From an uncultured Roseburia sp. (GTDB taxonomy: Bacteria > Bacillota > Clostridia > Lachnospirales > Lachnospiraceae), in contig CANRSX010000011.1 of NCBI GenBank assembly GCA_947642555.1, forward strand, positions 1 to 64,000: a DNA stretch of 64,000 nucleotides, read 5' to 3'. Positions within the stretch are counted from its first letter, which is position 1. The number at the start of each line of letters is the position of its first letter. Both the position numbers and the translations under genes were made by a program. Below are positions 1 to 64,000 of the stretch, piece by piece. The notes under the pieces are model-generated. The model did not search any database and was not told the origin of the DNA. It was given only the letters and a program-made list of their open reading frames with translations.

Positions 1-25
1 TATCAACCACCTTTCTTGGGATTCC

Positions 26-2089
26 CTATGTTTGTATTATACAGGAAGCTCCTAAGTTGTTATAACTGGTCGAAAGGTCTCTCCTCGATTTCACCGTCCC
101 GGTCTCCTCCGCAAGCTGTCTGCATAGTTTCAGACATTTCCGGTAATACTCTTTCGCCTCAGACAATTGCCCCTCTGCCTTATCAATGCTTCCTAGATTG
201 TTATAACTGACCGAAAGGTCTCTCCTCGCTTCTATCGTCCCGGTCTCCTTTTCAAGCTGTCCTTGTATTTCCAGGCTTTGCCGATAATACTCCTTTGCCT
301 CAGACAGCCTTCCCTCCTCCTTACTGATATTTCCCAGATGGATAAAACTGGCCGAGAGGTCTCTCCTCGATTCCATCGTCCCGGTCTCCTCCTCAAGCTG
401 TTTGCGAAGCTTCAGGCTTCGCTGATAGTATTCTCTCGCCTCAGACAGCCTTCCCTCCTCCTTACTGATATTTCCCAGATTATTATAAATGTCCGAAAGA
501 TCGCTCCTCGACTCCACCGTCCCGGTCTCTTTCGCAAGCGCTTTGCGCAGCTCCAGGCTTTCCCTGTAATATTCCTTCGCCTCAGACAGTCTTCCTTCCT
601 CCCTGCTGATATTTCCCAGACTGTTATACATGGCCGAAAGGTCGCTCCTCGACTCCACCGTCCCAGTCTCCTCTACAAGCTGTCTGCTCAGTTCCAGGCT
701 TTTCCTGTAATATTCCTTCGCCTCAGACAGTCTTCCCTTCGCTCTGCTGATTCCTCCCAGCCTGCTATAACTAACCAAACAGTTTCTTCGGAAAACTTCG
801 CCACCAAACCGCGCATTCAGTTCCTCAGAGAGAGCTCGCATATGCTCATACGTCTGTCTGGCAGCCGACAGGGCAGCCAGTTCCTCCTGATAGACACCTA
901 GAATACACAACGCATGGGCAAAGTCCAGCCCCTCATCCTCCACACCTCTCTCTTCATACCGTGCCTGTCGAAAATCAACTAACCTCTCCTGCCATTCAAC
1001 AGCAGCGCTGTAATCCCGCATCACACCGTCGCCATTCCGATACATCCCGACCAGCTTTTCCATGGCCTCGGGTAGCCCGCTCTGCGCCGCACCGGTGATA
1101 AGGGATAGTGCCCGGGGACGGTCCACCTCCACATCGATGCCGTTTAAGTAAGCCAGTCCAATGAAGAAATTGTGCTCCGGCGAGCCGTCGTTCTCCCGGA
1201 TGGCCATCTTCTGCACCGCCGTGAGCAGCGCAACGGAAAGGGCCGGCTCATCGTGAGCGTCGGCACAGGGCGGAATATCCTCGAAGCTGCTCTGCAGGAC
1301 ATCCCGGTCCGTAGGGATCAGCTCCACCGGCAGGATGGGCTTGCCTGCCTTTTTGGCCTCCGGATATTCCAAAGACATAACATAGTTTCCCGGCTCCACC
1401 ACATTTGGCGTCACCGCCAGGGTGAACAGGCTGCACTTTTTCAGCGCCTCCGCGATAGCTTCATTGAAATTCTCTCCCGGAATGAGAAACTCGTCGTACC
1501 AGATGGCGATATCCCGGCAGAAGTCGTTTTTATGTATCAACCGCATCAGTTCCTGGGCGTATTTGCGGTCTTTCTTGCGGTAGCTTAAAAACACATAGGC
1601 GTCAAAGGCGTCGCGCACCTTCTCCGCCAGCTCATCCCCCACCAACACGGAGGCCAAAAACTTCTCCAGCTTCTTCCTGTAGGGCAGAGCTGTGGGATCA
1701 GGATCATTCTTGTTAAGCATCTGCAGATCGCCACACTTCTCGTTGAAGGCGGTTTCCTGATCCTGCTCCTGCATCAGCGGCAAAACCGGGATATGATGTT
1801 CCATGGCAAACGGGAACTCCACTTCCATCGCCCGATTGGGCTGATAGAGAAACCGGCTGGTGACCGGAATGACGATGAGCTGCATCTGCTCCAGCTCCCG
1901 CAGCAGATCGTCTCTGCCAGAATCGGAAACCTCATCCTCATCATAATAAATAGCACAGTTCTGGATTTGCAGAATATCGGAAAAGATTTCTTCCCTGTAG
2001 GCGGGCAGATCTGACGGATGGCCTGTAAAATAGACACGGGGCTTGCCCTGCGGGGTGGAATTTCCTCTGGTGCGGTAAATTAGCTTCAT
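26..2089 (-). CDS. TIR-domain / Sel1 / tetratricopeptide-repeat protein
   Basis: Cytoplasmic multidomain protein of about 687 residues. Residues ~16-110 look like a first divergent TIR/SEFIR-type domain. Residues ~163-265 form a clearer TIR domain (FLSYRKKDRKYAQ, then a Glu in MSLEYPEA). Sel1-like helices follow at ~300-370, then a TPR array (~437 to the end) made of 47-residue units around LSEAKEYYR. The ATG at 2089 is preferred over the one at 2101 because GGAG sits 6 nt before it. TIR domains are often NAD-cleaving or signalling modules and TPRs bind partners, so a sensing or defence role is possible; no partner effector is adjacent. The chain ends two helices into the last repeat (ASCIIQT), so the C-terminus may be shortened. 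Family sure, function unknown. Confidence 0.85.
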   Translation of the reverse strand: MKLIYRTRGNSTPQGKPRVYFTGHPSDLPAYREEIFSDILQIQNCAIYYDEDEVSDSGRDDLLRELEQMQLIVIPVTSRFLYQPNRAMEVEFPFAMEHHIPVLPLMQEQDQETAFNEKCGDLQMLNKNDPDPTALPYRKKLEKFLASVLVGDELAEKVRDAFDAYVFLSYRKKDRKYAQELMRLIHKNDFCRDIAIWYDEFLIPGENFNEAIAEALKKCSLFTLAVTPNVVEPGNYVMSLEYPEAKKAGKPILPVELIPTDRDVLQSSFEDIPPCADAHDEPALSVALLTAVQKMAIRENDGSPEHNFFIGLAYLNGIDVEVDRPRALSLITGAAQSGLPEAMEKLVGMYRNGDGVMRDYSAAVEWQERLVDFRQARYEERGVEDEGLDFAHALCILGVYQEELAALSAARQTYEHMRALSEELNARFGGEVFRRNCLVSYSRLGGISRAKGRLSEAKEYYRKSLELSRQLVEETGTVESRSDLSAMYNSLGNISREEGRLSEAKEYYRESLELRKALAKETGTVESRSDLSDIYNNLGNISKEEGRLSEAREYYQRSLKLRKQLEEETGTMESRRDLSASFIHLGNISKEEGRLSEAKEYYRQSLEIQGQLEKETGTIEARRDLSVSYNNLGSIDKAEGQLSEAKEYYRKCLKLCRQLAEETGTVKSRRDLSTSYNNLGASCIIQT
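60..790 (-). repeat. Five tandem 141-bp coding repeats (TPR array)
   Basis: The block around the motif cagacag recurs at 160, 301, 442, 583 and 724, a spacing of exactly 141 bp, which is 47 codons. The units are very similar at DNA level and encode the TPR repeats of the TIR protein. Because the period is in frame, recombination between units could add or remove repeats without breaking the gene. Confidence 0.9.
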
Positions 2090-2154
2090 AATAATCTCCA
2101 TTCCGGAGCGTTTACGCGACAGGACTGCGCAAATCTCCTCTTCGCTTTTCTCTC

Positions 2155-2183
2155 ATTCTAGCATACGCCGGAAAATGTGAAAA
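2155..2183 (-). promoter_or_regulatory. Probable promoter of the TIR/TPR gene
   Basis: On the minus strand a TTTTCA -35 (2183-2178) and a TAGAAT -10 (2160-2155) are 17 bp apart, with TGC directly before the -10 (extended -10). It lies about 65 bp upstream of the start codon. The rest of 2184-2315 shows no gene. Confidence 0.5.
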
Positions 2184-2315
2184 GAACAGGTTTCCAGTTA
2201 AAAGCATTTTCCGTGACAGGAAAAGCTTTCCATGAAAAAACACATCCAGGGTACAAAACGTCCTCATTTGTAAGTTTGGAATTATTTTGTCGTGTCATAT
2301 CGATGCCGCTTTGTC

Positions 2316-2504
2316 TCACTCCGTCTCCGGGTTCAGCAAAATCATCCGCCGAATATCCCGGCTCGTCGACACCCCAGTCACACAGTAGGTCACGGCCAGC
2401 CCCTCCAGCCGTGCGCTCTTCCAGATATAATCCACGATATTCCTCTTTGCGACAAAAATGTTCTCTTCCCGTGTCATATGGTATTTCGCTTCCAAAGCAA
2501 TCAC
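2316..2504 (-). pseudogene. Fic-family protein remnant (N-terminal fragment)
   Basis: A 62-codon frame whose first ~40 residues (TREENIFVAKRNIVDYIWKS, then an ARLEG segment) resemble the N-terminus of Fic/DOC AMP-transferase family proteins of Lachnospiraceae, as I recall that family. The Fic core motif HPFxxGNGR is absent. The sequence leaves the family pattern after VTY and continues with an unrelated-looking 22-residue tail. I read it as a leftover after an internal or 3' deletion. It could still be expressed as a short peptide, but no Fic activity is possible. Confidence 0.5.
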
Positions 2505-2536
2505 CTCTCTCTAAATCCGCTTTTCACAGTTTCCCC

Positions 2537-2967
2537 CTATTGAGAATAAATATTTTTCCCAAACTCATACGCTTCCTGCAAATGTGCCATCCTGTCAATC
2601 TGCGGCCTGCCATTGGTATCCCCGCATCCACCGGCAGGCACCATGCCCTTGTCATAAAAGCCGATGTAATTGACAAGCGCAAACTGATAATACGATACCG
2701 CCTGCTCAAACGTCCAGAAAAAATCATCCGCTGATGTCATCAGCATGGCGCAGTCCTTTATAGCACAGATCCGGGCCTGCACAAAGTATGCTTTGGAAAT
2801 ATTTCCTCCAATATCTCTTAATACCGTTCCAAAAGGTCGCTGATCTCCCTGCACACCCTCTCCCCATTCCCGATAGCATAACGTCCATCGAGAAGTTTTA
2901 GGAAATCAATAAAATCATCGCTATTATGCGTATTCCGCACTAATAAATTCAAAAAAATGATTCTCAT
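2537..2967 (-). pseudogene. Hypothetical gene, apparently split by a frameshift
   Basis: A 49-codon frame (2967-2818) starts 9 nt after the stop of the 283-residue membrane protein gene and ends in ISDLLERY. An overlapping 105-residue frame (2854-2537, GTG start) runs on with RDIGGNISKAYFVQARICAI and a well-formed helical composition. The GTG has no proper spacing to a ribosome site, because GGAGAGG touches it. The simplest reading is one gene of about 150 residues broken by a single indel near 2820-2850. I do not recognise the family. Confidence 0.4.
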
Positions 2968-2975
2968 TATAATCA

Positions 2976-3827
2976 TCACCAGTGCGCATCAATCTTTAAC
3001 GATTTTCGAATTTCTCGTTTTAAGTTATTATATTTCCTGAATAATATCTTTGTAGATTTATCCTCTATAAGCTCATTGCACATCTTATCAAAATTTATAG
3101 TAATCTCCTCTCCACCCCTGCTTCGAAATATCTTGTCTTCCTCTCGCAAAACTATTTTATGCATTGTACCAAGAACAACTCCCGTATATGCTTTTTCAAA
3201 ATTCTTCAACTTTCTTAATATCCGTCCAGGTAAATACACATTATGGACATACTGGTAAATCACATGATAAGTTTCCCCTGATTTTGGCGTATTTACCCAT
3301 AATCCTCTGATATCAGTAAGCATATATTTTCCCATGGAAACTTTGTGAAATCTCTTTCTGATTTTCTCTTTCAAAGATTCTTTCTCTTTTATAACTTCTT
3401 CTCCCACAAAGTTTTCTTCAATAAAAACCTCTATCTCTTTTATCTCTTCTAAACTCCTAGACAACTCTTCTACTGAAAAGGCTTGTTCATTTTCACCTTC
3501 CGCCATCATCATATAGATATTATAAATATTATTAAACAATTCTATGTTCTGCAAAACATCCTTGCCAACCAGATGACTAATCAAATTAAACTTCATCATA
3601 TTTTCCAAATCTAATGAAAAAAAATACTCCCCCTTATCTTCCTTCAACTCCTGTAGCAAAATCCCATATGCCTCTAATTGAACTTTTAGTATATTATCAT
3701 ATAATGTTTGTTTTATGGACTTACGAACATTAATATATGTTAATATACTAATAATAGTTGCAACTAATGTAAATATTATCCAAAATAAATCTTTATATGT
3801 TGTTAATATCGTAATTGTGTCTGACAT
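2976..3827 (-). CDS. Hypothetical membrane-anchored protein, AT-rich
   Basis: A 283-residue protein with one N-terminal membrane segment (residues ~12-34, WIIFTLVATIISILTYI) followed by a long charged, Lys/Glu-rich helical cytoplasmic part. No known domain is recognised. Base composition is markedly AT-rich compared with all flanking genes, and it sits among gene remnants, which together suggest recent acquisition. It may be cotranscribed with the split hypothetical frame just downstream. Function unknown. Confidence 0.7.
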   Translation of the reverse strand: MSDTITILTTYKDLFWIIFTLVATIISILTYINVRKSIKQTLYDNILKVQLEAYGILLQELKEDKGEYFFSLDLENMMKFNLISHLVGKDVLQNIELFNNIYNIYMMMAEGENEQAFSVEELSRSLEEIKEIEVFIEENFVGEEVIKEKESLKEKIRKRFHKVSMGKYMLTDIRGLWVNTPKSGETYHVIYQYVHNVYLPGRILRKLKNFEKAYTGVVLGTMHKIVLREEDKIFRSRGGEEITINFDKMCNELIEDKSTKILFRKYNNLKREIRKSLKIDAHW

Positions 3828-3837
3828 TGCCCTCTCC

Positions 3838-4280
3838 TTATTTTATGTTAAATGTACAAAACGCCCCATACCCCACCAATGGATTCGGATACACATCAAC
3901 CCCCGGCAGCTCCCTGGCCCCTCTTCTCAAATAAGCCTTCACCTTCTCCCCATACAGGTACAGATGATCCCCGGCAAGAATCGAGTCTGCGTTTATCATC
4001 AGGACAATATGTTCTTTTCCAATTCGGAAATGGAGCGTACGTATTCCTTTGAACCGCAAAGACCAGTCTCTTTTCCAAAACAACCGCCACATCCGGACCG
4101 TTGTCATCTGCACCATGCGTCCCGGCGCTGTCATAATGCGCGCCAACAAGAATAATATCGTCACTCTCTCCCTCTCTAGTCACCACAATATTCTGGCTCC
4201 GTTCACTGACCTCTCCGCCGCTGAATACATATAAGAAAATAGATGCGAATCTTTTTCAAAATCACATCCTGTCATGCTCG
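3838..4280 (-). pseudogene. Broken M28-family metallopeptidase
   Basis: Three reading frames must be joined. The piece near 4280-4230 reads EKDSHLFSYMYS. A second frame carries VTREGESDDIILVGAHYDS followed by AGTHGADDNGPDVAVVLE, which is the zinc-binding HxD...DDN region of M28 aminopeptidases. A third frame carries HIVLMINADSILAGDHLYLYG and runs to 3838. Frameshifts lie near 4215 and 4075, and much of the central catalytic region is missing. It is a clear pseudogene; only the family assignment is certain. Confidence 0.75.
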
Positions 4281-4286
4281 AAAGCT

Positions 4287-4991
4287 TTACCGGCTCCTTG
4301 CATTCCTGATCCTCATCTCCACCAGCTCCCGCTGAGCCTCCGCCGTTACCGTCTCCTTTGCCTCCTCATAGGAAAGCCCGCCCGACATCGCATTTGCAAT
4401 TGCGATCGTCTGATTCAGTCCGGTCAGATCCGTGTCCACCCGGATCAGCATATGGTCGTCCTTTGAGACATAATAGGTCTGACTGACGACCGCTGTCAGC
4501 TCCTCCTTAAATCCATACGCCTTACCCACGTCCGTCACATATTCGCCATGCCAGATCAAAACCTCCATGCTGTCCGCCACGCCGTCTTCCTGCTCCGTAA
4601 ACGTAATGGATTCACCATAACCATACGGGTACTTCCTCTGAACCGTCTGACTGGCCGTACCGCCGTCCGCCAGAACCAGTTCCGCAGATACCATACCGTC
4701 TTTTTCCTCATACGTGACTTCTGAATAACTGGCGGTCGTATCGCCAAATGTGCGGACCGTCACATGCTCGTGATAAGGCTCCAGGGTCACCTGTCCCTCA
4801 TAGACAATCCCGCTCTCTTCGCCGTCCGATCCAAACGTGTGTGTCTCCTCATAATCATATTCCGACGCATAAAACGCCTGAACTGCCGCTTCGATCCCCT
4901 CCGGATCCTGCGTGCCTGGAACGACCGGTTTCCCGCATGCGGATATCATACAGAAGAACAAGCCCGGTATTGTTATAAAATATTTTTTCAA
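4287..4991 (-). CDS. Predicted lipoprotein of unknown function
   Basis: A 234-residue protein with a short signal peptide and lipobox ISAC (Cys ~19), so it should be anchored to the outer face of the membrane. The mature part is rich in beta-type segments and acidic residues, with no recognised domain. The start is a TTG preceded by GGAGG. It is transcribed divergently from the M56/BlaR-like gene through a tight divergent promoter region, so the two may be co-regulated by the BlaI-type repressor encoded at 6642. That link is inference. Confidence 0.75.
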   Translation of the reverse strand: MKKYFITIPGLFFCMISACGKPVVPGTQDPEGIEAAVQAFYASEYDYEETHTFGSDGEESGIVYEGQVTLEPYHEHVTVRTFGDTTASYSEVTYEEKDGMVSAELVLADGGTASQTVQRKYPYGYGESITFTEQEDGVADSMEVLIWHGEYVTDVGKAYGFKEELTAVVSQTYYVSKDDHMLIRVDTDLTGLNQTIAIANAMSGGLSYEEAKETVTAEAQRELVEMRIRNARSR

Positions 4992-5070
4992 CTTCCCCGC
5001 CTCCCTCTATCGTATGCCCGTAAATACAGACACGAATTTTGACGCCAGTGTCATATATTCTCCCATATTT

Positions 5071-5099
5071 ATCATATTTAAATATATGATATGTGTCAA
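5071..5099 (-). promoter_or_regulatory. Promoter of the lipoprotein gene with overlapping palindrome
   Basis: On the minus strand TTGACA (5099-5094) and TATGAT (5076-5071) are 17 bp apart, close to consensus. An inverted repeat TCATAT-6 nt-ATATGA (5072-5089) covers the -10 and spacer and is a plausible operator for the BlaI-type repressor. Confidence 0.75.
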
Positions 5100-5122
5100 C
5101 CCATTTTCATTCAATAATAATA

Positions 5123-5151
5123 TTGATTTTATGAAAACATACTGCTATAAT
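5123..5151 (+). promoter_or_regulatory. Promoter of the M56/BlaR-like gene
   Basis: TTGATT (5123-5128) and TATAAT (5146-5151) are separated by 17 bp, 39 bp before the start codon. Its -35 lies only 23 bp from the divergent lipoprotein -35. Confidence 0.75.
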
Positions 5152-5190
5152 AACAATTACAAAATACGAAAGGAGGAAACACAAAAGAAA

Positions 5191-6360
5191 ATGGAAGCAG
5201 AGGTATCCTATACTTCGATTCTCACCGCCCTTATGCTGACCTCGGTGCCCGGCAGTGCCATGATCCTGTATCTGAGATTTCGGAAAGCACATTTTTCCAA
5301 ATGGGATGTCACACTGCTTCTCGCCGCATTTGGTATGCTGGCGGCAAGGCTGTTTCTGCCTGTCGAGATTCTGACAGTGACGCATTCTGTTTATGTGACT
5401 GCTTTTTATGCGGATTTCTGCGGCCTGCTGAACCGCCCTCTCATCGGGGAGCTGCCCCTTGCCGCCTGCCTGATCATCTTAAGTCTCGCGGGCACTGTGA
5501 TTCTCGGGGCCTGCCGGATCTGCCGCTACCAGAACACGTCACGGCTCATCCGACGCGGGAAGCTCACCGGTTATCACCCGGCGGCAGGAAAGAATCTGCC
5601 GGTGATCGAATCACAGTTTGTGACACAGGCGTGTCTGATCGGCCTGCTGCACCCGGCGATCATACTTCCCTCCGAACTGCACGGAAACCGCGACGATATC
5701 ATTCTGCACGAGGCAAACCACTACATCCATCACGATCTGCCCGTCAAATATGTTTTTGAGCTGTTGTGTATGGTATTCTGGTGGAATCCGCTTGTCTGGC
5801 TTATAAGCCGGCAGGCCGGCAATATGCTGGAGCTCCGGAATGATTTCCACACGACCGCCGGTTTTTCGATGGAGCGAAAGCTGCGCTATGCAGAGACTCT
5901 GCTGGCCGAAGCCAGAAAACAGACCGGACACCGGGAACGAAATCAGGCGCTGGCAGGAATCGGACTTGACGCTTCGGAGAGCTTACTGCGCACACGGATC
6001 CATTCGATCCTGAACGCTCCGCCCGGGCGACAGACGCTGCTCCCGGCCCTGATCCTGATGGGCACGCTCCTGCTGTCCTTCGGGGTGATTATCGAACCGT
6101 CCTCACCGCCGGATGGAGGGGAATATTATCATGTGACACGTGATTCCTTTTTCATCGATAACGGTGAAACCTACGAATTATATCTGGACGGAGATTATGT
6201 CCTGGATTATACCCGGATATTACCCGACTTTTCAGAACTTCCCATTTACAAAAAAGGAGACTATCATGACAAAAAAATTATTTTTAATCTTATCCGCCGT
6301 TACCATCGTTACCCTGGTCCATCCGGCTTCTATATCAGCAGCCCCCTGTGTCAGCCATAA
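5191..6360 (+). CDS. M56-family BlaR1-like membrane metalloprotease
   Basis: A 389-residue polytopic protein with hydrophobic segments near 8-28, 39-58, 86-106, 185-205 and ~330-350. The zinc-protease motif HEANH (residues 173-177) is followed by FWWNPLVW, typical of the M56 sensor proteases that cleave BlaI/MecI-type repressors. There is no penicillin-binding sensor domain, only a short extracytoplasmic tail (~ELYLDGDYVLDY). The start follows AGGAGG with a rather long 14-nt gap; no better start exists. Its last ~31 codons overlap the small secreted peptide gene in another frame. A BlaI-family gene sits downstream under its own promoter. The signal sensed is unknown. Confidence 0.85.
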   Translation: MEAEVSYTSILTALMLTSVPGSAMILYLRFRKAHFSKWDVTLLLAAFGMLAARLFLPVEILTVTHSVYVTAFYADFCGLLNRPLIGELPLAACLIILSLAGTVILGACRICRYQNTSRLIRRGKLTGYHPAAGKNLPVIESQFVTQACLIGLLHPAIILPSELHGNRDDIILHEANHYIHHDLPVKYVFELLCMVFWWNPLVWLISRQAGNMLELRNDFHTTAGFSMERKLRYAETLLAEARKQTGHRERNQALAGIGLDASESLLRTRIHSILNAPPGRQTLLPALILMGTLLLSFGVIIEPSSPPDGGEYYHVTRDSFFIDNGETYELYLDGDYVLDYTRILPDFSELPIYKKGDYHDKKIIFNLIRRYHRYPGPSGFYISSPLCQP

Positions 6361-6499
6361 TGTACCGGTATCCACACAGGTATCTCCACAAAGTGACGAT
6401 ATCCGTTATGTTTATAAAATAATCAACGGATATACCTTCAAGCGTCTGTACAACTACACCACCGGCGAGTGGATCGGCGCCTGGATCTGGGTTCTGTAA
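6266..6499 (+). CDS. Small secreted peptide with RLYNYTTGEW tail
   Basis: A 77-residue protein starting at an ATG preceded by AAAAAGGAG. A Lys-initiated signal peptide (~residues 1-24, ending in ISAA) precedes a ~50-residue mature part ending in YVYKIINGYTFKRLYNYTTG and a Trp-rich end. I recall small exported proteins with this type of ending next to BlaR/BlaI-like pairs in Lachnospiraceae, but their role is not known to me. It overlaps the end of the M56 gene by 95 nt, which implies translational coupling. It could be a ligand or substrate of the M56 protease (speculative). Confidence 0.65.
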   Translation: MTKKLFLILSAVTIVTLVHPASISAAPCVSHNVPVSTQVSPQSDDIRYVYKIINGYTFKRLYNYTTGEWIGAWIWVL

Positions 6500-6582
6500 A
6501 CAATCCAGACACCACCCTCCTTTCGTGTGCCGTCCCATTCACGCGGAGTTGAAATCTATACAAACAAAAGTTAAATAAAATC

Positions 6583-6611
6583 TTGAATATCATGTGCAGC
6601 CGTGTTACAAT
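6583..6611 (+). promoter_or_regulatory. Promoter of the BlaI-type repressor gene
   Basis: TTGAAT (6583-6588), 17 bp, TACAAT (6606-6611), with TG one base before the -10 (extended -10). It drives the repressor separately from the M56 gene. Confidence 0.75.
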
Positions 6612-6641
6612 GACATTATGATAGAAACGAAAGGAATCATC

Positions 6642-7040
6642 ATGAAAAAACATCTAAGTTCACGCGAATTCGATATCATGTGCATTCTGTGGAATTCAGA
6701 CAAGCCGCTGACTGCCACAGGGATCCTCGAGCAGGACAGCTCGTTTAAGACAGTCACGGTCCAAACCTGCTTAAAGAAGCTTTTGGAAAACGACTACGTC
6801 AAAGTAGCCGAGATCATCCAGGTCGGCAAATCCTTTGCACGCACCTACCTGCCCGTCGTCACTGCGGAAGAGTACTTATCCAGCCGTTTTGCATCCCAGG
6901 TTTCCGGTGCAGAGCGGAAAATCGCTTTTTCCAAGGGCATGATCGCAGCCCTGTTAAACGACGAGGAGACGGACGAAGAAGTGATCGACGAGCTCGAGGC
7001 ATTCATAAAAGAGCGGAAGGAGCAGCTGAAAAAGAGTTGA
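6642..7040 (+). CDS. BlaI/MecI/CopY-family transcriptional repressor
   Basis: A 132-residue winged-helix protein: LSSREFDIMCILWNSDKPLT at the N-terminus and a recognition helix around SFKTVTVQTCLKKLLENDYV are diagnostic of BlaI/MecI repressors. An acidic C-terminal dimerisation helix follows. The start is the ATG after AAAGGA. With the upstream M56 protease it forms a sensor-protease/repressor pair; likely targets are the divergent promoters at 5071-5151. Known family members are cleaved in the linker between the two domains. Confidence 0.9.
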   Translation: MKKHLSSREFDIMCILWNSDKPLTATGILEQDSSFKTVTVQTCLKKLLENDYVKVAEIIQVGKSFARTYLPVVTAEEYLSSRFASQVSGAERKIAFSKGMIAALLNDEETDEEVIDELEAFIKERKEQLKKS

Positions 7041-7047
7041 CGAAAAG

Positions 7048-7080
7048 GAGCCGGCACACGATTTTGTGTACCGGCTCTTC
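7048..7080. terminator. Intrinsic terminator between convergent genes
   Basis: A hairpin with arms GAGCCGGCACAC and GTGTACCGGCTC lies just after the repressor stop and before the end of the convergent DnaJ-domain gene. Short T runs on both sides allow bidirectional use. Confidence 0.75.
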
Positions 7081-7128
7081 TCATCCGCTGCATTCTGTTT
7101 TATTCTGCATTATAGTTATATCGCCGCA

Positions 7129-7731
7129 TCAGAACGGCCGGAAACAGCAGCAGTTGCAGAGCATATTTAAAAACAGCATGCTGAGACACCAGTTTCCGGT
7201 ACCGGCATATGGCCGGTCATAGCCGCTTCCCATATTGCTGTACCAGGTGCCGCCATACTCCAGGTGCTGCAGAAACTGCCGGTACTCCAGATTGCTCGGC
7301 TCCATCTCCACGGCGCGCTTCGCGTGGGCCTTCGCGATCGTATCGAGCCTCATACCCTGGCTCGCCACCGCGCTCAGGTAGTACCAGCGCGCATTGCGTT
7401 CCTTAATTGGAACCTGATTTAACACTGTAAACGCCTCGCTGTAGTGATGATTCATCACATAATTCGCCGCTGCCTGAAGTATCTGGGAATCCTCCTGTCG
7501 CTGATAAGCGCTGCTGCCAAAGCCCTGATACCCGCCGCCCTGCTGCTTCTCCTTCATGATCTGGTCGTAGGCCTGCTGTACTTCCTTAAACTTCTCTTCA
7601 GCCTGCGCCCTGTTCGGATTGTTGATATTTGCGTCCGGGTGATATTTCCGGCTTAAGGCCCGGTATGCTTTTTTTATTTCATCATCGGAGGCGCCGGGAG
7701 CCACCCCCAGCACCTGATAAGGATTCATCAT
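7129..7731 (-). CDS. J-domain (DnaJ-like) protein with TPR-like and Cys-rich tail
   Basis: A 200-residue protein. Residues 1-70 form a J domain with the essential HPD motif ([10 protein letters not shown], ~31-33). A helical TPR-like region follows ([20 protein letters not shown], residues ~90-155), and a short hydrophobic end carries CNCCC. The G/F-rich linker and zinc-finger domains of true DnaJ are missing, so it is a type III J-protein that would recruit DnaK to a specific client. It is the last gene of a three-gene operon and overlaps the DUF5685 gene by 4 nt. Confidence 0.85.
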
Positions 7732-8627
7732 TGTTCGTAACCTCGCTGCCTCCGCGGCTTCTTCTCCGCCCTTGCCCTGGCTTTCTGTTTTTTGTGCTTT
7801 TTCAGCTGAAGATACTCATATCTGGACCACACGCCGGAATAGAGGACGTTCCGCAGGATATCCGCGTGGAGCAGGATCGGCAGGCGCTCAAAAGACTTTG
7901 CGCTCTCCGACATCATGCTGGTCAGCAGAAGCCGGCACAGAGTATCCATGTCCTCCTTGCTCTCCCGCATCGCATAGACCAGCGGATTGTATTCCTTCTT
8001 CTGCAGATCCACGTCATAATCCTCATAGGCGTCCATAATATAAATAAACTTTCCAATATAAAAGCCCATACTGCGCATCTCTTCCGCCCACTCATCCTCA
8101 CGCCAGCAGAAGATCTCGCCTAACATCTCGCCGGTGAGTCCCGCCGCGACGTCGAGATTCGTCTCGTGGTTTTTCTCCATCTCCTCCGTGCGGCGCATGA
8201 ATTCCTCCAACGCCATCACCTGCCTGGGATACCGCTTCGCGATCCGCGCATAGTCTTTGTCCAGCATTTTTACAAATGCCTTTTTCGTGTATGCCTTATC
8301 GTCCTTCCAGTCGTCGACCAGATTGTGATACGCCAGCACCACATTCATATCCGCGGCATACCCGGTCGCCTCATTGATCCAGACCGTCCGTTTTCTGGTC
8401 GGATGAAGCGCGCAGGTGATCTCCGAAATCTCATTTTCCAGCTCGTAAAGTCCCGTCAGAAGCACGATCAGAAACGTCATATCATAATTCAGAAGCATCT
8501 GCCCTTTTGCGCCGCAGCTGGATTTTAATCTGCGGCACAGGCCGCAGTAATACGCCTGATACGCCTTTTTGTTCTCGTCCGTCATGATCTTCTGATTAAT
8601 ATTGATATAACCGAACATCCCGCTCAT
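7728..8627 (-). CDS. DUF5685-family protein
   Basis: A 299-residue protein. The ATG at 8627 is chosen because it overlaps the TGA of the preceding gene (TGATG) and has AAAGGAG upstream; the longer frame would read back through that gene. The N-terminus [10 protein letters not shown] with a CGLC motif, then the predominantly alpha-helical body with a DDWKDD acidic cluster, match the family I know as DUF5685. The Cys pair may bind a metal. The basic C-terminus is Lys/Arg-rich. Biochemical role unknown; the constant linkage to a J-domain protein suggests a chaperone client or partner. Confidence 0.75.
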
Positions 8628-9046
8628 CAGCTCCTTTTGACAAACTCTGTGTGGCACTTCGGACAACTGATACAGATCTTTCCTTTTCCCCTCGGCACAC
8701 GAACGGTCTGGCTGCAGCCCGGACATTTAAAATAACGGTGTGTCTTCCGCTCCGCCCAGCGCTTCTTCGCCAGATTCCTTCTGGATGCGCCGCGCGCCAC
8801 CGCCCGGTACCGAAGCTCCAAAAACTTCCGGTTCTCCTCATAGCGCTTTGACGTGTTGCGCGAAAACATCCGGTAGCATCCAAAGATCATCAGCGCAACG
8901 CCGATCCAGTAAAAAAAGGCAAAAAACGGCGACCTGGCGCCAAGCATCGAAATCACAATACAGACCAGCGCGGCAAGGCTGATCGCCCTCGCCAGCTGAT
9001 CCGCCCCGTATCTCCCTGTCATAAATCTCTGCAGCTTTTCTCTCAT
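8627..9046 (-). CDS. Membrane protein with C-terminal zinc ribbon
   Basis: A 139-residue protein starting at the ATG after GGAGG. Two hydrophobic segments (~residues 20-60) are followed by a basic helical region and a zinc ribbon CPGC...CPKC. First gene of the zinc-ribbon/DUF5685/J-domain operon. The arrangement looks like a membrane-tethered platform for a small chaperone module, but that is inference. Confidence 0.75.
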   Translation of the reverse strand: MREKLQRFMTGRYGADQLARAISLAALVCIVISMLGARSPFFAFFYWIGVALMIFGCYRMFSRNTSKRYEENRKFLELRYRAVARGASRRNLAKKRWAERKTHRYFKCPGCSQTVRVPRGKGKICISCPKCHTEFVKRS

Positions 9047-9108
9047 GACAATCCTCCATCCCGTTTTCTTACCGGGATCCCCCGGCATTCCCCTGTTGTT
9101 CTGTGATT

Positions 9109-9137
9109 ATGGTAATCCCTGCGAAATGGACTGTCAA
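9109..9137 (-). promoter_or_regulatory. Promoter of the zinc-ribbon/DUF5685/J-domain operon
   Basis: On the minus strand a perfect TTGACA (9137-9132) and a TACCAT -10 (9114-9109) are 17 bp apart, about 60 bp upstream of the first start codon and downstream of the rnpB terminator. Confidence 0.6.
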
Positions 9138-9168
9138 CCGATCTATCATCTTTTAAGAAATATTTTAG

Positions 9169-9206
9169 AAAAAAGTTCAGCCAGTCGGAAACGTATGGAT
9201 GAACGT
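9169..9206 (-). terminator. Terminator of rnpB
   Basis: After the RNase P RNA the minus strand reads GTTCA ... TGAAC followed by TTTTTT. A 35-bp part (9169-9203) matches 16351-16385 at 33 positions. Confidence 0.6.
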
Positions 9207-9223
9207 AAATATTTATCAGAACG

Positions 9224-9597
9224 GGAACAAGCAGGACGATAAGCCGGGTTATGTCAGGCGGCATGCGCCGCCGAATGGTCATCTGTCTGAGACGACTGTC
9301 GCCAGCCGCCTTTAGCGACCTACCTAAAGCTGGCGGGCCACGTAAACGCTTTGGTTCGGTCTTGCTTCGGATGGGGTTTACATATGCCCTCCCTGTTGCC
9401 AGGAAGGCGGTAGTCTCTTACACTGCCCTTCCAACCTTACCGCACCCGCGACGGATGCGGCGGTACATTTCTGTTGCACTTTCCTTGGAGTCGCCTCCAC
9501 CGGACGTTATCCGGCATCCTGCCCTGTGAAGCCCGGACTTTCCTCAGCCCGTCCGGCTGCCCGGACGGGCCGCGACCATTTGTCCTACTTGTTCACC
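9224..9597 (-). ncRNA. rnpB: RNase P RNA component
   Basis: The catalytic RNA of RNase P, which matures tRNA 5' ends. The conserved 5' element GAGGAAAGTCCGGGCTTC lies near 9545-9528 and the 3' element ACCCGGCTTAT near 9250-9240. The two ends pair as helix P1 (GAACAAGTAGGAC with GTCCTGCTTGTTC). A strong promoter lies just upstream and a terminator follows. Ends are inferred from the P1 helix. Confidence 0.95.
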
Positions 9598-9604
9598 TTT
9601 CCCT

Positions 9605-9633
9605 ACTATACACGAAAACCAGAAAGACGGCAA
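9605..9633 (-). promoter_or_regulatory. rnpB promoter
   Basis: On the minus strand TTGCCG (9633-9628), 17 bp, TATAGT (9610-9605). The predicted start near 9598 fits the P1 helix of the RNA. Confidence 0.75.
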
Positions 9634-9672
9634 CTGTTTTCTGTTCCCGGTCCGCTTACCGCGCTCCTTTTG

Positions 9673-11355
9673 TCATACCTGGAAACAGGATCCGCCGATA
9701 AATTCGCGCAGGATGGAATTTTTCGCGATTCCCTCCCCCGGCATCGGAAGAAAATAATCCAGGAATTTTAAGAGACGCTTCGCCTCCAGATATTCCGGGC
9801 ATTCCTTGTCGATCGCAAACAAAAGCGGCTCCGCGTACATTTTTAACACGGCAAGCTCATAGATTAACGCGGAATTAAACATCACATCCGCCCCCTCCTG
9901 GAACGGGAAAATGTATCGCTCCTCCCCACGGCGGACCGAATCCCACATAGCGATCGTGTCCTTTGCACAGGTACCGCGTGTCCGTGCATCGCGGACAATC
10001 CGGCGGATCATCCGCCCGTCCGTCGTCGGCAGGCAGTTGTGCTCGTCAATATTTAACTGCGTTAACGCACTGATATAAATCCTGAATTTGCTCTCCGCCG
10101 GCAGCGAGTGGGACAGCCGGTCATTCAGCCCGTGGATTCCCTCGATCACCAGGATATCGTCCGGCCCCAGCTGCATGAACCTGCCCTTGTACTCCCGGCG
10201 TCCGGTCTTGAAATTGAAGCTCGGCAGCTCCACGCGCCTCCCGTCGAGCAGCTCGTTCATATCGTGGTTAAACAGCTCCACGTCAAGCGCCTCCAGACAC
10301 TCCAGATCATATTCCCCGTTCTCGTCCCGCGGACACTCATCGCGGTTCACATAATAATCATCCAGCGGGAAGGGATGCGGCTTTAACCCTTTTGCGGACA
10401 GCTGGGTGGACAGCCGGTGGGAAAACGTGGTCTTTCCGGAGGAGGACGGCCCCGCGATCATGACAAATTTTTTGCCCTCCTCCCGAACGATTGCCTCGGC
10501 CACCTCGACGATGCGCGCCTCAAACAGCGCCTCCTGCGTGAGCACTACCTCCTGCATCCGCCCCTGCGCAATCGCATCGTTTAACGCGCCGATCGTATCG
10601 ATATTCTGAAGCCGTCCCCAGTTCCTGGAGCGTTTTAACGCGGCAAACAGCTTGCCGGACGGACAGAATTCATCCACCGTCTTCGCGTCGCTGCCCGGGA
10701 ACAGCAGCACAAAGCCGTCCTCATACTTTGTGACGTCATAATACCTCAGATAGCCGGTCGACGGCGCCATAAACCCATAGAAATAATCCTTGTAGTGATC
10801 CAGCACATAGATATTGACGCGCGAGCTGCGGCGGTAATGGAACAGCTTTTCCTTATCCGTCATGCCGAGCTCGTGGAACAGCGTCACGGCGTCATCCGTA
10901 TGAATACTGCGCTTCTCGATCTCGTGATCCGCCATGACCAGGCGGTACATCTCGCTTTTTAACGCGGAGATCATGTCATCCGACACCGCGATGCGCTCTT
11001 TCCTGTCATCGCTTCGCTGCTCCAGCTCGCAGTAATATCCCTGTGCGATGGAATGCATCACACGCACTGAGATCTGCTCTCTGCCCCACAGATTGAACAC
11101 CGCCTTCTGCATCAGCAGCGTCACGCTCCTCCGGTAGACTCTGCGCCCGGTTTTATCCGCAGTCGTGATGAATTCGAGCTTACCGTCTTTTTCGGCGCAT
11201 TTTCCGAGCTCTCTTAACCGGTTGTTGTATACGACCAGCACGATATCGTCCGGATAACGCTCCTGATACTCCTGTGCAATCGCAAGAAACGTCGTTCCAC
11301 GGGGATATTCGCGCGTCTCCCCCTCAATCGTCAGTCTGATTTTCTCGTCCCCCAT
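9673..11355 (-). CDS. Uridine-kinase-like nucleoside kinase with TGS domain
   Basis: About 560 residues, starting at the ATG after GGAGGGG. Residues ~1-60 are a TGS-like domain; a threonyl-tRNA-synthetase-like second additional domain follows (~60-250). The C-terminal half is a P-loop kinase of the uridine/phosphoribulokinase type with Walker A GPSSSGKTT (~residue 285) and DDYYVNRDE. This architecture is conserved in Clostridia and annotated as nucleoside kinase; its substrate is not certain. It ends the dgt-dnaG-rpoD-trmK cluster. Confidence 0.9.
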   Translation of the reverse strand: MGDEKIRLTIEGETREYPRGTTFLAIAQEYQERYPDDIVLVVYNNRLRELGKCAEKDGKLEFITTADKTGRRVYRRSVTLLMQKAVFNLWGREQISVRVMHSIAQGYYCELEQRSDDRKERIAVSDDMISALKSEMYRLVMADHEIEKRSIHTDDAVTLFHELGMTDKEKLFHYRRSSRVNIYVLDHYKDYFYGFMAPSTGYLRYYDVTKYEDGFVLLFPGSDAKTVDEFCPSGKLFAALKRSRNWGRLQNIDTIGALNDAIAQGRMQEVVLTQEALFEARIVEVAEAIVREEGKKFVMIAGPSSSGKTTFSHRLSTQLSAKGLKPHPFPLDDYYVNRDECPRDENGEYDLECLEALDVELFNHDMNELLDGRRVELPSFNFKTGRREYKGRFMQLGPDDILVIEGIHGLNDRLSHSLPAESKFRIYISALTQLNIDEHNCLPTTDGRMIRRIVRDARTRGTCAKDTIAMWDSVRRGEERYIFPFQEGADVMFNSALIYELAVLKMYAEPLLFAIDKECPEYLEAKRLLKFLDYFLPMPGEGIAKNSILREFIGGSCFQV

Positions 11356-11396
11356 TCGTTCCCCTCCTGTATTCTGCCAGAGGCCGGCCAGAACGT

Positions 11397-12140
11397 TCAC
11401 TCTCCATACAGCTCTGACAGCTTCTGATTTAGCGCCAGCACGTCCTCGACCTCTCTGATCCGCCCGCAGATCTGCTCTGTCTGCCGCTGCGCGCCCAGAT
11501 TCTCCCGTATCTTCTGATATGTATCCCGCTCTTTCCTGGCGTACCGCAGCAGCACCGGATGCCGGTTCTCCGCCAGCAGCGCTCCGTACCGCAGACCGAT
11601 CCGGTCTGACTCCGACAGCCCGCGCAGCGCTTCATCGTTTTGCACTCCGCCTGCTTCCCTGCCATCGCGCACCCGCATCATCGGGTAAAACTTTCCGTCC
11701 TCCTCCACCATCTCCTCCGCGTCCGTGACATATCCGTGCAAAAGCAGATATTCTCTCACGCGGGCGATCTCCGACTGCGGCTGAAGCACGAGCGACGCCT
11801 GCCTGCACACGGCCTCTCCCGCCTCCAGAATATGCATCACAAGTCCGCCTCCCATTCCCGCGATCAGAACCGCATCCGCCTCGCCGGGGCGAATCGCCGC
11901 GACCCCGTCGGAAAGGCGCGTCTGTATGCGTTCCTCCATCCCGTACCGGCGGATATGCTCTCTTGCGCGCTCTAACGGGCCGCGGTTGATATCCGTCGCG
12001 ATCGCGCTTTTGATCCGTTCCCTGCCGCACAGCCAGATCGGCACATAGCCGTGATCCGTGCCGACGTCCGCAAGCACAGACTGCTCTGGCACCAGTCCCG
12101 CCGCCGTCTTAAGGCGTTCTGAGAGCACCGGGAGCATCAT
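11397..12140 (-). CDS. trmK: tRNA (adenine(22)-N1)-methyltransferase
   Basis: A 247-residue Rossmann-fold SAM-dependent methyltransferase that methylates N1 of A22 in tRNA. Motif I is [15 protein letters not shown] (residues ~22-36), followed by [10 protein letters not shown] and the AGMGGGL motif typical of TrmK/YqfN. The ATG overlaps the rpoD stop codon (ATGA), so translation is coupled. Placement directly after rpoD is the usual Firmicutes arrangement. Confidence 0.93.
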
Positions 12141-13360
12141 TCTAGATAATCCTTTAACTTGCGGCTTCTGCTCGGATGGCGGAGCTTCCGGAGCGCCTTT
12201 GCCTCGATCTGCCGGATGCGCTCACGTGTGACGTTAAATTCCCGCCCCACTTCCTCAAGCGTCCGCGCGCGGCCGTCCTCAAGTCCGAACCGCAGCGTCA
12301 GCACCTTCTGCTCCCGCTCGGTCAGCGTCCCTAAGACCTCCTCAAGCTGTTCTCTTAACAGGGTAAAGGTCGCAGCCTCCGCCGGCACCGGCACGTTGTC
12401 GTCCTGGATGAAATCCCCGAGATGGCTGTCTTCCTCCTCGCCGATCGGCGTCTCTAACGATACCGGCTCCTGTGAAATCTTTAAGATCTCCCGCACGCGC
12501 TCCACCGGCATGGACATCTCCGCCGCAATCTCCTCCGGGGAAGGCTCGCGCCCGAGCTCCTGCAGCAGCTGTCTGCTGACGCGGATCAGCTTATTGATCG
12601 TCTCCACCATGTGAACCGGGATGCGGATCGTCCTCGCCTGATCCGCGATCGCGCGCGTGATCGCCTGGCGGATCCACCAGGTCGCGTATGTGGAAAACTT
12701 GTAGCCCTTCCGGTAATCAAACTTTTCCACCGCCTTGATCAGCCCGAGATTTCCCTCCTGAATCAGATCCAGGAAAAGCATTCCGCGCCCCACATAGCGC
12801 TTCGCGATGCTCACCACCAGACGCAGGTTCGCCTCTGCGAGACGCTTTTTCGCGTCCGTATCGCCCAGCTCCATGCGCTTTGCCAGCTCAATCTCCTCGT
12901 CCGCGGAAAGCAGCGGCACCTTGCCGATCTCCTTTAAATACATGCGGACCGGATCCTCGATCGACACGCCGTCCGGAACCGAGAGATCGATCTTTTCCAC
13001 CTCGATCTCATCCTCTTCCTCCACTTCCAGGAGCATATCGTCGTCAACATCGTCATCTGTAATTCGCAGGACGTCGATATTATTGGCCTCGAGAAAATCC
13101 AGGATGCGCTCAAACTGTTCCGCATCCAGCTGCATATCGGAGAAGAAATCGCTGATCTCCTGATACTCCAGCATATTCTTTTTCTTTTTGGCCATGTTAA
13201 GAAGCTCTCTTAACTTTTCCTGAAACTTCTCCTGTGCCTGCCGCGCCGCTTCCTCTTCGGAAACCGCCCCGTCAGCAGTCTTCTCCATTTTTTTGTCCTC
13301 AGCAACCGACTTTTTTTCGAAAATATCGCTGTTTTCGATGTTTTCTTTCTTTTTTGCCAT
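12137..13360 (-). CDS. rpoD: RNA polymerase primary sigma factor
   Basis: Housekeeping sigma-70/SigA of 407 residues. An acidic Lys-rich N-terminal extension and sigma 1.1-like region come first. Region 2 follows ([20 protein letters not shown], then [14 protein letters not shown] for -10 recognition). Region 3 has [15 protein letters not shown]. Region 4 holds the helix-turn-helix [20 protein letters not shown]. All regions are intact. It is cotranscribed with dnaG upstream and trmK downstream. Confidence 0.97.
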
Positions 13361-13416
13361 CCTGTTTCATCCTCTCATAGTTCGTTACTATTTTGTCCCT
13401 AATCCTTGGTTTTCAT

Positions 13417-15225
13417 TCAATAAGCCGCCCGCTCGAGCTGTTCTAACGCCCGCTTGTCCGCGATCAGCTGCATCATCCCGGCCATGTCGTCCGGGGCAAG
13501 CTCTTTTGACCGGCGGCGGATACTGTTTTCCTTGACGCGCAGCACCGTCTCGCGCACCGCCTTTGCACTGTCGTCTTTTGTCAGCTCCGCGGAAATCCTG
13601 GCGTGAAAAACTGCCGCGATCTCGCGCTGTTCTTCTTCGTTTTCAAACAGGCTGACAATCCCCGCCGGATTTACCGCCCCGTCCGCCTCATACTGACTGA
13701 ACAGGATCTGCGCGGCCCGGCGGTAGAGATCCTCCGTAAAATCCTCCGGCGTGATGTAGTCGCGGATCTTTGCAAACAGCCCGGTATCCTCCGCGAGCCA
13801 GGTGAGCAGCAGCTTCTGCGACTGCTTCATCCCGTCTTCTTTTTTCCGTTTTCTGTCAGACCCGTCCGCACCCTTCCGCACACCGTCCGGCGTCGCCGTC
13901 TCAGAGGGGCTCCTGACTCCTCCGGCAAGTCCCTGCTTCAGTCCGTACCGGTTTACCAGCCTGCGCAGATCGTCCGCGCTGATCCGGTATTTCCCGGCGA
14001 TCGCTTCGATATAATTGTCGCGCTCAAGCTTTTCCGTAAATCCGCAGAGACGCTTTGCCGCCTCCTGGTAAAACGCGGTCTTTCCTTCCGGGTCCTGCAT
14101 ATCGTACTGCTGTTCTAACATCCGTATCTCAAACAGGAAGCTGTTCTCCGCCGCATCGATCCTCTCCTGATACGCATCGGCCCCGAATGCTTTGATAAAT
14201 TCGTCCGGATCCTTGCTCGGCTTCATGCTGATCACCTTTGCCGTGATCCCTGCCTCCTTTAAGATCGGTATCGCGCGCAGTGCCGCCTTCACGCCCGCGC
14301 CGTCGCTGTCGTAGGTTAAATATACCTCCTTCGTATAGCGCTTCAGCAGATTCGCATGCCCTGCGGTCAGCGAAGTGCCGAGCGATGCGACCGCGTTGTC
14401 AAACCCCGCCTGGTGCAGGGCGATCACATCCATGTATCCCTCGCACAAAAGCAGCTGCTGCTTTTTCGTGCTCCGGGCCAGGTGCAGCCCGTAGAGATTG
14501 CGGCTCTTGTCAAAAATTTTCGTCTCCGGCGAATTTAAATATTTCGGCTCGCCCTCTCCCATAACCCGGCCGCCGAAGCCGATCACCTTGCTGTGCACAT
14601 CCATAATCGGAAACATCGCCCGGTTCCAGAATTTATCATATCCGCCCCGGCGCTCGTCGATCGTCACCAGCCCGGTATCTCTTAAGATCTCATCCTCGTA
14701 TCCCTTTGCGCGCAGATAGCGGTACAGATCGTCGCTGTACTGGTCGGAATAGCCCAGCCCGAACTTCTTGATCGTCTCGTCGCCAAGCCCCCGGTCACGG
14801 AAATAGGAAAGCGCCCGCTCCCCCCTTTTATTCCAGAGCATCGCGTAATAATACTTCGCCGCCTCCCGGTTGATCTCAAGAAGCCTGGCGCGCCGCTCCG
14901 CCTCCCGCCGCTGCCCGGCGGAATATTCCTGCTTCGGAAGCGTGACGCCGCTGCGCTCCGCCAGCGCCTCCATCGCTTCCCCGAAGGTAAAATTCTCATA
15001 CTGCATCAGAAAGGTGAAGACGTTTCCTCCCGCCCCGCAGCCAAAGCAGTAGTACATCTGCTTTGCGGGCGTCACGGAAAAGGATCCTGTCTTTTCATTG
15101 TGGAAGGGACAGAGCCCGAAATAGCTGCTGCCCTTTCTCGTGAGGCGCACATACTGGGAAATCACATCGACAATGTCATTTCTCGAACGCACTTCCTCGA
15201 CGATTTCATCCGAATAATACGGCAT
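13417..15225 (-). CDS. dnaG: DNA primase
   Basis: About 602 residues, start ATG at 15225 after AAAGGAGG. It synthesises RNA primers at the replication fork. A CHC2 zinc finger is present (CPFHNEKTGSFSV ... YYCFGCG, ~residues 40-65). The catalytic core and TOPRIM domain carry CEGYMDVIALHQAGF and YDSDGAG. A C-terminal helicase-binding region contains charged helices. Standard length. It lies between the dGTPase-like gene and rpoD, the classic macromolecular-synthesis arrangement. Confidence 0.97.
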   Translation of the reverse strand: MPYYSDEIVEEVRSRNDIVDVISQYVRLTRKGSSYFGLCPFHNEKTGSFSVTPAKQMYYCFGCGAGGNVFTFLMQYENFTFGEAMEALAERSGVTLPKQEYSAGQRREAERRARLLEINREAAKYYYAMLWNKRGERALSYFRDRGLGDETIKKFGLGYSDQYSDDLYRYLRAKGYEDEILRDTGLVTIDERRGGYDKFWNRAMFPIMDVHSKVIGFGGRVMGEGEPKYLNSPETKIFDKSRNLYGLHLARSTKKQQLLLCEGYMDVIALHQAGFDNAVASLGTSLTAGHANLLKRYTKEVYLTYDSDGAGVKAALRAIPILKEAGITAKVISMKPSKDPDEFIKAFGADAYQERIDAAENSFLFEIRMLEQQYDMQDPEGKTAFYQEAAKRLCGFTEKLERDNYIEAIAGKYRISADDLRRLVNRYGLKQGLAGGVRSPSETATPDGVRKGADGSDRKRKKEDGMKQSQKLLLTWLAEDTGLFAKIRDYITPEDFTEDLYRRAAQILFSQYEADGAVNPAGIVSLFENEEEQREIAAVFHARISAELTKDDSAKAVRETVLRVKENSIRRRSKELAPDDMAGMMQLIADKRALEQLERAAY

Positions 15226-15245
15226 CCGCCCGCCTCCTTTCCTCC

Positions 15246-16259
15246 TCAGTAACCGTCCACCTGCCACGCCTGCGGCATGTAGTATTCCGTAAATTTGCTG
15301 ATCGCATACTGATCCGTCATGCCCGCGATATAATCACAGACAATCCGCTCTTCCTTCTCTCCCGCGTCGAGCATGCGCAGATATTTTTCCGGCAGGAGCG
15401 AAAGATGCTCCATATAATAATAGAAGAGGCGCTCGATCATGGCCTTGGCCTTCTCCTCCTCGCCTTTTGCCACCGGATTTTTATACACGTGACGGAACAT
15501 AAACCTGCGCAGCTCAATCATCGCTTCCTCCACCTCAGCCGACATGCAGATCTCGTTTTTTCCCATACTGTTCCTGATGATATTATGTATCAGTGTATTC
15601 AGCCGCTGTCTTGTGGTAAATCCCAGGATCTCCTTTAATTCCCGCGGAATGTCTTCTTCTTTTAACACCTGCGCGCGGATCGCGTCATCAATGTCGTGAT
15701 TGATATAGGCGATCTTGTCGGAGAGACGGACGATCCTGCCCTCTAACGTATGCGGCATCAGACGGAACTGATGATTTAAAATGCCGTCCCTCACCTCCCA
15801 GGTGAGATTTAATCCCCTTCCGTCCTTCTCCAACCGCTCCACCGTGCGGACGCTCTGCTCATTGTGATGAAACCCGTCCGGGCAGAGACGGTTCAGCACA
15901 TATTCTCCGGCATGTCCAAACGGCGTATGCCCCAGGTCATGGCCGAGCGCGATCGCTTCCACCAGATCCTCGTTCAGCCGCAGCGCCTTCGCGATCGTCC
16001 TCGCGTTCTGCGACACCTCCAGCGTATGCGACAGCCTGGTCCGGTAATGATCTCCCTTCGGTGTCAGAAACACCTGTGTCTTGTTCTTCAGTCTGCGGAA
16101 AGCCTTGCTGTGCAGAATCCGGTCCCGGTCTCTCTGGAAGACCGGCCGGATGTCGCACTGCTCCTCAGGCAGATCCCTGCCCTTTGAATCCACGCTGTGC
16201 ATGGCGTAGGGGCTTAGGTTCTCCTGTTCCATCCGCTCGATTTCTTCCCGTATCGACAT
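15246..16259 (-). CDS. dgt: dGTP triphosphohydrolase-like HD protein
   Basis: A 337-residue HD-domain phosphohydrolase. The metal-binding residues are seen in THTLEVSQNARTI-type segments (RLSHTLEVSQ) and in the HDLGHTPFGHAGE motif. Family members hydrolyse dGTP or other dNTPs to the deoxynucleoside and triphosphate, which helps balance nucleotide pools. In Clostridia this shorter form usually precedes dnaG, as here. The substrate is inferred from the family. Confidence 0.9.
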   Translation of the reverse strand: MSIREEIERMEQENLSPYAMHSVDSKGRDLPEEQCDIRPVFQRDRDRILHSKAFRRLKNKTQVFLTPKGDHYRTRLSHTLEVSQNARTIAKALRLNEDLVEAIALGHDLGHTPFGHAGEYVLNRLCPDGFHHNEQSVRTVERLEKDGRGLNLTWEVRDGILNHQFRLMPHTLEGRIVRLSDKIAYINHDIDDAIRAQVLKEEDIPRELKEILGFTTRQRLNTLIHNIIRNSMGKNEICMSAEVEEAMIELRRFMFRHVYKNPVAKGEEEKAKAMIERLFYYYMEHLSLLPEKYLRMLDAGEKEERIVCDYIAGMTDQYAISKFTEYYMPQAWQVDGY

Positions 16260-16350
16260 GTAGTATCCTCTCTTTTACAGCCGGTTACGGCTGCTTATCG
16301 GTTCTATTTATAATATTCCGCAGCCGTGCGATGTTTCCTTTATTTTTTTC

Positions 16351-16423
16351 AAAAAAGTTCAGCCAGTCGGAATCGCATGGATGAAAATCATGCTCGCACG
16401 AATGGGCGTGAGCTGAACTTTTT
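16351..16423. terminator. Long bidirectional terminator-like hairpin
   Basis: Arms AAAAAGTTCAGC (16352-16363) and GCTGAACTTTTT (16412-16423) flank a ~48-nt loop with a smaller inner stem. It lies between the tRNA genes and the dGTPase-like gene. The first 35 bases match the rnpB terminator region at 9169-9203 with two differences. Confidence 0.6.
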
Positions 16424-16434
16424 GTGAGACCACA

Positions 16435-16459
16435 AAAGCCGAACCTATCGGTTCGGCTC
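16435..16459 (-). terminator. Terminator of the tRNA-Leu pair
   Basis: On the minus strand AGCCGAACC-GATA-GGTTCGGCT is followed by TTTTG: a perfect 9-bp stem with a four-base loop, 14 nt after the last tRNA. Confidence 0.8.
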
Positions 16460-16472
16460 TGTATATTCAGAA

Positions 16473-16556
16473 TGCAGGAGATGGGACTTGAACCCACACG
16501 GTATTGCTACCACAGGCACCTGAAGCCTGCGCGTCTGCCTATTCCACCACTCCTGC
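16473..16556 (-). tRNA. tRNA-Leu(CAG)
   Basis: An 84-nt class II tRNA with a long variable arm. The anticodon stem CAGGC/GCCTG encloses loop TTCAGGT, giving anticodon CAG, which reads CUG. The T arm has GGGTTCAAGTCCC. CCA is not encoded. Confidence 0.95.
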
Positions 16557-16586
16557 AGATCTCTCACGAAACAGCTGATCGCTGAA

Positions 16587-16670
16587 TGCGGAAGATGGGA
16601 CTTGAACCCACACGATGTAACCATCACAAGATCCTTAGTCTTGCTCGTCTGCCAGTTCCGACACTTCCGC
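16587..16670 (-). tRNA. tRNA-Leu(AAG)
   Basis: An 84-nt class II tRNA. The anticodon stem CAAGA/TCTTG encloses loop CTAAGGA, so positions 34-36 are AAG. Acceptor stem GCGGAAG/CTTCCGC and T arm GGGTTCAAGTCCC are intact. Most bacteria use GAG for CUU/CUC, so A34 (probably deaminated to inosine by TadA) is uncommon. First gene of the pair. Confidence 0.93.
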
Positions 16671-16700
16671 ATAGCAGCCACTCTTCGTGACGACTTGATC

Positions 16701-16729
16701 AGTATACCAGACAACGCGAATTCTGTCAA
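16701..16729 (-). promoter_or_regulatory. Promoter of the tRNA-Leu pair
   Basis: On the minus strand a perfect TTGACA (16729-16724), 17 bp, TATACT (16706-16701), about 30 bp upstream of the first tRNA. Confidence 0.9.
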
Positions 16730-16793
16730 TATGTTTTTTGATTTTTTTGAAAAAATTGTTATGAATTTGTTATGACCTTTTTACGCCTGTCCG

Positions 16794-18494
16794 TCACCCG
16801 ATCAGACAGGTTTTTCCCTGAAAGGCAAATCCGTATTTCCGTATCTGCTCCGGGGCAAATCCCTCCGCGACAAGCTCCGCCTCGTACTGCTTTTCTTTGA
16901 TCTGGGCGTGGGCGTTTGCAAGAGTATCCTCCAGTGTTTCCTCATCCTCATAAGGATTTCTCACCTTAAACTCAAAGATAAACGCTTTTTGGGTTCTGTC
17001 AGACGGCTTCATCATCACATCATAGCGGCCGTATCCGCTCTCGCGATTGGAGCTGATCCTGTACTGACCCGCGAGATTCACCACCATACCGAGCACAAAG
17101 CCGTGATAAAAACGCTCCGGCTCTGTTTCCTCCGAAGGTTTCGTTCCACTGTCAAAAAAGCTGAAGGTCGTCAGCGCCACTTTATTCATAAACGCATTCA
17201 TCATACGCACGTCATCATTTAACAATGCTTTGATGAATTCACTGCAGGCTGTCTTTGCGCTGCCCGAAAACCATCCTCTGACCATATTCTCAAACAGACC
17301 TGTCGTCTCCATGTTCGTGAGCGCCAGCGTATACACTTTCTTTTTACGCACCCCGACACGATCAAGCCTCTGTATCTTTAAATATCCGGTTGCAAGCAGA
17401 AGGCTCCAGATGGCGCTTTCATCACCGTCCAGCTGATCAAACACGATCTGTTCGTCGAGTTCTGTCACAAAGCTCCTTCCCTGCAGTAGATCCTCCATCG
17501 TCTGTTTGACACTGGAATTTCCCGTCCGCATCAGTGAATTCACAAGTCCGTTTCCGCTCGTATTCGCCCAGTATGCCTCATATCTTCCCTTTTTTGCGAT
17601 AAAGGAAGTGATGGACCAGGGATTATAGATATCCGTATGCGTCCCAAAGGTGAATCCGTCATACCACTGCTTCACCGTCTGTTTTTCCACACCAAGCCCC
17701 GCATAATCCAGCGCCCGGAAAACTTCTTCCTCCGTAAACCCAAATGATGTGGCATATTCGTCCGATGTCGTTGTAATCACGTCCAGATTGTTCAGATCCG
17801 AAAATACGCTCTCTTTTGAAATTCTTGTAATACCCGTGATAACGCCCCTGCCAAGCCAGGGATTTGTCTTAAATGTATTGTCAAAAAAGCCCCGGAAAAA
17901 ACGAACCGCTTCCTCCCAGTAACCGGAAAGCCATGCCTCCTGCATCGGCGTGTCATATTCGTCCAAAAGAACAATGACATCTTTCTGATAATACCGTTTC
18001 AGATAGCTACACAGGCGGTTTATGGCGATCAACACCTTTTCGTCCTTCATTTCGTCACTGACCGAAGAAAAATACGTTCGGTCATTTTCATCGAAAAGGT
18101 CTGATTTTATGATATCGCCATACCTGCCGTAGAGATCCGCGATAATCTGCTTTACCGCCGCCTTCATCCCGTTTATCGTGTCAGCCTTAATGCCGGCAAA
18201 GCTCAGAAAAATCACCGGGAAGGTTCCCTGCAGCTTCCGGCAGTCCTCCTCCTTCCAGATGGATAGCTCCTCAAACAGATCGCTCCGGCCTTCGTATTCC
18301 CTGGAGAAAAAACATTCCAGCATACTCATGTTGAGCGTTTTTCCAAAACGGCGCGGGCGCGTGATCAGCGTCACCGTCGAGCCGTTCTCCCACCACTCTC
18401 TGATGAAATCTGTCTTGTCGATATAAAATCTTCCCTGTCCGGCCAGCCGGTCGAACCTCTGCTCGCCGATCTTTACCCGTACGCCGTCCGCCAT
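16794..18494 (-). CDS. AAA-ATPase-like / PD-(D/E)XK nuclease-like protein
   Basis: 566 residues, start ATG after GGAGG. The N-terminal AAA-like domain (AAA-ATPase_like, PF09820 type) has [21 protein letters not shown] as a modified P-loop, and [16 protein letters not shown] as Walker B. The C-terminal PD-(D/E)XK-type domain (PDDEXK_9) includes RYDVMMKPSD and FIFEFKV, where the E-x-K pair is intact. This family (formerly DUF1703) is highly expanded in gut Lachnospiraceae and Bacteroidetes; its function is unknown. Two related sequences occur in the window, 35479-37209 (intact) and 63264-63680 (dead). Confidence 0.85.
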   Translation of the reverse strand: MADGVRVKIGEQRFDRLAGQGRFYIDKTDFIREWWENGSTVTLITRPRRFGKTLNMSMLECFFSREYEGRSDLFEELSIWKEEDCRKLQGTFPVIFLSFAGIKADTINGMKAAVKQIIADLYGRYGDIIKSDLFDENDRTYFSSVSDEMKDEKVLIAINRLCSYLKRYYQKDVIVLLDEYDTPMQEAWLSGYWEEAVRFFRGFFDNTFKTNPWLGRGVITGITRISKESVFSDLNNLDVITTTSDEYATSFGFTEEEVFRALDYAGLGVEKQTVKQWYDGFTFGTHTDIYNPWSITSFIAKKGRYEAYWANTSGNGLVNSLMRTGNSSVKQTMEDLLQGRSFVTELDEQIVFDQLDGDESAIWSLLLATGYLKIQRLDRVGVRKKKVYTLALTNMETTGLFENMVRGWFSGSAKTACSEFIKALLNDDVRMMNAFMNKVALTTFSFFDSGTKPSEETEPERFYHGFVLGMVVNLAGQYRISSNRESGYGRYDVMMKPSDRTQKAFIFEFKVRNPYEDEETLEDTLANAHAQIKEKQYEAELVAEGFAPEQIRKYGFAFQGKTCLIG

Positions 18495-18591
18495 ATCCGC
18501 ACCTCCGATCGCCCCTCCGGGCGTTCCTGACACCGTTCGCACTGTGCCTCTGTCCCTATTTTACGGTTTTATCGAAAGTTTTGCAAATAAA

Positions 18592-19974
18592 TTATTTCCC
18601 CTCCAGCGGGTTCCACGTCCCTCTGCGGTACGTGATAAAAAACAGGACGAACAGCAGCAGATTATGGCCGATCATGCAGGCCCAGGCGGAAATCAGGCCG
18701 CCCCCGAAACACTGCGTGCAGACAAAGGTCCCCACGATCCGCACCAGCCACATGCCCGTGATGTTAAAGAGAAACGGCAGCCTGGTCTGGCCCACGCCCA
18801 TTAAAAAGCCCTCGACGATAATCGAAAACCCGTAAAACGGCTCCGAGACCGCCACCATCCGAAGCACCGTCGCCCCAAGCGTGACGACGGTATCGCTTTT
18901 CGAAAAGATGCGCATCAGCCCGGGGGCCGCGAGAAACAGGCAGGCGCCGGAGACGATCATCAGCGCGATCTCTAACGGGATAAACATGGACGCCAGGCGC
19001 TTCATCCGCTTCTGATCCTTTGCGCCGTACGCGTTGCCGGCCAGGGTGGCCGCGGCGGTCTGCATGCCGTAGCCCGGGATGTAAAACGCGGACTCCACGG
19101 TGTTTGCAATGGTATGCGCCGCAGTCGCCACCTCCCCCAGGGAATTGATCATCGAGGCAAACGCCACATAGCCGAGCGACGTGCCGAACCGCTGGAGCAT
19201 ATTGGGAATGGCGACCTGCAGACAGGGTTTTAAAATCTGCGGATCCGGGCGAAACTTCTGTCCGCGCGGCGATACCTTCGGATGCCTCCACACGACAACC
19301 GTAATGCATACGCCTCCCACTGTAAAGGCCACAGCGCTTGCCGCCGCGGCTCCGATCACGCCAAGCCCTGCGCCCCACACCGGCAGTTCCCATGAAAACA
19401 AAGATACCGTGCGCGCCGGATAGATCAGCAGGAAATTTAAAACCACATTGATCAGGTTGACCGCCAGGCCGATCTTCATCGGCGTTTTGGTATCCCCCGC
19501 CGCCCGGAGCACCGTGCCGAAGAGAATGCTGGCCGTCCGCGGCAGCATCGGCAGATACAGGATCAGAAAATACCGGGCCGCCATCTGCTGTATCCCCGCG
19601 TCCACCTGCATCCACACCGGTACAAGCCCGCTCACGGAAACCGTCACCACGGTGAAAAACAGGCCCACTGCGACCGTAGTCAGAACTGACTGCGCCGCCG
19701 CGCGCTTTGCGTGATCCGTCTCCCCAGCCCCGAACGCCTTTGAGATATATGCGAGAAATCCCACGCTCATCGCGGAGATCGAGCTTCCCACCAGCCAGTT
19801 TACCGTGCTCGTCGCCCCCACCGCCGCGGTCGCCTGGGTCCCCAGCGCGCCCACCATGGCCGTATCGATATACTGCACCGCGGTCTGCATCAGCTGCTCT
19901 AACATCGTCGGCCAGGCCAGCGCCCAGATTGTAAGCAGCATCGCGCGGTCCATTGTCTTCTGCTTTCCCGTCAT
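18592..19974 (-). CDS. MATE-family multidrug/cation exporter
   Basis: About 460 residues, 12 predicted membrane segments. The N-terminal signature WPTMLEQLMQTAVQYIDTAM and repeated half-structure around residue 240 (LQVAIPNMLQRFGTSLGYVA) are typical of NorM/DinF-type MATE antiporters. The start at 19974 follows GAGGAAGAGGGG; an upstream ATG at 20046 after AGGAAA is possible. Stand-alone gene downstream of the GH36 operon; the substrate cannot be predicted. Confidence 0.9.
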   Translation of the reverse strand: MTGKQKTMDRAMLLTIWALAWPTMLEQLMQTAVQYIDTAMVGALGTQATAAVGATSTVNWLVGSSISAMSVGFLAYISKAFGAGETDHAKRAAAQSVLTTVAVGLFFTVVTVSVSGLVPVWMQVDAGIQQMAARYFLILYLPMLPRTASILFGTVLRAAGDTKTPMKIGLAVNLINVVLNFLLIYPARTVSLFSWELPVWGAGLGVIGAAAASAVAFTVGGVCITVVVWRHPKVSPRGQKFRPDPQILKPCLQVAIPNMLQRFGTSLGYVAFASMINSLGEVATAAHTIANTVESAFYIPGYGMQTAAATLAGNAYGAKDQKRMKRLASMFIPLEIALMIVSGACLFLAAPGLMRIFSKSDTVVTLGATVLRMVAVSEPFYGFSIIVEGFLMGVGQTRLPFLFNITGMWLVRIVGTFVCTQCFGGGLISAWACMIGHNLLLFVLFFITYRRGTWNPLEGK

Positions 19975-20125
19975 TCCCCTCTTCCTCTCTTTCGGATCCT
20001 GTGATGTCTGGCGGGGCACAAAGTCATGTTTTTCCCCTGGCATCATTTTCCTATTATAGACGGTAATGCATAAAATCACAAGAGTCAGACTGCGGCGGTG
20101 GAAGGGGCTGCCAAAAATTCCTGTC

Positions 20126-21724
20126 CTACGCCAGCCATGTCAGATCATGCCGTGCTCCCCGGTACTCTTCATACCAGTTATACCGGTACTCCTTTCCACG
20201 AAAAGAAAAACCGGACGGAACCGCTGTATACAGCCAGTCGGTTATCACTGCCCCCTCATCCGGACGGACACTGCAGGCAGTCTGAAAAATATCATGCAGT
20301 CTCTGTTCCCCGGCCATCTGAAGGATCCCCGGTGTCACCGACGCGAAAACCGCAGCGCCCGTCATGGCGGCAGCGTTCAGGAACTCAAAATTCAGCTTTT
20401 CCGAAACCTGACCGGTAAATGCCGCGCAGTCCGGATCCGCAATGTAAAAGGCTTTGTTCTGTGTCATCCGCATCATGCTGTGTATCCCGTATCTTCTCGT
20501 CCATTCAAAGCTTCTGCCGCTCGTGTCATTGCCGATTCGCTGAAGCGGATGAATTCCGGCCACAAGATGTCCCACGGTATTACAGCCAAGGATCAGCGCA
20601 TCCTCCCCTGCCGCTTCCTGAATCAGCGCATAAAGCTCCCGCAGGATCTGCGCATTCGTTTTCGTCCTGTCATAAAAATGTTCCGGCATCTCCCCGCAGA
20701 GCTCTTCTCCGAACAGATCATAGCATGTAAAATCATGCTTGATCAGTTCATACCCCCAGCCCCGGATCCGCCTGATATCCTCCGCGATTTTCTCTTTTGA
20801 AAAAGGATGGGAGGGATCCAGGACAATCCCCGTTTTCTGCGCGTGGCTGTCATAGACGGCCTCTGACGGCACATGCGATATGGTGAGCAGCGGACGCATC
20901 CAGATCCCCGCCCGGCAGCCCGTCGCATGAATCTGTTCCGCCGTCCGCTGCATCGAGACAAACTGCTCGTTCGACCGGCTCCACGGCCCGCCGTTATAGT
21001 ATCCTCTCACATGAGAAACCTGCCACCCGTCGTCAATCATCATAAATGGCCACACCGGCAGATCTGCCGTGAGCGCTCCCAGATACCCGGCTTCCCTTAA
21101 CACCGTCCGCTCATCCGTATCTCCGTAGGCCCAGTACCAGTTATTAAACCCATATACCGGCAGATCGGGCAGCTTTGGCGCATCGCACATTCTCCCACAG
21201 AATGCACGCGCTGTCAGATAGGGATCCACACCGGCATTCCCTCTCTGACAGATCACCTCCCCGCAGAGCAGCTCCTCCGCGACGGTACCGCCAGCCCCAT
21301 TCCCTGTGTCAAGCAGCAGCGTAATTCCAAACGGATCGGTATACCAGAAGGCAATGCTGTTTCCTCCCGTCTTAACGCCATAGCTGTGCAGGCATTCGCC
21401 ATCATTTGTAAAAAAATACCACGGAAGCCTCTGGTGCGGATTCATGGCATGCCACACGGCATCCCCGGGGCCGCAACGCTCCACGGCATCGCCGAGCACT
21501 GCCACGACTCCCGACAAATCCCCGTCAAACCGCAGCCTGACCGACCGGACCGCATCCCCGTTTGGATACAGCCACACGCCAAGCACCCCGTCCTCCACGG
21601 TAAACTTCACCTCTGCCCGCACCGGATTCTCCACCCCGGCCTCCTCATACCGAAGCGGAGAGGTCTCCGTCTGAATCTTTACATCATCCGGCAGACGAAT
21701 GATATCGACAAATGTCTCCTTCAT
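20126..21724 (-). CDS. GH36-type alpha-galactosidase-like hydrolase
   Basis: A 532-residue cytoplasmic (no signal peptide) glycoside hydrolase of clan GH-D. The central barrel shows PFMMIDDGWQ, RAGIWMRPLL and ELIKHDFTCYD, where the Asp after KH is the likely nucleophile. GNDTSGRSFEW holds the likely acid/base Asp. It resembles GH36/melibiase but is shorter, lacking most of the N-terminal beta domain. The ATG overlaps the stop of the nitrilase-family gene. Last gene of the operon that begins near 34.2 kb. Exact linkage unknown. Confidence 0.8.
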   Translation of the reverse strand: MKETFVDIIRLPDDVKIQTETSPLRYEEAGVENPVRAEVKFTVEDGVLGVWLYPNGDAVRSVRLRFDGDLSGVVAVLGDAVERCGPGDAVWHAMNPHQRLPWYFFTNDGECLHSYGVKTGGNSIAFWYTDPFGITLLLDTGNGAGGTVAEELLCGEVICQRGNAGVDPYLTARAFCGRMCDAPKLPDLPVYGFNNWYWAYGDTDERTVLREAGYLGALTADLPVWPFMMIDDGWQVSHVRGYYNGGPWSRSNEQFVSMQRTAEQIHATGCRAGIWMRPLLTISHVPSEAVYDSHAQKTGIVLDPSHPFSKEKIAEDIRRIRGWGYELIKHDFTCYDLFGEELCGEMPEHFYDRTKTNAQILRELYALIQEAAGEDALILGCNTVGHLVAGIHPLQRIGNDTSGRSFEWTRRYGIHSMMRMTQNKAFYIADPDCAAFTGQVSEKLNFEFLNAAAMTGAAVFASVTPGILQMAGEQRLHDIFQTACSVRPDEGAVITDWLYTAVPSGFSFRGKEYRYNWYEEYRGARHDLTWLA

Positions 21725-22641
21725 TTTATCACCTCTCTGCTGCTTTGTCCCGCCTTCGGCATTTCCGCCGGCAGACTTCCCTCATAGATTTCTTCCCAGG
21801 AACGGATATCCGCCGCCTCCTCCAGAATCCCCTGATAAGCCTTCTGAAATCTGCATTTTTTCAGATATTCCCGCAGATTCTCACGCTGTCCCGGCACCGC
21901 CATCGTATTTGTGACGACCTTCCTGGCCAGATCCGCCTCCACGACCAGGTGCGACGGATACGAGGACAGGCGGTGGAGCACCTCGCCGGACGGCGATACA
22001 AGTCCGCTGTAAGCGATCTCCGGTCGACGGTCAATCTGACAGGTCGCGATATGAAGACAGTTGTCGATCGCCCGGGCGCGCAATCTGATCTCCCACTGCG
22101 GAAGCAGCGTGTCGCCGTACAGCGGGTACAGGATCAGCTCTGCTCCCCGATTTCCGAGAATCCGCGCAGATTCAGGAAAATAGTTGTCAAAGCAGATCAT
22201 AATCCCCACCCTGCCGAAATCCAGATCAAACACCGGAAAATCCTCTCCGTGGGACAGCCCCATGACGAGCTCGCTGCGGGTGAGATTCACCTTATGAAAC
22301 CGCCCGGCTTCGTCCCCGTTCCGGTCTAAGATATAAGAGCTGTTGTAAATCCTGCCGTCCTCCGTAATCTCATAATCCCACGGGACAAGGTACGCGCGAT
22401 ATTCCCTCGCAATGGCTCCGCAGCGTTTTTTCCAGCTCCTGTATGTCTCCCGAAGCTCAGCGGGACGGCGAAGGATGCTTCGATCCGGCACATGCTGGTA
22501 TGCCTCCGGAAAAAAAACCAGCTCCGCCCCTTCCTCGTAGCAGCGCCGTGCCATGTCCTCCAAAATATCAAGACGTTTGTCGTAATTATCCTCCTCACGC
22601 TGCTCCACCTGGATCAGCCCGATTTTTACCATTCTTCCCAT
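21721..22641 (-). CDS. Nitrilase-superfamily carbon-nitrogen hydrolase
   Basis: A 306-residue amidase of the C-N hydrolase family. The catalytic triad is visible: Glu in LVFFPEAYQH, Lys in RFHKVNLT and Cys in IMICFDNYFPES. Family members hydrolyse amides, nitriles or carbamoyl groups. Its place inside a glycan operon between DUF2264 and GH36 genes suggests removal of an amide-type substituent from a sugar or aglycone, but this is inference. RBS GGAGGAG lies just upstream. Confidence 0.88.
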   Translation of the reverse strand: MGRMVKIGLIQVEQREEDNYDKRLDILEDMARRCYEEGAELVFFPEAYQHVPDRSILRRPAELRETYRSWKKRCGAIAREYRAYLVPWDYEITEDGRIYNSSYILDRNGDEAGRFHKVNLTRSELVMGLSHGEDFPVFDLDFGRVGIMICFDNYFPESARILGNRGAELILYPLYGDTLLPQWEIRLRARAIDNCLHIATCQIDRRPEIAYSGLVSPSGEVLHRLSSYPSHLVVEADLARKVVTNTMAVPGQRENLREYLKKCRFQKAYQGILEEAADIRSWEEIYEGSLPAEMPKAGQSSREVIK

Positions 22642-22663
22642 ATCATATCTCCTCCGCCTGATG

Positions 22664-24592
22664 TCACGATACTGTCATATCCACACTCCTGCTGACCTGC
22701 CCGTATGTCACAACGGCCGTCCCGTCCTTCCATGTGACAACAGGCGGCCGTTCTGGCATGATCCCGTCTGTCACATAATACACGACAGCCGCAAACAGAT
22801 ACTCCCCGGCCGGCAGAGCTTTCGTCTCATAGCACGGGTAAATGGCACGCGGCGCGAGCAGATGCATCCCCGGATGTACCGCGCGGCTGTCTTTTTTTAT
22901 CACAATTCTGTCCGAATCCCCGGCCGCTTCCGCCCGTCCTGCCGCAATCCCCCAGGCGTCAATCACGCTGATCTGCGCCCCGCAGCGGACCACCTCGTCT
23001 TCCGCCGTAAATCCGTCGTCCCGCAGCCCGACCGAAAATCCGCCCTCCACAACGCGGTAGCTCTGACTTAAGCAAAGCCTGTGAAGCCGCACATGGTACC
23101 CGTCCGCAAGCGGCAGAATCCAGGATGTAATCACGGTCTCTTTGTCATTGGAAAAAGGGATATGCCTGGAGATCAGAAGCTCCTCTGTGGTGTCAATCGT
23201 CTCGATCTCCTGCCGGTGCGATATCATCCGCCCGTCCGGCGTGCACAGAGAAATCATATTTTCCGAGGAAACCGTATCCCTCGTCGAGATGCTGTAGCCG
23301 GATCTCGCATTATAGGCAAACTTACTGTAATATCCCGCCATATCATTAAAACGCTTGCTAAAATACTTCTCCTGGTAATAATGAATGGAATTATTATACA
23401 GGGTAACCCCGTTATGCGGATTTCCCTCCACCACCACACCGATCCCCTCCACCGGACACTGTATCAGAAACGGTTTCTTCTCGATCGGCAGCGGCTCCTC
23501 CTCACTCTGCCACAGCGCGCTCTCCTCCCCGTTTAACAGGCCAAGAAACCCCTGCGTATAACAGTAAACCGAGCCGTCCGACGTGTAATTTTCCACAAAG
23601 GGCAGCGCCTCATACAGGTAACCCGGCGGAAGCACGCCATCCGCCGTCGGAATGCTGTTCTCAAAAAAATAGCTGATGTTTCTCAATATGATACGCTTTG
23701 CCAGCCCTGTCTTTATCCGGCAGCCCGCTGCCGCCGCCAGTCCATAGGCTCCCGCCGCCGCAAAGCGGTAGCTGATCGAACGGCCATAGGCGCACATGCC
23801 GCCGTCCACATCGAAATAGTGGGCGAAAAACACGAGAAATTCCTCCGTTCTCCTCCGGTATACGCGGCAGCGCTCCTGATAATCCGTACGACTTTTGTCG
23901 CTGATCAGAATCCACAGCATGGGATACGTGTGATGCGCCCATGCCTCATAATAATCAAAACGGCCGAATTCCCCGTCGCTGTACCAGCCGTGATCCACAT
24001 ACAGGCCGTCAAGTACCGCAAATCCACGGGCGATATCGTCATCCGCGCCGCTGCAGTCATAACCGAGATAACGGAGTACCTCGAGACAGAGGATCGGATA
24101 CCAGTAATGATTGTTCGGCCAGGAATGGCGGATCGCATAAAAAGACCACCTCCGGATCCAGTCCGCAATCTGATCCTGCTGCTCCTTTGTCAGGATATCC
24201 CAGAGAAGCTCCTTTGCAAACCGGACGGCAATCAGATACCCGGCGATCTCGGTGACGGCCTGATTGGCAAATACCTCTCTGTCATAATCCGTGACATTGC
24301 GGTCAAACCGCCGCTCCGAGAACGGATCCGTCCCCTCCGTCATCAGCTCTGCATAAAAAGACGGAACATCCAGCCGTCTGCCGGCCACACAGATCGTCAT
24401 CTCACGCTCCAGAAGCAGCGGCGCAATCCCCCAAAGCGGGCGGAACAGCTCCTCCAGCATCGTACAGGAATAGCCGACGTGGTCGATTTTTACCGGTATC
24501 TCCCCGTTCTGATAGCGGCGGGCCGCCTTTTCAAGCATCGGTATATACAGGCTGTATGCCAGGTTCATCAGGTCCTGTCTGGTGTGCAGCAT
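22664..24592 (-). CDS. DUF2264-family protein
   Basis: About 642 residues, starting at ATG 24592 after AAAGGA. The N-terminal two-thirds is an alpha/alpha-barrel-like region with LYNN-rich segments, NNHYWYPILCLEVLRYLG, FDYYEAWAHH and the conserved YGRSISYRFAAAGAYG motif, matching the DUF2264 family. The C-terminal part is beta-rich. Members occur in carbohydrate-utilisation loci of plant-degrading bacteria and are suspected carbohydrate-active enzymes (hydrolase or lyase-like). No signal peptide, so it should act on imported oligosaccharides. Confidence 0.8.
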   Translation of the reverse strand: MLHTRQDLMNLAYSLYIPMLEKAARRYQNGEIPVKIDHVGYSCTMLEELFRPLWGIAPLLLEREMTICVAGRRLDVPSFYAELMTEGTDPFSERRFDRNVTDYDREVFANQAVTEIAGYLIAVRFAKELLWDILTKEQQDQIADWIRRWSFYAIRHSWPNNHYWYPILCLEVLRYLGYDCSGADDDIARGFAVLDGLYVDHGWYSDGEFGRFDYYEAWAHHTYPMLWILISDKSRTDYQERCRVYRRRTEEFLVFFAHYFDVDGGMCAYGRSISYRFAAAGAYGLAAAAGCRIKTGLAKRIILRNISYFFENSIPTADGVLPPGYLYEALPFVENYTSDGSVYCYTQGFLGLLNGEESALWQSEEEPLPIEKKPFLIQCPVEGIGVVVEGNPHNGVTLYNNSIHYYQEKYFSKRFNDMAGYYSKFAYNARSGYSISTRDTVSSENMISLCTPDGRMISHRQEIETIDTTEELLISRHIPFSNDKETVITSWILPLADGYHVRLHRLCLSQSYRVVEGGFSVGLRDDGFTAEDEVVRCGAQISVIDAWGIAAGRAEAAGDSDRIVIKKDSRAVHPGMHLLAPRAIYPCYETKALPAGEYLFAAVVYYVTDGIMPERPPVVTWKDGTAVVTYGQVSRSVDMTVS

Positions 24593-24621
24593 CGGAATCA
24601 TCCTTTCTTTCTGGTCGTATT

Positions 24622-25692
24622 TTAAGGTTTCTGCGGCGGATAGCAGACGAGGACATCGCACTGCCGGAGCCGAACCTTCGTATCGCATGGAATGAAATAT
24701 CGGTCGCCGCGCTTCAGCAAAACCTCCCGCTGCTCCAAAGCGGATGAACCGCCCGCAGTATCCGCAGAATCCCCGCAGGTAAAACAGGTGAGACTGCCGG
24801 TCCCGGCAAGCGCGATCAGCGTGACAAACGTATCCTGACAGATCACGGTGTCTCCCCGGATCCGGCTGAGCGCAAAGTGGCGGGTGTCCTCATATGTAAC
24901 CAGCTCTGTCCGCGTGCAGGCAGGCGTCCGGATCACGGGATGATGCAGAAAATACCGGTTCTGAATCTGCGTGCGGGTACGCGGCGTATAGTCAAAGCAC
25001 TCCAGCATCCGTTCCTCACCGATGCCATAGTGAATCTGCTGCGGTGTCAGCATTTCTCCCGCAGCGGTTATCGTTTCCGCGCGCAGGGTATAATCGGAGG
25101 GCTGCTGTATCTCTAACAGAAAACAGCCTTCCCCGATCGCATGCGGCATTCCGCCCTCTACGAGAATCGTGTCGCCGCGCCTGACTTCAAACGCATGCAT
25201 GGCATGAAGCATCCCGGCGACATCCTGCCGATAGAAAAGGCTGCTCCAGATCTCCTTCGTCACCCACTCCTGAAAGCCCAGATAGATAACGGGCGGCTTC
25301 GGCAGGTCATCGCGCGTCTGTAAAATATACCAGCACTCTGTCTTGCCGTAACGGCTGCCAAAAAAGCGCCCGGCATACGCATCGGTGGGATGTACCTGGA
25401 TGCCCAGTCTCTCACCGCTGTCCAGCAGCTTGACCAGCACACCGGGCTCTGTCCTGCCCGCTCCAAAATCAGAAGCTTCTGTCACATCCGTGATCAGACG
25501 CCCGCCCTCCACCCTTGTGATTCCTTCTTTTTCCATGTGGATTTTATTTTTTGCCTCCGTAAAGGAGGAGATCCAGTCCTCCGGTGCGAAGGAGTCCTCC
25601 GGATGCTCCTTTCCCAGGAATTCCTCCAGCAGCCTGCCGCCGCGGTAGGTACGGTTTACACGGGTCTCCAGTTCTCTGATCGGCTGTCTCAT
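24622..25692 (-). CDS. manA: Type I mannose-6-phosphate isomerase
   Basis: A 356-residue cupin-fold zinc enzyme interconverting mannose 6-phosphate and fructose 6-phosphate. Zinc and active-site motifs are present: GIQVHPTD (QxHP), KTECWYIL (Glu ligand) and GGMPHAIGEG (His). Similar PMI-like proteins in glycan operons may act on other phosphorylated or free aldoses, so the physiological substrate is not certain. It overlaps the end of the GH42 gene by 4 nt. Confidence 0.85.
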   Translation of the reverse strand: MRQPIRELETRVNRTYRGGRLLEEFLGKEHPEDSFAPEDWISSFTEAKNKIHMEKEGITRVEGGRLITDVTEASDFGAGRTEPGVLVKLLDSGERLGIQVHPTDAYAGRFFGSRYGKTECWYILQTRDDLPKPPVIYLGFQEWVTKEIWSSLFYRQDVAGMLHAMHAFEVRRGDTILVEGGMPHAIGEGCFLLEIQQPSDYTLRAETITAAGEMLTPQQIHYGIGEERMLECFDYTPRTRTQIQNRYFLHHPVIRTPACTRTELVTYEDTRHFALSRIRGDTVICQDTFVTLIALAGTGSLTCFTCGDSADTAGGSSALEQREVLLKRGDRYFIPCDTKVRLRQCDVLVCYPPQKP

Positions 25693-27779
25693 GCTTCTTT
25701 CTCTCCTGCTTCTGTCCCAGAATCCGTTCTTTCTCTCATTCCTTCCCAGAGAAGAATCTCCACCTCCTGCGGTGCAACGGAGATCGTCATCCTGTGCTGG
25801 CCATCCTCATACTCCGTCTCCTGCTCCTCATCCGTATAGTTAAACGCGAACAGAACGACTCCCTTTTGGCCCGTCCCCGCCTTCAGCTTCACCGCGGGAT
25901 TCGAGCCCTTTGTTCTCACACCCAGGTCTCCCAGCAGCGCTTTCGCAAAGGCTGCCTGTGTCTCATCCGCCGTCAGGGCGTACCCGTACCACAGAAACGT
26001 ATTGACCGTGATGACGGCTCCCGCATGATTTCCTGCATTGCAATGATCCGCCGGCCCACAGCCCGTGCTCCCCGCAGTTCCCCTGCCGGCAGATCGCCGC
26101 ACTACGGCCGGATATCCGTCTTCGAACCGGGCCAGCACCTCACCGTCCGTGACGCTGACCAGCTCCCTGCCATAGCAGCCCTTCACCGGAATCCGGCCAG
26201 ACGCGGCATCCGTCCAGGTAAAGGTCAGCCCCTCATAATCGCTGTCCGTCAGATCCTCCCCCATCATCGGGTAAAAGGGCCCGCCCGGGAGCCTTTGATG
26301 CGCAAGCGAAGTGCGTCCGCAGATTCCGAACTTCCCGTCGATGATCAGAATTCCCCCCGCCTCCACATACGCGCGCAGCAGCACGGCATCCGCCTCGTCG
26401 AGCACGATATGGTTTGTGAGGATCACGACACGGTAGCCCGGTATCTCCCGCAGCCGTACGATGTCGCAGCCGATATTCAGGTCAAACATCGCCCGGTACG
26501 CGCCATACACCGACCGCAGATACAGGTTCTGATCCACGTCATAAGCCTGTGTATACAGCCGCTGAAAATCCTCACAGATATCCTCGTACACGATCGCTGC
26601 CTCTGCGCGCACCGGCGTCACCTGCCCTGTTTCCCGGATCAGCCGCCCGATCTCCTCCGCAGCGGCAAGCCGCTCTGTCGGGCGGTTCCGGTAATCCACC
26701 AGTCCTCTCCCCAGTGTCTGCAGGCCCTTACGAAACGGCCTCCACATCCAGTAAATCAGCCCCCGCGCACCGTGCGCAACCCCCTCCATGCACCACTGCT
26801 TCAGCTCACAGGGCCGAACCGCGGTATCCGGGTTAAACAGCGCCTGGATATGGGTCTGCATCTCGGAGATCAGAAAGCCCTCCCTCCCGGACGCATCGAA
26901 CATCCCTTCAAAGATCTGCCAGCGCTGCGCGGGCTCCATGAGCGTTCCCACCCCCTTCGGGTAAAAAGACATCCCGATCTCATCCACCGCCTGCCGCAGC
27001 CGGTAATCATCCTGCGGCCTGTCATAATCACCGCAGAGCGTCACCATCGAATGAATATTGTCCGCAATGATTCGATGATCCTTATCCTCCTGTCTTACCG
27101 CATCGCACCAGTTTCTCAGAAAACGTGTGACCGCCTCCTTGCGAAACGCCGCATAATCGGCTTCCGGCATGATGCTCATCCACTTATGGCGTTCATAGCG
27201 CACCTGGGCAAAATCCGTGCAGGTCCTCTCCCAGACCGCATTCAGCCGCTCAATCGTCCCGTATTTTTCCCGCAGCCAGCTTCGGAACTCCTCCATCGTC
27301 CAGGGATCAAACGATCGGAACATCGTCTCATTAAAGACGTCATAGCCAAGCAGCGCCGGGCTGTCCCGGTAAGCGCGGGCCGTCCGCCTGAAATGCTCCG
27401 TGATCAGCCGGTTCACCTCCGGATGAAAATAATTCAGGAACCCAAAGCTCGGCTGCCCCCACTCCCGGTGACCCTCCACGTCCACCGCGTAGTATTCCTC
27501 CTTCATCTGAAAATCCGGTATATACTCAAAAACCGACAGCTGTCCTGCCAGCTCCATGATCACCCGAAGGCCGGTTTGCTCCGCAATCCTTAAAATCTCC
27601 TTTCCCGTGTGAAACGGATACTCCTCTGTCCGCTCCTCCCAAAAAAAGGAGGACGGCCACACGACAACTGTCTCCAGCCCGTATTCCCTCATCTGTCTGA
27701 AATTCCGTTCTATCTGTGGAAACGTATCCTCACGTGTGACCTTAAAAACGCTCCCGTACAGAAATTCTTCTGGTTTCAT
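25689..27779 (-). CDS. GH42-like beta-galactosidase family protein
   Basis: 696 residues, cytoplasmic. A TIM barrel runs over ~1-400, with acid/base Glu in GYDVFNETMF and nucleophile Glu in FLISEMQTHIQ. A trimerisation-type Rossmann domain (VVILTNHIVLDEAD, residues ~410-560) and a small beta domain complete the GH42 layout. A Gly/Ala/Cys-rich insert (~590-615, RRSAGRGTAGSTGCGP) looks like a lineage-specific loop. Start after AAAGGAG. It follows the sensor kinase gene in the operon. Confidence 0.82.
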   Translation of the reverse strand: MKPEEFLYGSVFKVTREDTFPQIERNFRQMREYGLETVVVWPSSFFWEERTEEYPFHTGKEILRIAEQTGLRVIMELAGQLSVFEYIPDFQMKEEYYAVDVEGHREWGQPSFGFLNYFHPEVNRLITEHFRRTARAYRDSPALLGYDVFNETMFRSFDPWTMEEFRSWLREKYGTIERLNAVWERTCTDFAQVRYERHKWMSIMPEADYAAFRKEAVTRFLRNWCDAVRQEDKDHRIIADNIHSMVTLCGDYDRPQDDYRLRQAVDEIGMSFYPKGVGTLMEPAQRWQIFEGMFDASGREGFLISEMQTHIQALFNPDTAVRPCELKQWCMEGVAHGARGLIYWMWRPFRKGLQTLGRGLVDYRNRPTERLAAAEEIGRLIRETGQVTPVRAEAAIVYEDICEDFQRLYTQAYDVDQNLYLRSVYGAYRAMFDLNIGCDIVRLREIPGYRVVILTNHIVLDEADAVLLRAYVEAGGILIIDGKFGICGRTSLAHQRLPGGPFYPMMGEDLTDSDYEGLTFTWTDAASGRIPVKGCYGRELVSVTDGEVLARFEDGYPAVVRRSAGRGTAGSTGCGPADHCNAGNHAGAVITVNTFLWYGYALTADETQAAFAKALLGDLGVRTKGSNPAVKLKAGTGQKGVVLFAFNYTDEEQETEYEDGQHRMTISVAPQEVEILLWEGMRERTDSGTEAGEKEA

Positions 27780-27821
27780 GATCGCTCCTTTCCCGCCATC
27801 CGGCTTTCTTACGGAGCTCTG

Positions 27822-29654
27822 TCACGGAAACCGGTCGGAGGATACCGCTCCGGGGATCTGAATCTCCGCAACCGTGCATCCCGTTTCATCCTTTCGGTAA
27901 CAGAGCACTCCCTTTGTGCCGTACACAAGCTGCAGCCGCTCGAAAACATTGCGGACGCCCAGGCTTTTTGTTCTGCTCTCCTCCTGTCCCGCCGCATAGC
28001 GGTTGATCTGATCCGTGTCGGCCTCTTTTCCGCTGTCCTGTACACGAATCAGCAGATCCTGTTCCCTGATACTGACCGCAAGCAGAATCCGAAGCGTCTT
28101 CTCCTGTGAGCTCATGCCATGAAGCACCGCATTTTCCACCAACGGCTGAATGATCAGCTTCGGAATCATGCAGTCCAGCGCCAGAGGATCCACCCGGTAC
28201 GCAAACGTCAGACGCTCCCGGTAACAGTTTTTCTGAATGTGCTCATACTGCCGGATGATGTCAAGCTCCTCGGACACCGCAACGAGCTCCAGCGGATTGC
28301 TGATGTTATATCGGATTACTTTTGTAAGGTTCCCGATCAGCTCCGCGATATACTCCTGCCCGTTCAGCATCGACAGACAGGATATGGAATTCAGCGTATT
28401 GTAGATAAAATGGGGATTGATCTGCGCCTGCAGCGCCCGCAGCTCCGCCTGCGCCTTGTGCTCCTGCGCCTCCGTCTCCCGCTGCATCGTCTCCTTCAGC
28501 TGGCAGAGCAGATGGCAGAAGGAACGGTAAAGCCGGCCGATCTCATCTCTCCTTTCCAGGTCAAACGGAAAGCGGACGGTATCCCCGGCTTCCATGTATG
28601 CGGCAAATTCCTTCAGCGGCGTCAGAACGGCCGTGCTGATTAAAACAGTAGCTACAATCCCGACAAGCAGCGCCGCGATCCCGGCAAGCACAATGATCCG
28701 GATCCCCTGCGACGCCATCCGGCTCACCTCACTGACCGGCACGATTGTGACGACCGAAAGGTCTAACGGCAGACCGGCACGGCTGATCATGCAGCGCTCT
28801 CCCTCATAATCCCATTCCCTCTGCTCCTGGCCTGCCATCTGCGAGAGCTCATGCGAAACCGTTCCCATTTTATCCCTGTCCGTGGAATAAATCACCGTAT
28901 CGGTATCATCCATCAGAAAGATCTGCGAATCCTTTGTCAGACCGTTTCGCTCCAGATAACCGGACAGAATCGAGCTGTCAAAGCATACGACAAGAACCCC
29001 GAGCTCATATTCCCGCCCTGTCATGACCGCTTCGATATGCCGGTACTTTAACAGTCTGGCCATACACAGCATCGTTTTGTCCTCTCCCATCGTAAACCAG
29101 TACGGCTTCCCGTCGGCTTCCCGGGCGCGCTGATACCAGTCCTCCTCCTTTACCAGCCGGTTGCTGCTAAAGCCTTTCTCGGTAATCGGATCTGACAGCC
29201 CCCTCATGTACCGGTGAACCGGCCAGGAATCATCCACAAAAAGCACATTGCCATAGACGCTCTCGTTTTCTCCGAAGCAGGTCTTAAAATAATTATTAAA
29301 TAATGCCTTATTTCTTTTATAATCCCCAAGATATGACACGAGATGGCTGTTGTCCCCGCGCTCCTCAAACGTGACAATCATATTCAGAATATCCGGCAGC
29401 TCCGTGTCCGTATCCCGGTAGATCACATCCGAATCATGCACCAGATCCGTCGTGATCTCAATCCGGTTCAGCAGATCCCGGCTCCTGTTATTGTTTGCCG
29501 CAATCGTCGCGTTCAGGGACTCCTCCACCGACTGCCTCGTCGTGTACAGGAAATGGCGGTAAAGTATCACAGAAAAAGTACCCACTACCAGAATATTCAG
29601 AAGAATAAAGATCAGCGCGGTTCTGGCACTGATGCTTCGATACCAGTCTCTCAT
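27822..29654 (-). CDS. YesM-type sensor histidine kinase
   Basis: About 610 residues, start ATG after GGGGA. Two membrane segments (~14-34 and ~290-310) flank an extracytoplasmic Cache-like sensor, followed by HAMP. A His_kinase domain (PF06580) has NPHFIYNTLNSISCLS, where the His is phosphorylated, and an ATP-binding region (KLIIQPLVENAVLHG). It is the usual partner of the AraC-type regulator 16 nt upstream. It probably senses the imported sugar or the substrate-binding protein and controls this operon. Confidence 0.93.
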   Translation of the reverse strand: MRDWYRSISARTALIFILLNILVVGTFSVILYRHFLYTTRQSVEESLNATIAANNNRSRDLLNRIEITTDLVHDSDVIYRDTDTELPDILNMIVTFEERGDNSHLVSYLGDYKRNKALFNNYFKTCFGENESVYGNVLFVDDSWPVHRYMRGLSDPITEKGFSSNRLVKEEDWYQRAREADGKPYWFTMGEDKTMLCMARLLKYRHIEAVMTGREYELGVLVVCFDSSILSGYLERNGLTKDSQIFLMDDTDTVIYSTDRDKMGTVSHELSQMAGQEQREWDYEGERCMISRAGLPLDLSVVTIVPVSEVSRMASQGIRIIVLAGIAALLVGIVATVLISTAVLTPLKEFAAYMEAGDTVRFPFDLERRDEIGRLYRSFCHLLCQLKETMQRETEAQEHKAQAELRALQAQINPHFIYNTLNSISCLSMLNGQEYIAELIGNLTKVIRYNISNPLELVAVSEELDIIRQYEHIQKNCYRERLTFAYRVDPLALDCMIPKLIIQPLVENAVLHGMSSQEKTLRILLAVSIREQDLLIRVQDSGKEADTDQINRYAAGQEESRTKSLGVRNVFERLQLVYGTKGVLCYRKDETGCTVAEIQIPGAVSSDRFP

Positions 29655-29670
29655 AGATTTCCCCTGCCTC

Positions 29671-30696
29671 TCAGATTCTTTCTTTATATGCCGATGGGGA
29701 TATCCCTTTTTTCTCGCGAAATACCTTTGTAAAATATCCGGCATCCGCATACCCTGCTTCCCTGGCCACCGCACTGACCGACAGATTGGTCCGGTTCAGC
29801 AGCTCACAGGCCTTGCGCATCCGGCACTCTGTGATATATTCGATCAGCCCCATTCCTCTTGCCGTCTTAAACAGCTTGCCCGTATACGCCGGCGTCAGAT
29901 GCAGCTGAGCCGCGATCCATGCCGCATTACAATCCGGATTCTGATAATTTTCACTGACCATCTGTACGATCTGCCGCAGGATCCGCTTCTCCTGCGTATC
30001 CTCCCCTTTCCCCGCAAGCTCTTTTGCGTACTGCTGCCGGATAAATTCCGCCTGCTCCGGCGCACCGGAAAGCCCTCCGAGCTCTCCGCGCCTGCGATAG
30101 AGACGGGCCTTATACTCCTCCCGGTCAATGCGTTTTACCACCACACACAGATAATCGTACAGCAGCCGGAGCAGATAAGGACCGACATTTAACAGATCCC
30201 GGCTCTCCAGCTGCTCCAGATCCCCGAGCAGCCTGTCCACCGCCTCCATATCGCGGCTTCCCAGCGCTGCCATCATCTCCTTTTCGTACTCCTCCTTAAA
30301 ATATTTTCCGACCAGCGCCTTCCTCTGACCGATCTCACGGATGCGGGCTGCGAGACTCTCAAGACTCTCCCGGTTGACAGGCTTTAAGATATAATCCTTC
30401 ATTCCGTACTGCATCAGCTGACGCGCCACGGAAAAGTCCTCGTAGGCTGACAGCAGAATCATGTCAACTGCCAGCCCCTTCTCACGGATCCTGCCGCACA
30501 GCTCCACACCGTTCATGACCGGCATCATCAGATCACAGATCAGCACATCCGTCTTTTTATTCTGTATAATTTCCCATGCCTCCCGGCCGTCATGCGCTAC
30601 CAGAGGCGGATTACAGTCGAGCGAATCCCATGGCATCAGCTTTTTCAGACAGTCGCACAATGTCTCGTCATCATCCACAATCAGCACATTCAGCAT
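29671..30696 (-). CDS. YesN-type response regulator, AraC family
   Basis: A 341-residue regulator. The receiver domain (LIVDDDETLCDCL, phosphoacceptor Asp in VLICDLMMPVMNG, ~residue 55) is joined through a helical linker to a C-terminal AraC double helix-turn-helix (NAAWIAAQLHLTPAYTGKLF, GYADAGYFTKVFREKKGISP). Likely activates the promoter upstream of the permease genes at 34.2 kb. Confidence 0.95.
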   Translation of the reverse strand: MLNVLIVDDDETLCDCLKKLMPWDSLDCNPPLVAHDGREAWEIIQNKKTDVLICDLMMPVMNGVELCGRIREKGLAVDMILLSAYEDFSVARQLMQYGMKDYILKPVNRESLESLAARIREIGQRKALVGKYFKEEYEKEMMAALGSRDMEAVDRLLGDLEQLESRDLLNVGPYLLRLLYDYLCVVVKRIDREEYKARLYRRRGELGGLSGAPEQAEFIRQQYAKELAGKGEDTQEKRILRQIVQMVSENYQNPDCNAAWIAAQLHLTPAYTGKLFKTARGMGLIEYITECRMRKACELLNRTNLSVSAVAREAGYADAGYFTKVFREKKGISPSAYKERI

Positions 30697-30717
30697 AGGC
30701 TCTCCTTTTATTTTTTC

Positions 30718-32295
30718 TTATCGATCCGCCGCAAGATATTCGTCCAGCTGTGCCTGCAGCTTTTCGATCATCGCATCGGACCCCGCCGCTTTGCACTTTG
30801 CGATCGTATCCTCAAGATTGTCAGGACCATAGAAGCCCATGTAATAGAGGTCCTGAATCTCTACCTGCAGCGCCTGGAGCGCGGCTTTTTCACTTTCGAC
30901 TCCATCATATACCGCACGGAATCCCGCGATATCAGAAATCTTAGCGGCATCGTTAAATTGCGTATACTGCTCTTTGTAATCCTCCGCCTTTGTGTTTAAC
31001 ACGCTGGCAGTCTCATAGCTTGTCACCTTCCATGTATAATTATTCCATCCGGAATCCGGAATATCCACGATTCTCCCATCTTCGTCCCTTGTATAATCCG
31101 TTCCCTCAATTCCATAGACGAACAGATCCGCGAATTTTGTATCCGTCTCCACGAGCTCAATCCATTTCATCGCCGCATCCGCCTTGCTGCTATACGATGC
31201 AATTGCCCATGTCGAACCAAGCACGGACGTCTGTGTAATGTAGTTATTGTCGAACTCGTTCAGATATACCTCTGTTCCAAACATATCGCATGCGCTCTGC
31301 TGATTATCCGGAACCGATGTCCAGGAGGCAAGTCCGTAATCGCCTGACTGTAAAATCAGGTTTTCCTGAAAACCGTCGAGAAGCTCTTCCTCATTGTAAT
31401 ATCCTTTCTTATTCCAGCTTCGGATCAGTTCAAAATACGGCAGAAAATCCTCGTTCTCATAGACCAGGGAAAGCTCGTGCGTCTCCCTGTTGTGCACGAT
31501 CGGAATGTTGGACGCGAAATCCACCCATTCATACCGGTCATCACTCTGCATCCAGTAGAACAGATCCAGATCATAATCCAGCACCGGATAAGACACGCCC
31601 TCCTGCTTTGCCGCTTCCACATACTCCTCAAAATTCGCAAGATCCCACATATTGTGGCACTCAATCGCGTTAAAATCGATGCCGTATTTCTCCTTAATCG
31701 TATCCGCCAGCGCCTTCGGCGTCATCAGATCAAAGCCGATCGCGCTCTCCTTATAATTCGGCACACAGTAATACTTTCCGTCAATCAGTGATCCCTCCCA
31801 GATGTTCTCCGGCATCACGCCATACAGCTTCTCATACTCCGGGCTGTGCACATACTCTGTCAGATCCATCAGAGCCCCCTGGCGCGCCAGATCCACAAGA
31901 CCGGTATAGCTCGCCATAAAGCAGATGTCGATATCATCCTTTGCCGCCAGGTATCTCGCAATCGTATCCACATATTCCGATGCTTCCGTCGGCAGAAAGG
32001 TGATCGTCACGCCGATCTTCTCCGCCGAATATGCATTCATCGCATCGATGATTTCCTGCTCCCTCGCATTCCCGATCGCTCCCCGGATCGCCAGCACCAG
32101 GTTTACCACATCCCCGGACTCCTTCGCCTCACCGCCCGTCTGCGGCTGCTCTGTCTGCTCCTGCTGCCCTGCTCCCGCGTTACCGGCATCATTTCCTCCT
32201 CCCGATCCGGCGTCCTGCGGCTTACTGCCGCATCCCGCAATCAGTCCTGCCGTCAGTGCGGCTGCCATTACCAGCGATAAAATTTTTTTCTTCAT
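30718..32295 (-). CDS. Sugar ABC transporter substrate-binding lipoprotein
   Basis: 525 residues, signal peptide with lipobox LIAGC (Cys ~19), then a Gly/Gln-rich linker. Family: large extracellular solute-binding proteins of the LipO/YtcQ type, working with LplB and YtcP permeases. Binds an unknown oligosaccharide at the outer membrane face. No ATPase gene is nearby, as usual for such systems, which share an MsmX-type ATPase encoded elsewhere. Confidence 0.93.
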   Translation of the reverse strand: MKKKILSLVMAAALTAGLIAGCGSKPQDAGSGGGNDAGNAGAGQQEQTEQPQTGGEAKESGDVVNLVLAIRGAIGNAREQEIIDAMNAYSAEKIGVTITFLPTEASEYVDTIARYLAAKDDIDICFMASYTGLVDLARQGALMDLTEYVHSPEYEKLYGVMPENIWEGSLIDGKYYCVPNYKESAIGFDLMTPKALADTIKEKYGIDFNAIECHNMWDLANFEEYVEAAKQEGVSYPVLDYDLDLFYWMQSDDRYEWVDFASNIPIVHNRETHELSLVYENEDFLPYFELIRSWNKKGYYNEEELLDGFQENLILQSGDYGLASWTSVPDNQQSACDMFGTEVYLNEFDNNYITQTSVLGSTWAIASYSSKADAAMKWIELVETDTKFADLFVYGIEGTDYTRDEDGRIVDIPDSGWNNYTWKVTSYETASVLNTKAEDYKEQYTQFNDAAKISDIAGFRAVYDGVESEKAALQALQVEIQDLYYMGFYGPDNLEDTIAKCKAAGSDAMIEKLQAQLDEYLAADR

Positions 32296-32323
32296 ATGCT
32301 GCCTCCTTTGAATCATATCTCTA

Positions 32324-33226
32324 TTACCCTTTTACCGCTCCCACCGTAAGTCCTTTTACAAAGTACTTCTGGAAGAACGGATAAGCTACCATAATCGGCC
32401 CTAATGCCGTTAAAAGCATCGCCATCCGGCAGGTCTCCTGCGGCAGATTTTTCAGCAGCTCCATATACTCCGCCGCCGGGATATCCTTCGCATTGTTCAG
32501 CGCATAATCAATATTTTTCTCAATCAGAATCAGCAGCAGCTGCAGCGGGGTCCGCGCGTCATCGTTAATAAACAGATAGGCATCCTGCCATTCATTCCAG
32601 ATATTAACCGCCCGCATAAATCCCACCGATGCCAGCGCCGGCTTCATCATCGGAAATACGATCTGCCAGAAGCACCGGAATTCCCCCGCCCCGTCCATCT
32701 TCGCCGATTCCACAAGCGCCTCCGGTACATTCGACTGGATATAGGTCCGCAGGATAATCACATTCATCGCCGTCACACACCCGGGCAGGATCAGCACCGA
32801 ATACGTATTTTTCAAATGATACATCGAGCTGTAAATGATATATCTCGAAAGCTGTCCGCCGTTAAAGAGCATCGTGACCAGAAGCAGAATCGATAAAAAT
32901 CCCCGCAGCCGGAACACGCTTCTGCTCAGACTGTACGCAAACATTCCCATAATGACCAGCGAAAGAGCAGTTCCCACCGTCGTGATAATGATTGTCACCT
33001 TATAGGATGTGACCAGCTGTGTTCCATAATCCGCGATATATTCCCATGCTTTGAGCGACCAGCTCTCCGGGAAAAAGGAAAATCCCTTATGCTGTACACT
33101 CTCGTTACTGCTGAACGAAACCACGACTACCAGAAGCACCGGCAGCAGACAGATCAGCGCATAAAGTCCCATCGAACCGGTCAGCACCCATTGTCCCATT
33201 CCCACTTTCTTTTTTTTACTTCCCAT
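32324..33226 (-). CDS. Carbohydrate ABC transporter permease (YtcP type)
   Basis: 300 residues, six predicted membrane segments, and the EAA loop seen as EALVESAKMDGAGEFRCFWQ. Start chosen at ATG 33226 after GGAG; the longer frame begins inside the spacer. Pairs with the LplB-type permease upstream. Confidence 0.93.
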   Translation of the reverse strand: MGSKKKKVGMGQWVLTGSMGLYALICLLPVLLVVVVSFSSNESVQHKGFSFFPESWSLKAWEYIADYGTQLVTSYKVTIIITTVGTALSLVIMGMFAYSLSRSVFRLRGFLSILLLVTMLFNGGQLSRYIIYSSMYHLKNTYSVLILPGCVTAMNVIILRTYIQSNVPEALVESAKMDGAGEFRCFWQIVFPMMKPALASVGFMRAVNIWNEWQDAYLFINDDARTPLQLLLILIEKNIDYALNNAKDIPAAEYMELLKNLPQETCRMAMLLTALGPIMVAYPFFQKYFVKGLTVGAVKG

Positions 33227-33262
33227 AGCGATTCTCCATTCTGTCTGCATTCATATTCTTTC

Positions 33263-34180
33263 CTAAAACAGCGCGTCCTCCGGAGAAATTTTCCGCACAA
33301 TCAGATTCGTCCCCACCACCATTACAAATCCCACAATGGACTGACAGAAGGTCGCCGCCGCCGTCATACCAAAATCGACGGAGCTCATGATCGCATTCAG
33401 CACATAGGAATCCAGCACCTGGGTCGTTTCATACAAAAGGCCGTTGTTCTGTGTGACCTGATAGAAGAGTCCGGTATCGGAATGCATGATATTTCCGAGC
33501 CCGAGAAGCGTCATCACAATCACCATCGGAACCAGCATCGGAAGCGTGATGTAACGCAGCTTCTGCCATGTGTTCGCGCCGTCGATCGCCGCCGCCTCAT
33601 AGAGCGCGTGATCGATTCCCGTCAGCACCGACAGATACAGGACTGACCCGTATCCGATTCCCTTCCAGGTCTTCACCAGTGTCAGGATAAGCGGCCACCA
33701 TCTGGGATTCAGATAAAACGAATAGTTCTCCCCTCCCATCATGATCAGAAAACGGTTGATGATTCCGATCTCATTCTGCAGAAACGCTTTTACGACAAAT
33801 GCTACCGCGATATAGGAGATAAAGGTCGGAAGGATCATCATGCTCTGAAAATATTTTGCCGCCCGCTTGAATATCATTTCATTGATGCCGATCGCGATCG
33901 CGATGTTCCCGATGGTTCCCGTAATCGTAAAGATCAGATAATAGCCGATCGTATTCCGTGTCAGCCGCCAGGCCGTATCCCCCACCTTAAAAAGGTAACC
34001 AAAGTTGGCAAAGCCGTTCCACGGACTTTTGAACAGCCCGTCCGTAAAATTAAATTTTTTAAACGCGACCACCAGCCCTGCGATCGGCACATAATGAAAT
34101 ATGATCAGCAGAATCACCGCCGGCAATGCCATAAAAAACAGGGTCCTGTTTTTCCATGTATTTTTCAGAAGTCCCTTCAT
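33263..34180 (-). CDS. Carbohydrate ABC transporter permease (LplB type)
   Basis: 305 residues, six membrane segments. The EAA loop is seen as ALYEAAAIDGANTWQKLRYI. First gene of the 34.2-20.1 kb operon. The WWPLILTLVKTWKGIGYGS segment is characteristic of the LplB group. Confidence 0.93.
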   Translation of the reverse strand: MKGLLKNTWKNRTLFFMALPAVILLIIFHYVPIAGLVVAFKKFNFTDGLFKSPWNGFANFGYLFKVGDTAWRLTRNTIGYYLIFTITGTIGNIAIAIGINEMIFKRAAKYFQSMMILPTFISYIAVAFVVKAFLQNEIGIINRFLIMMGGENYSFYLNPRWWPLILTLVKTWKGIGYGSVLYLSVLTGIDHALYEAAAIDGANTWQKLRYITLPMLVPMVIVMTLLGLGNIMHSDTGLFYQVTQNNGLLYETTQVLDSYVLNAIMSSVDFGMTAAATFCQSIVGFVMVVGTNLIVRKISPEDALF

Positions 34181-34223
34181 CTGTGCTCTCCCCCGATCCG
34201 TTCCTGTCTGTGTTTCTGTCTTT

Positions 34224-34253
34224 ATTATAAAATCGGATCAGGCCCTTTCACAA
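34224..34253 (-). promoter_or_regulatory. Probable promoter of the 34.2-20.1 kb glycan operon
   Basis: On the minus strand TTGTGA (34253-34248), 18 bp, TATAAT (34229-34224). The AT-rich stretch 34254-34378 upstream would hold the regulator sites. Confidence 0.55.
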
Positions 34254-34378
34254 TGGGATTTAATGTGCATTTCCTGTAATTTTTGGGATATTTTCGCAGA
34301 TTTTTTATGACTTATCACGATCCGTCGTTTCGGTCAGAACGAAATGTGTTGTTTTTTTGACATATATCAGATAGGATC

Positions 34379-34418
34379 TTTAAAAAAAGCACCGGCAGAT
34401 CCTCTCATCCGCCGATGC
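34379..34418 (-). terminator. Terminator after the DUF3990-partner gene
   Basis: On the minus strand GCATCGGC ... GCCGGTGC is followed by seven T. It overlaps the stop codon of the 147-residue gene. Confidence 0.8.
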
Positions 34419-34848
34419 CCTGTACCTTATTTCTTTCCTGATCAATCTCTTTCAGATCGTCCACCGCCATCTCCACGTCCAGCGTGTGAAAACCGGGCCA
34501 GCACTCGTTCATTGTCCCGGCATCCGCTGTCTGATAGATCTCACGGCTGGATTCTCCTGTGTAGTAGTGCCAGTAGCGGTAGGTATACCCCGTCCAGTAC
34601 ATTGCTTCCAAAGAATAAACCGTACCGGCCGCCTTTAATCCGCGGACTTCCTCATTCAGCTCCTCAAGAATGTATTCCTCACCCGCCCACTGCAGCCGGT
34701 CATAGACGTCATCCAGGGCAGCAGCCGCTCTGCTGTTCATAAACGCTTCTATGAATGACGGGCAGTCCAGTCCGGCTTTTTGCGCGAGTTCAAACAATCG
34801 TCCCTGTATATCACAGAGTTGACGTTTCTGAAGGGGGAGTGCTTCCAT
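34405..34848 (-). CDS. Hypothetical protein paired with DUF3990
   Basis: A 147-residue, acidic, all-alpha-looking protein with Tyr/Trp clusters (YWTGYTYRYWHYYTGE). No known domain that I recognise. It begins 2 nt after the DUF3990 stop with GGTGA upstream, so the pair is translated together. By position it is a candidate antitoxin or accessory factor for the DUF3990 protein, which is speculation. Confidence 0.7.
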   Translation of the reverse strand: MEALPLQKRQLCDIQGRLFELAQKAGLDCPSFIEAFMNSRAAAALDDVYDRLQWAGEEYILEELNEEVRGLKAAGTVYSLEAMYWTGYTYRYWHYYTGESSREIYQTADAGTMNECWPGFHTLDVEMAVDDLKEIDQERNKVQGIGG

Positions 34849-34850
34849 TT

Positions 34851-35492
34851 TTATTCACCTGCCTTTAAAATCTCATCAAAGAACCAGCCGTCGCGGCGGT
34901 ATTTCCGGCAGATCTCATCTGCCAGCGCAATGCCTTTCAGACGATTGGCTTCACTTTCCTGTTTCAGTTTCTCCCGGTCATCCGCGGTAAGTTCCTGCTC
35001 TTCCACGATCGTTATCTTTTTGCATGCTTTTTCTGTTAAAGCCACATACTGCTTACCGTACTTTAAAGCCGACAGACTGTTAATCAGCGCCATATCTGTT
35101 ATCTCACCATTGAAAAAACGATCCAGGACGACAAACATTCTGTCATTGGCAATACAGCCGACGATCATGTCACAGTCGTTACATAAATTTGCATAACGGT
35201 TATAAATGGCCGAATGTTTCACAGCTTCCATCTTGCCGCGATGATATGCGACCAGCAACGCCCAGTCCAGCCCCACCTCCATCTCAAGGATTCTCAGACC
35301 CGGGAGATTTACGCGTAACGTATAGATTCTGGCATTCGGATAATTGCAGATTAACGTAAGCGGCTGCATGCGGTCAGTCCCCATGTAAAACCCTTTTCCA
35401 AAATCACAGCGCTCCCGGCTTACAGGGGCAATGGGGCCACGGATTCCCGATTTTGAACCGTGGTAAAGTGTTATCGTTTCATTCATTCTCAT
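34851..35492 (-). CDS. DUF3990-family protein (ADP-ribosyltransferase-like)
   Basis: 213 residues. The signature [22 protein letters not shown] and [14 protein letters not shown] segments identify DUF3990. The HGS...GFY pattern resembles the NAD-binding core of small ADP-ribosyltransferase-fold toxins, so an ART-like activity is plausible but unproven. The start (ATG 35492) overlaps the end of the AAA/PD-(D/E)XK gene, giving a three-gene unit. C-terminal Lys/Glu helices may bind the partner protein. Confidence 0.75.
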
Positions 35493-37209
35493 TCTTTTTC
35501 CCAATCAGTACTTCCTTCCCGCGGAACGCAAAACCATATTTCCGAATCCTCTGGGCCGGAATCCCTTTTGCCTCCAGGGACGCCGCGTACTGCATGCGGT
35601 CGATCTGTTCTAAAGCGGCAGCCACAGTGTCGGAAAGCTCCTTTTCCCCCGGATCCTGCACCTTGAATTCCAAAATTACCGCATCCCCCATGAGGCTCCC
35701 GTCCTCATGCCACCTGGGCTCCAGCATCACGTCGTACCGGCCAAACCCGCTCTCCCGATTGGACGTCAGGATATACCGGTCCGCAAGCTCCACCATCAGC
35801 CCCAGCACAAATCCATGGTAGAATCGCTCCGGCTCCTCCCCGGAGGGCCTGTTCCCGGTGTCAAAATAGCTGAAGCTCTGCAGGGCCACCCGGTTCATAT
35901 AGATATTCATCGCCTTCACGTCATCCAGCAGCAGCGCCCGGATAAAATCATTATAATTGCTGTCGTCCTCCGCAAACCAGTCCCGGACCATATGCTGAAA
36001 CATGATACGGACCTCCAGATTCGTCAGTGCCAAAGTATAATAGCTCTGCCCTGGCCTCGTCGAAAAATCCACATCCTCCACTTTTAAGTATCCGCTGGCC
36101 AGAAGAAGGCTCCAGATGGCATTCTTTTTCCGGTTCAGCTGGTCGTATACAATCTGCTCATCGATCTCCATCCGCACCGTCTCACCCTGCATCAGGCTTT
36201 CAAAGTCCTGCTTTACCTGCCGGCTGCCTTCCCGGATCAGCTTCCCCGCGAGGCCGTTGGCGCTGGTATTTGCCCAGTAGGTGGAAAGTCTTCCTGTCTT
36301 CAGATAATTCAAAACAGACCAGGGATTATAAATGTCTCTCTTACTCCCGAATGTGAAGCCGTCATACCACATTTTTACCTCATCCTGCCGGTCTGCCATT
36401 CCGTACTCTTCCAACGCGGCGAACACCTCTTCCTCTGTAAAACCAAAGCTGTCCCCGTACTGCTCAGATGTAGACGTCACAACCGCAAGATTATTTAAAT
36501 CCGAAAATATAGATTCTGATGCTTCGTAAGAAGCTATACTGACTCTGGTAATCCCTGTCATGATGGCACGGTCAAAGTACGGATTTGTCTTGAAGGTGGC
36601 GTTAAACAGGTTCCGGATCAATTCCACGATTTCACTCCAGTAGCCGTGCAGCCATGCCTCCTGCATCGGCGTATCATACTCGTCCAGCAGGATGATGACC
36701 TTTTTTCCGTAATAGCGTGACAGATAACCGGACAGAGCATTCAGGGAACCTGCTGCCTGATACTGCTCCATCTCCACGGATACCCCGCGAAAGGCTTCCT
36801 TCTCCTTTTCATTCAGAAGGTCGCCCTCCAGCAGAAAATCGTATTTATTATACAGCTCGGTAATAATCTGACAGATCTGTTTTTTTGTATCAGAAAATGT
36901 AGCTGCCTTTACCCGGGCAAAGGACAGGCTGATGACCGGATACGTCCCCTGAAGGAGCCGGTACTTCTCCTCCTTCCAGATGGAAAGGCCCTCAAACAGT
37001 TCCCCCCGCCCCGCGTAATCTATGGAAAAAAATTTCTCCATCATACTCATGTTCAGCGTCTTGCCAAAGCGCCGGGGTCTGGCAATCAGCGTCACACTGT
37101 CCTCGTTTTCCCACCATTCTTTGATAAAGGCTGTCTTATCAATGTAAAAAAGATTTTTTGTGATCACTGTCTCAAAATCCTGATGTCCGATGCCAACTAT
37201 CCTTGCCAT
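35479..37209 (-). CDS. AAA-ATPase-like / PD-(D/E)XK nuclease-like protein
   Basis: 576 residues, a close relative of the protein at 16794-18494 and similar throughout: [37 protein letters not shown] in the AAA-like part, then [12 protein letters not shown] and VILEFKVQD as the nuclease-like core with its E-x-K pair. RBS AGGAGG. It leads a unit with the DUF3990 and 147-residue genes. Role unknown. Confidence 0.85.
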
Positions 37210-37287
37210 AGGGATCCTCCTGACGTTTTATATCAAGAGCTTAACACATTTTCCCGGCATCGTCTATCGCTTTTCCACTCCGTCTTC

Positions 37288-37331
37288 GTTAAGACGGAGT
37301 TCCACCTTCATGAAGACGGAGTTCCGCCTTC
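37288..37331 (-). repeat. 22-bp tandem duplication across the GH3 stop
   Basis: Two copies of a 22-bp unit (37310-37331 and 37288-37309) differ at three positions and are followed by a partial third copy. As 22 is not a multiple of three, the duplication changes the reading frame and therefore the last residues of the GH3 protein. The second copy plus flank also forms a hairpin ACTCCGTCTT-AACG-AAGACGGAGT with the stop codon at its tip. Confidence 0.8.
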
Positions 37332-39766
37332 GCATAAAACGCCCGCTCTCTCCCCTTAATCCATGCGTCGTTTGTAATCCGATACATGCCGCTTAACCGG
37401 ATGTCCTCGGAAGAGCTTCCGACCTGCACCTCCATGACCCCCTTTTCGATTTTCCAGCGCATATCCCGGTCCAGAAAAGCGCTTTGGCTGGCCGCCACGG
37501 TAAAAATCACCGTCTTTTCCTCCCCGGGCTCTAGCGTAATCCGCTTAAAACCCGCCAGCTCCTTTACCGGCCGTGTCACGCTGGCATAGCGGTCCTTTAA
37601 ATAGAGCTGCACCACCTCGTCCCCTCTGCGGGTTCCCGTATTTTTTACCGTCACACGGATCTGCGTGCTTTCTGCGGAATCGATTTCTTCTTTTGTTATG
37701 AAAAGATCCGAATAGGCAAACTGTGTGTAAGATAAGCCATGGCCAAAGTAATACCGGGGCGTATGGGGCAGATCCACGTAGTCCGTAAACCCGATGCTCT
37801 CCCCCTGATGCCATGCGGAACCGTTGGGATGATTATAATACACCGGAATCTGCCCCGCGTGATAGGCCACCGAGACCGGGAGCTTCCCGCCCGGATTATA
37901 GTCTCCCAGCAGGACATCCGCCACCGCCTGCGCCCCGCATTCTGCCGGGCTCCAGGCTTCCAGTATGGCATCCAGGCACTGATCCGCCGTATCGCTGGAA
38001 ACCGGCCTTCCGTCAAAATGTACGCCGATCAGCGGCTTATGGTATCCTGCCGCCAGCCGGATAAAGGCGTCCTGGCAGTCCGGCAGATTGATATGGGAAG
38101 CGTCCACGCCCTCCCCCATGGATGCCATGGAACAGGTCCCGTGCTTTCCTCCCAGGGTTAAGATCACAAGATCCGCCTTCTCCACCGCTGCCAGAGCCTC
38201 CGCAAATCCCGACTGATCCGTCCCCGCAACGGGATAGCCGTATGCATAGAGAAGTTCCGTGTACGTCATGCGTAGTTTCAGTTCCTCCAGCAGACTTCTG
38301 CAGTCCGGCTTCTGTCTGCGCAAAATAGCGTCAAATTCCTCCGTCTCGTCCGACTGGATCTTTGTTCCGGGAATCGTCCGGATCGATTCTGCATCCGCCT
38401 GTACCACGCCGCTTACCCCGGCAATGGAATTTGCGATGGCGTACGTCGATTCCATCATGCACAGATGGGTGTATCCGCCGAAAAATTTCCTGGCGCAGTC
38501 CGCATGCGGGCCGATGAGGGCAATCGTTTTCACTTTGCGCGCAAGGGGAAGCGCCCCGTTATTTTTTAACAGCACCATGGATTCCCTGGCAGACTGCAAC
38601 GAAATATTTCTGTCATCATCTCTGTAAAATGCAGCTTTTAATGCATCGCCGCGCAGCGCACAGGGATGTTCAAAAAGCCCCATGCGGAATTTTGCCTCCA
38701 GCACCCGGAGCACCGCCGCGTCCAGAACCCTGACATCCGCCTCCCCCCGCGCAAACTGCCGCAGCAGCTCCCCGTTATATCCGGTGGCGGAGGGCGTCTC
38801 CACATCCACCCCGGCCTCCATGCAGAGGAACCCGGCCTCGGCCTCCGTCTCGCCGACGCACTGGACATTGTGGGTGTTTCCCACCCCGCCGTAATCGCTG
38901 ATCACAAGCCCGTCAAAGCCCATCTCCTCCCGCAGCAGCCCGGTGAGAAGCCCTTTTGAGGAATGAACCGGTTCCCCGTCGATGGAGCAGTAGCAGGGCA
39001 TTATCCCTCTCAATCCGGATTCACGGATCGCCGCCTGAAACGGTTTCCCGTAGACCTCCCGCAGCGCCCTGGGCGGCGTATCGCTGTGGGTCCCGTGGAT
39101 GCCTCCCTGGGAATTGTGAAACGCCAGGAAATGCTTTGCCACGCTCTCCGTCTTTCTTCCCGCAGTTTCTCCCTGCTGAATGCCCCTGGTATACGCGGCG
39201 CCCATTGCGGAAGCCAGGGCCGGATCCTCCCCGTAGGTCTCCCCCTGCCGCCCCATGCGGGAATCCCTGGAGATATCCAGCACCGGAGCCAGCACGTGGG
39301 TGATCCCGCAGGCCGCCTCCTGTCTGCTGACAATTCCTGCAATTTTTTCTTCCAGCTCTGGGTCAAACCCGGCTCCCCTGCCGATTCCCGCCGGAAAGCT
39401 CGCCGCATCCTGGATAAAAGCGCCGCATAAGCCCTCCATGTGAAAAATAGCCGGAATCCCGTGAGGGCTGTTTTTTATGACAATCTCCTGCACCTTCCTC
39501 TGCCAGGCTGCCGCCTCTTTAAGCGTTTTAATCCTGCGCATTTCCAGGGTGCTCACTTCCCCGATCCCAAAAGGCGTACTATCCGCTATCTGTTCCATAT
39601 CGGCATAAGCTTCTCCGAAAGGAAAAATGCAGCTTAACTGCGCCATCTTTTCCTCAAGGCTCAGTTCCGCCAGCAGCAACGCCGCTCTCTCCTTCGGGGT
39701 TCTGTTTTTATCATGATAATCCTGTTTCATCCCGTTGTCCTTTTTGCTCCTATCCATTCTGCTCAT
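37289..39766 (-). CDS. GH3 beta-glycosidase
   Basis: 825 residues, no signal peptide. GH3 N-terminal barrel includes RMGRQGETYGEDPALAS and KHFLAF. The nucleophile Asp is in GLVISDYGGV. The GH3 C-terminal alpha/beta domain (MVLLKNNGALPL, IGPHADCARKFFGGY) and the fibronectin-III-like domain (VKNTGTRRGDEVVQLYLKD) are complete. Substrate may be beta-glucoside or beta-xyloside; it cannot be told from sequence. The C-terminal five residues result from a 22-bp duplication. Follows the (alpha/alpha)6 hydrolase gene beyond a large hairpin. Confidence 0.9.
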   Translation of the reverse strand: MSRMDRSKKDNGMKQDYHDKNRTPKERAALLLAELSLEEKMAQLSCIFPFGEAYADMEQIADSTPFGIGEVSTLEMRRIKTLKEAAAWQRKVQEIVIKNSPHGIPAIFHMEGLCGAFIQDAASFPAGIGRGAGFDPELEEKIAGIVSRQEAACGITHVLAPVLDISRDSRMGRQGETYGEDPALASAMGAAYTRGIQQGETAGRKTESVAKHFLAFHNSQGGIHGTHSDTPPRALREVYGKPFQAAIRESGLRGIMPCYCSIDGEPVHSSKGLLTGLLREEMGFDGLVISDYGGVGNTHNVQCVGETEAEAGFLCMEAGVDVETPSATGYNGELLRQFARGEADVRVLDAAVLRVLEAKFRMGLFEHPCALRGDALKAAFYRDDDRNISLQSARESMVLLKNNGALPLARKVKTIALIGPHADCARKFFGGYTHLCMMESTYAIANSIAGVSGVVQADAESIRTIPGTKIQSDETEEFDAILRRQKPDCRSLLEELKLRMTYTELLYAYGYPVAGTDQSGFAEALAAVEKADLVILTLGGKHGTCSMASMGEGVDASHINLPDCQDAFIRLAAGYHKPLIGVHFDGRPVSSDTADQCLDAILEAWSPAECGAQAVADVLLGDYNPGGKLPVSVAYHAGQIPVYYNHPNGSAWHQGESIGFTDYVDLPHTPRYYFGHGLSYTQFAYSDLFITKEEIDSAESTQIRVTVKNTGTRRGDEVVQLYLKDRYASVTRPVKELAGFKRITLEPGEEKTVIFTVAASQSAFLDRDMRWKIEKGVMEVQVGSSSEDIRLSGMYRITNDAWIKGRERAFYAKAELRLHEGGTPS

Positions 39767-39840
39767 TTAACGCCCGGATCACAGCCTTATACACCGGCCG
39801 GATCTCCGGTGCGGAGCTGATCCCCTCCGGAAGCGGACGC

Positions 39841-39895
39841 GAAACGGGCCGGGAACGGCAGAAGCATAGCGCTTCCGGCACTCCCGGCCTGTTTC
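39841..39895. terminator. Long hairpin downstream of the (alpha/alpha)6 hydrolase gene
   Basis: Arms GAAAC-GGCCGGGA and TCCCGGCC-GTTTC with an inner GAAGC/GCTTC stem, 13 nt after the stop codon. There is no strong T run, so it could be an mRNA-stabilising or attenuating structure rather than a full stop. The rest of 39767-39907 has no convincing gene. Confidence 0.55.
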
Positions 39896-39907
39896 GATTG
39901 TGTTCCC

Positions 39908-41182
39908 CTATAGCGTCAGCATCGGCGCCTTTCCCTCCAGCTCATCCGCCATATTGAGCACCAGCACATTCCAGTTGATGAAACCCCCGTTCATCACCGG
40001 CTCCCCGTCAAAGGGATTATAGTACTCGTGCAGGCTGCCGGTCTTCTCAAGGTCGCGGCCCAGAAGGGTGAGGGTCCGCTCGTACAAAAGCTTTGCCTCC
40101 TTCCGGTAGCCGTAGCGCATCAGCCCGGCAAACACGACATAGTTTGCCACCAGCCACACCGGCCCCAGCCAGTTCGACGGGTTATTCGTGGCGGAGAGGT
40201 CGAACATCTTCTCATCCTTCGCCAGCGTGGTAAGCCCGTAGTCCGAGCCGAAGGTCTTCTCGTCAAAGATGTGGCGCACCATGGCCGCTGCCTGCTCCTC
40301 CGTGGCGATCCCCGCATACATCGGGATAAAGCCTGACCACACGCGAATTTTGATCGGCAGGGTCTTCCAGAACACGCCCAGCCCCTGGTGGAACCAGTCA
40401 AATTTGCGCGTCTTTATATCGACATCTGCCGAATAAAAGAACTGATCCCTCGGATCCCAGCACTCCCGCTGAATCGCCGCGATGAGCGCCTCGCGCTTTT
40501 CCTCAAAATACCGCGCCCGCTCTTCCTTCCCGAACTGCCGGCAGATCTTCGCCGCCGCGAGAAGCTCATTGCACATAAAGCTGTTCAGATAAATATTCGC
40601 CGTGGAAAACTTCGGCCGCCCGAATGTCGCGGGGTCGTTGTCCATGCCGATCATGATATCGTCGCACCAGACATACAGCCCGCAGTCCGGGAAAAAGTAG
40701 TTTTTCTCATAGCAGGCAAAATAGTTCTCGATCCCCTGATAAAAACCGTTCGCCCAGGTGTAATCCCCCGTAAAATCACTGATCAGGCAGATCTGGCTGC
40801 ACAGGAAGGGCTTGTGCATATTCATCAGCACGCCTTCCTTATGCTTCAGATTCAGGTAGGGCTCCGGCCACTCCGCGACCTCGATCATCATCGGGATATA
40901 GCCGTCCGGGAGCTGATGGTCGAAGAAATTGCGGATATTTCCCTTTGCGTGGAGTACCAGACGCTCCTTCACCGCGGGATCCTCATACCGGTCCGCGAGA
41001 TTTAAAAACCCGTATACCGACCAGAAGGTATCCCAGTCCCACACATTGCCGTCATACACCGAACCCGGATCGATAAACGGATAGCGGATAAAGGACCTCG
41101 GCTGCTTTAACACATCCTGCGTATGCCCCATGACAAACGATAACAGCTTTTGCCGGTATTCCTCTCTCTTTTCTGTCTGCAT
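39908..41182 (-). CDS. Trehalase/GH63-like (alpha/alpha)6-barrel glycoside hydrolase
   Basis: 424 residues, no signal peptide. Motifs YDGNVWDWDTFWSVYGFL near the N-terminus, then NPSNWLGPVWLVANYVVFAG and SLHEYYNPFDGEPVMNGG at the C-terminal end are typical of the GH37/GH63/mannosylglycerate-hydrolase-like (MGH1-type) fold. Likely a cytoplasmic glucosidase or related enzyme. Starts 4 nt after the preceding permease gene ends, so it is part of the transporter operon. Confidence 0.82.
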   Translation of the reverse strand: MQTEKREEYRQKLLSFVMGHTQDVLKQPRSFIRYPFIDPGSVYDGNVWDWDTFWSVYGFLNLADRYEDPAVKERLVLHAKGNIRNFFDHQLPDGYIPMMIEVAEWPEPYLNLKHKEGVLMNMHKPFLCSQICLISDFTGDYTWANGFYQGIENYFACYEKNYFFPDCGLYVWCDDIMIGMDNDPATFGRPKFSTANIYLNSFMCNELLAAAKICRQFGKEERARYFEEKREALIAAIQRECWDPRDQFFYSADVDIKTRKFDWFHQGLGVFWKTLPIKIRVWSGFIPMYAGIATEEQAAAMVRHIFDEKTFGSDYGLTTLAKDEKMFDLSATNNPSNWLGPVWLVANYVVFAGLMRYGYRKEAKLLYERTLTLLGRDLEKTGSLHEYYNPFDGEPVMNGGFINWNVLVLNMADELEGKAPMLTL

Positions 41183-41186
41183 CGCG

Positions 41187-42014
41187 TTACCCCTTGACCG
41201 CGCCGGCCATCATTCCTTCCATCAGCTTCTTGTTCAGCACCGTGTAGAGAATCAGCATCGGGAACACACTCATGGACACCGATGCAAAGATCGCGCCCCA
41301 GTTCTTCGATCCGAACTCATCCGAGAAATATAACAGTCCCGTCTGCACGGTTTTTAACGCGGAATCGCTGATAAAGGTCATGGAAAACAGAAGGTCGTTC
41401 CATTTGAAGAAGAACTGTAATACCAGCACCGTCACGATCGCGTTCTTCATCAGCGGCACCACGATATGCCACATCATCTTATAAATCCCGCATCCGTCGA
41501 TCACGGCCGCCTCCATGATATCATCCGGGAAGGATCTTAAATATCCCTGCACCAGGTAGATCGAGAGCGACAGGCCGAATGCGATATAGGTCAGCACCAG
41601 ACAGGTCCTCGTGTTTAACAGGTGCATTTTGTTATAAATCTGAAACAGCGGAATCAGCGCGACCGCAACCGGAATCATGATTCCGAAGGTAAAATATTTC
41701 GCCACCGCGTTTCGAAGCTTCCACTGCATTTTTGTCACAGCAAATCCTACAGTCGTAGAAAATATTACGATAAACACCAGCGAGATCAGCGTTGTGATCA
41801 GACTGTTTTTAAAGAACACCGCCATGTTACCCCTGGTCCACGCGTCCACGTAATTCTGGAAATAAAATCCTTTGTTCAGCGCATACGCGGGATTCTCGCT
41901 CCACTCGTGCTGCTGCTTTAAGGACGCCGTCAGCATCCAGAACAGCGGGTAGATCTCAACCAGACAGATCAGTACAATGATTAACCCCCGGATTCCTCCT
42001 CTTACTTTTCTCAT
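41187..42014 (-). CDS. Carbohydrate ABC transporter permease (MalG type)
   Basis: 275 residues with six membrane segments. The EAA loop is seen as DIMEAAVIDGCGIYKMMWHI. Partner of the MalF-type gene 14 nt upstream. Confidence 0.94.
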   Translation of the reverse strand: MRKVRGGIRGLIIVLICLVEIYPLFWMLTASLKQQHEWSENPAYALNKGFYFQNYVDAWTRGNMAVFFKNSLITTLISLVFIVIFSTTVGFAVTKMQWKLRNAVAKYFTFGIMIPVAVALIPLFQIYNKMHLLNTRTCLVLTYIAFGLSLSIYLVQGYLRSFPDDIMEAAVIDGCGIYKMMWHIVVPLMKNAIVTVLVLQFFFKWNDLLFSMTFISDSALKTVQTGLLYFSDEFGSKNWGAIFASVSMSVFPMLILYTVLNKKLMEGMMAGAVKG

Positions 42015-42028
42015 CGTCCTCTACCCCC

Positions 42029-42910
42029 TCAGTCGTCTTTCACATCAAATTTGTTAATAATCGCGGATCCGCACACGCAGATCAGGAAAATCACGATCGC
42101 GATAACACTTCCGTATCCAACCTTATTAAAGGTAAAGGAAACGTCATACATATACATGGACAGCGACTTGGTCGCCGAGCCCGGGCCTCCCTTTGTCAGA
42201 GCCAGCGCCGATTCAAACATCTTGACCGTACCGGAAAAGCTGAATACCAGGCTGGTGATGACCATCGGCCGAAGCAGCGGGAGAAGAATCATGCGGAACA
42301 GGTTAAAGCTCGATGCCCCGTCGATGCGCGCCGCCTCTAAAATATCATCCGGGATATCCAGAAGCGCCCCGTAAAAGATCACGGAATAGAATCCCATCGC
42401 GACCCAGATATCCATCACGCACAGCGCCCACAGCGCCGTGCTCTCCTGCCCGATCCAGGGCTGTACCAGGTTCTGCAGCCCGATGGAGCTTAAAAAGCTG
42501 TTTAACAGACCGTAGTTCGGCTGGATCTCGTAGATCTTTGCGAACAGCTGGCCCACCGCAACCGTCGGCAGCACCACCGGGAAGAACACCAGCGTACGCA
42601 CAAAGGATTTGCAGTGCTTTAACCAGAATTTAAACATCAGCGCCAGAAGCAGCCCTAACCCTACCTGCCCGATGGTCACCACCGAGATATATTTAAAATT
42701 GACCATCAGCGCGTTTCTGAAATTTTTATCCCGAAACAGATCCAGATAATTCTTAATTCCGACAAATTCCCATTTCAGACCCGGACTTCCTGAAAACAGC
42801 GAGTAGTAAAGTGACCAGATAACCGGAACCATTACCAGCGCCGTATACAGAATCAGTGCGGGGACGACAAACAGTGCGATTGCCGATTTGTTTCCCAATA
42901 CTTTCTTCAT
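42029..42910 (-). CDS. Carbohydrate ABC transporter permease (MalF/UgpA type)
   Basis: 293 residues with six membrane segments. The EAA loop is seen as DILEAARIDGASSFNLFRMI. Translation begins downstream of a strong terminator-like hairpin that separates it from the binding-protein gene. Confidence 0.94.
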   Translation of the reverse strand: MKKVLGNKSAIALFVVPALILYTALVMVPVIWSLYYSLFSGSPGLKWEFVGIKNYLDLFRDKNFRNALMVNFKYISVVTIGQVGLGLLLALMFKFWLKHCKSFVRTLVFFPVVLPTVAVGQLFAKIYEIQPNYGLLNSFLSSIGLQNLVQPWIGQESTALWALCVMDIWVAMGFYSVIFYGALLDIPDDILEAARIDGASSFNLFRMILLPLLRPMVITSLVFSFSGTVKMFESALALTKGGPGSATKSLSMYMYDVSFTFNKVGYGSVIAIVIFLICVCGSAIINKFDVKDD

Positions 42911-42936
42911 ATCGCCCGATTTCCTCTCTATCCTGA

Positions 42937-42998
42937 CAAAAAGGGAGTGTCCGGGATGTCATGCTCTGATCTGACTTACGACATCTTCCAGACACTCC
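42937..42998 (-). terminator. Attenuating terminator between binding protein and permeases
   Basis: On the minus strand GGAGTGTCTGG..GATGTC pairs with GACATC.CCGGACACTCC and is followed by CTTTTTG. It lies within the transporter operon, so partial termination would give more binding protein than permease. Confidence 0.75.
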
Positions 42999-43065
42999 TC
43001 CTTATGATCTGCGGGAAATACTCCGATTCCCCTTATAAAGCATTCACATTTTCCGTGCTTTTCTC

Positions 43066-44505
43066 CTACTGCATATCATGTACGTCCTGAATGGACTGCA
43101 TGTATTCCTCACCGGTCATATCACCGTTTAACAGAGGCTGTACATTCTCCTGCGCGGTCTTGCTCACCTCGCTGGACATCTTTGCTTCCCACCATGCAAA
43201 GCCTTCGGTGGACTCGTTGATCGCGTCAAGCACCATCTGCGTATACGGATCTAACTCAGCGGATGCGGAGTAGGTGTAACCCTTCACCGTAGCCATCTCG
43301 TTCATTGCCAGATCGCCCATGTTCTCACAGAAGTACTTTAAGAACCATGCGGTTGCCTCGTCGTATTTGCTCTTATCCATCGCAAGGATATTACCGCAGT
43401 TCATGGAGTAAGAGGTCGCGCTGCTGACGGACTCGTCGGATACCGGAATGTTGAAGAATCCGATTCCGTCCTTGCCTGCCGGATTCTGGCTCTCGTCTGC
43501 CAGGTTCTGCGTAAACCAGGAACCGTTGTATAAGATCGCCGCCTTGCCGCTCATGAGCATGGAGCCCGCGGTGTTCATATCAACCGTCGTGATACCTTCG
43601 CCGAAGTAGCCTTTCTCCGCCCAGCCTGCAACCGTATCCGCAGCTGCGATCAGGCCCGCGTCCGTGTACGGCGTCTCGCCGTTCGCCGTCTTTGTCATGA
43701 TATCATTGCCGCAGGTTCTCACTGCCACCGCGTTGATCAGACGGGTTGCCGGCCACTTGTCGGAACCGCCGGTCACTAACGGCTGGATCCCTGCCTCGTC
43801 TAACTTCGCCAGCACTTCCTCGAACTCATCCCAGGTCTTCGGAGCCTCGCAGCCTGCCTGCTCAAAGAGCGCCTTGTTGTACCAGAAGCCCTCCGCGTTC
43901 AGTCCGAGCGGGAGATCGTAGAGATCATCCGTTCCGGAAAGTCCCTTCATCAGCTCCACAGCGCCCTCGTTTAAGTACTGGGTCGCGCCGATCTCCTCAA
44001 GCGCTTCCGATACGTTGACGATCTTATCCGCTTCGATTAACGTCACAAGCGGTGCGCCTGCCTCATAGGCGAAGAAATCCGGAAGATCATTGGAAGCCGC
44101 TAAGGTTGCGATCTTCTGCTGCAGCTGATCCGCTGCCACCATCTCGTATTCCCACTCAAAGTTCGGGTTTACGTCGTTCTTGTAATTCTCACAGATTTTG
44201 TTTAACAGGATACCGTTGTCGTTGTCCTCCGCCCAGATCGTTAAGATCTTGACCTTCTTTGCCAGCTGGGGATCCTCACCCGAGAAATCCGTCGCGCCTG
44301 CCGCGTCGCCTGCATCCGCGCCCTCGTCCGGCGTCTCTGCGTCGTCGCCGCCCGCTGCTTCCTCGGTAGCCGGCGCTGTCGTCCCGGCATCCGGAGCCGG
44401 CGTATTCGCATCCGTTCCTGCGTCGCCGCCCTTGTCGCCGCATCCTGCCACAAGGCCGGTCACCATGAGCGCTGTCAGTAAAGCTGCAATTACTCTTTTC
44501 TTCAT
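43066..44505 (-). CDS. Sugar ABC transporter substrate-binding lipoprotein (MalE-like)
   Basis: About 479 residues. The second ATG (44505) is preferred: GGGAGG lies 6 nt before it. Signal peptide with lipobox LVAGC (Cys ~21), then a low-complexity Ala/Gly/Asp/Thr-rich linker (~25-65) and a family 1 solute-binding fold. Delivers an oligosaccharide to the MalF/G-type permeases downstream. No ATPase is encoded nearby. Confidence 0.94.
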   Translation of the reverse strand: MKKRVIAALLTALMVTGLVAGCGDKGGDAGTDANTPAPDAGTTAPATEEAAGGDDAETPDEGADAGDAAGATDFSGEDPQLAKKVKILTIWAEDNDNGILLNKICENYKNDVNPNFEWEYEMVAADQLQQKIATLAASNDLPDFFAYEAGAPLVTLIEADKIVNVSEALEEIGATQYLNEGAVELMKGLSGTDDLYDLPLGLNAEGFWYNKALFEQAGCEAPKTWDEFEEVLAKLDEAGIQPLVTGGSDKWPATRLINAVAVRTCGNDIMTKTANGETPYTDAGLIAAADTVAGWAEKGYFGEGITTVDMNTAGSMLMSGKAAILYNGSWFTQNLADESQNPAGKDGIGFFNIPVSDESVSSATSYSMNCGNILAMDKSKYDEATAWFLKYFCENMGDLAMNEMATVKGYTYSASAELDPYTQMVLDAINESTEGFAWWEAKMSSEVSKTAQENVQPLLNGDMTGEEYMQSIQDVHDMQ

Positions 44506-44511
44506 CGTCAT

Positions 44512-44642
44512 CCTCCCAATTATGAATGATTTCAGCGTTTCATTTCCTCTGCTGATAGATACAGTTTACCATTCCGGGAGATTTTTTCTAGTGAGTAATT
44601 TTTTATATTTTGTATGGTTTTTTTATATGTGTCAGTACTTTT
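44512..44642 (-). promoter_or_regulatory. Regulatory region of the MalE/F/G-type transporter operon
   Basis: 131 bp between the response-regulator stop and the binding-protein start. It holds an AT-rich tract (44580-44640) likely to be the YesN-type operator and an extended -10 TGG-TAAACT near 44570 with no good -35, as expected for an activator-dependent promoter. Confidence 0.45.
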
Positions 44643-45698
44643 TTAGTAATTGTGCTTATACTCGTTCGGGGTCAGCCCGACATGCTTCTTAAATATATCA
44701 CAAAAATACCGGTAATTATTGTATCCGACCAGTTCACTTGTCTCATTGACCTTATGTCCGTCCCGCAGCAGCTTTTTGGCATGCCGGATCCGGAGCTCCG
44801 TTAAATATTTCACATAGGAGGTCCCCACCTCCGTCTTAAACAGGACGCTCAGGTACGCCGTGCTCATCCCGGCCCGCTCCGCCAGCTCGTTTAACCCGAT
44901 ATCCTCGTTGTAGTGCTCGTCGATATAGGCGAGCAGCTCTAAGATCGCCGCGTGGCTGCTGCCCGTCTTATCCGCCTCGATATAACGCGCGATATCCGTC
45001 ACGATATTTCTCGCATACTCCCATACCTCCTGCTTCGTCGCCTTGCGCTCCATCTCCTGATACGAGATCAGCGTATCGCGGGATACCTGGGGCTGGCGCT
45101 CCGCTAAGATATCGCTCTGCACACAGAGCCATTTGTAAACCTCACGCCTGAAATCCTCCGCATTGTCATAGAGCTTCTGAAGCTCCTCAAGCGCTTCCTC
45201 CATATGCTTTTTTAACTCGCCCGCATCCCCGCGCGCCATGGACGCCACGGAGTCGTCAAACAGCTCCCGCAGCCGCTTTTGCCCTGCGCTGTTTTCCTGA
45301 AGCGCAGTGCTCTTCTCCCTGGAGGAAAAGCAGTCGCGCTCCACCCGGTCAAGCACTTCCTTCAGCTTCGCGATACTGATCGGCTTATCGATATAGCCCT
45401 TTACCCCCATGGACAGCGCCCGCCTGGCATACTCGAACTCCGTATAACCGCTGATTACCACAAACACCGTGTCCGGGCATGACTCCTTCGCCGTCTCGAT
45501 CAGCGAAAGCCCGTCCAGCCCCGGAATCCGGATATCCGTAATCACAAGATCCGGTTTATGCTTTTCCACGACCTCCAGTCCGTGAATCCCGTCATAAGCC
45601 CAGCCGACCACCTCATACTGAAGCTTCTGGCGCGCAATCATCGCTTTGATCCCCTCTACCACAAGATACTCGTCATCAATCACTACCAGCCGGTACAT
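44643..45698 (-). CDS. YesN-type response regulator, AraC family
   Basis: About 351 residues, start ATG after GGTGGAG, overlapping the sensor gene by 23 nt. Receiver domain (VIDDEYLVVEGIKAM, phosphoacceptor in LVITDIRIPGLDG), long helical linker with charged residues, then AraC helix-turn-helices (IGLNELAERAGMSTAYLSVLF, GYNNYRYFCDIFKKHVGLTP). Likely activator of the adjacent transporter promoter. Confidence 0.95.
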   Translation of the reverse strand: MYRLVVIDDEYLVVEGIKAMIARQKLQYEVVGWAYDGIHGLEVVEKHKPDLVITDIRIPGLDGLSLIETAKESCPDTVFVVISGYTEFEYARRALSMGVKGYIDKPISIAKLKEVLDRVERDCFSSREKSTALQENSAGQKRLRELFDDSVASMARGDAGELKKHMEEALEELQKLYDNAEDFRREVYKWLCVQSDILAERQPQVSRDTLISYQEMERKATKQEVWEYARNIVTDIARYIEADKTGSSHAAILELLAYIDEHYNEDIGLNELAERAGMSTAYLSVLFKTEVGTSYVKYLTELRIRHAKKLLRDGHKVNETSELVGYNNYRYFCDIFKKHVGLTPNEYKHNY

Positions 45699-47451
45699 CG
45701 TCTCCACCCCTCTTGTCAAACGGCAACCTGATTGTTATCTTTGTTCCCTTCCCCTTTTCACTCTCCACGGTAAATCCGTATTCCTCCCCGTAATGCAGGC
45801 TGATGCGCTCCCGCACATTCCGGATCCCGTATCCGCGCTCCATCACGGACAGGTCGTCCATCCCGACCCCGTCATCCTCGACAGTAAACATCAGAAGCTC
45901 CCCGTCCAGCCAGCCGCGCACCCAGATATTTCCCCGTCCGACCTGCGGCTCGAGCCCGTGGTAAAGCGCATTCTCCACAAACGGCTGCAGCAGGAAGGTT
46001 AAAATCTGTTTCGTTCTTGCCGCCTCCTCCACCTCCACATGGAGGTTAAACCGCTCGTTAAACCGCATATTCTGCAGCTTCATATAATTCTCAATCTGCC
46101 GGATCGCCTCGTCCACCGCATAAAAGCGCTCCCCGTTATTTAAGGACAGTTTAAAATTGTCGGAGAGCGCCAGAATCATCTCCGCGATCTGGTCGTCCCC
46201 GTGAATGATCGCCACACAGTAGAGCGAATCCAGCGTATTGTAGAGGAAATGCGGATTGATCTGCGCCTGCAGCAGCAGAAGCTCCGCCTCCCGCTCCTTT
46301 AGCCTGGCGTTTAACAGATACTCCGAGAGCTCCAGATTTGTATTGACCATCTCCCGGAATTTCTGTCCGATCCGTCCGACCTCGCTCTCGTCAAACGTCT
46401 CCGTAATGTGCCGCTCCCCTTCCCCGACCTTTCCGATGACCTGTTCGAGCTGGCTTAGCGGCTTTGTGATCGTCCGCGAAATCGCCATCGCGAGAAAGAC
46501 GCTCAGCACCACCAGAAACCCCCCGCAGAAAAATACGGTGTTGCGGATCAGCTTACTGTCCGTGCTCAGCTCGTTTCGCTCGATGACATTGACGAGCTCC
46601 CACCCGGTCGTCTCGTTATGGACGCTGGTAAAGATATATTTTTTCTGGCTGTCGCGGTTTTGGAACGCCTCCGCCAGCTCGTCCGGATGCGCAATGTCCT
46701 CCGGCGCAAAGACCAGCTGGCAGTCGCGTTTTTCGTCGACTACCATGTAGACGTTTGTCGCATATCCCTCGTTTCCCGTCACAAAGGACCGCTCGAGCAC
46801 AGACAGACTTAAATCAACCACGATATACCCCATCGGCTCGTTGTTCACCGGATTGTTCAGATATTTGACAAGACTTAAGCCCTCTTCGTAAAGGCCGCCG
46901 AGCACACTGTCCCCGAAAAAGACCTCCCGTCCCCCGGCCTCCCTGGCCGCACGGCTCCACTCAGTGGCCAGGAAATCGTGCTCCTCATAGTACTGAAAAA
47001 AATCATAGGAGCCCCGGTTGATATTGCTTAACAGATAATAATGCCCGTACAGATCGATAAACGCCACATAATTGACCCGGCTCTCCTGCTTCGTCAGCCG
47101 CTCGGCAACCCCTTTTAACACCCGCTGCTCCGCCATGGTAAACGATCGCTTCCCGTTGTCCGTCTGGCTGAGCAGCACCTTCTTAAAATCCTGGTCGTTT
47201 AAAAAAGAACGGATCACCTCGATCATCGGGTTTAAGTTCATATCCAGCACTTTCCCCGAATTTTTCAGCGTGGCCGCATGGGACATACGGAAATTCCGCT
47301 CCACGGTATTCCTGGAAATCCGGTATGAAATTCCTCCGATGGAGCCGATTCCCAGGATCGCGACAAGGAGGAGAGAGAACAGGATCTGCTGACGGATCCG
47401 CTGATTGATCCACCACTGCCGGATATGGGCGCGCCTGATCCGGCCGCTCAC
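45676..47451 (-). CDS. YesM-type sensor histidine kinase
   Basis: 591 residues, GTG start overlapping the stop of the GH78 gene. Membrane segments ~22-42 and ~295-315 flank an extracytoplasmic sensor; HAMP and the histidine kinase domain follow (INPHFLYNTLDSLYCVAI, phosphorylated His; FLLQPFVENALYHGL; GVGMDDLSVMERGYGIRNV). Paired with the overlapping regulator gene. Probably senses the glycan handled by this locus. Confidence 0.95.
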   Translation of the reverse strand: MSGRIRRAHIRQWWINQRIRQQILFSLLLVAILGIGSIGGISYRISRNTVERNFRMSHAATLKNSGKVLDMNLNPMIEVIRSFLNDQDFKKVLLSQTDNGKRSFTMAEQRVLKGVAERLTKQESRVNYVAFIDLYGHYYLLSNINRGSYDFFQYYEEHDFLATEWSRAAREAGGREVFFGDSVLGGLYEEGLSLVKYLNNPVNNEPMGYIVVDLSLSVLERSFVTGNEGYATNVYMVVDEKRDCQLVFAPEDIAHPDELAEAFQNRDSQKKYIFTSVHNETTGWELVNVIERNELSTDSKLIRNTVFFCGGFLVVLSVFLAMAISRTITKPLSQLEQVIGKVGEGERHITETFDESEVGRIGQKFREMVNTNLELSEYLLNARLKEREAELLLLQAQINPHFLYNTLDSLYCVAIIHGDDQIAEMILALSDNFKLSLNNGERFYAVDEAIRQIENYMKLQNMRFNERFNLHVEVEEAARTKQILTFLLQPFVENALYHGLEPQVGRGNIWVRGWLDGELLMFTVEDDGVGMDDLSVMERGYGIRNVRERISLHYGEEYGFTVESEKGKGTKITIRLPFDKRGGDDVPAGSD

Positions 47452-50204
47452 GGTTTCTTCTGGTACCGGATCCGGTATGTCCCGCTGCCGGCCTCCGCCA
47501 TATCATACCCGTCGCCCGGCACAAAGGCAAGGCCGTCGGCCTCGAGCACGCTCTTCGCCTGATCCAGCCGGATCTGGGCCGTCGTGTTCGCCGGGATGCT
47601 CACCGTAAGCGTCACCGTATCCTCCTCCTGCTCCCAGCGGACCGACTCCTCCCCGTAAATCGAGTGATACGTCCCTTCCACCCAGGAGAGCCCGCCGCCC
47701 GGCCTCGGATAAATCAGCGCGTGCGCAAATCCGCTCTGCTCCTCGTCCACCTCGAGTCCCGCCATTACGCGGTACATCCACTCCCCGATCGCGCCGTAGG
47801 CGTAGTGGTTGAATGAATTCATATCCGCGCTCCACATCGTCCCGTCGGGCTTTAAGCCGTCCCAGTGCTCCCAGATCGTGGTCGCCCCCATCTTCACCTG
47901 GTAGAGCCAGGACGGGAAGTCCTCTTTTAACAGCAGGTCATACGCTTCCTTCACGCAGCCGTTCTGGCTTAATGCGTGGCAGAAGTACGGCGTCCCGACA
48001 AAGCCGGTCACAAGATGGCCGTTTTCTTTTGCCAGCAGGCGCTTTAATCCCTCCACGGTCCGCGGGATATAAGCTTCCGGCGTCAGCTTAAAATAGAGCG
48101 CCACGATATGAGCGGTCTGCGTCTGCGCGGTCAGGTCGCCGTTTTCATCAAAAAAGGTCTGCTGGAATTTGTCCACGATCTTCTGATAAAGCGCGTCGTA
48201 CTCCGCTGCCTCCAGTTTTCCCAGCACATGGGCTGCCTTCGCGAACAGGCCGGTCGAGTAGGCGTAATATGCCGTGCAGGTCAGATCGTTGGGCGTCGCG
48301 CCGAAATAGCTGCCCTCCTCGGCGTCCAGGGCGACCCAGTCCCCAAACTGTAATTTGTAGTTCCATATATAATCCTCAGAGTGAGCTCGCATGAATCCGA
48401 TCCAGCCCTTCATGCTCTCATACTGCCGCTCTAAGATCTCCTTGTCGCCGAACATCAGATACATGGTCCAGGGCATGATCACCGCCACATCCGCCCAGGC
48501 CGCCGCGGAATGGGGGCCCTGGGAGAGCAGCCAGTTGCCGTCCGTGCGCCCTTCCTCGATGTTGGGCACCACATGGGGCACGCCGCCCTCGGGCGTCTGA
48601 TCCACCTCCACGTCCCGCAGCCACTTTTTAAAGAAGGTGTAGGTGTTGGAAAGGTAGCTCGCCGTCCGGCAGAAGATCTGCGCGTCTCCCGTCCAGCCCA
48701 GCCGCTCGTCGCGCTGCGGGCAGTCGGTCGGCACATCCAGGAAATTTCCCTTCATCCCCCACAGGTAGTTGTGGTGCAGCTGGTTTAATAGCGGGTTGGA
48801 GCAGGTGATCTTCCCGGTGCGCTCCATCGCGGAGTGCAGCGTGTACGCCGTAACGTTTTCTTTTTTCAGCTCACCCGGGTATGAAACCACCAGCGCATAG
48901 CGGAAGCCCATGTAGGTAAACCGCGGATGCCAGGTGATGGTCCCCTCCTTCGCAAAGATGTACCGCATCGTGGTCTTTGCCGCGCGCAGGTTGTCCAGGT
49001 AGACGTTTCCCTTCGCGTCAAGCGTCTCAAAACAGCGCAGCTCGATCACGTCTCCCGGCTTCCCGGCGGCGGTCACATGGATCCTCCCGGCGAGATTCTG
49101 CCCGAAATCCAGCACCGTATCGCCCTTTGGCGTCGTGATGATCTCCACGCAGGGCAGCTCGTCCATCATGCGCACCCTTGCGCCGCTCTGCGCCCGCAGC
49201 ACCGAGGTGTCAAAGGGTACGGTGACGACGCCGTGCCAGGGTTCCCCGGCGGCACCCGGCTTGCCTGTCCCGCAGGAAATCACCGCCCAGTCCGGAATCT
49301 CCTTCGCGGCGTCATAGGTCTCCCCGTCGTAGATCTCGGAGAAAATCACCGGCGAATCGGCTCCCTGCCAGCTCTCCCCGGTGCGGATGACTTCCTCCGT
49401 GCCGTCCTCATAGCGCAGCAGCAGGTCCATCGCAAAGCCGGTCTGGTCACCATAATTATTGCGCGCCTTGGTCAGGCCCATCACGCCCTTGTACCAGCCC
49501 GCCGCCAGCATGGCCCCCGCCATGTTTTCGCCCTCTTTTATATCATCCGTCACCTCATATGTCTGATAGAGCAGATGCCTCTGATAGGACGTCCAGCCCG
49601 GCGTCATCTCGTCGTCCCCGACCTTTTTCCCGTTTAAGAAAAAGTTGTAAAGCCCCAGGGCCGTCGTGCAGGCAAAGGCTTCCTTTAACGGTTTTTTCAC
49701 CGTAAAAGTCCCCCGCACATACGTACCCTTCGAGCATTCCTTATAAGAATCGTCCGTCTCCGCCGAGACAAACGGCGCCTGCCATTTCTCGTCATTTGTA
49801 AACGCCGTCACGAACCAGGCCGGCTCGCTGTACGTTGTCTGCTCCGCTCCGTCCGAGATGCGGACCCGGACAAAATATTTTGTGCGGGATTCATAGCGGA
49901 AGGGTATGCCATTGCCGGGCGCTGCGGCTGCCTCTGCCGGATCCCCGGCCGCAGCTGTGTCCGCAGGCACATCCGCACGCGCCGGTTCCCCAAAGGCTCT
50001 CACATGCGCCGACTCCGCGGAGGCCACCTCGCCGCTGTCATATACGATGTCTGTAAAATCCCGATCCCTCGCCAGCTGAAGCCGGTAGGAGGCCTGCCGT
50101 ACATTCCTTTTATCGCTTGTGATCTCCCAGCCAAACTGCGGGGAGCCCGTCACACCGATGGGATTCGTCTCGTAGTCGATATGGATTCTTTCTATCTTAA
50201 GCAT
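47448..50204 (-). CDS. GH78 alpha-L-rhamnosidase
   Basis: 918 residues, no signal peptide, so it acts on imported oligosaccharides or glycosides. Domains: N-terminal Ig-like (NPIGVTGSPQFGWEITS), carbohydrate-binding-like beta domain (~180-330), linker sheet, six-hairpin barrel (~460-800) with the catalytic region CPQRDERLGWTGDAQ and the base-containing FNHYAYGAIGEWMYR, and a C-terminal beta domain. The start after GGGGAGG overlaps the DUF849 stop. Releases terminal alpha-L-rhamnose. Confidence 0.93.
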   Translation of the reverse strand: MLKIERIHIDYETNPIGVTGSPQFGWEITSDKRNVRQASYRLQLARDRDFTDIVYDSGEVASAESAHVRAFGEPARADVPADTAAAGDPAEAAAAPGNGIPFRYESRTKYFVRVRISDGAEQTTYSEPAWFVTAFTNDEKWQAPFVSAETDDSYKECSKGTYVRGTFTVKKPLKEAFACTTALGLYNFFLNGKKVGDDEMTPGWTSYQRHLLYQTYEVTDDIKEGENMAGAMLAAGWYKGVMGLTKARNNYGDQTGFAMDLLLRYEDGTEEVIRTGESWQGADSPVIFSEIYDGETYDAAKEIPDWAVISCGTGKPGAAGEPWHGVVTVPFDTSVLRAQSGARVRMMDELPCVEIITTPKGDTVLDFGQNLAGRIHVTAAGKPGDVIELRCFETLDAKGNVYLDNLRAAKTTMRYIFAKEGTITWHPRFTYMGFRYALVVSYPGELKKENVTAYTLHSAMERTGKITCSNPLLNQLHHNYLWGMKGNFLDVPTDCPQRDERLGWTGDAQIFCRTASYLSNTYTFFKKWLRDVEVDQTPEGGVPHVVPNIEEGRTDGNWLLSQGPHSAAAWADVAVIMPWTMYLMFGDKEILERQYESMKGWIGFMRAHSEDYIWNYKLQFGDWVALDAEEGSYFGATPNDLTCTAYYAYSTGLFAKAAHVLGKLEAAEYDALYQKIVDKFQQTFFDENGDLTAQTQTAHIVALYFKLTPEAYIPRTVEGLKRLLAKENGHLVTGFVGTPYFCHALSQNGCVKEAYDLLLKEDFPSWLYQVKMGATTIWEHWDGLKPDGTMWSADMNSFNHYAYGAIGEWMYRVMAGLEVDEEQSGFAHALIYPRPGGGLSWVEGTYHSIYGEESVRWEQEEDTVTLTVSIPANTTAQIRLDQAKSVLEADGLAFVPGDGYDMAEAGSGTYRIRYQKKP

Positions 50205-51015
50205 CCGCACATCCTCCCCGTTTCTTCAAATGCAGGATCTCCCGCGCCTCATCCGGCGTCGCGGGCTCTAAGCCCATGGCACGGATCAGCGCCGCGAGCT
50301 TTTCCACCACCTGGTAATTGTACTCCGCCGTGCGTCCCTCGTCTAAGTATGCGCTGTCCTCAAAGCCGATGCGCACCACCGTCGCCCCCATCGCGATCGC
50401 CGCCGCGAGGAACGTCCAGTTGTCACGCCCGAAATGCGTCACGCCCCATAAGGCGTCCTGCGGCACAAACGAGCGGAAGGCCGCGAGCATCTCCGGGGTC
50501 GGCTGCATACCGCCCTTGTGTCCGAAGACCAGGTTAAACAGCTGCGGCTCGGCAAAGGGCTGCTCATCCGCCACCAGCTTCATATTGTGGAGCATCCCGA
50601 TGTCGAATACCTCCGTCTCCGGGAGGATTCCCCTGCGGTACACCGCGTCCGCACAGTAGCGGATGTCGTCGAACGAATTGATGTACACACTCTCCCCCAG
50701 GTTCGTGCTGCCCCCGTTTAAGGACGCGCTCTCCACCTTCTCATAATCCAGCGGATAGCAGCGCTGCTCGATATTCATCTCCGAGACGCCGCCGGTCGAC
50801 GCCTGCACCACGACGTCCGTCCGCTTTAAGATCTCCTCAAAGCAGGTCACCATATAGGAGGTGTCGGGCGTTAAACTTCCGTCCGGCATCCGGCAGTGCA
50901 GATGGCACATCGCAGCTCCCGCCGCCACGCTCTTTTCCACATCCTCCGCCAGCTTCACCGCATCCACCGGCGTGCCGGCTGCGACCGGCGCTAACGATAT
51001 CACTATTTTTCTCAT
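50197..51015 (-). CDS. DUF849 / beta-keto acid cleavage enzyme (BKACE) family
   Basis: 272 residues, TIM-barrel zinc enzyme family. Family members condense a beta-keto acid with acetyl-CoA to form acetoacetate and a CoA ester. Zinc-binding HLH at residues 38-40 (MCHLHCRMPDG), QASTGG, FGHKGG, HFGRDNW and the Glu in VRIGFEDS are present. The true substrate is unknown, but the neighbourhood (sugar-acid kinase, racemase-like enzyme) suggests an acid derived from a plant sugar. Between the fusion gene and GH78, tightly spaced. Confidence 0.88.
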   Translation of the reverse strand: MRKIVISLAPVAAGTPVDAVKLAEDVEKSVAAGAAMCHLHCRMPDGSLTPDTSYMVTCFEEILKRTDVVVQASTGGVSEMNIEQRCYPLDYEKVESASLNGGSTNLGESVYINSFDDIRYCADAVYRRGILPETEVFDIGMLHNMKLVADEQPFAEPQLFNLVFGHKGGMQPTPEMLAAFRSFVPQDALWGVTHFGRDNWTFLAAAIAMGATVVRIGFEDSAYLDEGRTAEYNYQVVEKLAALIRAMGLEPATPDEAREILHLKKRGGCADA

Positions 51016-51048
51016 CTCTGTCTCTCCTTCCGAACCGACATTTCCCGC

Positions 51049-54000
51049 TTACACCAGCTCCTCCACGATCTGGCGCAGCGCCGTCTCATCCCCGACATTT
51101 CCCGGGAAAATGATGTAGGGCATGCCCGGGAATTTACTTTCCTCTCCCGTCATCCAGACCGGAATTCCCTTTAACACCTGCCCCATGACTGTGGCCTTTT
51201 TTACCCGCAGCGCCTTTGTTCCTACATCCGACGAAGTGATGCCGCCCTTGGCGAGGATAAACGCCGGCTTTACGGACAGACTTCCGATCACCGCGGTCAC
51301 CGCGTCCGAGATCTCCACCGATACCTTTAAGATCTCATCCTTATCGGCGGTATCCGGCACGAGCAGCTTCCTGCTGGTGTAGACCACCGCCGTCCTGCCG
51401 CTTTTTATCACCGCCTCCGCCTCCGCCGTAACGCGCGCCGTCTCCGCCGCAAGCCCGCCCGGCGTAAAGCAGGTATTGACGTCAAATTCCATGTAAGAAA
51501 GCTCTGCCTGCGATTTCATCAGGCACTCTAACTGCATGGTCGTTTTTTTCACATGGGAGCCCACCAGCACGATCCCGCCGTTTCCATTCTCGCGGATCAG
51601 CTCTTTTCTGCCCAGCAGCGGCTGGTCCGTCACCCCGCCGAGCACCTTCGGAAATGCCGCCGCCGTCCGCGCGAGGAACTGCTTCCCGGCTTTCACCACG
51701 TCGATAAACGCGGCGCTAAATACCTTCAGATCATCGTAGGTCATCGCGTTCACGATGATTTTCGCGAAATGCTTTGCCGCCGTCAGCTTTTCCGTCACGG
51801 ACGCCAGGTCATGCGCCCTTAATTCGTCAAGCGTAATGCAGATGCAGTCTTCTTTTTTATAAGCGCCCTTCGTCTTTTCCTCCACATATTCTGTCAGGTC
51901 GGAGGACTGATAACCGAAGCTTTTGTCCTTCGCGAACTCCGTCATCCCCGCCGGCACAAGGGCGCTCTTTTCCTTCACGTAATGGACGTTTCCCATCGTA
52001 AAACGGCCGCCCTCCAGGAAAAACGGGCAGAGGATCTCGCCGTCCACAGACGCGCCGCTTACCGCCTCAAGCTCCTGCCGCAATACCTCTGTCTCCAGCG
52101 GGTAATGGCCGCGCAGCGTCGAGTCCCCGCGGGAAATCAGGATGAATTCCTTCCCGCACGCCTTCGCCGCCTCAGCGACACGCCGCGCGATCAGGCGGTG
52201 TACCCGCTCCGTCTCCTCCGCGGAAAAGCTGCGGGAATTCGTCAGGATGAAAAACATGGGATTCTCCTCCGCAAACCCGCTGCGGATGGATTCCTCCTCC
52301 CAGTCCGTGTACACGGACACATCGTGCACGGTCTGTACGCCGGTGGGGTCGTCGTCGAGCACGACGATTTTATGTGTAAATCCGGTCAGACGGTCTGCCA
52401 GCAGGCGGTCAGCCGTTTTTTTTTCCGTCTCTTCCGCTCCCTGATCCGTCACATACGCGACCGGGAACCAGATGCGCATCTCGCCGAACTCACGGTTGTC
52501 CCACGCGAAATACGGGATAAACCGCACCTTCTCCTTATGCATGCCGCGGTAGGACAGGGTCTGGTAGAGCGCCTGCCTGTCATAGCCCTCCCGGTTCATG
52601 CAGTATTCCTCGGTCTCGAGCGCCGTCACCTCCCGTCCTGCGATGGTGACAGACACCGGGCGGTATACCGCGTTAAGATCTAAGTACAGGTCGTCTAAAG
52701 TCTCCGCCGCCGTGTCCACGCCCTCGCAGCAGTAAACAAGCGGACCGCGCTCGATCGCCGCCTGCCCGCAGGCCTCCTCGACGAGATTGTGGGCCGTCGT
52801 ATAGCGAACCTCCATATCCAGCGTCAGGATGACCTCTGCCTGCGCCGGGTCCGCGATCTCCACCGGAAGGTAAGTCCCGGCGTCCGCCGGTGTAAGTTTC
52901 TTCTCCGTGCCATTGACACAGACGCTTCCCCTCACCGCCCAGCCCGGAATCCGGAGCTTTAAGGTAAAGCCCTTCGCGCCCTTCACGTCCTCGCAGGTAA
53001 AGCGGATCTTCCCGTCATACGGGTACTCCGTCTCCTGTACCAGCGTAAATTCCGCCCCGTTCTCCAGCGCGATATGCGCGCGGTTCGCCCCGTACATGCC
53101 GAGCCACACCGCGTCCTCAGACACCGTGTAGGCATACTCCACCGACTGGGCCACCGTCCGGGCCAGGTTCGGCGGGCAGCAGTAGCTTAAGATATACTCG
53201 CTGCGCGTCAGCGGCCAGATCAGCTCGTAGTCCAGCTGTTTCGCGCGGCGCAGCATATTTTCATAGAAGAAACGCTTTCCGTCCATGCTTAAGGCCGCCA
53301 GGTTCGTATTTAACATCATCCGCTCGATCACGTCAAAGTACTCGGCCTTCGGCTCTAACTGGAACATCCGGTATGCCCAGAACACCCCGCCTAAGGACGC
53401 GCAGGTCTCGTTGTAGGCCGTGATGTTCGGCAGCTGATACTCGTAACCGTACGCCTGGTGAATCTTCTGATCCACGAAAAAGTTGCCGTAGGGCGAGACG
53501 CCGTTGTAGAGCGCGCCGCAGCCGCCCGTGATATAGATCTTTTTGTCGATCAGGCTGCGCCACACCTTGTGCAGCACCTCCATGTATTCCTCGTCGGTCT
53601 CCTCCAGACACAGGTCCGCCACACCCGCGTAGAGGTAATTTGCGCGGACGGCATGGCCGATGATTTTGTCATGCTCCTTTAAGGGCAGCCGGTCCTGATT
53701 GTCGTCGAGCCCGTTTTTCACGCTGTCGCGCAGGGCGATCGCCTGCTTTGCCAGCTTCAGATATCTGTCGTCATTTGTCGTCCGATACATTTCCACCAGC
53801 CCCATATAGTGGGACGGGCACACCGCTGTCTGCACCTCGCCGGTTTCCATGGCCTTCGCATAGAGCTGCTCTAAATAATCCGCCGTCTTCACCGCGACCG
53901 CCATAAAGCTGTCCTTTCCGGTGATCCGCTTGTGCAGGCACGCCGAGGTGAACAGATGCCCGAAATTGTATACCTCAAAATCATTGATATCGCCCATGCG

Positions 54001-54405
54001 GGTGATCCCGTTCTGCTGCATCTCGCCGATGATCTGTTTGGTGGAGATATAGCCGTCCGGCTGCTGCGCCTTTGCGATCAGACGAATGTATTCCTCGATC
54101 TGATCCAGCAGCTTTTGATTGCCGTTTCGCGACGCTGTGTAGACCGCGGACTCCATCCATTTATAAAAGTCTCCGTCCCCGAATACGGTACCGTCGAATT
54201 CTCCCTCCGCCTCCCCGGCGCAGATCTTAAAATTTTCCACCACATGACTGATATCCGCGGAATCAAACATGTGCTTTAGCTGCGGCACCGTGCTCTCTGC
54301 GCAGGTGTCAAACCGCTCCTTCCAGAGCCCTCCCGTCCACTCGACATCCAGCCCGTCCACCGGGTGTACCTTTGCATTGACGGATCTTCTCGTATCTGTT
54401 AACAT
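51049..54405 (-). CDS. GH127 beta-L-arabinofuranosidase fused to a DUF1537 four-carbon-acid-sugar kinase
   Basis: A single 1118-codon frame. Residues 1-~657 match a full-length GH127: metal ligands in YNETCASLGG (Glu333, Cys335) and the Cys-Cys pair in YCCPPN (409-410, the first being the likely nucleophile), followed by a beta-sandwich end ...RIWFPVAY. Residues ~661-1118 are a complete sugar-acid kinase: VLDDDPTGVQTVHDV, SRGDSTLRGHYP, FLEGGRFT, and the C-terminal nucleotide-binding KGGITSSDVGTKAL. The two are joined without linker at TEKKTADRLL, encoded across a run of nine A (52424-52416). No stop or separate start lies between them. One base gained or lost there would end GH127 within ~12 codons. 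Such a fusion is not one I know of. Confidence 0.9.
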   Translation of the reverse strand: MLTDTRRSVNAKVHPVDGLDVEWTGGLWKERFDTCAESTVPQLKHMFDSADISHVVENFKICAGEAEGEFDGTVFGDGDFYKWMESAVYTASRNGNQKLLDQIEEYIRLIAKAQQPDGYISTKQIIGEMQQNGITRMGDINDFEVYNFGHLFTSACLHKRITGKDSFMAVAVKTADYLEQLYAKAMETGEVQTAVCPSHYMGLVEMYRTTNDDRYLKLAKQAIALRDSVKNGLDDNQDRLPLKEHDKIIGHAVRANYLYAGVADLCLEETDEEYMEVLHKVWRSLIDKKIYITGGCGALYNGVSPYGNFFVDQKIHQAYGYEYQLPNITAYNETCASLGGVFWAYRMFQLEPKAEYFDVIERMMLNTNLAALSMDGKRFFYENMLRRAKQLDYELIWPLTRSEYILSYCCPPNLARTVAQSVEYAYTVSEDAVWLGMYGANRAHIALENGAEFTLVQETEYPYDGKIRFTCEDVKGAKGFTLKLRIPGWAVRGSVCVNGTEKKLTPADAGTYLPVEIADPAQAEVILTLDMEVRYTTAHNLVEEACGQAAIERGPLVYCCEGVDTAAETLDDLYLDLNAVYRPVSVTIAGREVTALETEEYCMNREGYDRQALYQTLSYRGMHKEKVRFIPYFAWDNREFGEMRIWFPVAYVTDQGAEETEKKTADRLLADRLTGFTHKIVVLDDDPTGVQTVHDVSVYTDWEEESIRSGFAEENPMFFILTNSRSFSAEETERVHRLIARRVAEAAKACGKEFILISRGDSTLRGHYPLETEVLRQELEAVSGASVDGEILCPFFLEGGRFTMGNVHYVKEKSALVPAGMTEFAKDKSFGYQSSDLTEYVEEKTKGAYKKEDCICITLDELRAHDLASVTEKLTAAKHFAKIIVNAMTYDDLKVFSAAFIDVVKAGKQFLARTAAAFPKVLGGVTDQPLLGRKELIRENGNGGIVLVGSHVKKTTMQLECLMKSQAELSYMEFDVNTCFTPGGLAAETARVTAEAEAVIKSGRTAVVYTSRKLLVPDTADKDEILKVSVEISDAVTAVIGSLSVKPAFILAKGGITSSDVGTKALRVKKATVMGQVLKGIPVWMTGEESKFPGMPYIIFPGNVGDETALRQIVEELV

Positions 54406-54424
54406 GCTTCCCTCCTAACCTTCT

Positions 54425-55096
54425 TTACACAAGTCCTTTGGCATGAAGAGCCTCCCGCAGCGCCTGTGCGCCGAACCGCGGGCTCGAGACGACCGGTCTG
54501 CCGGATTTCTCATGCAGATAATCCTCCGCGTAGGCCATGGAGCCCTGGCACAGCAGAATGACATCTGTCTCGTCCATGATCTCTTCGGTCTTTGCCCACA
54601 GCATCTGCTTAAACTGCTCCTGATCGATCCCGAACGCGCCGTCGATCAGCCCGTCCACCAGCACGACGTCACGGTTCATCTCCCGGGCCACGCGCTTTAT
54701 CGTATTTTTCGTCGGCTCTAAGGTCGTAGGCAGCGTGGCCAGCACGCCGATGCGCGCCCCAAGCCGCACCGCCTCGCGGCACATCTCCTCGTCGATCCGC
54801 ACGATCGGCACCCCGGTATATTTTCCGATGGACACCGCCGCGTCCGCCACCTCGCCGACGGAGGAGCAGCAGTTTAAGATCGCATCCGCCCCGTCCGAGG
54901 TCGCCTGCATAAACATCGTCACCAGCCGCGCCGCAGCCCCCGCGGTCACATGCCCCGCCTCGCGCACCTCCGCAAGGATCGACGGATCCTCATAGCTTGC
55001 AATCTCCGCTCCCTCGCCCAGCTGCGCCTTTACCTCGCGGTTTACCAGCTCGATTAACTCCGGCGTCGTACTCGTGTACACAATTCCTGCTTTCAT
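54425..55096 (-). CDS. Aspartate/glutamate racemase-family protein
   Basis: 223 residues, start ATG after AAAGGAG; the longer frame is not supported. Two-domain Asp/Glu racemase fold with one catalytic Cys in LNCCSSVGE (~residue 80) and the second in LLCQGSM (~180). Family members include racemases, maleate isomerase, hydantoin racemase and arylmalonate decarboxylase. Its substrate here is probably an acid in the pathway of the fused kinase; which one cannot be told. Confidence 0.85.
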   Translation of the reverse strand: MKAGIVYTSTTPELIELVNREVKAQLGEGAEIASYEDPSILAEVREAGHVTAGAAARLVTMFMQATSDGADAILNCCSSVGEVADAAVSIGKYTGVPIVRIDEEMCREAVRLGARIGVLATLPTTLEPTKNTIKRVAREMNRDVVLVDGLIDGAFGIDQEQFKQMLWAKTEEIMDETDVILLCQGSMAYAEDYLHEKSGRPVVSSPRFGAQALREALHAKGLV

Positions 55097-55260
55097 TCCA
55101 TATCTCCTTTTCTCTGTGTCTCTTCTATATTGATTTCCCTTTTCAGGGCTGTTTCCTCTCTGTATCCGACGGCCAGGCAGCTCACACATTTTTCCCGCCG
55201 TACAACGGCGGCCGTCCCCGGCGTCCGTACACAGCGTTTGCACCGCCATATACTCACGGC

Positions 55261-56787
55261 TCAGACTGCCCGAAGCCGCACCGCCATATACTCACGGCCC
55301 GGCAGCTCCACGCGGAAGGCCCCTTTTACCCGGCCCCGCGGCTCGATCGTCATATTCCAGGTATCGATCACCTCCACCTCAAACTCCGTCTCATCGTCAA
55401 AATGATACTCTTTAAAGGACGGGCAGGTGAACCCGAAATAGATCAGGTAATAGCTCTTCACCGGGCGCATCCACTCCTGCTCCGGCACCGCGCAGACGCA
55501 GTCCCATTTCAGATCGTACGGCGCAAGCCCGAGTCCCGGCGTCCCGCACATAATGTCATAGAGGAAGCCGAACCGCTTATGGCTCTCGCCGCGCAGCACG
55601 CCGCCGTGCGACCACCAGAGCACGTTCTCCGGGTTTAAGATCGTCTCGCCATGGCCCGCGTAACCGCCGCGGCAGGCCGCCTCCCAGAACCTGCGCACCA
55701 GCTCTTTTCCGCTGATATTTCCCCAGCCGAACTGGATATTTCCCTCGTAGCAGATCTCGTCGAGCACAACGGGTTTTTTGTAAATCTGGCGCCACTTTGT
55801 GACGTTCTCCGCGGACAGGTAAGGCTCCTGCCGCTGGATGCTGCAATGCGTCACCCACGGACGGCTGTAATCGTAAAACGGATGACAGTTGTGGATGGAC
55901 CGCAGGTGATGATACGGATCCTTTTCGCAGATGATCGACGCATAGCGCTCCCAGTCCGCGATCGTCTTGTTCGTCATCAGGTCATATTCGTTCGCCAGCG
56001 ACCACCAGACGTTGCGGTACGCTGCAAACCGCGCCAGCACATACCGCCAGTAGCGGTCGTCCTCCTCCGCCGTCATATCGGAAAAGCCCCAGCGGTCGTA
56101 AGGATGCATCACGATCAGATCCGCCTCGATCCCCCGCCGCTGCAATTCTAAGATACAGCGCTCAATGTGCCGGAAATGCTCCGGATGAAACCGGGTAAAA
56201 TCCCAGTCGTTCCCCTCTTTTTTTCCGGTGTACTGACTGAAATTTTCTCTTGTCAGCACACGGCTGTCCATGGGCGTCCCCTCAAACGGATAGCTCCGCG
56301 GCTCGCCTAAATTGTAGTCATAATGCTTTGGAAAAATACAGAACCGTATCTTGTTAAAGCGCGCTTTTGTAAGGCTCTCTAACGTCTGCGCAATCCGCTC
56401 GTCGCTCTGGAGCTCCCACACATAGCAGGTCGTGCCCACAGAGTAATACGGCGTACCGTCCGCATAGGCGAAATGATACGTTCCCGCCACATGCACCGGT
56501 CCGTGATTGCACCCTGTCGCCGGGCGCACCAGAAATGTCCCCTTTTCTTCCTCAAAAAAACTCCCCGTCAGCGTAAAGGTATAGGTACCCTCAAAGGACG
56601 GCATAAACCGGACAATGTAAACGCCGTCCCCGTCATAAAAACCGTCCGTCTCCACCGTCTCCTTCCCGCAGGAAAATATTCCGCGGATGTACTGCTCCGT
56701 AAACGGGTTGCCGTCCGCCGGGCCATGGCAGGTAAACTCCGCCACCCCCCAGCGCTCTACCTGTGTCTCATATGTCACCATATTCAC
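55261..56787 (-). CDS. DUF5060/DUF4038/DUF5605 glycoside hydrolase
   Basis: 508 residues, no signal peptide. An N-terminal beta domain (DUF5060, ~1-85) precedes a TIM barrel related to DUF4038/GH140. Catalytic Glu candidates lie in WWSLANEYDLM (acid/base) and PVVLDEICYEG (nucleophile). A C-terminal DUF5605 beta domain ends the protein. GH140 enzymes studied elsewhere cleave apiosyl linkages in rhamnogalacturonan II, so an apiosidase-like role is possible. Start GTG 56787 or ATG 56781, both after AAGGGG. First enzyme gene of the locus after the LysR gene. Confidence 0.82.
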   Translation of the reverse strand: MNMVTYETQVERWGVAEFTCHGPADGNPFTEQYIRGIFSCGKETVETDGFYDGDGVYIVRFMPSFEGTYTFTLTGSFFEEEKGTFLVRPATGCNHGPVHVAGTYHFAYADGTPYYSVGTTCYVWELQSDERIAQTLESLTKARFNKIRFCIFPKHYDYNLGEPRSYPFEGTPMDSRVLTRENFSQYTGKKEGNDWDFTRFHPEHFRHIERCILELQRRGIEADLIVMHPYDRWGFSDMTAEEDDRYWRYVLARFAAYRNVWWSLANEYDLMTNKTIADWERYASIICEKDPYHHLRSIHNCHPFYDYSRPWVTHCSIQRQEPYLSAENVTKWRQIYKKPVVLDEICYEGNIQFGWGNISGKELVRRFWEAACRGGYAGHGETILNPENVLWWSHGGVLRGESHKRFGFLYDIMCGTPGLGLAPYDLKWDCVCAVPEQEWMRPVKSYYLIYFGFTCPSFKEYHFDDETEFEVEVIDTWNMTIEPRGRVKGAFRVELPGREYMAVRLRAV

Positions 56788-56900
56788 TCGTTCCCCTTCC
56801 CTTTCTGGGCAGATGACCTGCGTTCCCGTTCCTTTTTCCTGTATTTGTCGTCATACTGCCAGAACCGCTATATCCATCTTAAGGGGATCTCGTGTTTCTG

Positions 56901-57824
56901 TCAATCAGCTTCCTTCCCGATTCTAAAGAATTCGGACACTTTCGAAAGAATTTCTACATGCCCTGCAGAGCGGAAATACGCCTCCAGCCGGTATACAGGC
57001 TCATCCTCCCGCGCCTTCGGCAGGCAGGTTCCGTAGATGTCCCAGGAATAATTTCCAAGAAACGGAATTGTCCGGGCCGCGGCGTACGACTGTCTCGGGA
57101 AATCGGGCGTGACGGCCAGCCCATGCTTCTGCATACACATCTGACGCAGCGTCCCGCCGTCCATCGTCTTTGCGATGATCTGCGGCGTGAATCCCTCCAC
57201 CTGGCAGGCCGCGATAAAATCATGGTAAATGCGGAACTGCTCGTTCATGACAATCAGCTTTTCGTTTTTTAACATCGGAAGGCTGATCGCCTCCTCCCCG
57301 TAAAGCGGATGTCCCTCATAGACCAACAGCACGACCGGGCAGGTGCACATCAGGGACTGGGTCAGCCCCGCGTCCGGCTGCCTGCCGACCACAAGTCCGT
57401 ACTCAAGCTCCGCGTCGCACAGCTTTTTAATCAGCGTATCGTTCTCATACTCGCACCACTCCACCTGCATGTCCGGATTTTCCCGGATAAACCCGAACAG
57501 CGTCTCGATGGGAAAGAGCTGGAGCACGCCGTTCGCAAAGCCCACGCGAAGCCTTCCCGGCTTTTCCTTTGCCCTCCGGATCTGCTTTTTCATCCGTGCA
57601 AGCTCCTCACCGGTTTTCACACACTGTCCGTAAAAAATCCGGCCCGCCTCCGTTGGGATCACCCCGGCCTTTCCGCGCACAAAAAAAGCCGTGTCAAACT
57701 CCTCCTCAAGGCTCTTTAAAATCCTCCCGAGTCCCTGCGGCGAGATGAACAGCTTTTTTGCGGCGGCGTGGATGCTGCGCTCCTCGCAGACTGCCTTAAA
57801 ATATTCCATGTGCTTTGTGTCCAT
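56901..57824 (-). CDS. LysR-family transcriptional regulator
   Basis: 307 residues. The N-terminal winged helix (SIHAAAKKLFISPQGLGRIL) and a two-lobed effector domain (RVGFANGVLQLFPI ... GHPLYGEEAISLPML) are typical of LysR. It lies directly upstream of the hydrolase/racemase/kinase genes on the same strand, so it probably controls them in response to a small acid or aromatic effector, as LysR proteins usually do. Confidence 0.93.
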   Translation of the reverse strand: MDTKHMEYFKAVCEERSIHAAAKKLFISPQGLGRILKSLEEEFDTAFFVRGKAGVIPTEAGRIFYGQCVKTGEELARMKKQIRRAKEKPGRLRVGFANGVLQLFPIETLFGFIRENPDMQVEWCEYENDTLIKKLCDAELEYGLVVGRQPDAGLTQSLMCTCPVVLLVYEGHPLYGEEAISLPMLKNEKLIVMNEQFRIYHDFIAACQVEGFTPQIIAKTMDGGTLRQMCMQKHGLAVTPDFPRQSYAAARTIPFLGNYSWDIYGTCLPKAREDEPVYRLEAYFRSAGHVEILSKVSEFFRIGKEAD

Positions 57825-57879
57825 AATATCACTCCCCTGCGGTGTCCGCAGTAATGGCAGAAGTTCCTGTTGTTCTTAT

Positions 57880-57888
57880 AGTATATCA
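57880..57888 (-). promoter_or_regulatory. Extended -10 of the LysR gene
   Basis: On the minus strand TGA-TATACT (57888-57880), about 55 bp upstream of the LysR start. A weak TTTCAA -35 lies 17 bp upstream. Confidence 0.5.
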
Positions 57889-57902
57889 TACTTCTCTTTT
57901 AT

Positions 57903-57931
57903 TTGAAATATTTTTACGAAATATGTAGAAT
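57903..57931 (+). promoter_or_regulatory. Promoter of the Fst-like toxin gene
   Basis: TTGAAA (57903-57908), 17 bp, TAGAAT (57926-57931). The leader (57938-58000) contains GTTG...CAAC and TCCT/AGGA complementarity that could hide the ribosome site GGGAGGAGG (57985-57993). Confidence 0.6.
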
Positions 57932-57997
57932 ATTATCACAATACATGTTATTATTTTTTTGTTGTCCTGCCGATACCTGGCAACGGGAGGAGGTGTT

Positions 57998-58021
57998 CAT
58001 ATGGAAGTTGTAATCACTTTT
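57998..58021 (+). repeat. Direct repeat a of the type I toxin-antitoxin locus
   Basis: CATATGGA plus TTGTAATCACTTTT at the toxin start codon. The same two blocks recur at 58183-58205 (first block at 58183-58190, second at 58192-58205), beyond the shared terminator. Confidence 0.85.
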
Positions 58022-58099
58022 TTAGTCGCTGTTACGGCTGGTGTAGCCTGCCACTACATCATCAAATGGTTAGACAGCGACTCTGAGGACAACAAATAA
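58001..58099 (+). CDS. Fst-like small membrane toxin (type I toxin-antitoxin)
   Basis: A 32-residue peptide missed by length filters. One membrane helix (VVITFLVAVTAGVACHYII) is followed by KWLDSDSEDNK, the same plan as enterococcal Fst (helix, then an xxLDEEDD-type charged tail). The ribosome site GGGAGGAGG lies 7 nt upstream. An antisense RNA promoter, direct repeats and a shared terminator surround it. Predicted to disturb the membrane when translated without its antitoxin RNA. The function is inferred from layout and peptide form. Confidence 0.75.
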   Translation: MEVVITFLVAVTAGVACHYIIKWLDSDSEDNK

Positions 58100-58134
58100 C
58101 CTGGTGGGTGCTTTGCCACTATAAAAGAAAAGAA

Positions 58135-58172
58135 GAATCCCCGAACCGTACGGCAATACGACTCGGGGATTC
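58135..58172. terminator. Shared bidirectional terminator of toxin and antitoxin RNA
   Basis: Perfect 10-bp arms GAATCCCCGA (58135-58144) and TCGGGGATTC (58163-58172) with an inner CGTA/TACG stem. The T tract is strong on the minus side and weaker on the plus side. Confidence 0.85.
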
Positions 58173-58182
58173 GTTCTTTGTC

Positions 58183-58205
58183 CATATGGACTTGTAATCA
58201 CTTTT
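58183..58205 (+). repeat. Direct repeat b of the type I toxin-antitoxin locus
   Basis: Second copy of the CATATGGA and TTGTAATCACTTTT blocks, at the 5' end of the antisense RNA. Confidence 0.85.
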
Positions 58206-58215
58206 GCCTGCTGGC

Positions 58216-58244
58216 ATTATAACATATGCAATTTATTTTTTCAA
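58216..58244 (-). promoter_or_regulatory. Promoter of the antitoxin RNA
   Basis: On the minus strand TTGAAA (58244-58239), 17 bp, TATAAT (58221-58216). It is nearer consensus than the toxin promoter, as expected for an antitoxin made in excess. Confidence 0.8.
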
Positions 58245-58305
58245 TATTCAATCCTTAGTTTCTGCATTTTTTTACGCAGCCGTCCCATATTCCTGACAGA
58301 AAACA

Positions 58306-58497
58306 TCAGGAAAACGTAATTTCCTGTAGCGAATCATCCATGTACTGCTCCGCGATCCGATCCTCCAGTTCCCGGATCCGGCGATCCAGGCAGTTTCTTC
58401 TCCATGTAACTATAGCCACAATTGTCGCAAACACCAAAGCCGCCGCCAGATCCCACCAGCAGAAGCCCATCGTGACCTGCCTGACAAAACCTGTCAT
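58306..58497 (-). CDS. Small single-pass membrane protein
   Basis: 63 residues, start ATG after GGAGGG. One membrane segment (WWDLAAALVFATIVAIV) followed by a basic/acidic amphipathic helix (RRIRELEDRIAEQYMDD). Last gene of the surface-protein operon. Function unknown; it could organise or anchor the two exported partners. Confidence 0.65.
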   Translation of the reverse strand: MTGFVRQVTMGFCWWDLAAALVFATIVAIVTWRRNCLDRRIRELEDRIAEQYMDDSLQEITFS

Positions 58498-58555
58498 GTT
58501 TCCCTCCGTTCCCGGGTGTCCGCCCTTTGGCTCTGTCCCGCCACTTTTAAATGCA

Positions 58556-58894
58556 TCAATGATCACTGTCGTGCCATCCTGTCACGGAATGATACCTGGC
58601 CTGAAGTTCCGCCAGCCGTTTCCGCTTTTTCTGAATACCGGCGGCGCCACAGATTCCTGTAACGCCCGCCATGACAGACAGCAGACCGTGCAGGATACAA
58701 AAGGAATGTTCTTCCGGGCCCGATTCTGCAAGCGGTACTTCCGGTATTTCCTCCGATACCACTGTGATGATCACAGTTTTCTGATCTTCTGGCTGTGAAA
58801 TGGCGGAATCTTCGTCTTTCGCTCCCTGTGCCCAGACAGGCGTTCCCATCAGAACAATGCAGATCAGCAATATCAAAAACCGTACCGCTTTCAT
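58556..58894 (-). CDS. Small exported membrane-anchored protein
   Basis: About 112 residues. Signal peptide (~1-22, ending PVWAQG), an acidic extracellular stretch, then a second hydrophobic segment (ILHGLLSVMAGVTGICGAAGI) and a basic tail KKRKRL. The start ATG is the last of a cluster, spaced correctly from AAAGGA. 19 nt downstream of the large surface protein. No known domain. Confidence 0.65.
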   Translation of the reverse strand: MKAVRFLILLICIVLMGTPVWAQGAKDEDSAISQPEDQKTVIITVVSEEIPEVPLAESGPEEHSFCILHGLLSVMAGVTGICGAAGIQKKRKRLAELQARYHSVTGWHDSDH

Positions 58895-58913
58895 AACCAT
58901 CATCCTTTCATCT

Positions 58914-61900
58914 TTACTGCCGCTCTTCCTCTTTCTTTCTTCTCTTCATCAGAAGAATAAAGAAGAATATCACAGCCGCCGCGGCAAATAATACGATCAG
59001 ATATCCGAGCCAGTGCGAAGACGCCTGTGCCTCCGGCTCGCCGGACGCAAGGGGAACCTCGTCCTCTTCAACCTTCACGAGTTCGTCGTCCTCTGTTCCG
59101 TTTTCCTCCGATGCATCCTCACCCTCAGGCGCCGCTGCCGGAACCTCATTGTCCGCGATCTCCTCCGGCGCATCTGCCGGATCCGTGTCATCCACAGGCT
59201 CCGTCACAGCTGCCTGTGCCGTACCGGCCGGCCGTGCCGTCGTATTTGCCGGCGCTGCCGCTATAGTTGTATCCTGTGCTGCCGGAGCGGAAGGCGGATA
59301 GTAGACATATGCCGGCGGGTAATAAACATTGCCGGCCGCTGTCCCTGTGTCGGAAGACGGCGGTGTTACCGTATTGTCACCGGTTCCCGGTTCCGGGGCG
59401 GGGGTGGGTTCCGGCGTGGGGGTGGGATCCGGCTCAGAGGGCTCTTCCTTCTCCGTCACCTTATTATTTTTGATCTCAAGTCCTTGCGCAAGATACTGCT
59501 CAAAGGACTCTGTCGGTCCGTATATGGCCACACCTGCTGTAATCAGCGCACTGCCTGCCGGTTCCGCCGGCTGTTCGCCGCCTTCCCCGTTATAGGCGAT
59601 CACAATTCCGTCTGTTGTTGTGATCACTGCGTTTCCACCAATATGTATGGACAAATTGTCTCCACTTGTCCACTTCCCACTGCCTGCCTGATAATAATTA
59701 TTTCCCTGAATCACTGCACAGTCGATTGTCCCGCCTGTTATCTCCAGGTGCGATTCCGCGATAATACCCGATAATTTCTCAGACGTATACTCTGTCGTGT
59801 ATGAGGTAACGCGGTTTCCTGTAAGCGTACCGCCCGAAATCGTCGCCTTCGACCAGTTCTGAAGCATCTGACTGTTCGCGGAACGGATCACTGCGGAATC
59901 TTTGATCACCAGCGATGTCGCGCAGTACTCATTTTTCACCGCTGTCATGTCATCCTGGCAGATTACGCCGCCACTGATCGTCATCTCTGCGTTGTTAATG
60001 ATCATCGAACTGAAGATGGATGTATTTGTAATCTCCCCTCCTTCGATGTTCATCGTACCATTGTTTACAATCACATAAAACGAATTTAAACCCGAATCTC
60101 CTTTTTTCCCGTTCTCCTGACTGCGGGTAAATTTTCCACCACTGATCGTTACTGCTCCGCCAGCCTGATTTCTGACAACCGCCTTCTGATGAGACACATT
60201 ATCTGCCATGCCGTCTCCGGTGATGGTCAGTATACCGTAATTGGTAATCGTATCCTGCTTCTCTGTATTCGTCAGTGTGTGCCCGTTAAGATCAAGCGTG
60301 ATATTCGCATCAGCCGGAATCACAATACTTTCTACTACATTCGCCTGCAATACGATTGTTTCACCGTTTGCATTTGCGATCGCATCGGCAAGTGTCGCAT
60401 ATGTCGTCTCTCCGGCTTTGGCAACAATTTCCGCTTTTATCTGATATAATCCGTCTGAACCCTGAACAACTGTAAACCCATCTTCTAATATGTTTTCATC
60501 AATCTTTGAGAATGATCCGCCATGTACAATCGGATAACCTGTCGTTCCGCCTATTTCAATCGCGGACTTCTCCGTATTGGCAGTCTTATAGACACCGCCG
60601 TTAAACGTAACGGTTGCCGGGAGCTTTTTCCCTCCGTCCTTGTCATTGCCAACCAGTACTGCTGTTTGCGATCCCTCTGTCTCAAATGTACCGCTGTTTA
60701 CAATACATGTAACATTTTCCTGCTCTCCGGCTACATAAAGCGCATAGAAAACACTGCTATGGTTCTGTGCGCACGGAACCGTCTTAAAAGAACCACCGTT
60801 CACTTCCAGATAGCCCGCTGATGCAGACAAGGCTCCCTGTGTTCCGATAAACTCTCCGCCATTTATTACCATATGTGATGCAGCTGTCGTATTTCTTATC
60901 GTATATGACCAATGAGCTCCATCACAACTGCTGCAGGTAGTTCCGATATAGGTACCATTGTTAATCGTCACCGTTCCTTCATTACAAATTGCACAGGTAG
61001 CGCCTTCAAATTTACCATTATGAATGGTAAGCACAGCCTGATCCCCTGTGTTGCGAATCGCGGATCCGTCTGCTTTCCAGTGACCTTTGAATGTGCCACT
61101 TTCAATCGTCAGTGTTCCCTTATTGTTAATCGCGCCATAACCGCCTGACTCACTTGCAGATGAATCAATCGTACCGTTTCCGGTTACAATCAGAGAACCT
61201 TCATTTATAAACGGCCTTCCTTCAAAATCTGGCTCCACTGTAACGGAATGCCCTGCCATATCAAGTCGGATTTTCTTTCCGGCAGGTATTACCACAATCT
61301 CGCCCTTTTTGCAGACAATATCTGCATTCAGAGTAATCGTCGCCTCTGTCTGCGCATCTGCAGGTACTGCTTCGACCGCCTCATTCAGCGTCGCCTCATC
61401 CACCGCGATATACGGATCCGCCTCCGTGCCGCTGCCTGTCAGCGTACCCGTCAGCATCGCCTCCGGGCTGAAAAACGCCGCAATCGCGTCCAGCTTCGCC
61501 GTATCCAGCGCAAGCCCCTCCGCCAGCGCGAGGATCTCGCTTACCTCGGCGTACAGCGCTTCCAGTTCCTCATCGCCCATACCGGCCAGCTCCTCCACCG
61601 AAGGAAGCGCGTCGATCCGTGCCTGAAGCGCTGCGGCTTCATCGCTCATATCCGGATCCGTATTCTCCGTATCACCCTCCTCGTCCGGTGATACGGCATC
61701 CGGATCCTCATCCTGCAGCTCATCTTCATCTGCCGGTACTATAGAGACATCCGAAGCTGCCGCATCCGGCGACTTCAAAGTATTGCCAGCAGACGCAGAA
61801 GCTGCCGGTGTCTCCGTCTGATTCTCTCCCGGCAACGCCGGTACCTCCGTCACATCCGCAGGCGTTACATCCGACGGCTCCGTCGCGGGGGTCTCCGTCC

Positions 61901-62264
61901 CTTCCACCGGAGCGACCGTTTCTGTCCCAGTCGTATCTTCCGTCGGCGTGACTGCCTCACCGCCCGCTTCCGACTCTGCCGGCGCGGAAGCGTCGCCTGT
62001 CCCCTGCTGCACTGCCGTACCGGCAGGAACCTCTGGATCTGCCGGCGTCACATCACTGCCGGCTCCCGGCTCGTCCGTGACCGTAATCGCTCCATCTTCA
62101 TCCCCTGCCATGGTTTCCGTCACATCCGCCGGCGCAGAGTCCTGCGTATTCCCGGCATCGTGAGAACCTGTCTCTGCAAATGCTGTGATACTCATCGCCA
62201 GCACCAGTATTGCAGAAAACACAATCGCAGAGAATTTCCGAAACCCTGTGTTTCTTTTCCTCAT
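58914..62264 (-). CDS. Large cell-surface protein with beta-helix-like repeats and C-terminal anchor
   Basis: 1116 residues. Signal peptide (~1-30, ending AFAETG). Then an Ala/Thr/Glu/Pro-rich low-complexity stalk (~30-210). The long middle region (~280-930) has recurrent short units such as NKGTLTIESGTFKG, NEGTVTINNGTYIG and NGTMNIEGGEITN, typical of a right-handed beta-helix. A Pro/Ala/Glu-rich linker and a membrane segment (WLGYLIVLFAAAAVIFFFIL) with MKRRKKEE tail follow. No LPXTG motif, so it is a membrane-anchored surface protein. Adhesin or glycan-binding role is plausible. RBS AGGTGAGG. Confidence 0.85.
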   Translation of the reverse strand: MRKRNTGFRKFSAIVFSAILVLAMSITAFAETGSHDAGNTQDSAPADVTETMAGDEDGAITVTDEPGAGSDVTPADPEVPAGTAVQQGTGDASAPAESEAGGEAVTPTEDTTGTETVAPVEGTETPATEPSDVTPADVTEVPALPGENQTETPAASASAGNTLKSPDAAASDVSIVPADEDELQDEDPDAVSPDEEGDTENTDPDMSDEAAALQARIDALPSVEELAGMGDEELEALYAEVSEILALAEGLALDTAKLDAIAAFFSPEAMLTGTLTGSGTEADPYIAVDEATLNEAVEAVPADAQTEATITLNADIVCKKGEIVVIPAGKKIRLDMAGHSVTVEPDFEGRPFINEGSLIVTGNGTIDSSASESGGYGAINNKGTLTIESGTFKGHWKADGSAIRNTGDQAVLTIHNGKFEGATCAICNEGTVTINNGTYIGTTCSSCDGAHWSYTIRNTTAASHMVINGGEFIGTQGALSASAGYLEVNGGSFKTVPCAQNHSSVFYALYVAGEQENVTCIVNSGTFETEGSQTAVLVGNDKDGGKKLPATVTFNGGVYKTANTEKSAIEIGGTTGYPIVHGGSFSKIDENILEDGFTVVQGSDGLYQIKAEIVAKAGETTYATLADAIANANGETIVLQANVVESIVIPADANITLDLNGHTLTNTEKQDTITNYGILTITGDGMADNVSHQKAVVRNQAGGAVTISGGKFTRSQENGKKGDSGLNSFYVIVNNGTMNIEGGEITNTSIFSSMIINNAEMTISGGVICQDDMTAVKNEYCATSLVIKDSAVIRSANSQMLQNWSKATISGGTLTGNRVTSYTTEYTSEKLSGIIAESHLEITGGTIDCAVIQGNNYYQAGSGKWTSGDNLSIHIGGNAVITTTDGIVIAYNGEGGEQPAEPAGSALITAGVAIYGPTESFEQYLAQGLEIKNNKVTEKEEPSEPDPTPTPEPTPAPEPGTGDNTVTPPSSDTGTAAGNVYYPPAYVYYPPSAPAAQDTTIAAAPANTTARPAGTAQAAVTEPVDDTDPADAPEEIADNEVPAAAPEGEDASEENGTEDDELVKVEEDEVPLASGEPEAQASSHWLGYLIVLFAAAAVIFFFILLMKRRKKEEERQ

Positions 62265-62544
62265 ACTACCTCACCTTTCTGTGCTGTTGTTCCCGGAAGT
62301 TTTTCACCTATATTCGTAATAAGTTCCTGCTCCCGATGCTGCCATGCTCCTCCTGTGCCGCCAGCACCCTGCACAGCTGCCCGCCGGTTCCGCGGCATTC
62401 GAAGCACAAAACGGAATCTGCATTTCCGCTTCTATATGGGAAGAGTATATGAGGGAAGAAAAAGGGTCATATTTTTTTCATTTTTGTGAAATGATACAAA
62501 TTTTTCATGAAAATGCAATTTTTTTATCGCAATCCGCTTAGATG

Positions 62545-62553
62545 TGTTATACT
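62545..62553 (+). promoter_or_regulatory. Extended -10 upstream of the ECF sigma gene; 62265-62674 otherwise gene-free
   Basis: TGT-TATACT (62545-62553) with no good -35. The 410-bp gap also holds AT-rich tracts (62465-62535) that may carry the divergent promoter of the surface-protein operon. I see no gene in it. Confidence 0.45.
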
Positions 62554-62674
62554 GAACCCGGCTGACTGATCCGTTTTTTCAGCTGCCGCATGAAAGCAAT
62601 GGCAGAACGGAGCGGACAGAACCGCATGAAACCGACAGATAAAAGGGACGAGATGAGAGGAGGTGAGGCAGCCG

Positions 62675-63262
62675 ATGTCTGCACTGGATTTTGACTACCT
62701 GGCAAAGCTGGCCTCCCTCGCAAAGGCAGGAGATAAGGATGCCTTTTCCGAACTGTATGCCGCGACTTACCAGCGGCAGTACCTTTATGCCCTCCGCTAT
62801 CTCGGCGACGGGTATCTCGCGCAGGATGCCCTGCAGGAAACCTATATACTCGCGTTTCGAAATCTTGACAAGCTCAAAAATCCGGCTCTGGTGTATGCAT
62901 GGCTCAACCAGATCAATTTTCGTGTATGCTTCAATATGCAGAAAAAACATCAGCTTCATCAAAGTGAGCTTGGCGGAACGGACCGCGAAGCTGACGTAAA
63001 TCCCCCGCCATCGGAGCAGATCTCCCCGGACGGCAGCCCGGAGGAACAGCTTCTCGCATCCATAGACCGCGAATATCTCATGGATCAGATCTTAAAGCTT
63101 CCCTACACGGAATCCCAGGCAGTGATTCTGAAATATTACCGCGGCCTGAAATACAAAGAGATCGCCCGGCTGTTAGATCTCAGCAGCAGCTCGGTCAAGC
63201 GCTATTTAAAACAGGCCCGCAGAAAGCTGGCGAACATGCTGGCGGAGGATCTGCGGGAATAA
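62675..63262 (+). CDS. ECF-type RNA polymerase sigma factor
   Basis: 195 residues, start ATG after AGGAGG (11-nt gap). Sigma region 2 (AFSELYAATYQRQYLYALRY, DALQETYILAFRNLDKLKN) and region 4 (LPYTESQAVILKYYRGLKYK, EIARLLDLSSSSVKRYLKQA) are joined by a long Pro/Ser/Glu-rich linker. No anti-sigma gene lies next to it. It is divergent from the surface-protein operon, which may be its target (inference). Confidence 0.88.
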   Translation: MSALDFDYLAKLASLAKAGDKDAFSELYAATYQRQYLYALRYLGDGYLAQDALQETYILAFRNLDKLKNPALVYAWLNQINFRVCFNMQKKHQLHQSELGGTDREADVNPPPSEQISPDGSPEEQLLASIDREYLMDQILKLPYTESQAVILKYYRGLKYKEIARLLDLSSSSVKRYLKQARRKLANMLAEDLRE

Positions 63263-63263
63263 A

Positions 63264-63680
63264 TCATTCCCCGGCCGCCCCCTTTTTCACCCTGGCCTTT
63301 TTCTGAAAAAACGCAATCCCGTAACAGAAAATCTGCTCATATCCATACAGCCCTTCCGCATATTTCTGGCCGACGATCTGCCGGAGGGCCTCATCGCAGT
63401 CCGCGTCCATATCCGCTTCTTTTTGTGACTTTTTTGCCCCGATCACGATTGCCCTGCGGTTGTCTTTGTCCTTCAGCAGAAGATCCGGCCGTCCCAGGCC
63501 GTGTTCTTTGTTGGATTCAACTCCGTATCCTCTTCCGACAAATGTCCCTGCCAGAAACGCGTGATAATAATCCTCATGATAATGCTCCGGCATTCTTCCC
63601 GCCCACAACGTGGGCGTGCTCTCCTTTGCTATGCGGAGACAGCCGGTAATCACCGCAAATTTCAGAGATGGAAAAAAACG
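63264..63680 (-). pseudogene. Remnant of an AAA/PD-(D/E)XK protein
   Basis: The frame PSLKFAVITGCLRIAKES is the end of the AAA-like domain of this family. It jumps directly to MPEHYHEDYYHAFLAGTFVG and RPDLLLKDKDNRR of the nuclease-like domain, so the middle is deleted and the N-terminal P-loop is gone. The catalytic Glu of the E-x-K pair is replaced by Gly (IVIGAKKS). Third copy of the family in the window and clearly inactive. Confidence 0.75.
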
Positions 63681-63726
63681 TCTCCTGATGCTGAATGGTC
63701 ATAAGAGACAGAAAAGATCAATCTAC

Positions 63727-63762
63727 AGAAAAACGGCGCGGCCCCCATCCCGGAACCGCGCC
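63727..63762 (-). terminator. Terminator of the flavin oxidoreductase gene
   Basis: On the minus strand GGCGCGG-14 nt-CCGCGCC followed by GTTTTT, 37 bp after the stop codon. Confidence 0.9.
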
Positions 63763-63798
63763 GCAGTACCTTCCCAAAGGAAAGGCGCACCCTTATGT

Positions 63799-64000
63799 TC
63801 AGATATGATTTGCCACCTCAAAGGCATCCCAGATCGCGTACATGATATTCGAAACCTTTTTCGCATCCCCCAGCAGATGGATCTCGGGCACCTCAAACTC
63901 CAGCTCGTGATAGAGCGCATTCTCCTCCTTGTAGCCCACCGAGAGGATCACGCTGTCGCAGGCCAGCTGCTTTTTCCCCTCCGCCGTGTCAATGGAAAGC
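63799..64000 (-). CDS. NADH:flavin oxidoreductase / 2,4-dienoyl-CoA reductase-like, C-terminal end (partial)
   Basis: The last 66 codons of a gene that runs off the window. CDSVILSVGYKEEN, then LLGDAKKVSNIMYAIWDAFE is the C-terminal FAD/NAD-binding end of old-yellow-enzyme/FadH-type fused oxidoreductases of anaerobes (the group that also contains bile-acid and flavonoid reductases). The substrate cannot be told from this piece. Confidence 0.8.
   Translation of the reverse strand, partial: LSIDTAEGKKQLACDSVILSVGYKEENALYHELEFEVPEIHLLGDAKKVSNIMYAIWDAFEVANHI

Follow-up and report, generated by a model that had tools for sequence, protein, structure and literature searches.

The question raised by this locus is whether one long open frame, which reads through a run of nine A residues from a glycoside hydrolase into an acid-sugar kinase, encodes a single two-enzyme protein, and, if so, what substrate the pair would serve. 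The window (the whole stretch of DNA that was analysed, 64,000 nucleotides) carries this frame on its minus strand, as follows.

51049..54405, minus strand: fused gene, a single open frame of 1118 aa, GH127 (aceric-acid-hydrolase-like) plus DUF1537 acid-sugar kinase
52462..54405, minus strand: GH127 half, aa 1-648, with catalytic, middle and C-terminal domains and intact NETCA and CCPPN motifs
52372..52461, minus strand: junction, aa 649-678, a low-confidence loop and then a kept kinase N-terminal helix (from sequence and model)
52416..52424, minus strand: A9 run, codons GAA AAA AAA ACG at the join (exact run length read from the sequence)
51049..52371, minus strand: DUF1537 kinase half, aa 679-1118, SBD_N and NBD_C

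The initial annotation had described a full GH127 followed by a full kinase in one frame, with the ETC and Cys-Cys motifs in place, and this description was borne out. All Pfam domains score above their curated cut-offs, i.e., the catalytic (aa 20-420, 298.8 bits), middle (aa 433-531, 52.9 bits) and C-terminal (aa 533-648, 75.1 bits) domains of the GH127 half, and SBD_N (aa 680-920, 159.5 bits) and NBD_C (aa 945-1110, 116.4 bits) of the kinase half, which is the sole PF07005 match in the source genome assembly. Both halves retain their motifs. NETCA lies at aa 332 and CCPPN at aa 409, the ETC and CC cysteines of GH127 being metal/nucleophile residues, while among the kinases of the best 80 of 206 related stretches plus the window, DDDPTG and R(S/G)DSTLRG are each found in 47/47 and KGGITSSD in 46/47. 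The protein begins MLTDTRRSVNAK, in which a signal peptide is not apparent by eye. A structure model built from an alignment of 23 rows has a mean pLDDT of 76.5, falling under 50 at aa 634-662, and places the kinase N-terminal helix at aa 658-673; we make no claim on the relative orientation of the two domains, since only 8 of the rows include the GH127 part and the pTM is 0.53.

The usual arrangement is two genes. Among the best 80 of 206 related stretches (81 loci when the window is included), 3 are fused, 35 have the kinase downstream of GH127, 9 have it upstream and 33 have no kinase in view. A search for the same two-domain order nevertheless retrieved other fusions. The identical in-frame fusion with A9 is present in L022 (genome G457) and L181 (genome G486), at 73-74% nucleotide identity to the window, and these were the only two matches at E <= 1e-100 among the 37 genomes of their genus. 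Two other metagenome-assembled genomes (L024 and L041, among the best 80 of 206 stretches) carry GH127-kinase fusions with long linkers; the L041 contig terminates within the kinase. In 62 genus genomes and 397 family genomes, the latter scanned at E <= 1e-100 with at most two candidates scored per genome and including some of the same organisms as the 80 loci, the window's own fusion was the only one found.

The A9 run at the join raises the possibility of an assembly or sequencing indel, in which case there would truly be two genes, or a frameshifted pair. A homopolymer exactly at the join and the two-gene arrangement of most kinase-bearing relatives among the best 80 of 206 stretches would fit such an error. 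As the initial annotation stated, the run is exactly nine A and shifted frames stop early: the -1 frame after the run reads NG and then a stop, and the +1 frame RLTACWQTV and then a stop. Where the kinase is a gene of its own, the furthest-upstream ATG in frame is a median of 40 aa before LDDDPTG (42 of 44; best 80 of 206 stretches). In contrast, neither ATG nor TTG occurs in the window's kinase frame from A9 to the core, and the sole GTG lies inside a core beta strand, so with A8 or A10 the kinase would be left with no start before its core. The spacer of unfused relatives is also gone. We reject an indel, which we regard as highly improbable, because three genomes agree on the in-frame A9 fusion. 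The open frame at 51049..54405 is a genuine one-chain fusion in which two adjacent genes of a catabolic operon have become one. Loss of a stop had been offered as one possible origin. Comparison with unfused relatives shows a larger change: besides the stop, the fusion lacks the spacer, the kinase start and about 20 of the 40 N-terminal residues typical of the kinase.

Two fusion events appear likelier than one, since the junctions differ, being short and truncated in the window type and long linkers in L024 and L041. In a kinase tree of 23 rows, placing the four fused rows then known in one clade was rejected (p-AU 0.0138). In a GH127 tree of 25 rows, the fused rows joined at 82/85, not starred, and a constraint placing the window pair with eight unfused relatives was not rejected (p-AU 0.131). 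Both trees omit L181, which was found afterwards.

A different role for the run would be programmed slippage, with transcriptional slippage at A9 or a -1 frameshift on A_AAA_AAA yielding both GH127 alone (ending at about EKKNG) and the fusion. Exact A9 is rare, with 18 runs across both strands of 4.99 Mb, and 187.8 kb of long ORFs, the window's among them, contain no other sense A9. All three genomes known with the short junction retain it, with a stop after 2-3 codons in the -1 frame and after 9 codons in the +1 frame, and CGGAAAAAAAAACGGC occurs in 1 of the 397 family genomes, namely the window's own. Against this, retention of A9 is only mildly unusual: by rough arithmetic on three genomes its chance, conditional on the A9 codons of the window, is about 0.04-0.07, and about 0.33 when L022 alone is compared. 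In the three-genome codon columns, 8 of 50 invariant Lys are AAA throughout and 6 of 69 invariant Glu are GAA throughout. The three A9 genomes also provide just one independent comparison, since two of them are 95.5% identical in the fused protein. At the junctions of the long-linker fusions, every A run is shorter than 6. The idea that A9 marks this site uniquely was given up, because on a mechanical reading 5 of the 17 other runs lie within a sense ORF of at least 200 aa. The bacterial dnaX gene yields two products from a slippery run, and the window resembles it in having an in-frame A9 with a -1 stop soon after, making it a candidate slippery site only. Unlike dnaX-type frameshifting, no shared downstream stimulatory RNA structure was found when the window and L022 were folded (z -1.36 and -2.13 in the window vs +0.67 at both lengths in L022); such a structure is something that frameshifting needs and transcript slippage does not. 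Slippage at A9 has weak support, and we consider it improbable.

The genes around the fusion bear on what it does.

50197..51015, minus strand: BKACE (PF05853), beta-keto acid cleavage enzyme family, conserved partner
54425..55249, minus strand: Asp/Glu-racemase-like protein (PF01177), conserved partner
47448..50210, minus strand: alpha-L-rhamnosidase, Bac_rhamnosid domains, GH78 type
55261..56787, minus strand: apiosidase-like glycosidase (PF13204, DUF5060, DUF5605)
39908..47451, minus strand (all genes): histidine kinase, response regulator (by cluster), ABC solute-binding protein, two permeases, GH63/mannosylglycerate-hydrolase-like protein

GH127, the kinase, BKACE and the racemase-like gene form one conserved module. 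Across the 81 loci (best 80 of 206 stretches plus the window), the kinase is present in 48; BKACE accompanies it in 39/48 loci vs 1/33 without a kinase, and the racemase-like gene in 38/48 vs 6/33. The absences in these counts are upper bounds, since long antisense ORFs (e.g., cluster c20) and short contigs hide genes, and Fisher tests overstate the link, since related genomes are not independent. The true start of the racemase-like protein is probably inside its ORF, given a cluster median of 225 aa. Coupling of a hydrolase to a metabolite kinase had been called odd, a view that no longer holds, since the two lie close together, though unfused, in 44 of the 80 loci and form part of the same module; the fusion itself is good evidence for two enzymes in one pathway. 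The gene order of 39908..47451 recurs in several relatives, and an apiosidase-like gene likewise lies upstream of the fusion in L183.

The module adjoins rhamnosidase, beta-galactosidase and apiosidase-like genes, and across loci its glycan-related neighbours are GH42, apiosidase-like, GH2 and alpha-fucosidase genes and a SASA esterase. Rhamnogalacturonan-II (RG-II) chain B is dismantled in the sequence arabinose, rhamnose, methylfucose and then galactose, according to the accessible part of PMC12282258. Other neighbours are isomerase, FGGY kinase and split transketolase genes, and the source genome holds a 78% copy of the isomerase found beside the latter two. This isomerase and FGGY kinase may be D-apiose genes, both scoring below every NCBIfam cut-off (the top sub-cut-off match of the FGGY kinase is glycerol kinase).

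The initial annotation named the GH127 half an arabinofuranosidase, but it lies nearer to aceric acid hydrolase. The only NCBIfam match of the fused protein is aceric acid hydrolase NF049879, at 754.6 bits; this is below the equivalog cut-off of 950, so we do not file the protein as a member, and eight same-clade relatives scanned score 727.5-769.2, also below it. The nearest solved chain is 5mqo (530.5 bits, the next five at 275.6-322.4), which we take to be BT1003, an aceric acid hydrolase. A GALY.G.SP.G insertion is common to the GH127 half and 5mqo and missing from four other aligned chains; among the 81 GH127 halves (best 80 of 206 plus the window) it occurs in 76, NETCA in 78 and CCPPN in all 81.

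As for the kinase half, the solved members 1yzy (E 0.0046) and 4xfr (E 0.13), presumably both DUF1537 proteins, are remote from it in a profile search. Near its relatives without GH127, with one representative of each neighbour family scanned, an NAD-binding (LtnD-type) dehydrogenase family adjoins in 14/20 loci, and a second DUF1537, PdxA and GntP in 11/20, a setting that matches tetronate pathways as far as the available text of PMC12540250 describes them. The kinase is best read as acting like 3-oxo-tetronate or 3-oxo-isoapionate kinases.

These tetronate-type genes, the sub-cut-off scores of the window and its clade, and the deposition of 5mqo as a beta-L-arabinofuranosidase would also suit a real fusion whose module acts on a different acid sugar or on a beta-linked arabinofuranoside. 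We think this rather unlikely, as the 5mqo-type insertion and top score favour aceric acid hydrolase, an acid-sugar kinase with TRAP genes (present in some loci) suits a carboxylated sugar better than arabinose, and the neighbour genes are of RG-II type. The module may act on a free acid with other sources as well, since L178 has the kinase, racemase-like, BKACE and TRAP genes with no GH127 within 15 kb.

On balance, we lean towards a real fusion whose GH127 half releases RG-II aceric acid in the cell and whose DUF1537 half phosphorylates a later acid-sugar intermediate; the substrates, reaction order and cellular location are what we infer. Aceric acid is 3-C-carboxy-5-deoxy-L-xylose, a rare sugar of RG-II, and would be released inside the cell from imported side chain B fragments. 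Its isomerisation would give 2,4-dihydroxy-2-(1-hydroxyethyl)-3-oxobutanoate, which is the methyl homologue of 3-oxo-isoapionate and a branched relative of 3-oxo-tetronate. The link of DUF1537 to 3-oxo-isoapionate type acids, made at the outset, is the best chemical lead. The kinase half would phosphorylate the terminal hydroxyl, the resulting beta-keto acid would lose CO2 to give a 5-deoxypentulose 1-phosphate, and an aldolase could cleave this to dihydroxyacetone phosphate plus acetaldehyde. The racemase-like protein and BKACE might supply the isomerase/epimerase and C-C cleavage steps, though these roles are guesses: simple cysteine patterns match only 8/44 and 19/44 of the racemase-like proteins, H.H.R matches 35/40 of the BKACE proteins, and none of the genes regularly present in the module was recognised as an isomerase, decarboxylase or aldolase. 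The benefit of fusion could be shared dosage or proximity. We regard as doubtful the fuller proposal of an undescribed aceric acid route (hydrolase, isomerase/epimerase, DUF1537 kinase, C-C cleavage) with A9 setting the ratio of hydrolase to fusion in one lineage; if true, release and phosphorylation would sit on one chain there, the run fixing how much GH127 is made alone. Among the open-licence papers listed, no title or opening of an abstract describes an aceric acid catabolism pathway, and the fusion points to a short list of candidate genes: GH127, the kinase, the racemase-like gene and BKACE.

Among known systems, BT1003 shares with the fused protein the GH127 domains, NETCA, CCPPN and the insertion before the catalytic region; the fused protein differs in its score (754.6 of 950), its kinase and the absence of a signal peptide apparent by eye. 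Like the known acid-sugar kinases OtnK, DtnK and OiaK, the window kinase has SBD_N and NBD_C above cut-offs, but unlike them it shares its chain with a glycosidase and its neighbourhood with BKACE and a racemase-like gene. Apiose is also a branched sugar of RG-II, and the proposed aceric intermediate would be the methyl homologue of 3-oxo-isoapionate. D-apiose catabolism with a 3-oxo-isoapionate kinase (Carter 2018, as cited in the accessible part of PMC6302742) differs in that no RuBisCO-like protein is among the module proteins scanned, and the window pathway is a prediction. Arabidopsis LTD (AT1G18270), an LtnD-OtnK-OtnC fusion according to the portion of PMC12540250 available, likewise joins an OtnK-type kinase to other catabolic enzymes, but its partners are a dehydrogenase and a decarboxylase, whereas the partner in the window is a glycoside hydrolase.

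The fused gene and its join are laid out as follows:

51049-54405, minus strand: single ORF of 1118 aa
aa 20-648, minus strand: three GH127 domains, each above its Pfam cut-off
aa 680-1110, minus strand: DUF1537 domains SBD_N and NBD_C, both above their Pfam cut-offs
52416-52424, minus strand: nine-A run (A9), codons GAA AAA AAA ACG at the join

The initial annotation described one frame holding a GH127 and then a DUF1537 kinase, and all five domains indeed lie in this ORF, with A9 located in the expected codons, where the fused protein reads ...WFPVAYVTDQGAEETEKKTADRLLADRLTGFTHKIVVLDDDPTG. A shift into either other frame reaches a stop 2 or 9 codons past the run, as had also been anticipated.

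In one scan of named genomes, the best 80 of 206 related stretches comprised 3 fused loci, 35 with a separate downstream kinase (in 8 of these GH127 and kinase are separated by about 0.9 kb and a GntR-type gene), 9 with a separate upstream kinase, and 33 in which no kinase was found within the locus DNA covered. The same A9 is present in one fused locus, L022 (Bacterium 1xD8-48), and a search of 37 genomes of that organism's genus yielded a second A9-fusion genome, G486; the window gene shares 73-74% nucleotide and 79% amino-acid identity with these two. L024 and L041, from two Blautia MAGs, are fusions with 61 and 103 residues from the WFP to the LDDDPTG motif, and neither has an A run at its junction. 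No further fusions were seen in 62 genomes of the window's genus, nor in 397 family genomes at E <= 1e-100. Since the same fusion occurs in other genomes and these searches retrieved few, the fusion is genuine and rare, with two junction types. The two-domain order was sought elsewhere and found in L022, G486, L024 and L041, and the recurrence of the in-frame A9 fusion in L022 and G486 argues against homologues always being two genes and this one a sequencing error. The gene is thus a recurrent fusion of two known families. Besides having long linkers, the fused GH127s of L024:58-3675 and L041:4916-8499 are interrupted, behind window residues 476 and 500, by further insertions 16-51 residues long.

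Programmed slippage at A9, giving both GH127 alone and the full fusion, is unlikely: the exact run occurs just 18 times in 4.99 Mb and is conserved in all three genomes with the short junction (the window's, L022 and G486), but the chance of its retention given the window codons is about 0.04-0.07 by rough arithmetic on a single independent comparison, and no downstream RNA fold was common to the two sequences folded, window and L022. Some leakage to a shorter product is plausible at any A9, and here would give GH127 alone.

Loss of a stop had been proposed as the origin of the fusion. Junctions were read in nine unfused relatives: there GH127 stops a few residues or less from W-x-P and the kinase has its own start. 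Among separate kinases, the farthest-upstream in-frame ATG precedes LDDDPTG by a median of 40 aa (42 of 44). The window lineage has indeed lost the GH127 stop, but the spacer, the kinase start and about half of the kinase N-terminal segment are gone as well. The last helix of that segment (aa 658-673, predicted model) is kept in the window and shortened in L022 and G486. Trees built without the G486 fusion (L181) conflict over one versus two origins, as the kinase tree (23 rows) gives p-AU 0.0138 against the fused rows as one clade, whereas the GH127 tree (25 rows) joins them with 82/85 support.

Clustering of ORFs across the window and the best 80 of 206 loci gave four linked genes: racemase-like, GH127, kinase and BKACE. 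Across these related loci, some on short contigs, 39 of 48 loci with a kinase carry BKACE, against 1 of 33 kinase-negative loci (Fisher p 3e-13); for the racemase-like gene the counts are 38 of 48 and 6 of 33 (p 7e-8). The whole four-gene module likewise occurs at the G486 fusion, plus an apiosidase-like gene. Nearby genes, in varying numbers of loci, encode GH78, GH42 and GH2 enzymes, an apiosidase-like protein, an alpha-L-fucosidase and a SASA esterase; others are for transport, of ABC or TRAP type, and a further set combines isomerase, FGGY kinase and split transketolase. By the D-apiose pathway, this last set is read as D-apiose use, with proteins below NCBIfam cut-offs; the isomerase has a 78% copy elsewhere in the window's genome. 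In L088, L094, L098 and L100, the racemase-like/GH127 pair is followed immediately downstream by TRAP transporter genes, as would fit import of a free carboxylated sugar; no kinase was found within the L098 DNA covered. In the window, an AAA-ATPase-like plus PDDEXK_9 gene (35479-37209, minus strand) lies between the region's two transporter blocks, and 58914-62264 (minus strand) encodes a 1116-aa, repetitive-looking Pro/Glu-rich protein; inspected by eye, its N terminus resembles a signal and its C terminus a membrane anchor, which gives it the look of a surface protein. Aceric acid lies next beneath galactose in side chain B of rhamnogalacturonan-II (RG-II). PMC12282258 describes chain B losing arabinose and rhamnose, then methylfucose, and the exposed galactose being taken off by an RG-II-specific galactosidase; given these steps, the module neighbours fit side chain B.

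The kinase half is a divergent DUF1537 protein. A single-sequence search with it found no DUF1537 chain among solved structures, and a profile of 21 kinases matched 1yzy, presumably a DUF1537 protein, at E 0.0046. The genome assembly contains no other PF07005 match, and DUF1537 is uncommon, PF07005 being found in just 3 of 14 control genomes. Among 20 outside-module kinase loci picked from the top matches of the 397-genome search, 14 have a 295-aa NAD-binding dehydrogenase family beside the kinase and 11 a second DUF1537 with PdxA and GntP (a single representative per family being scanned); the racemase-like gene is present in only 3 and BKACE in only 2. One locus, L178:1189-8688, groups BKACE, GntR regulator, TRAP transporter, racemase-like and kinase genes but has no GH127. 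This suggests either that free acid can be imported as well or that the substrate is independent of RG-II; the set may serve a free acid sugar.

The fusion is best understood as belonging to a candidate module for aceric acid catabolism. Free aceric acid would be isomerised to a ketose, which, from the structures of this ketose, 3-oxo-tetronate and 3-oxo-isoapionate, would be a 2-branched 3-oxo-tetronate, the methyl homologue of 3-oxo-isoapionate. A 3-oxo-tetronate kinase and then a decarboxylase yielding dihydroxyacetone phosphate are described in PMC12540250, and decarboxylation of 3-oxo-isoapionate-4-phosphate is cited in PMC6302742. Decarboxylation here would leave a 5-deoxypentulose 1-phosphate; 5-deoxyribulose 1-phosphate is proposed in PMC6302742 to give dihydroxyacetone phosphate and acetaldehyde.

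The GH127 half had been labelled an arabinofuranosidase, but its matches point closer to aceric acid hydrolase. Its single NCBIfam match is aceric acid hydrolase, at 754.6 bits, below the cut-off of 950; with this model, eight relatives from the clade reach 727.5-769.2, and two GH127 stretches from other genomes of the window's genus 449 and 401. The closest solved chain is 5mqo (530.5 bits; second-best 322.4), which we take to be BT1003. PMC10850190 identifies BT1003 as an aceric acid hydrolase. The GH127 half and 5mqo have in common an insertion, GALY.G.SP.G...HQ.YG, which is missing from the four other solved chains aligned.
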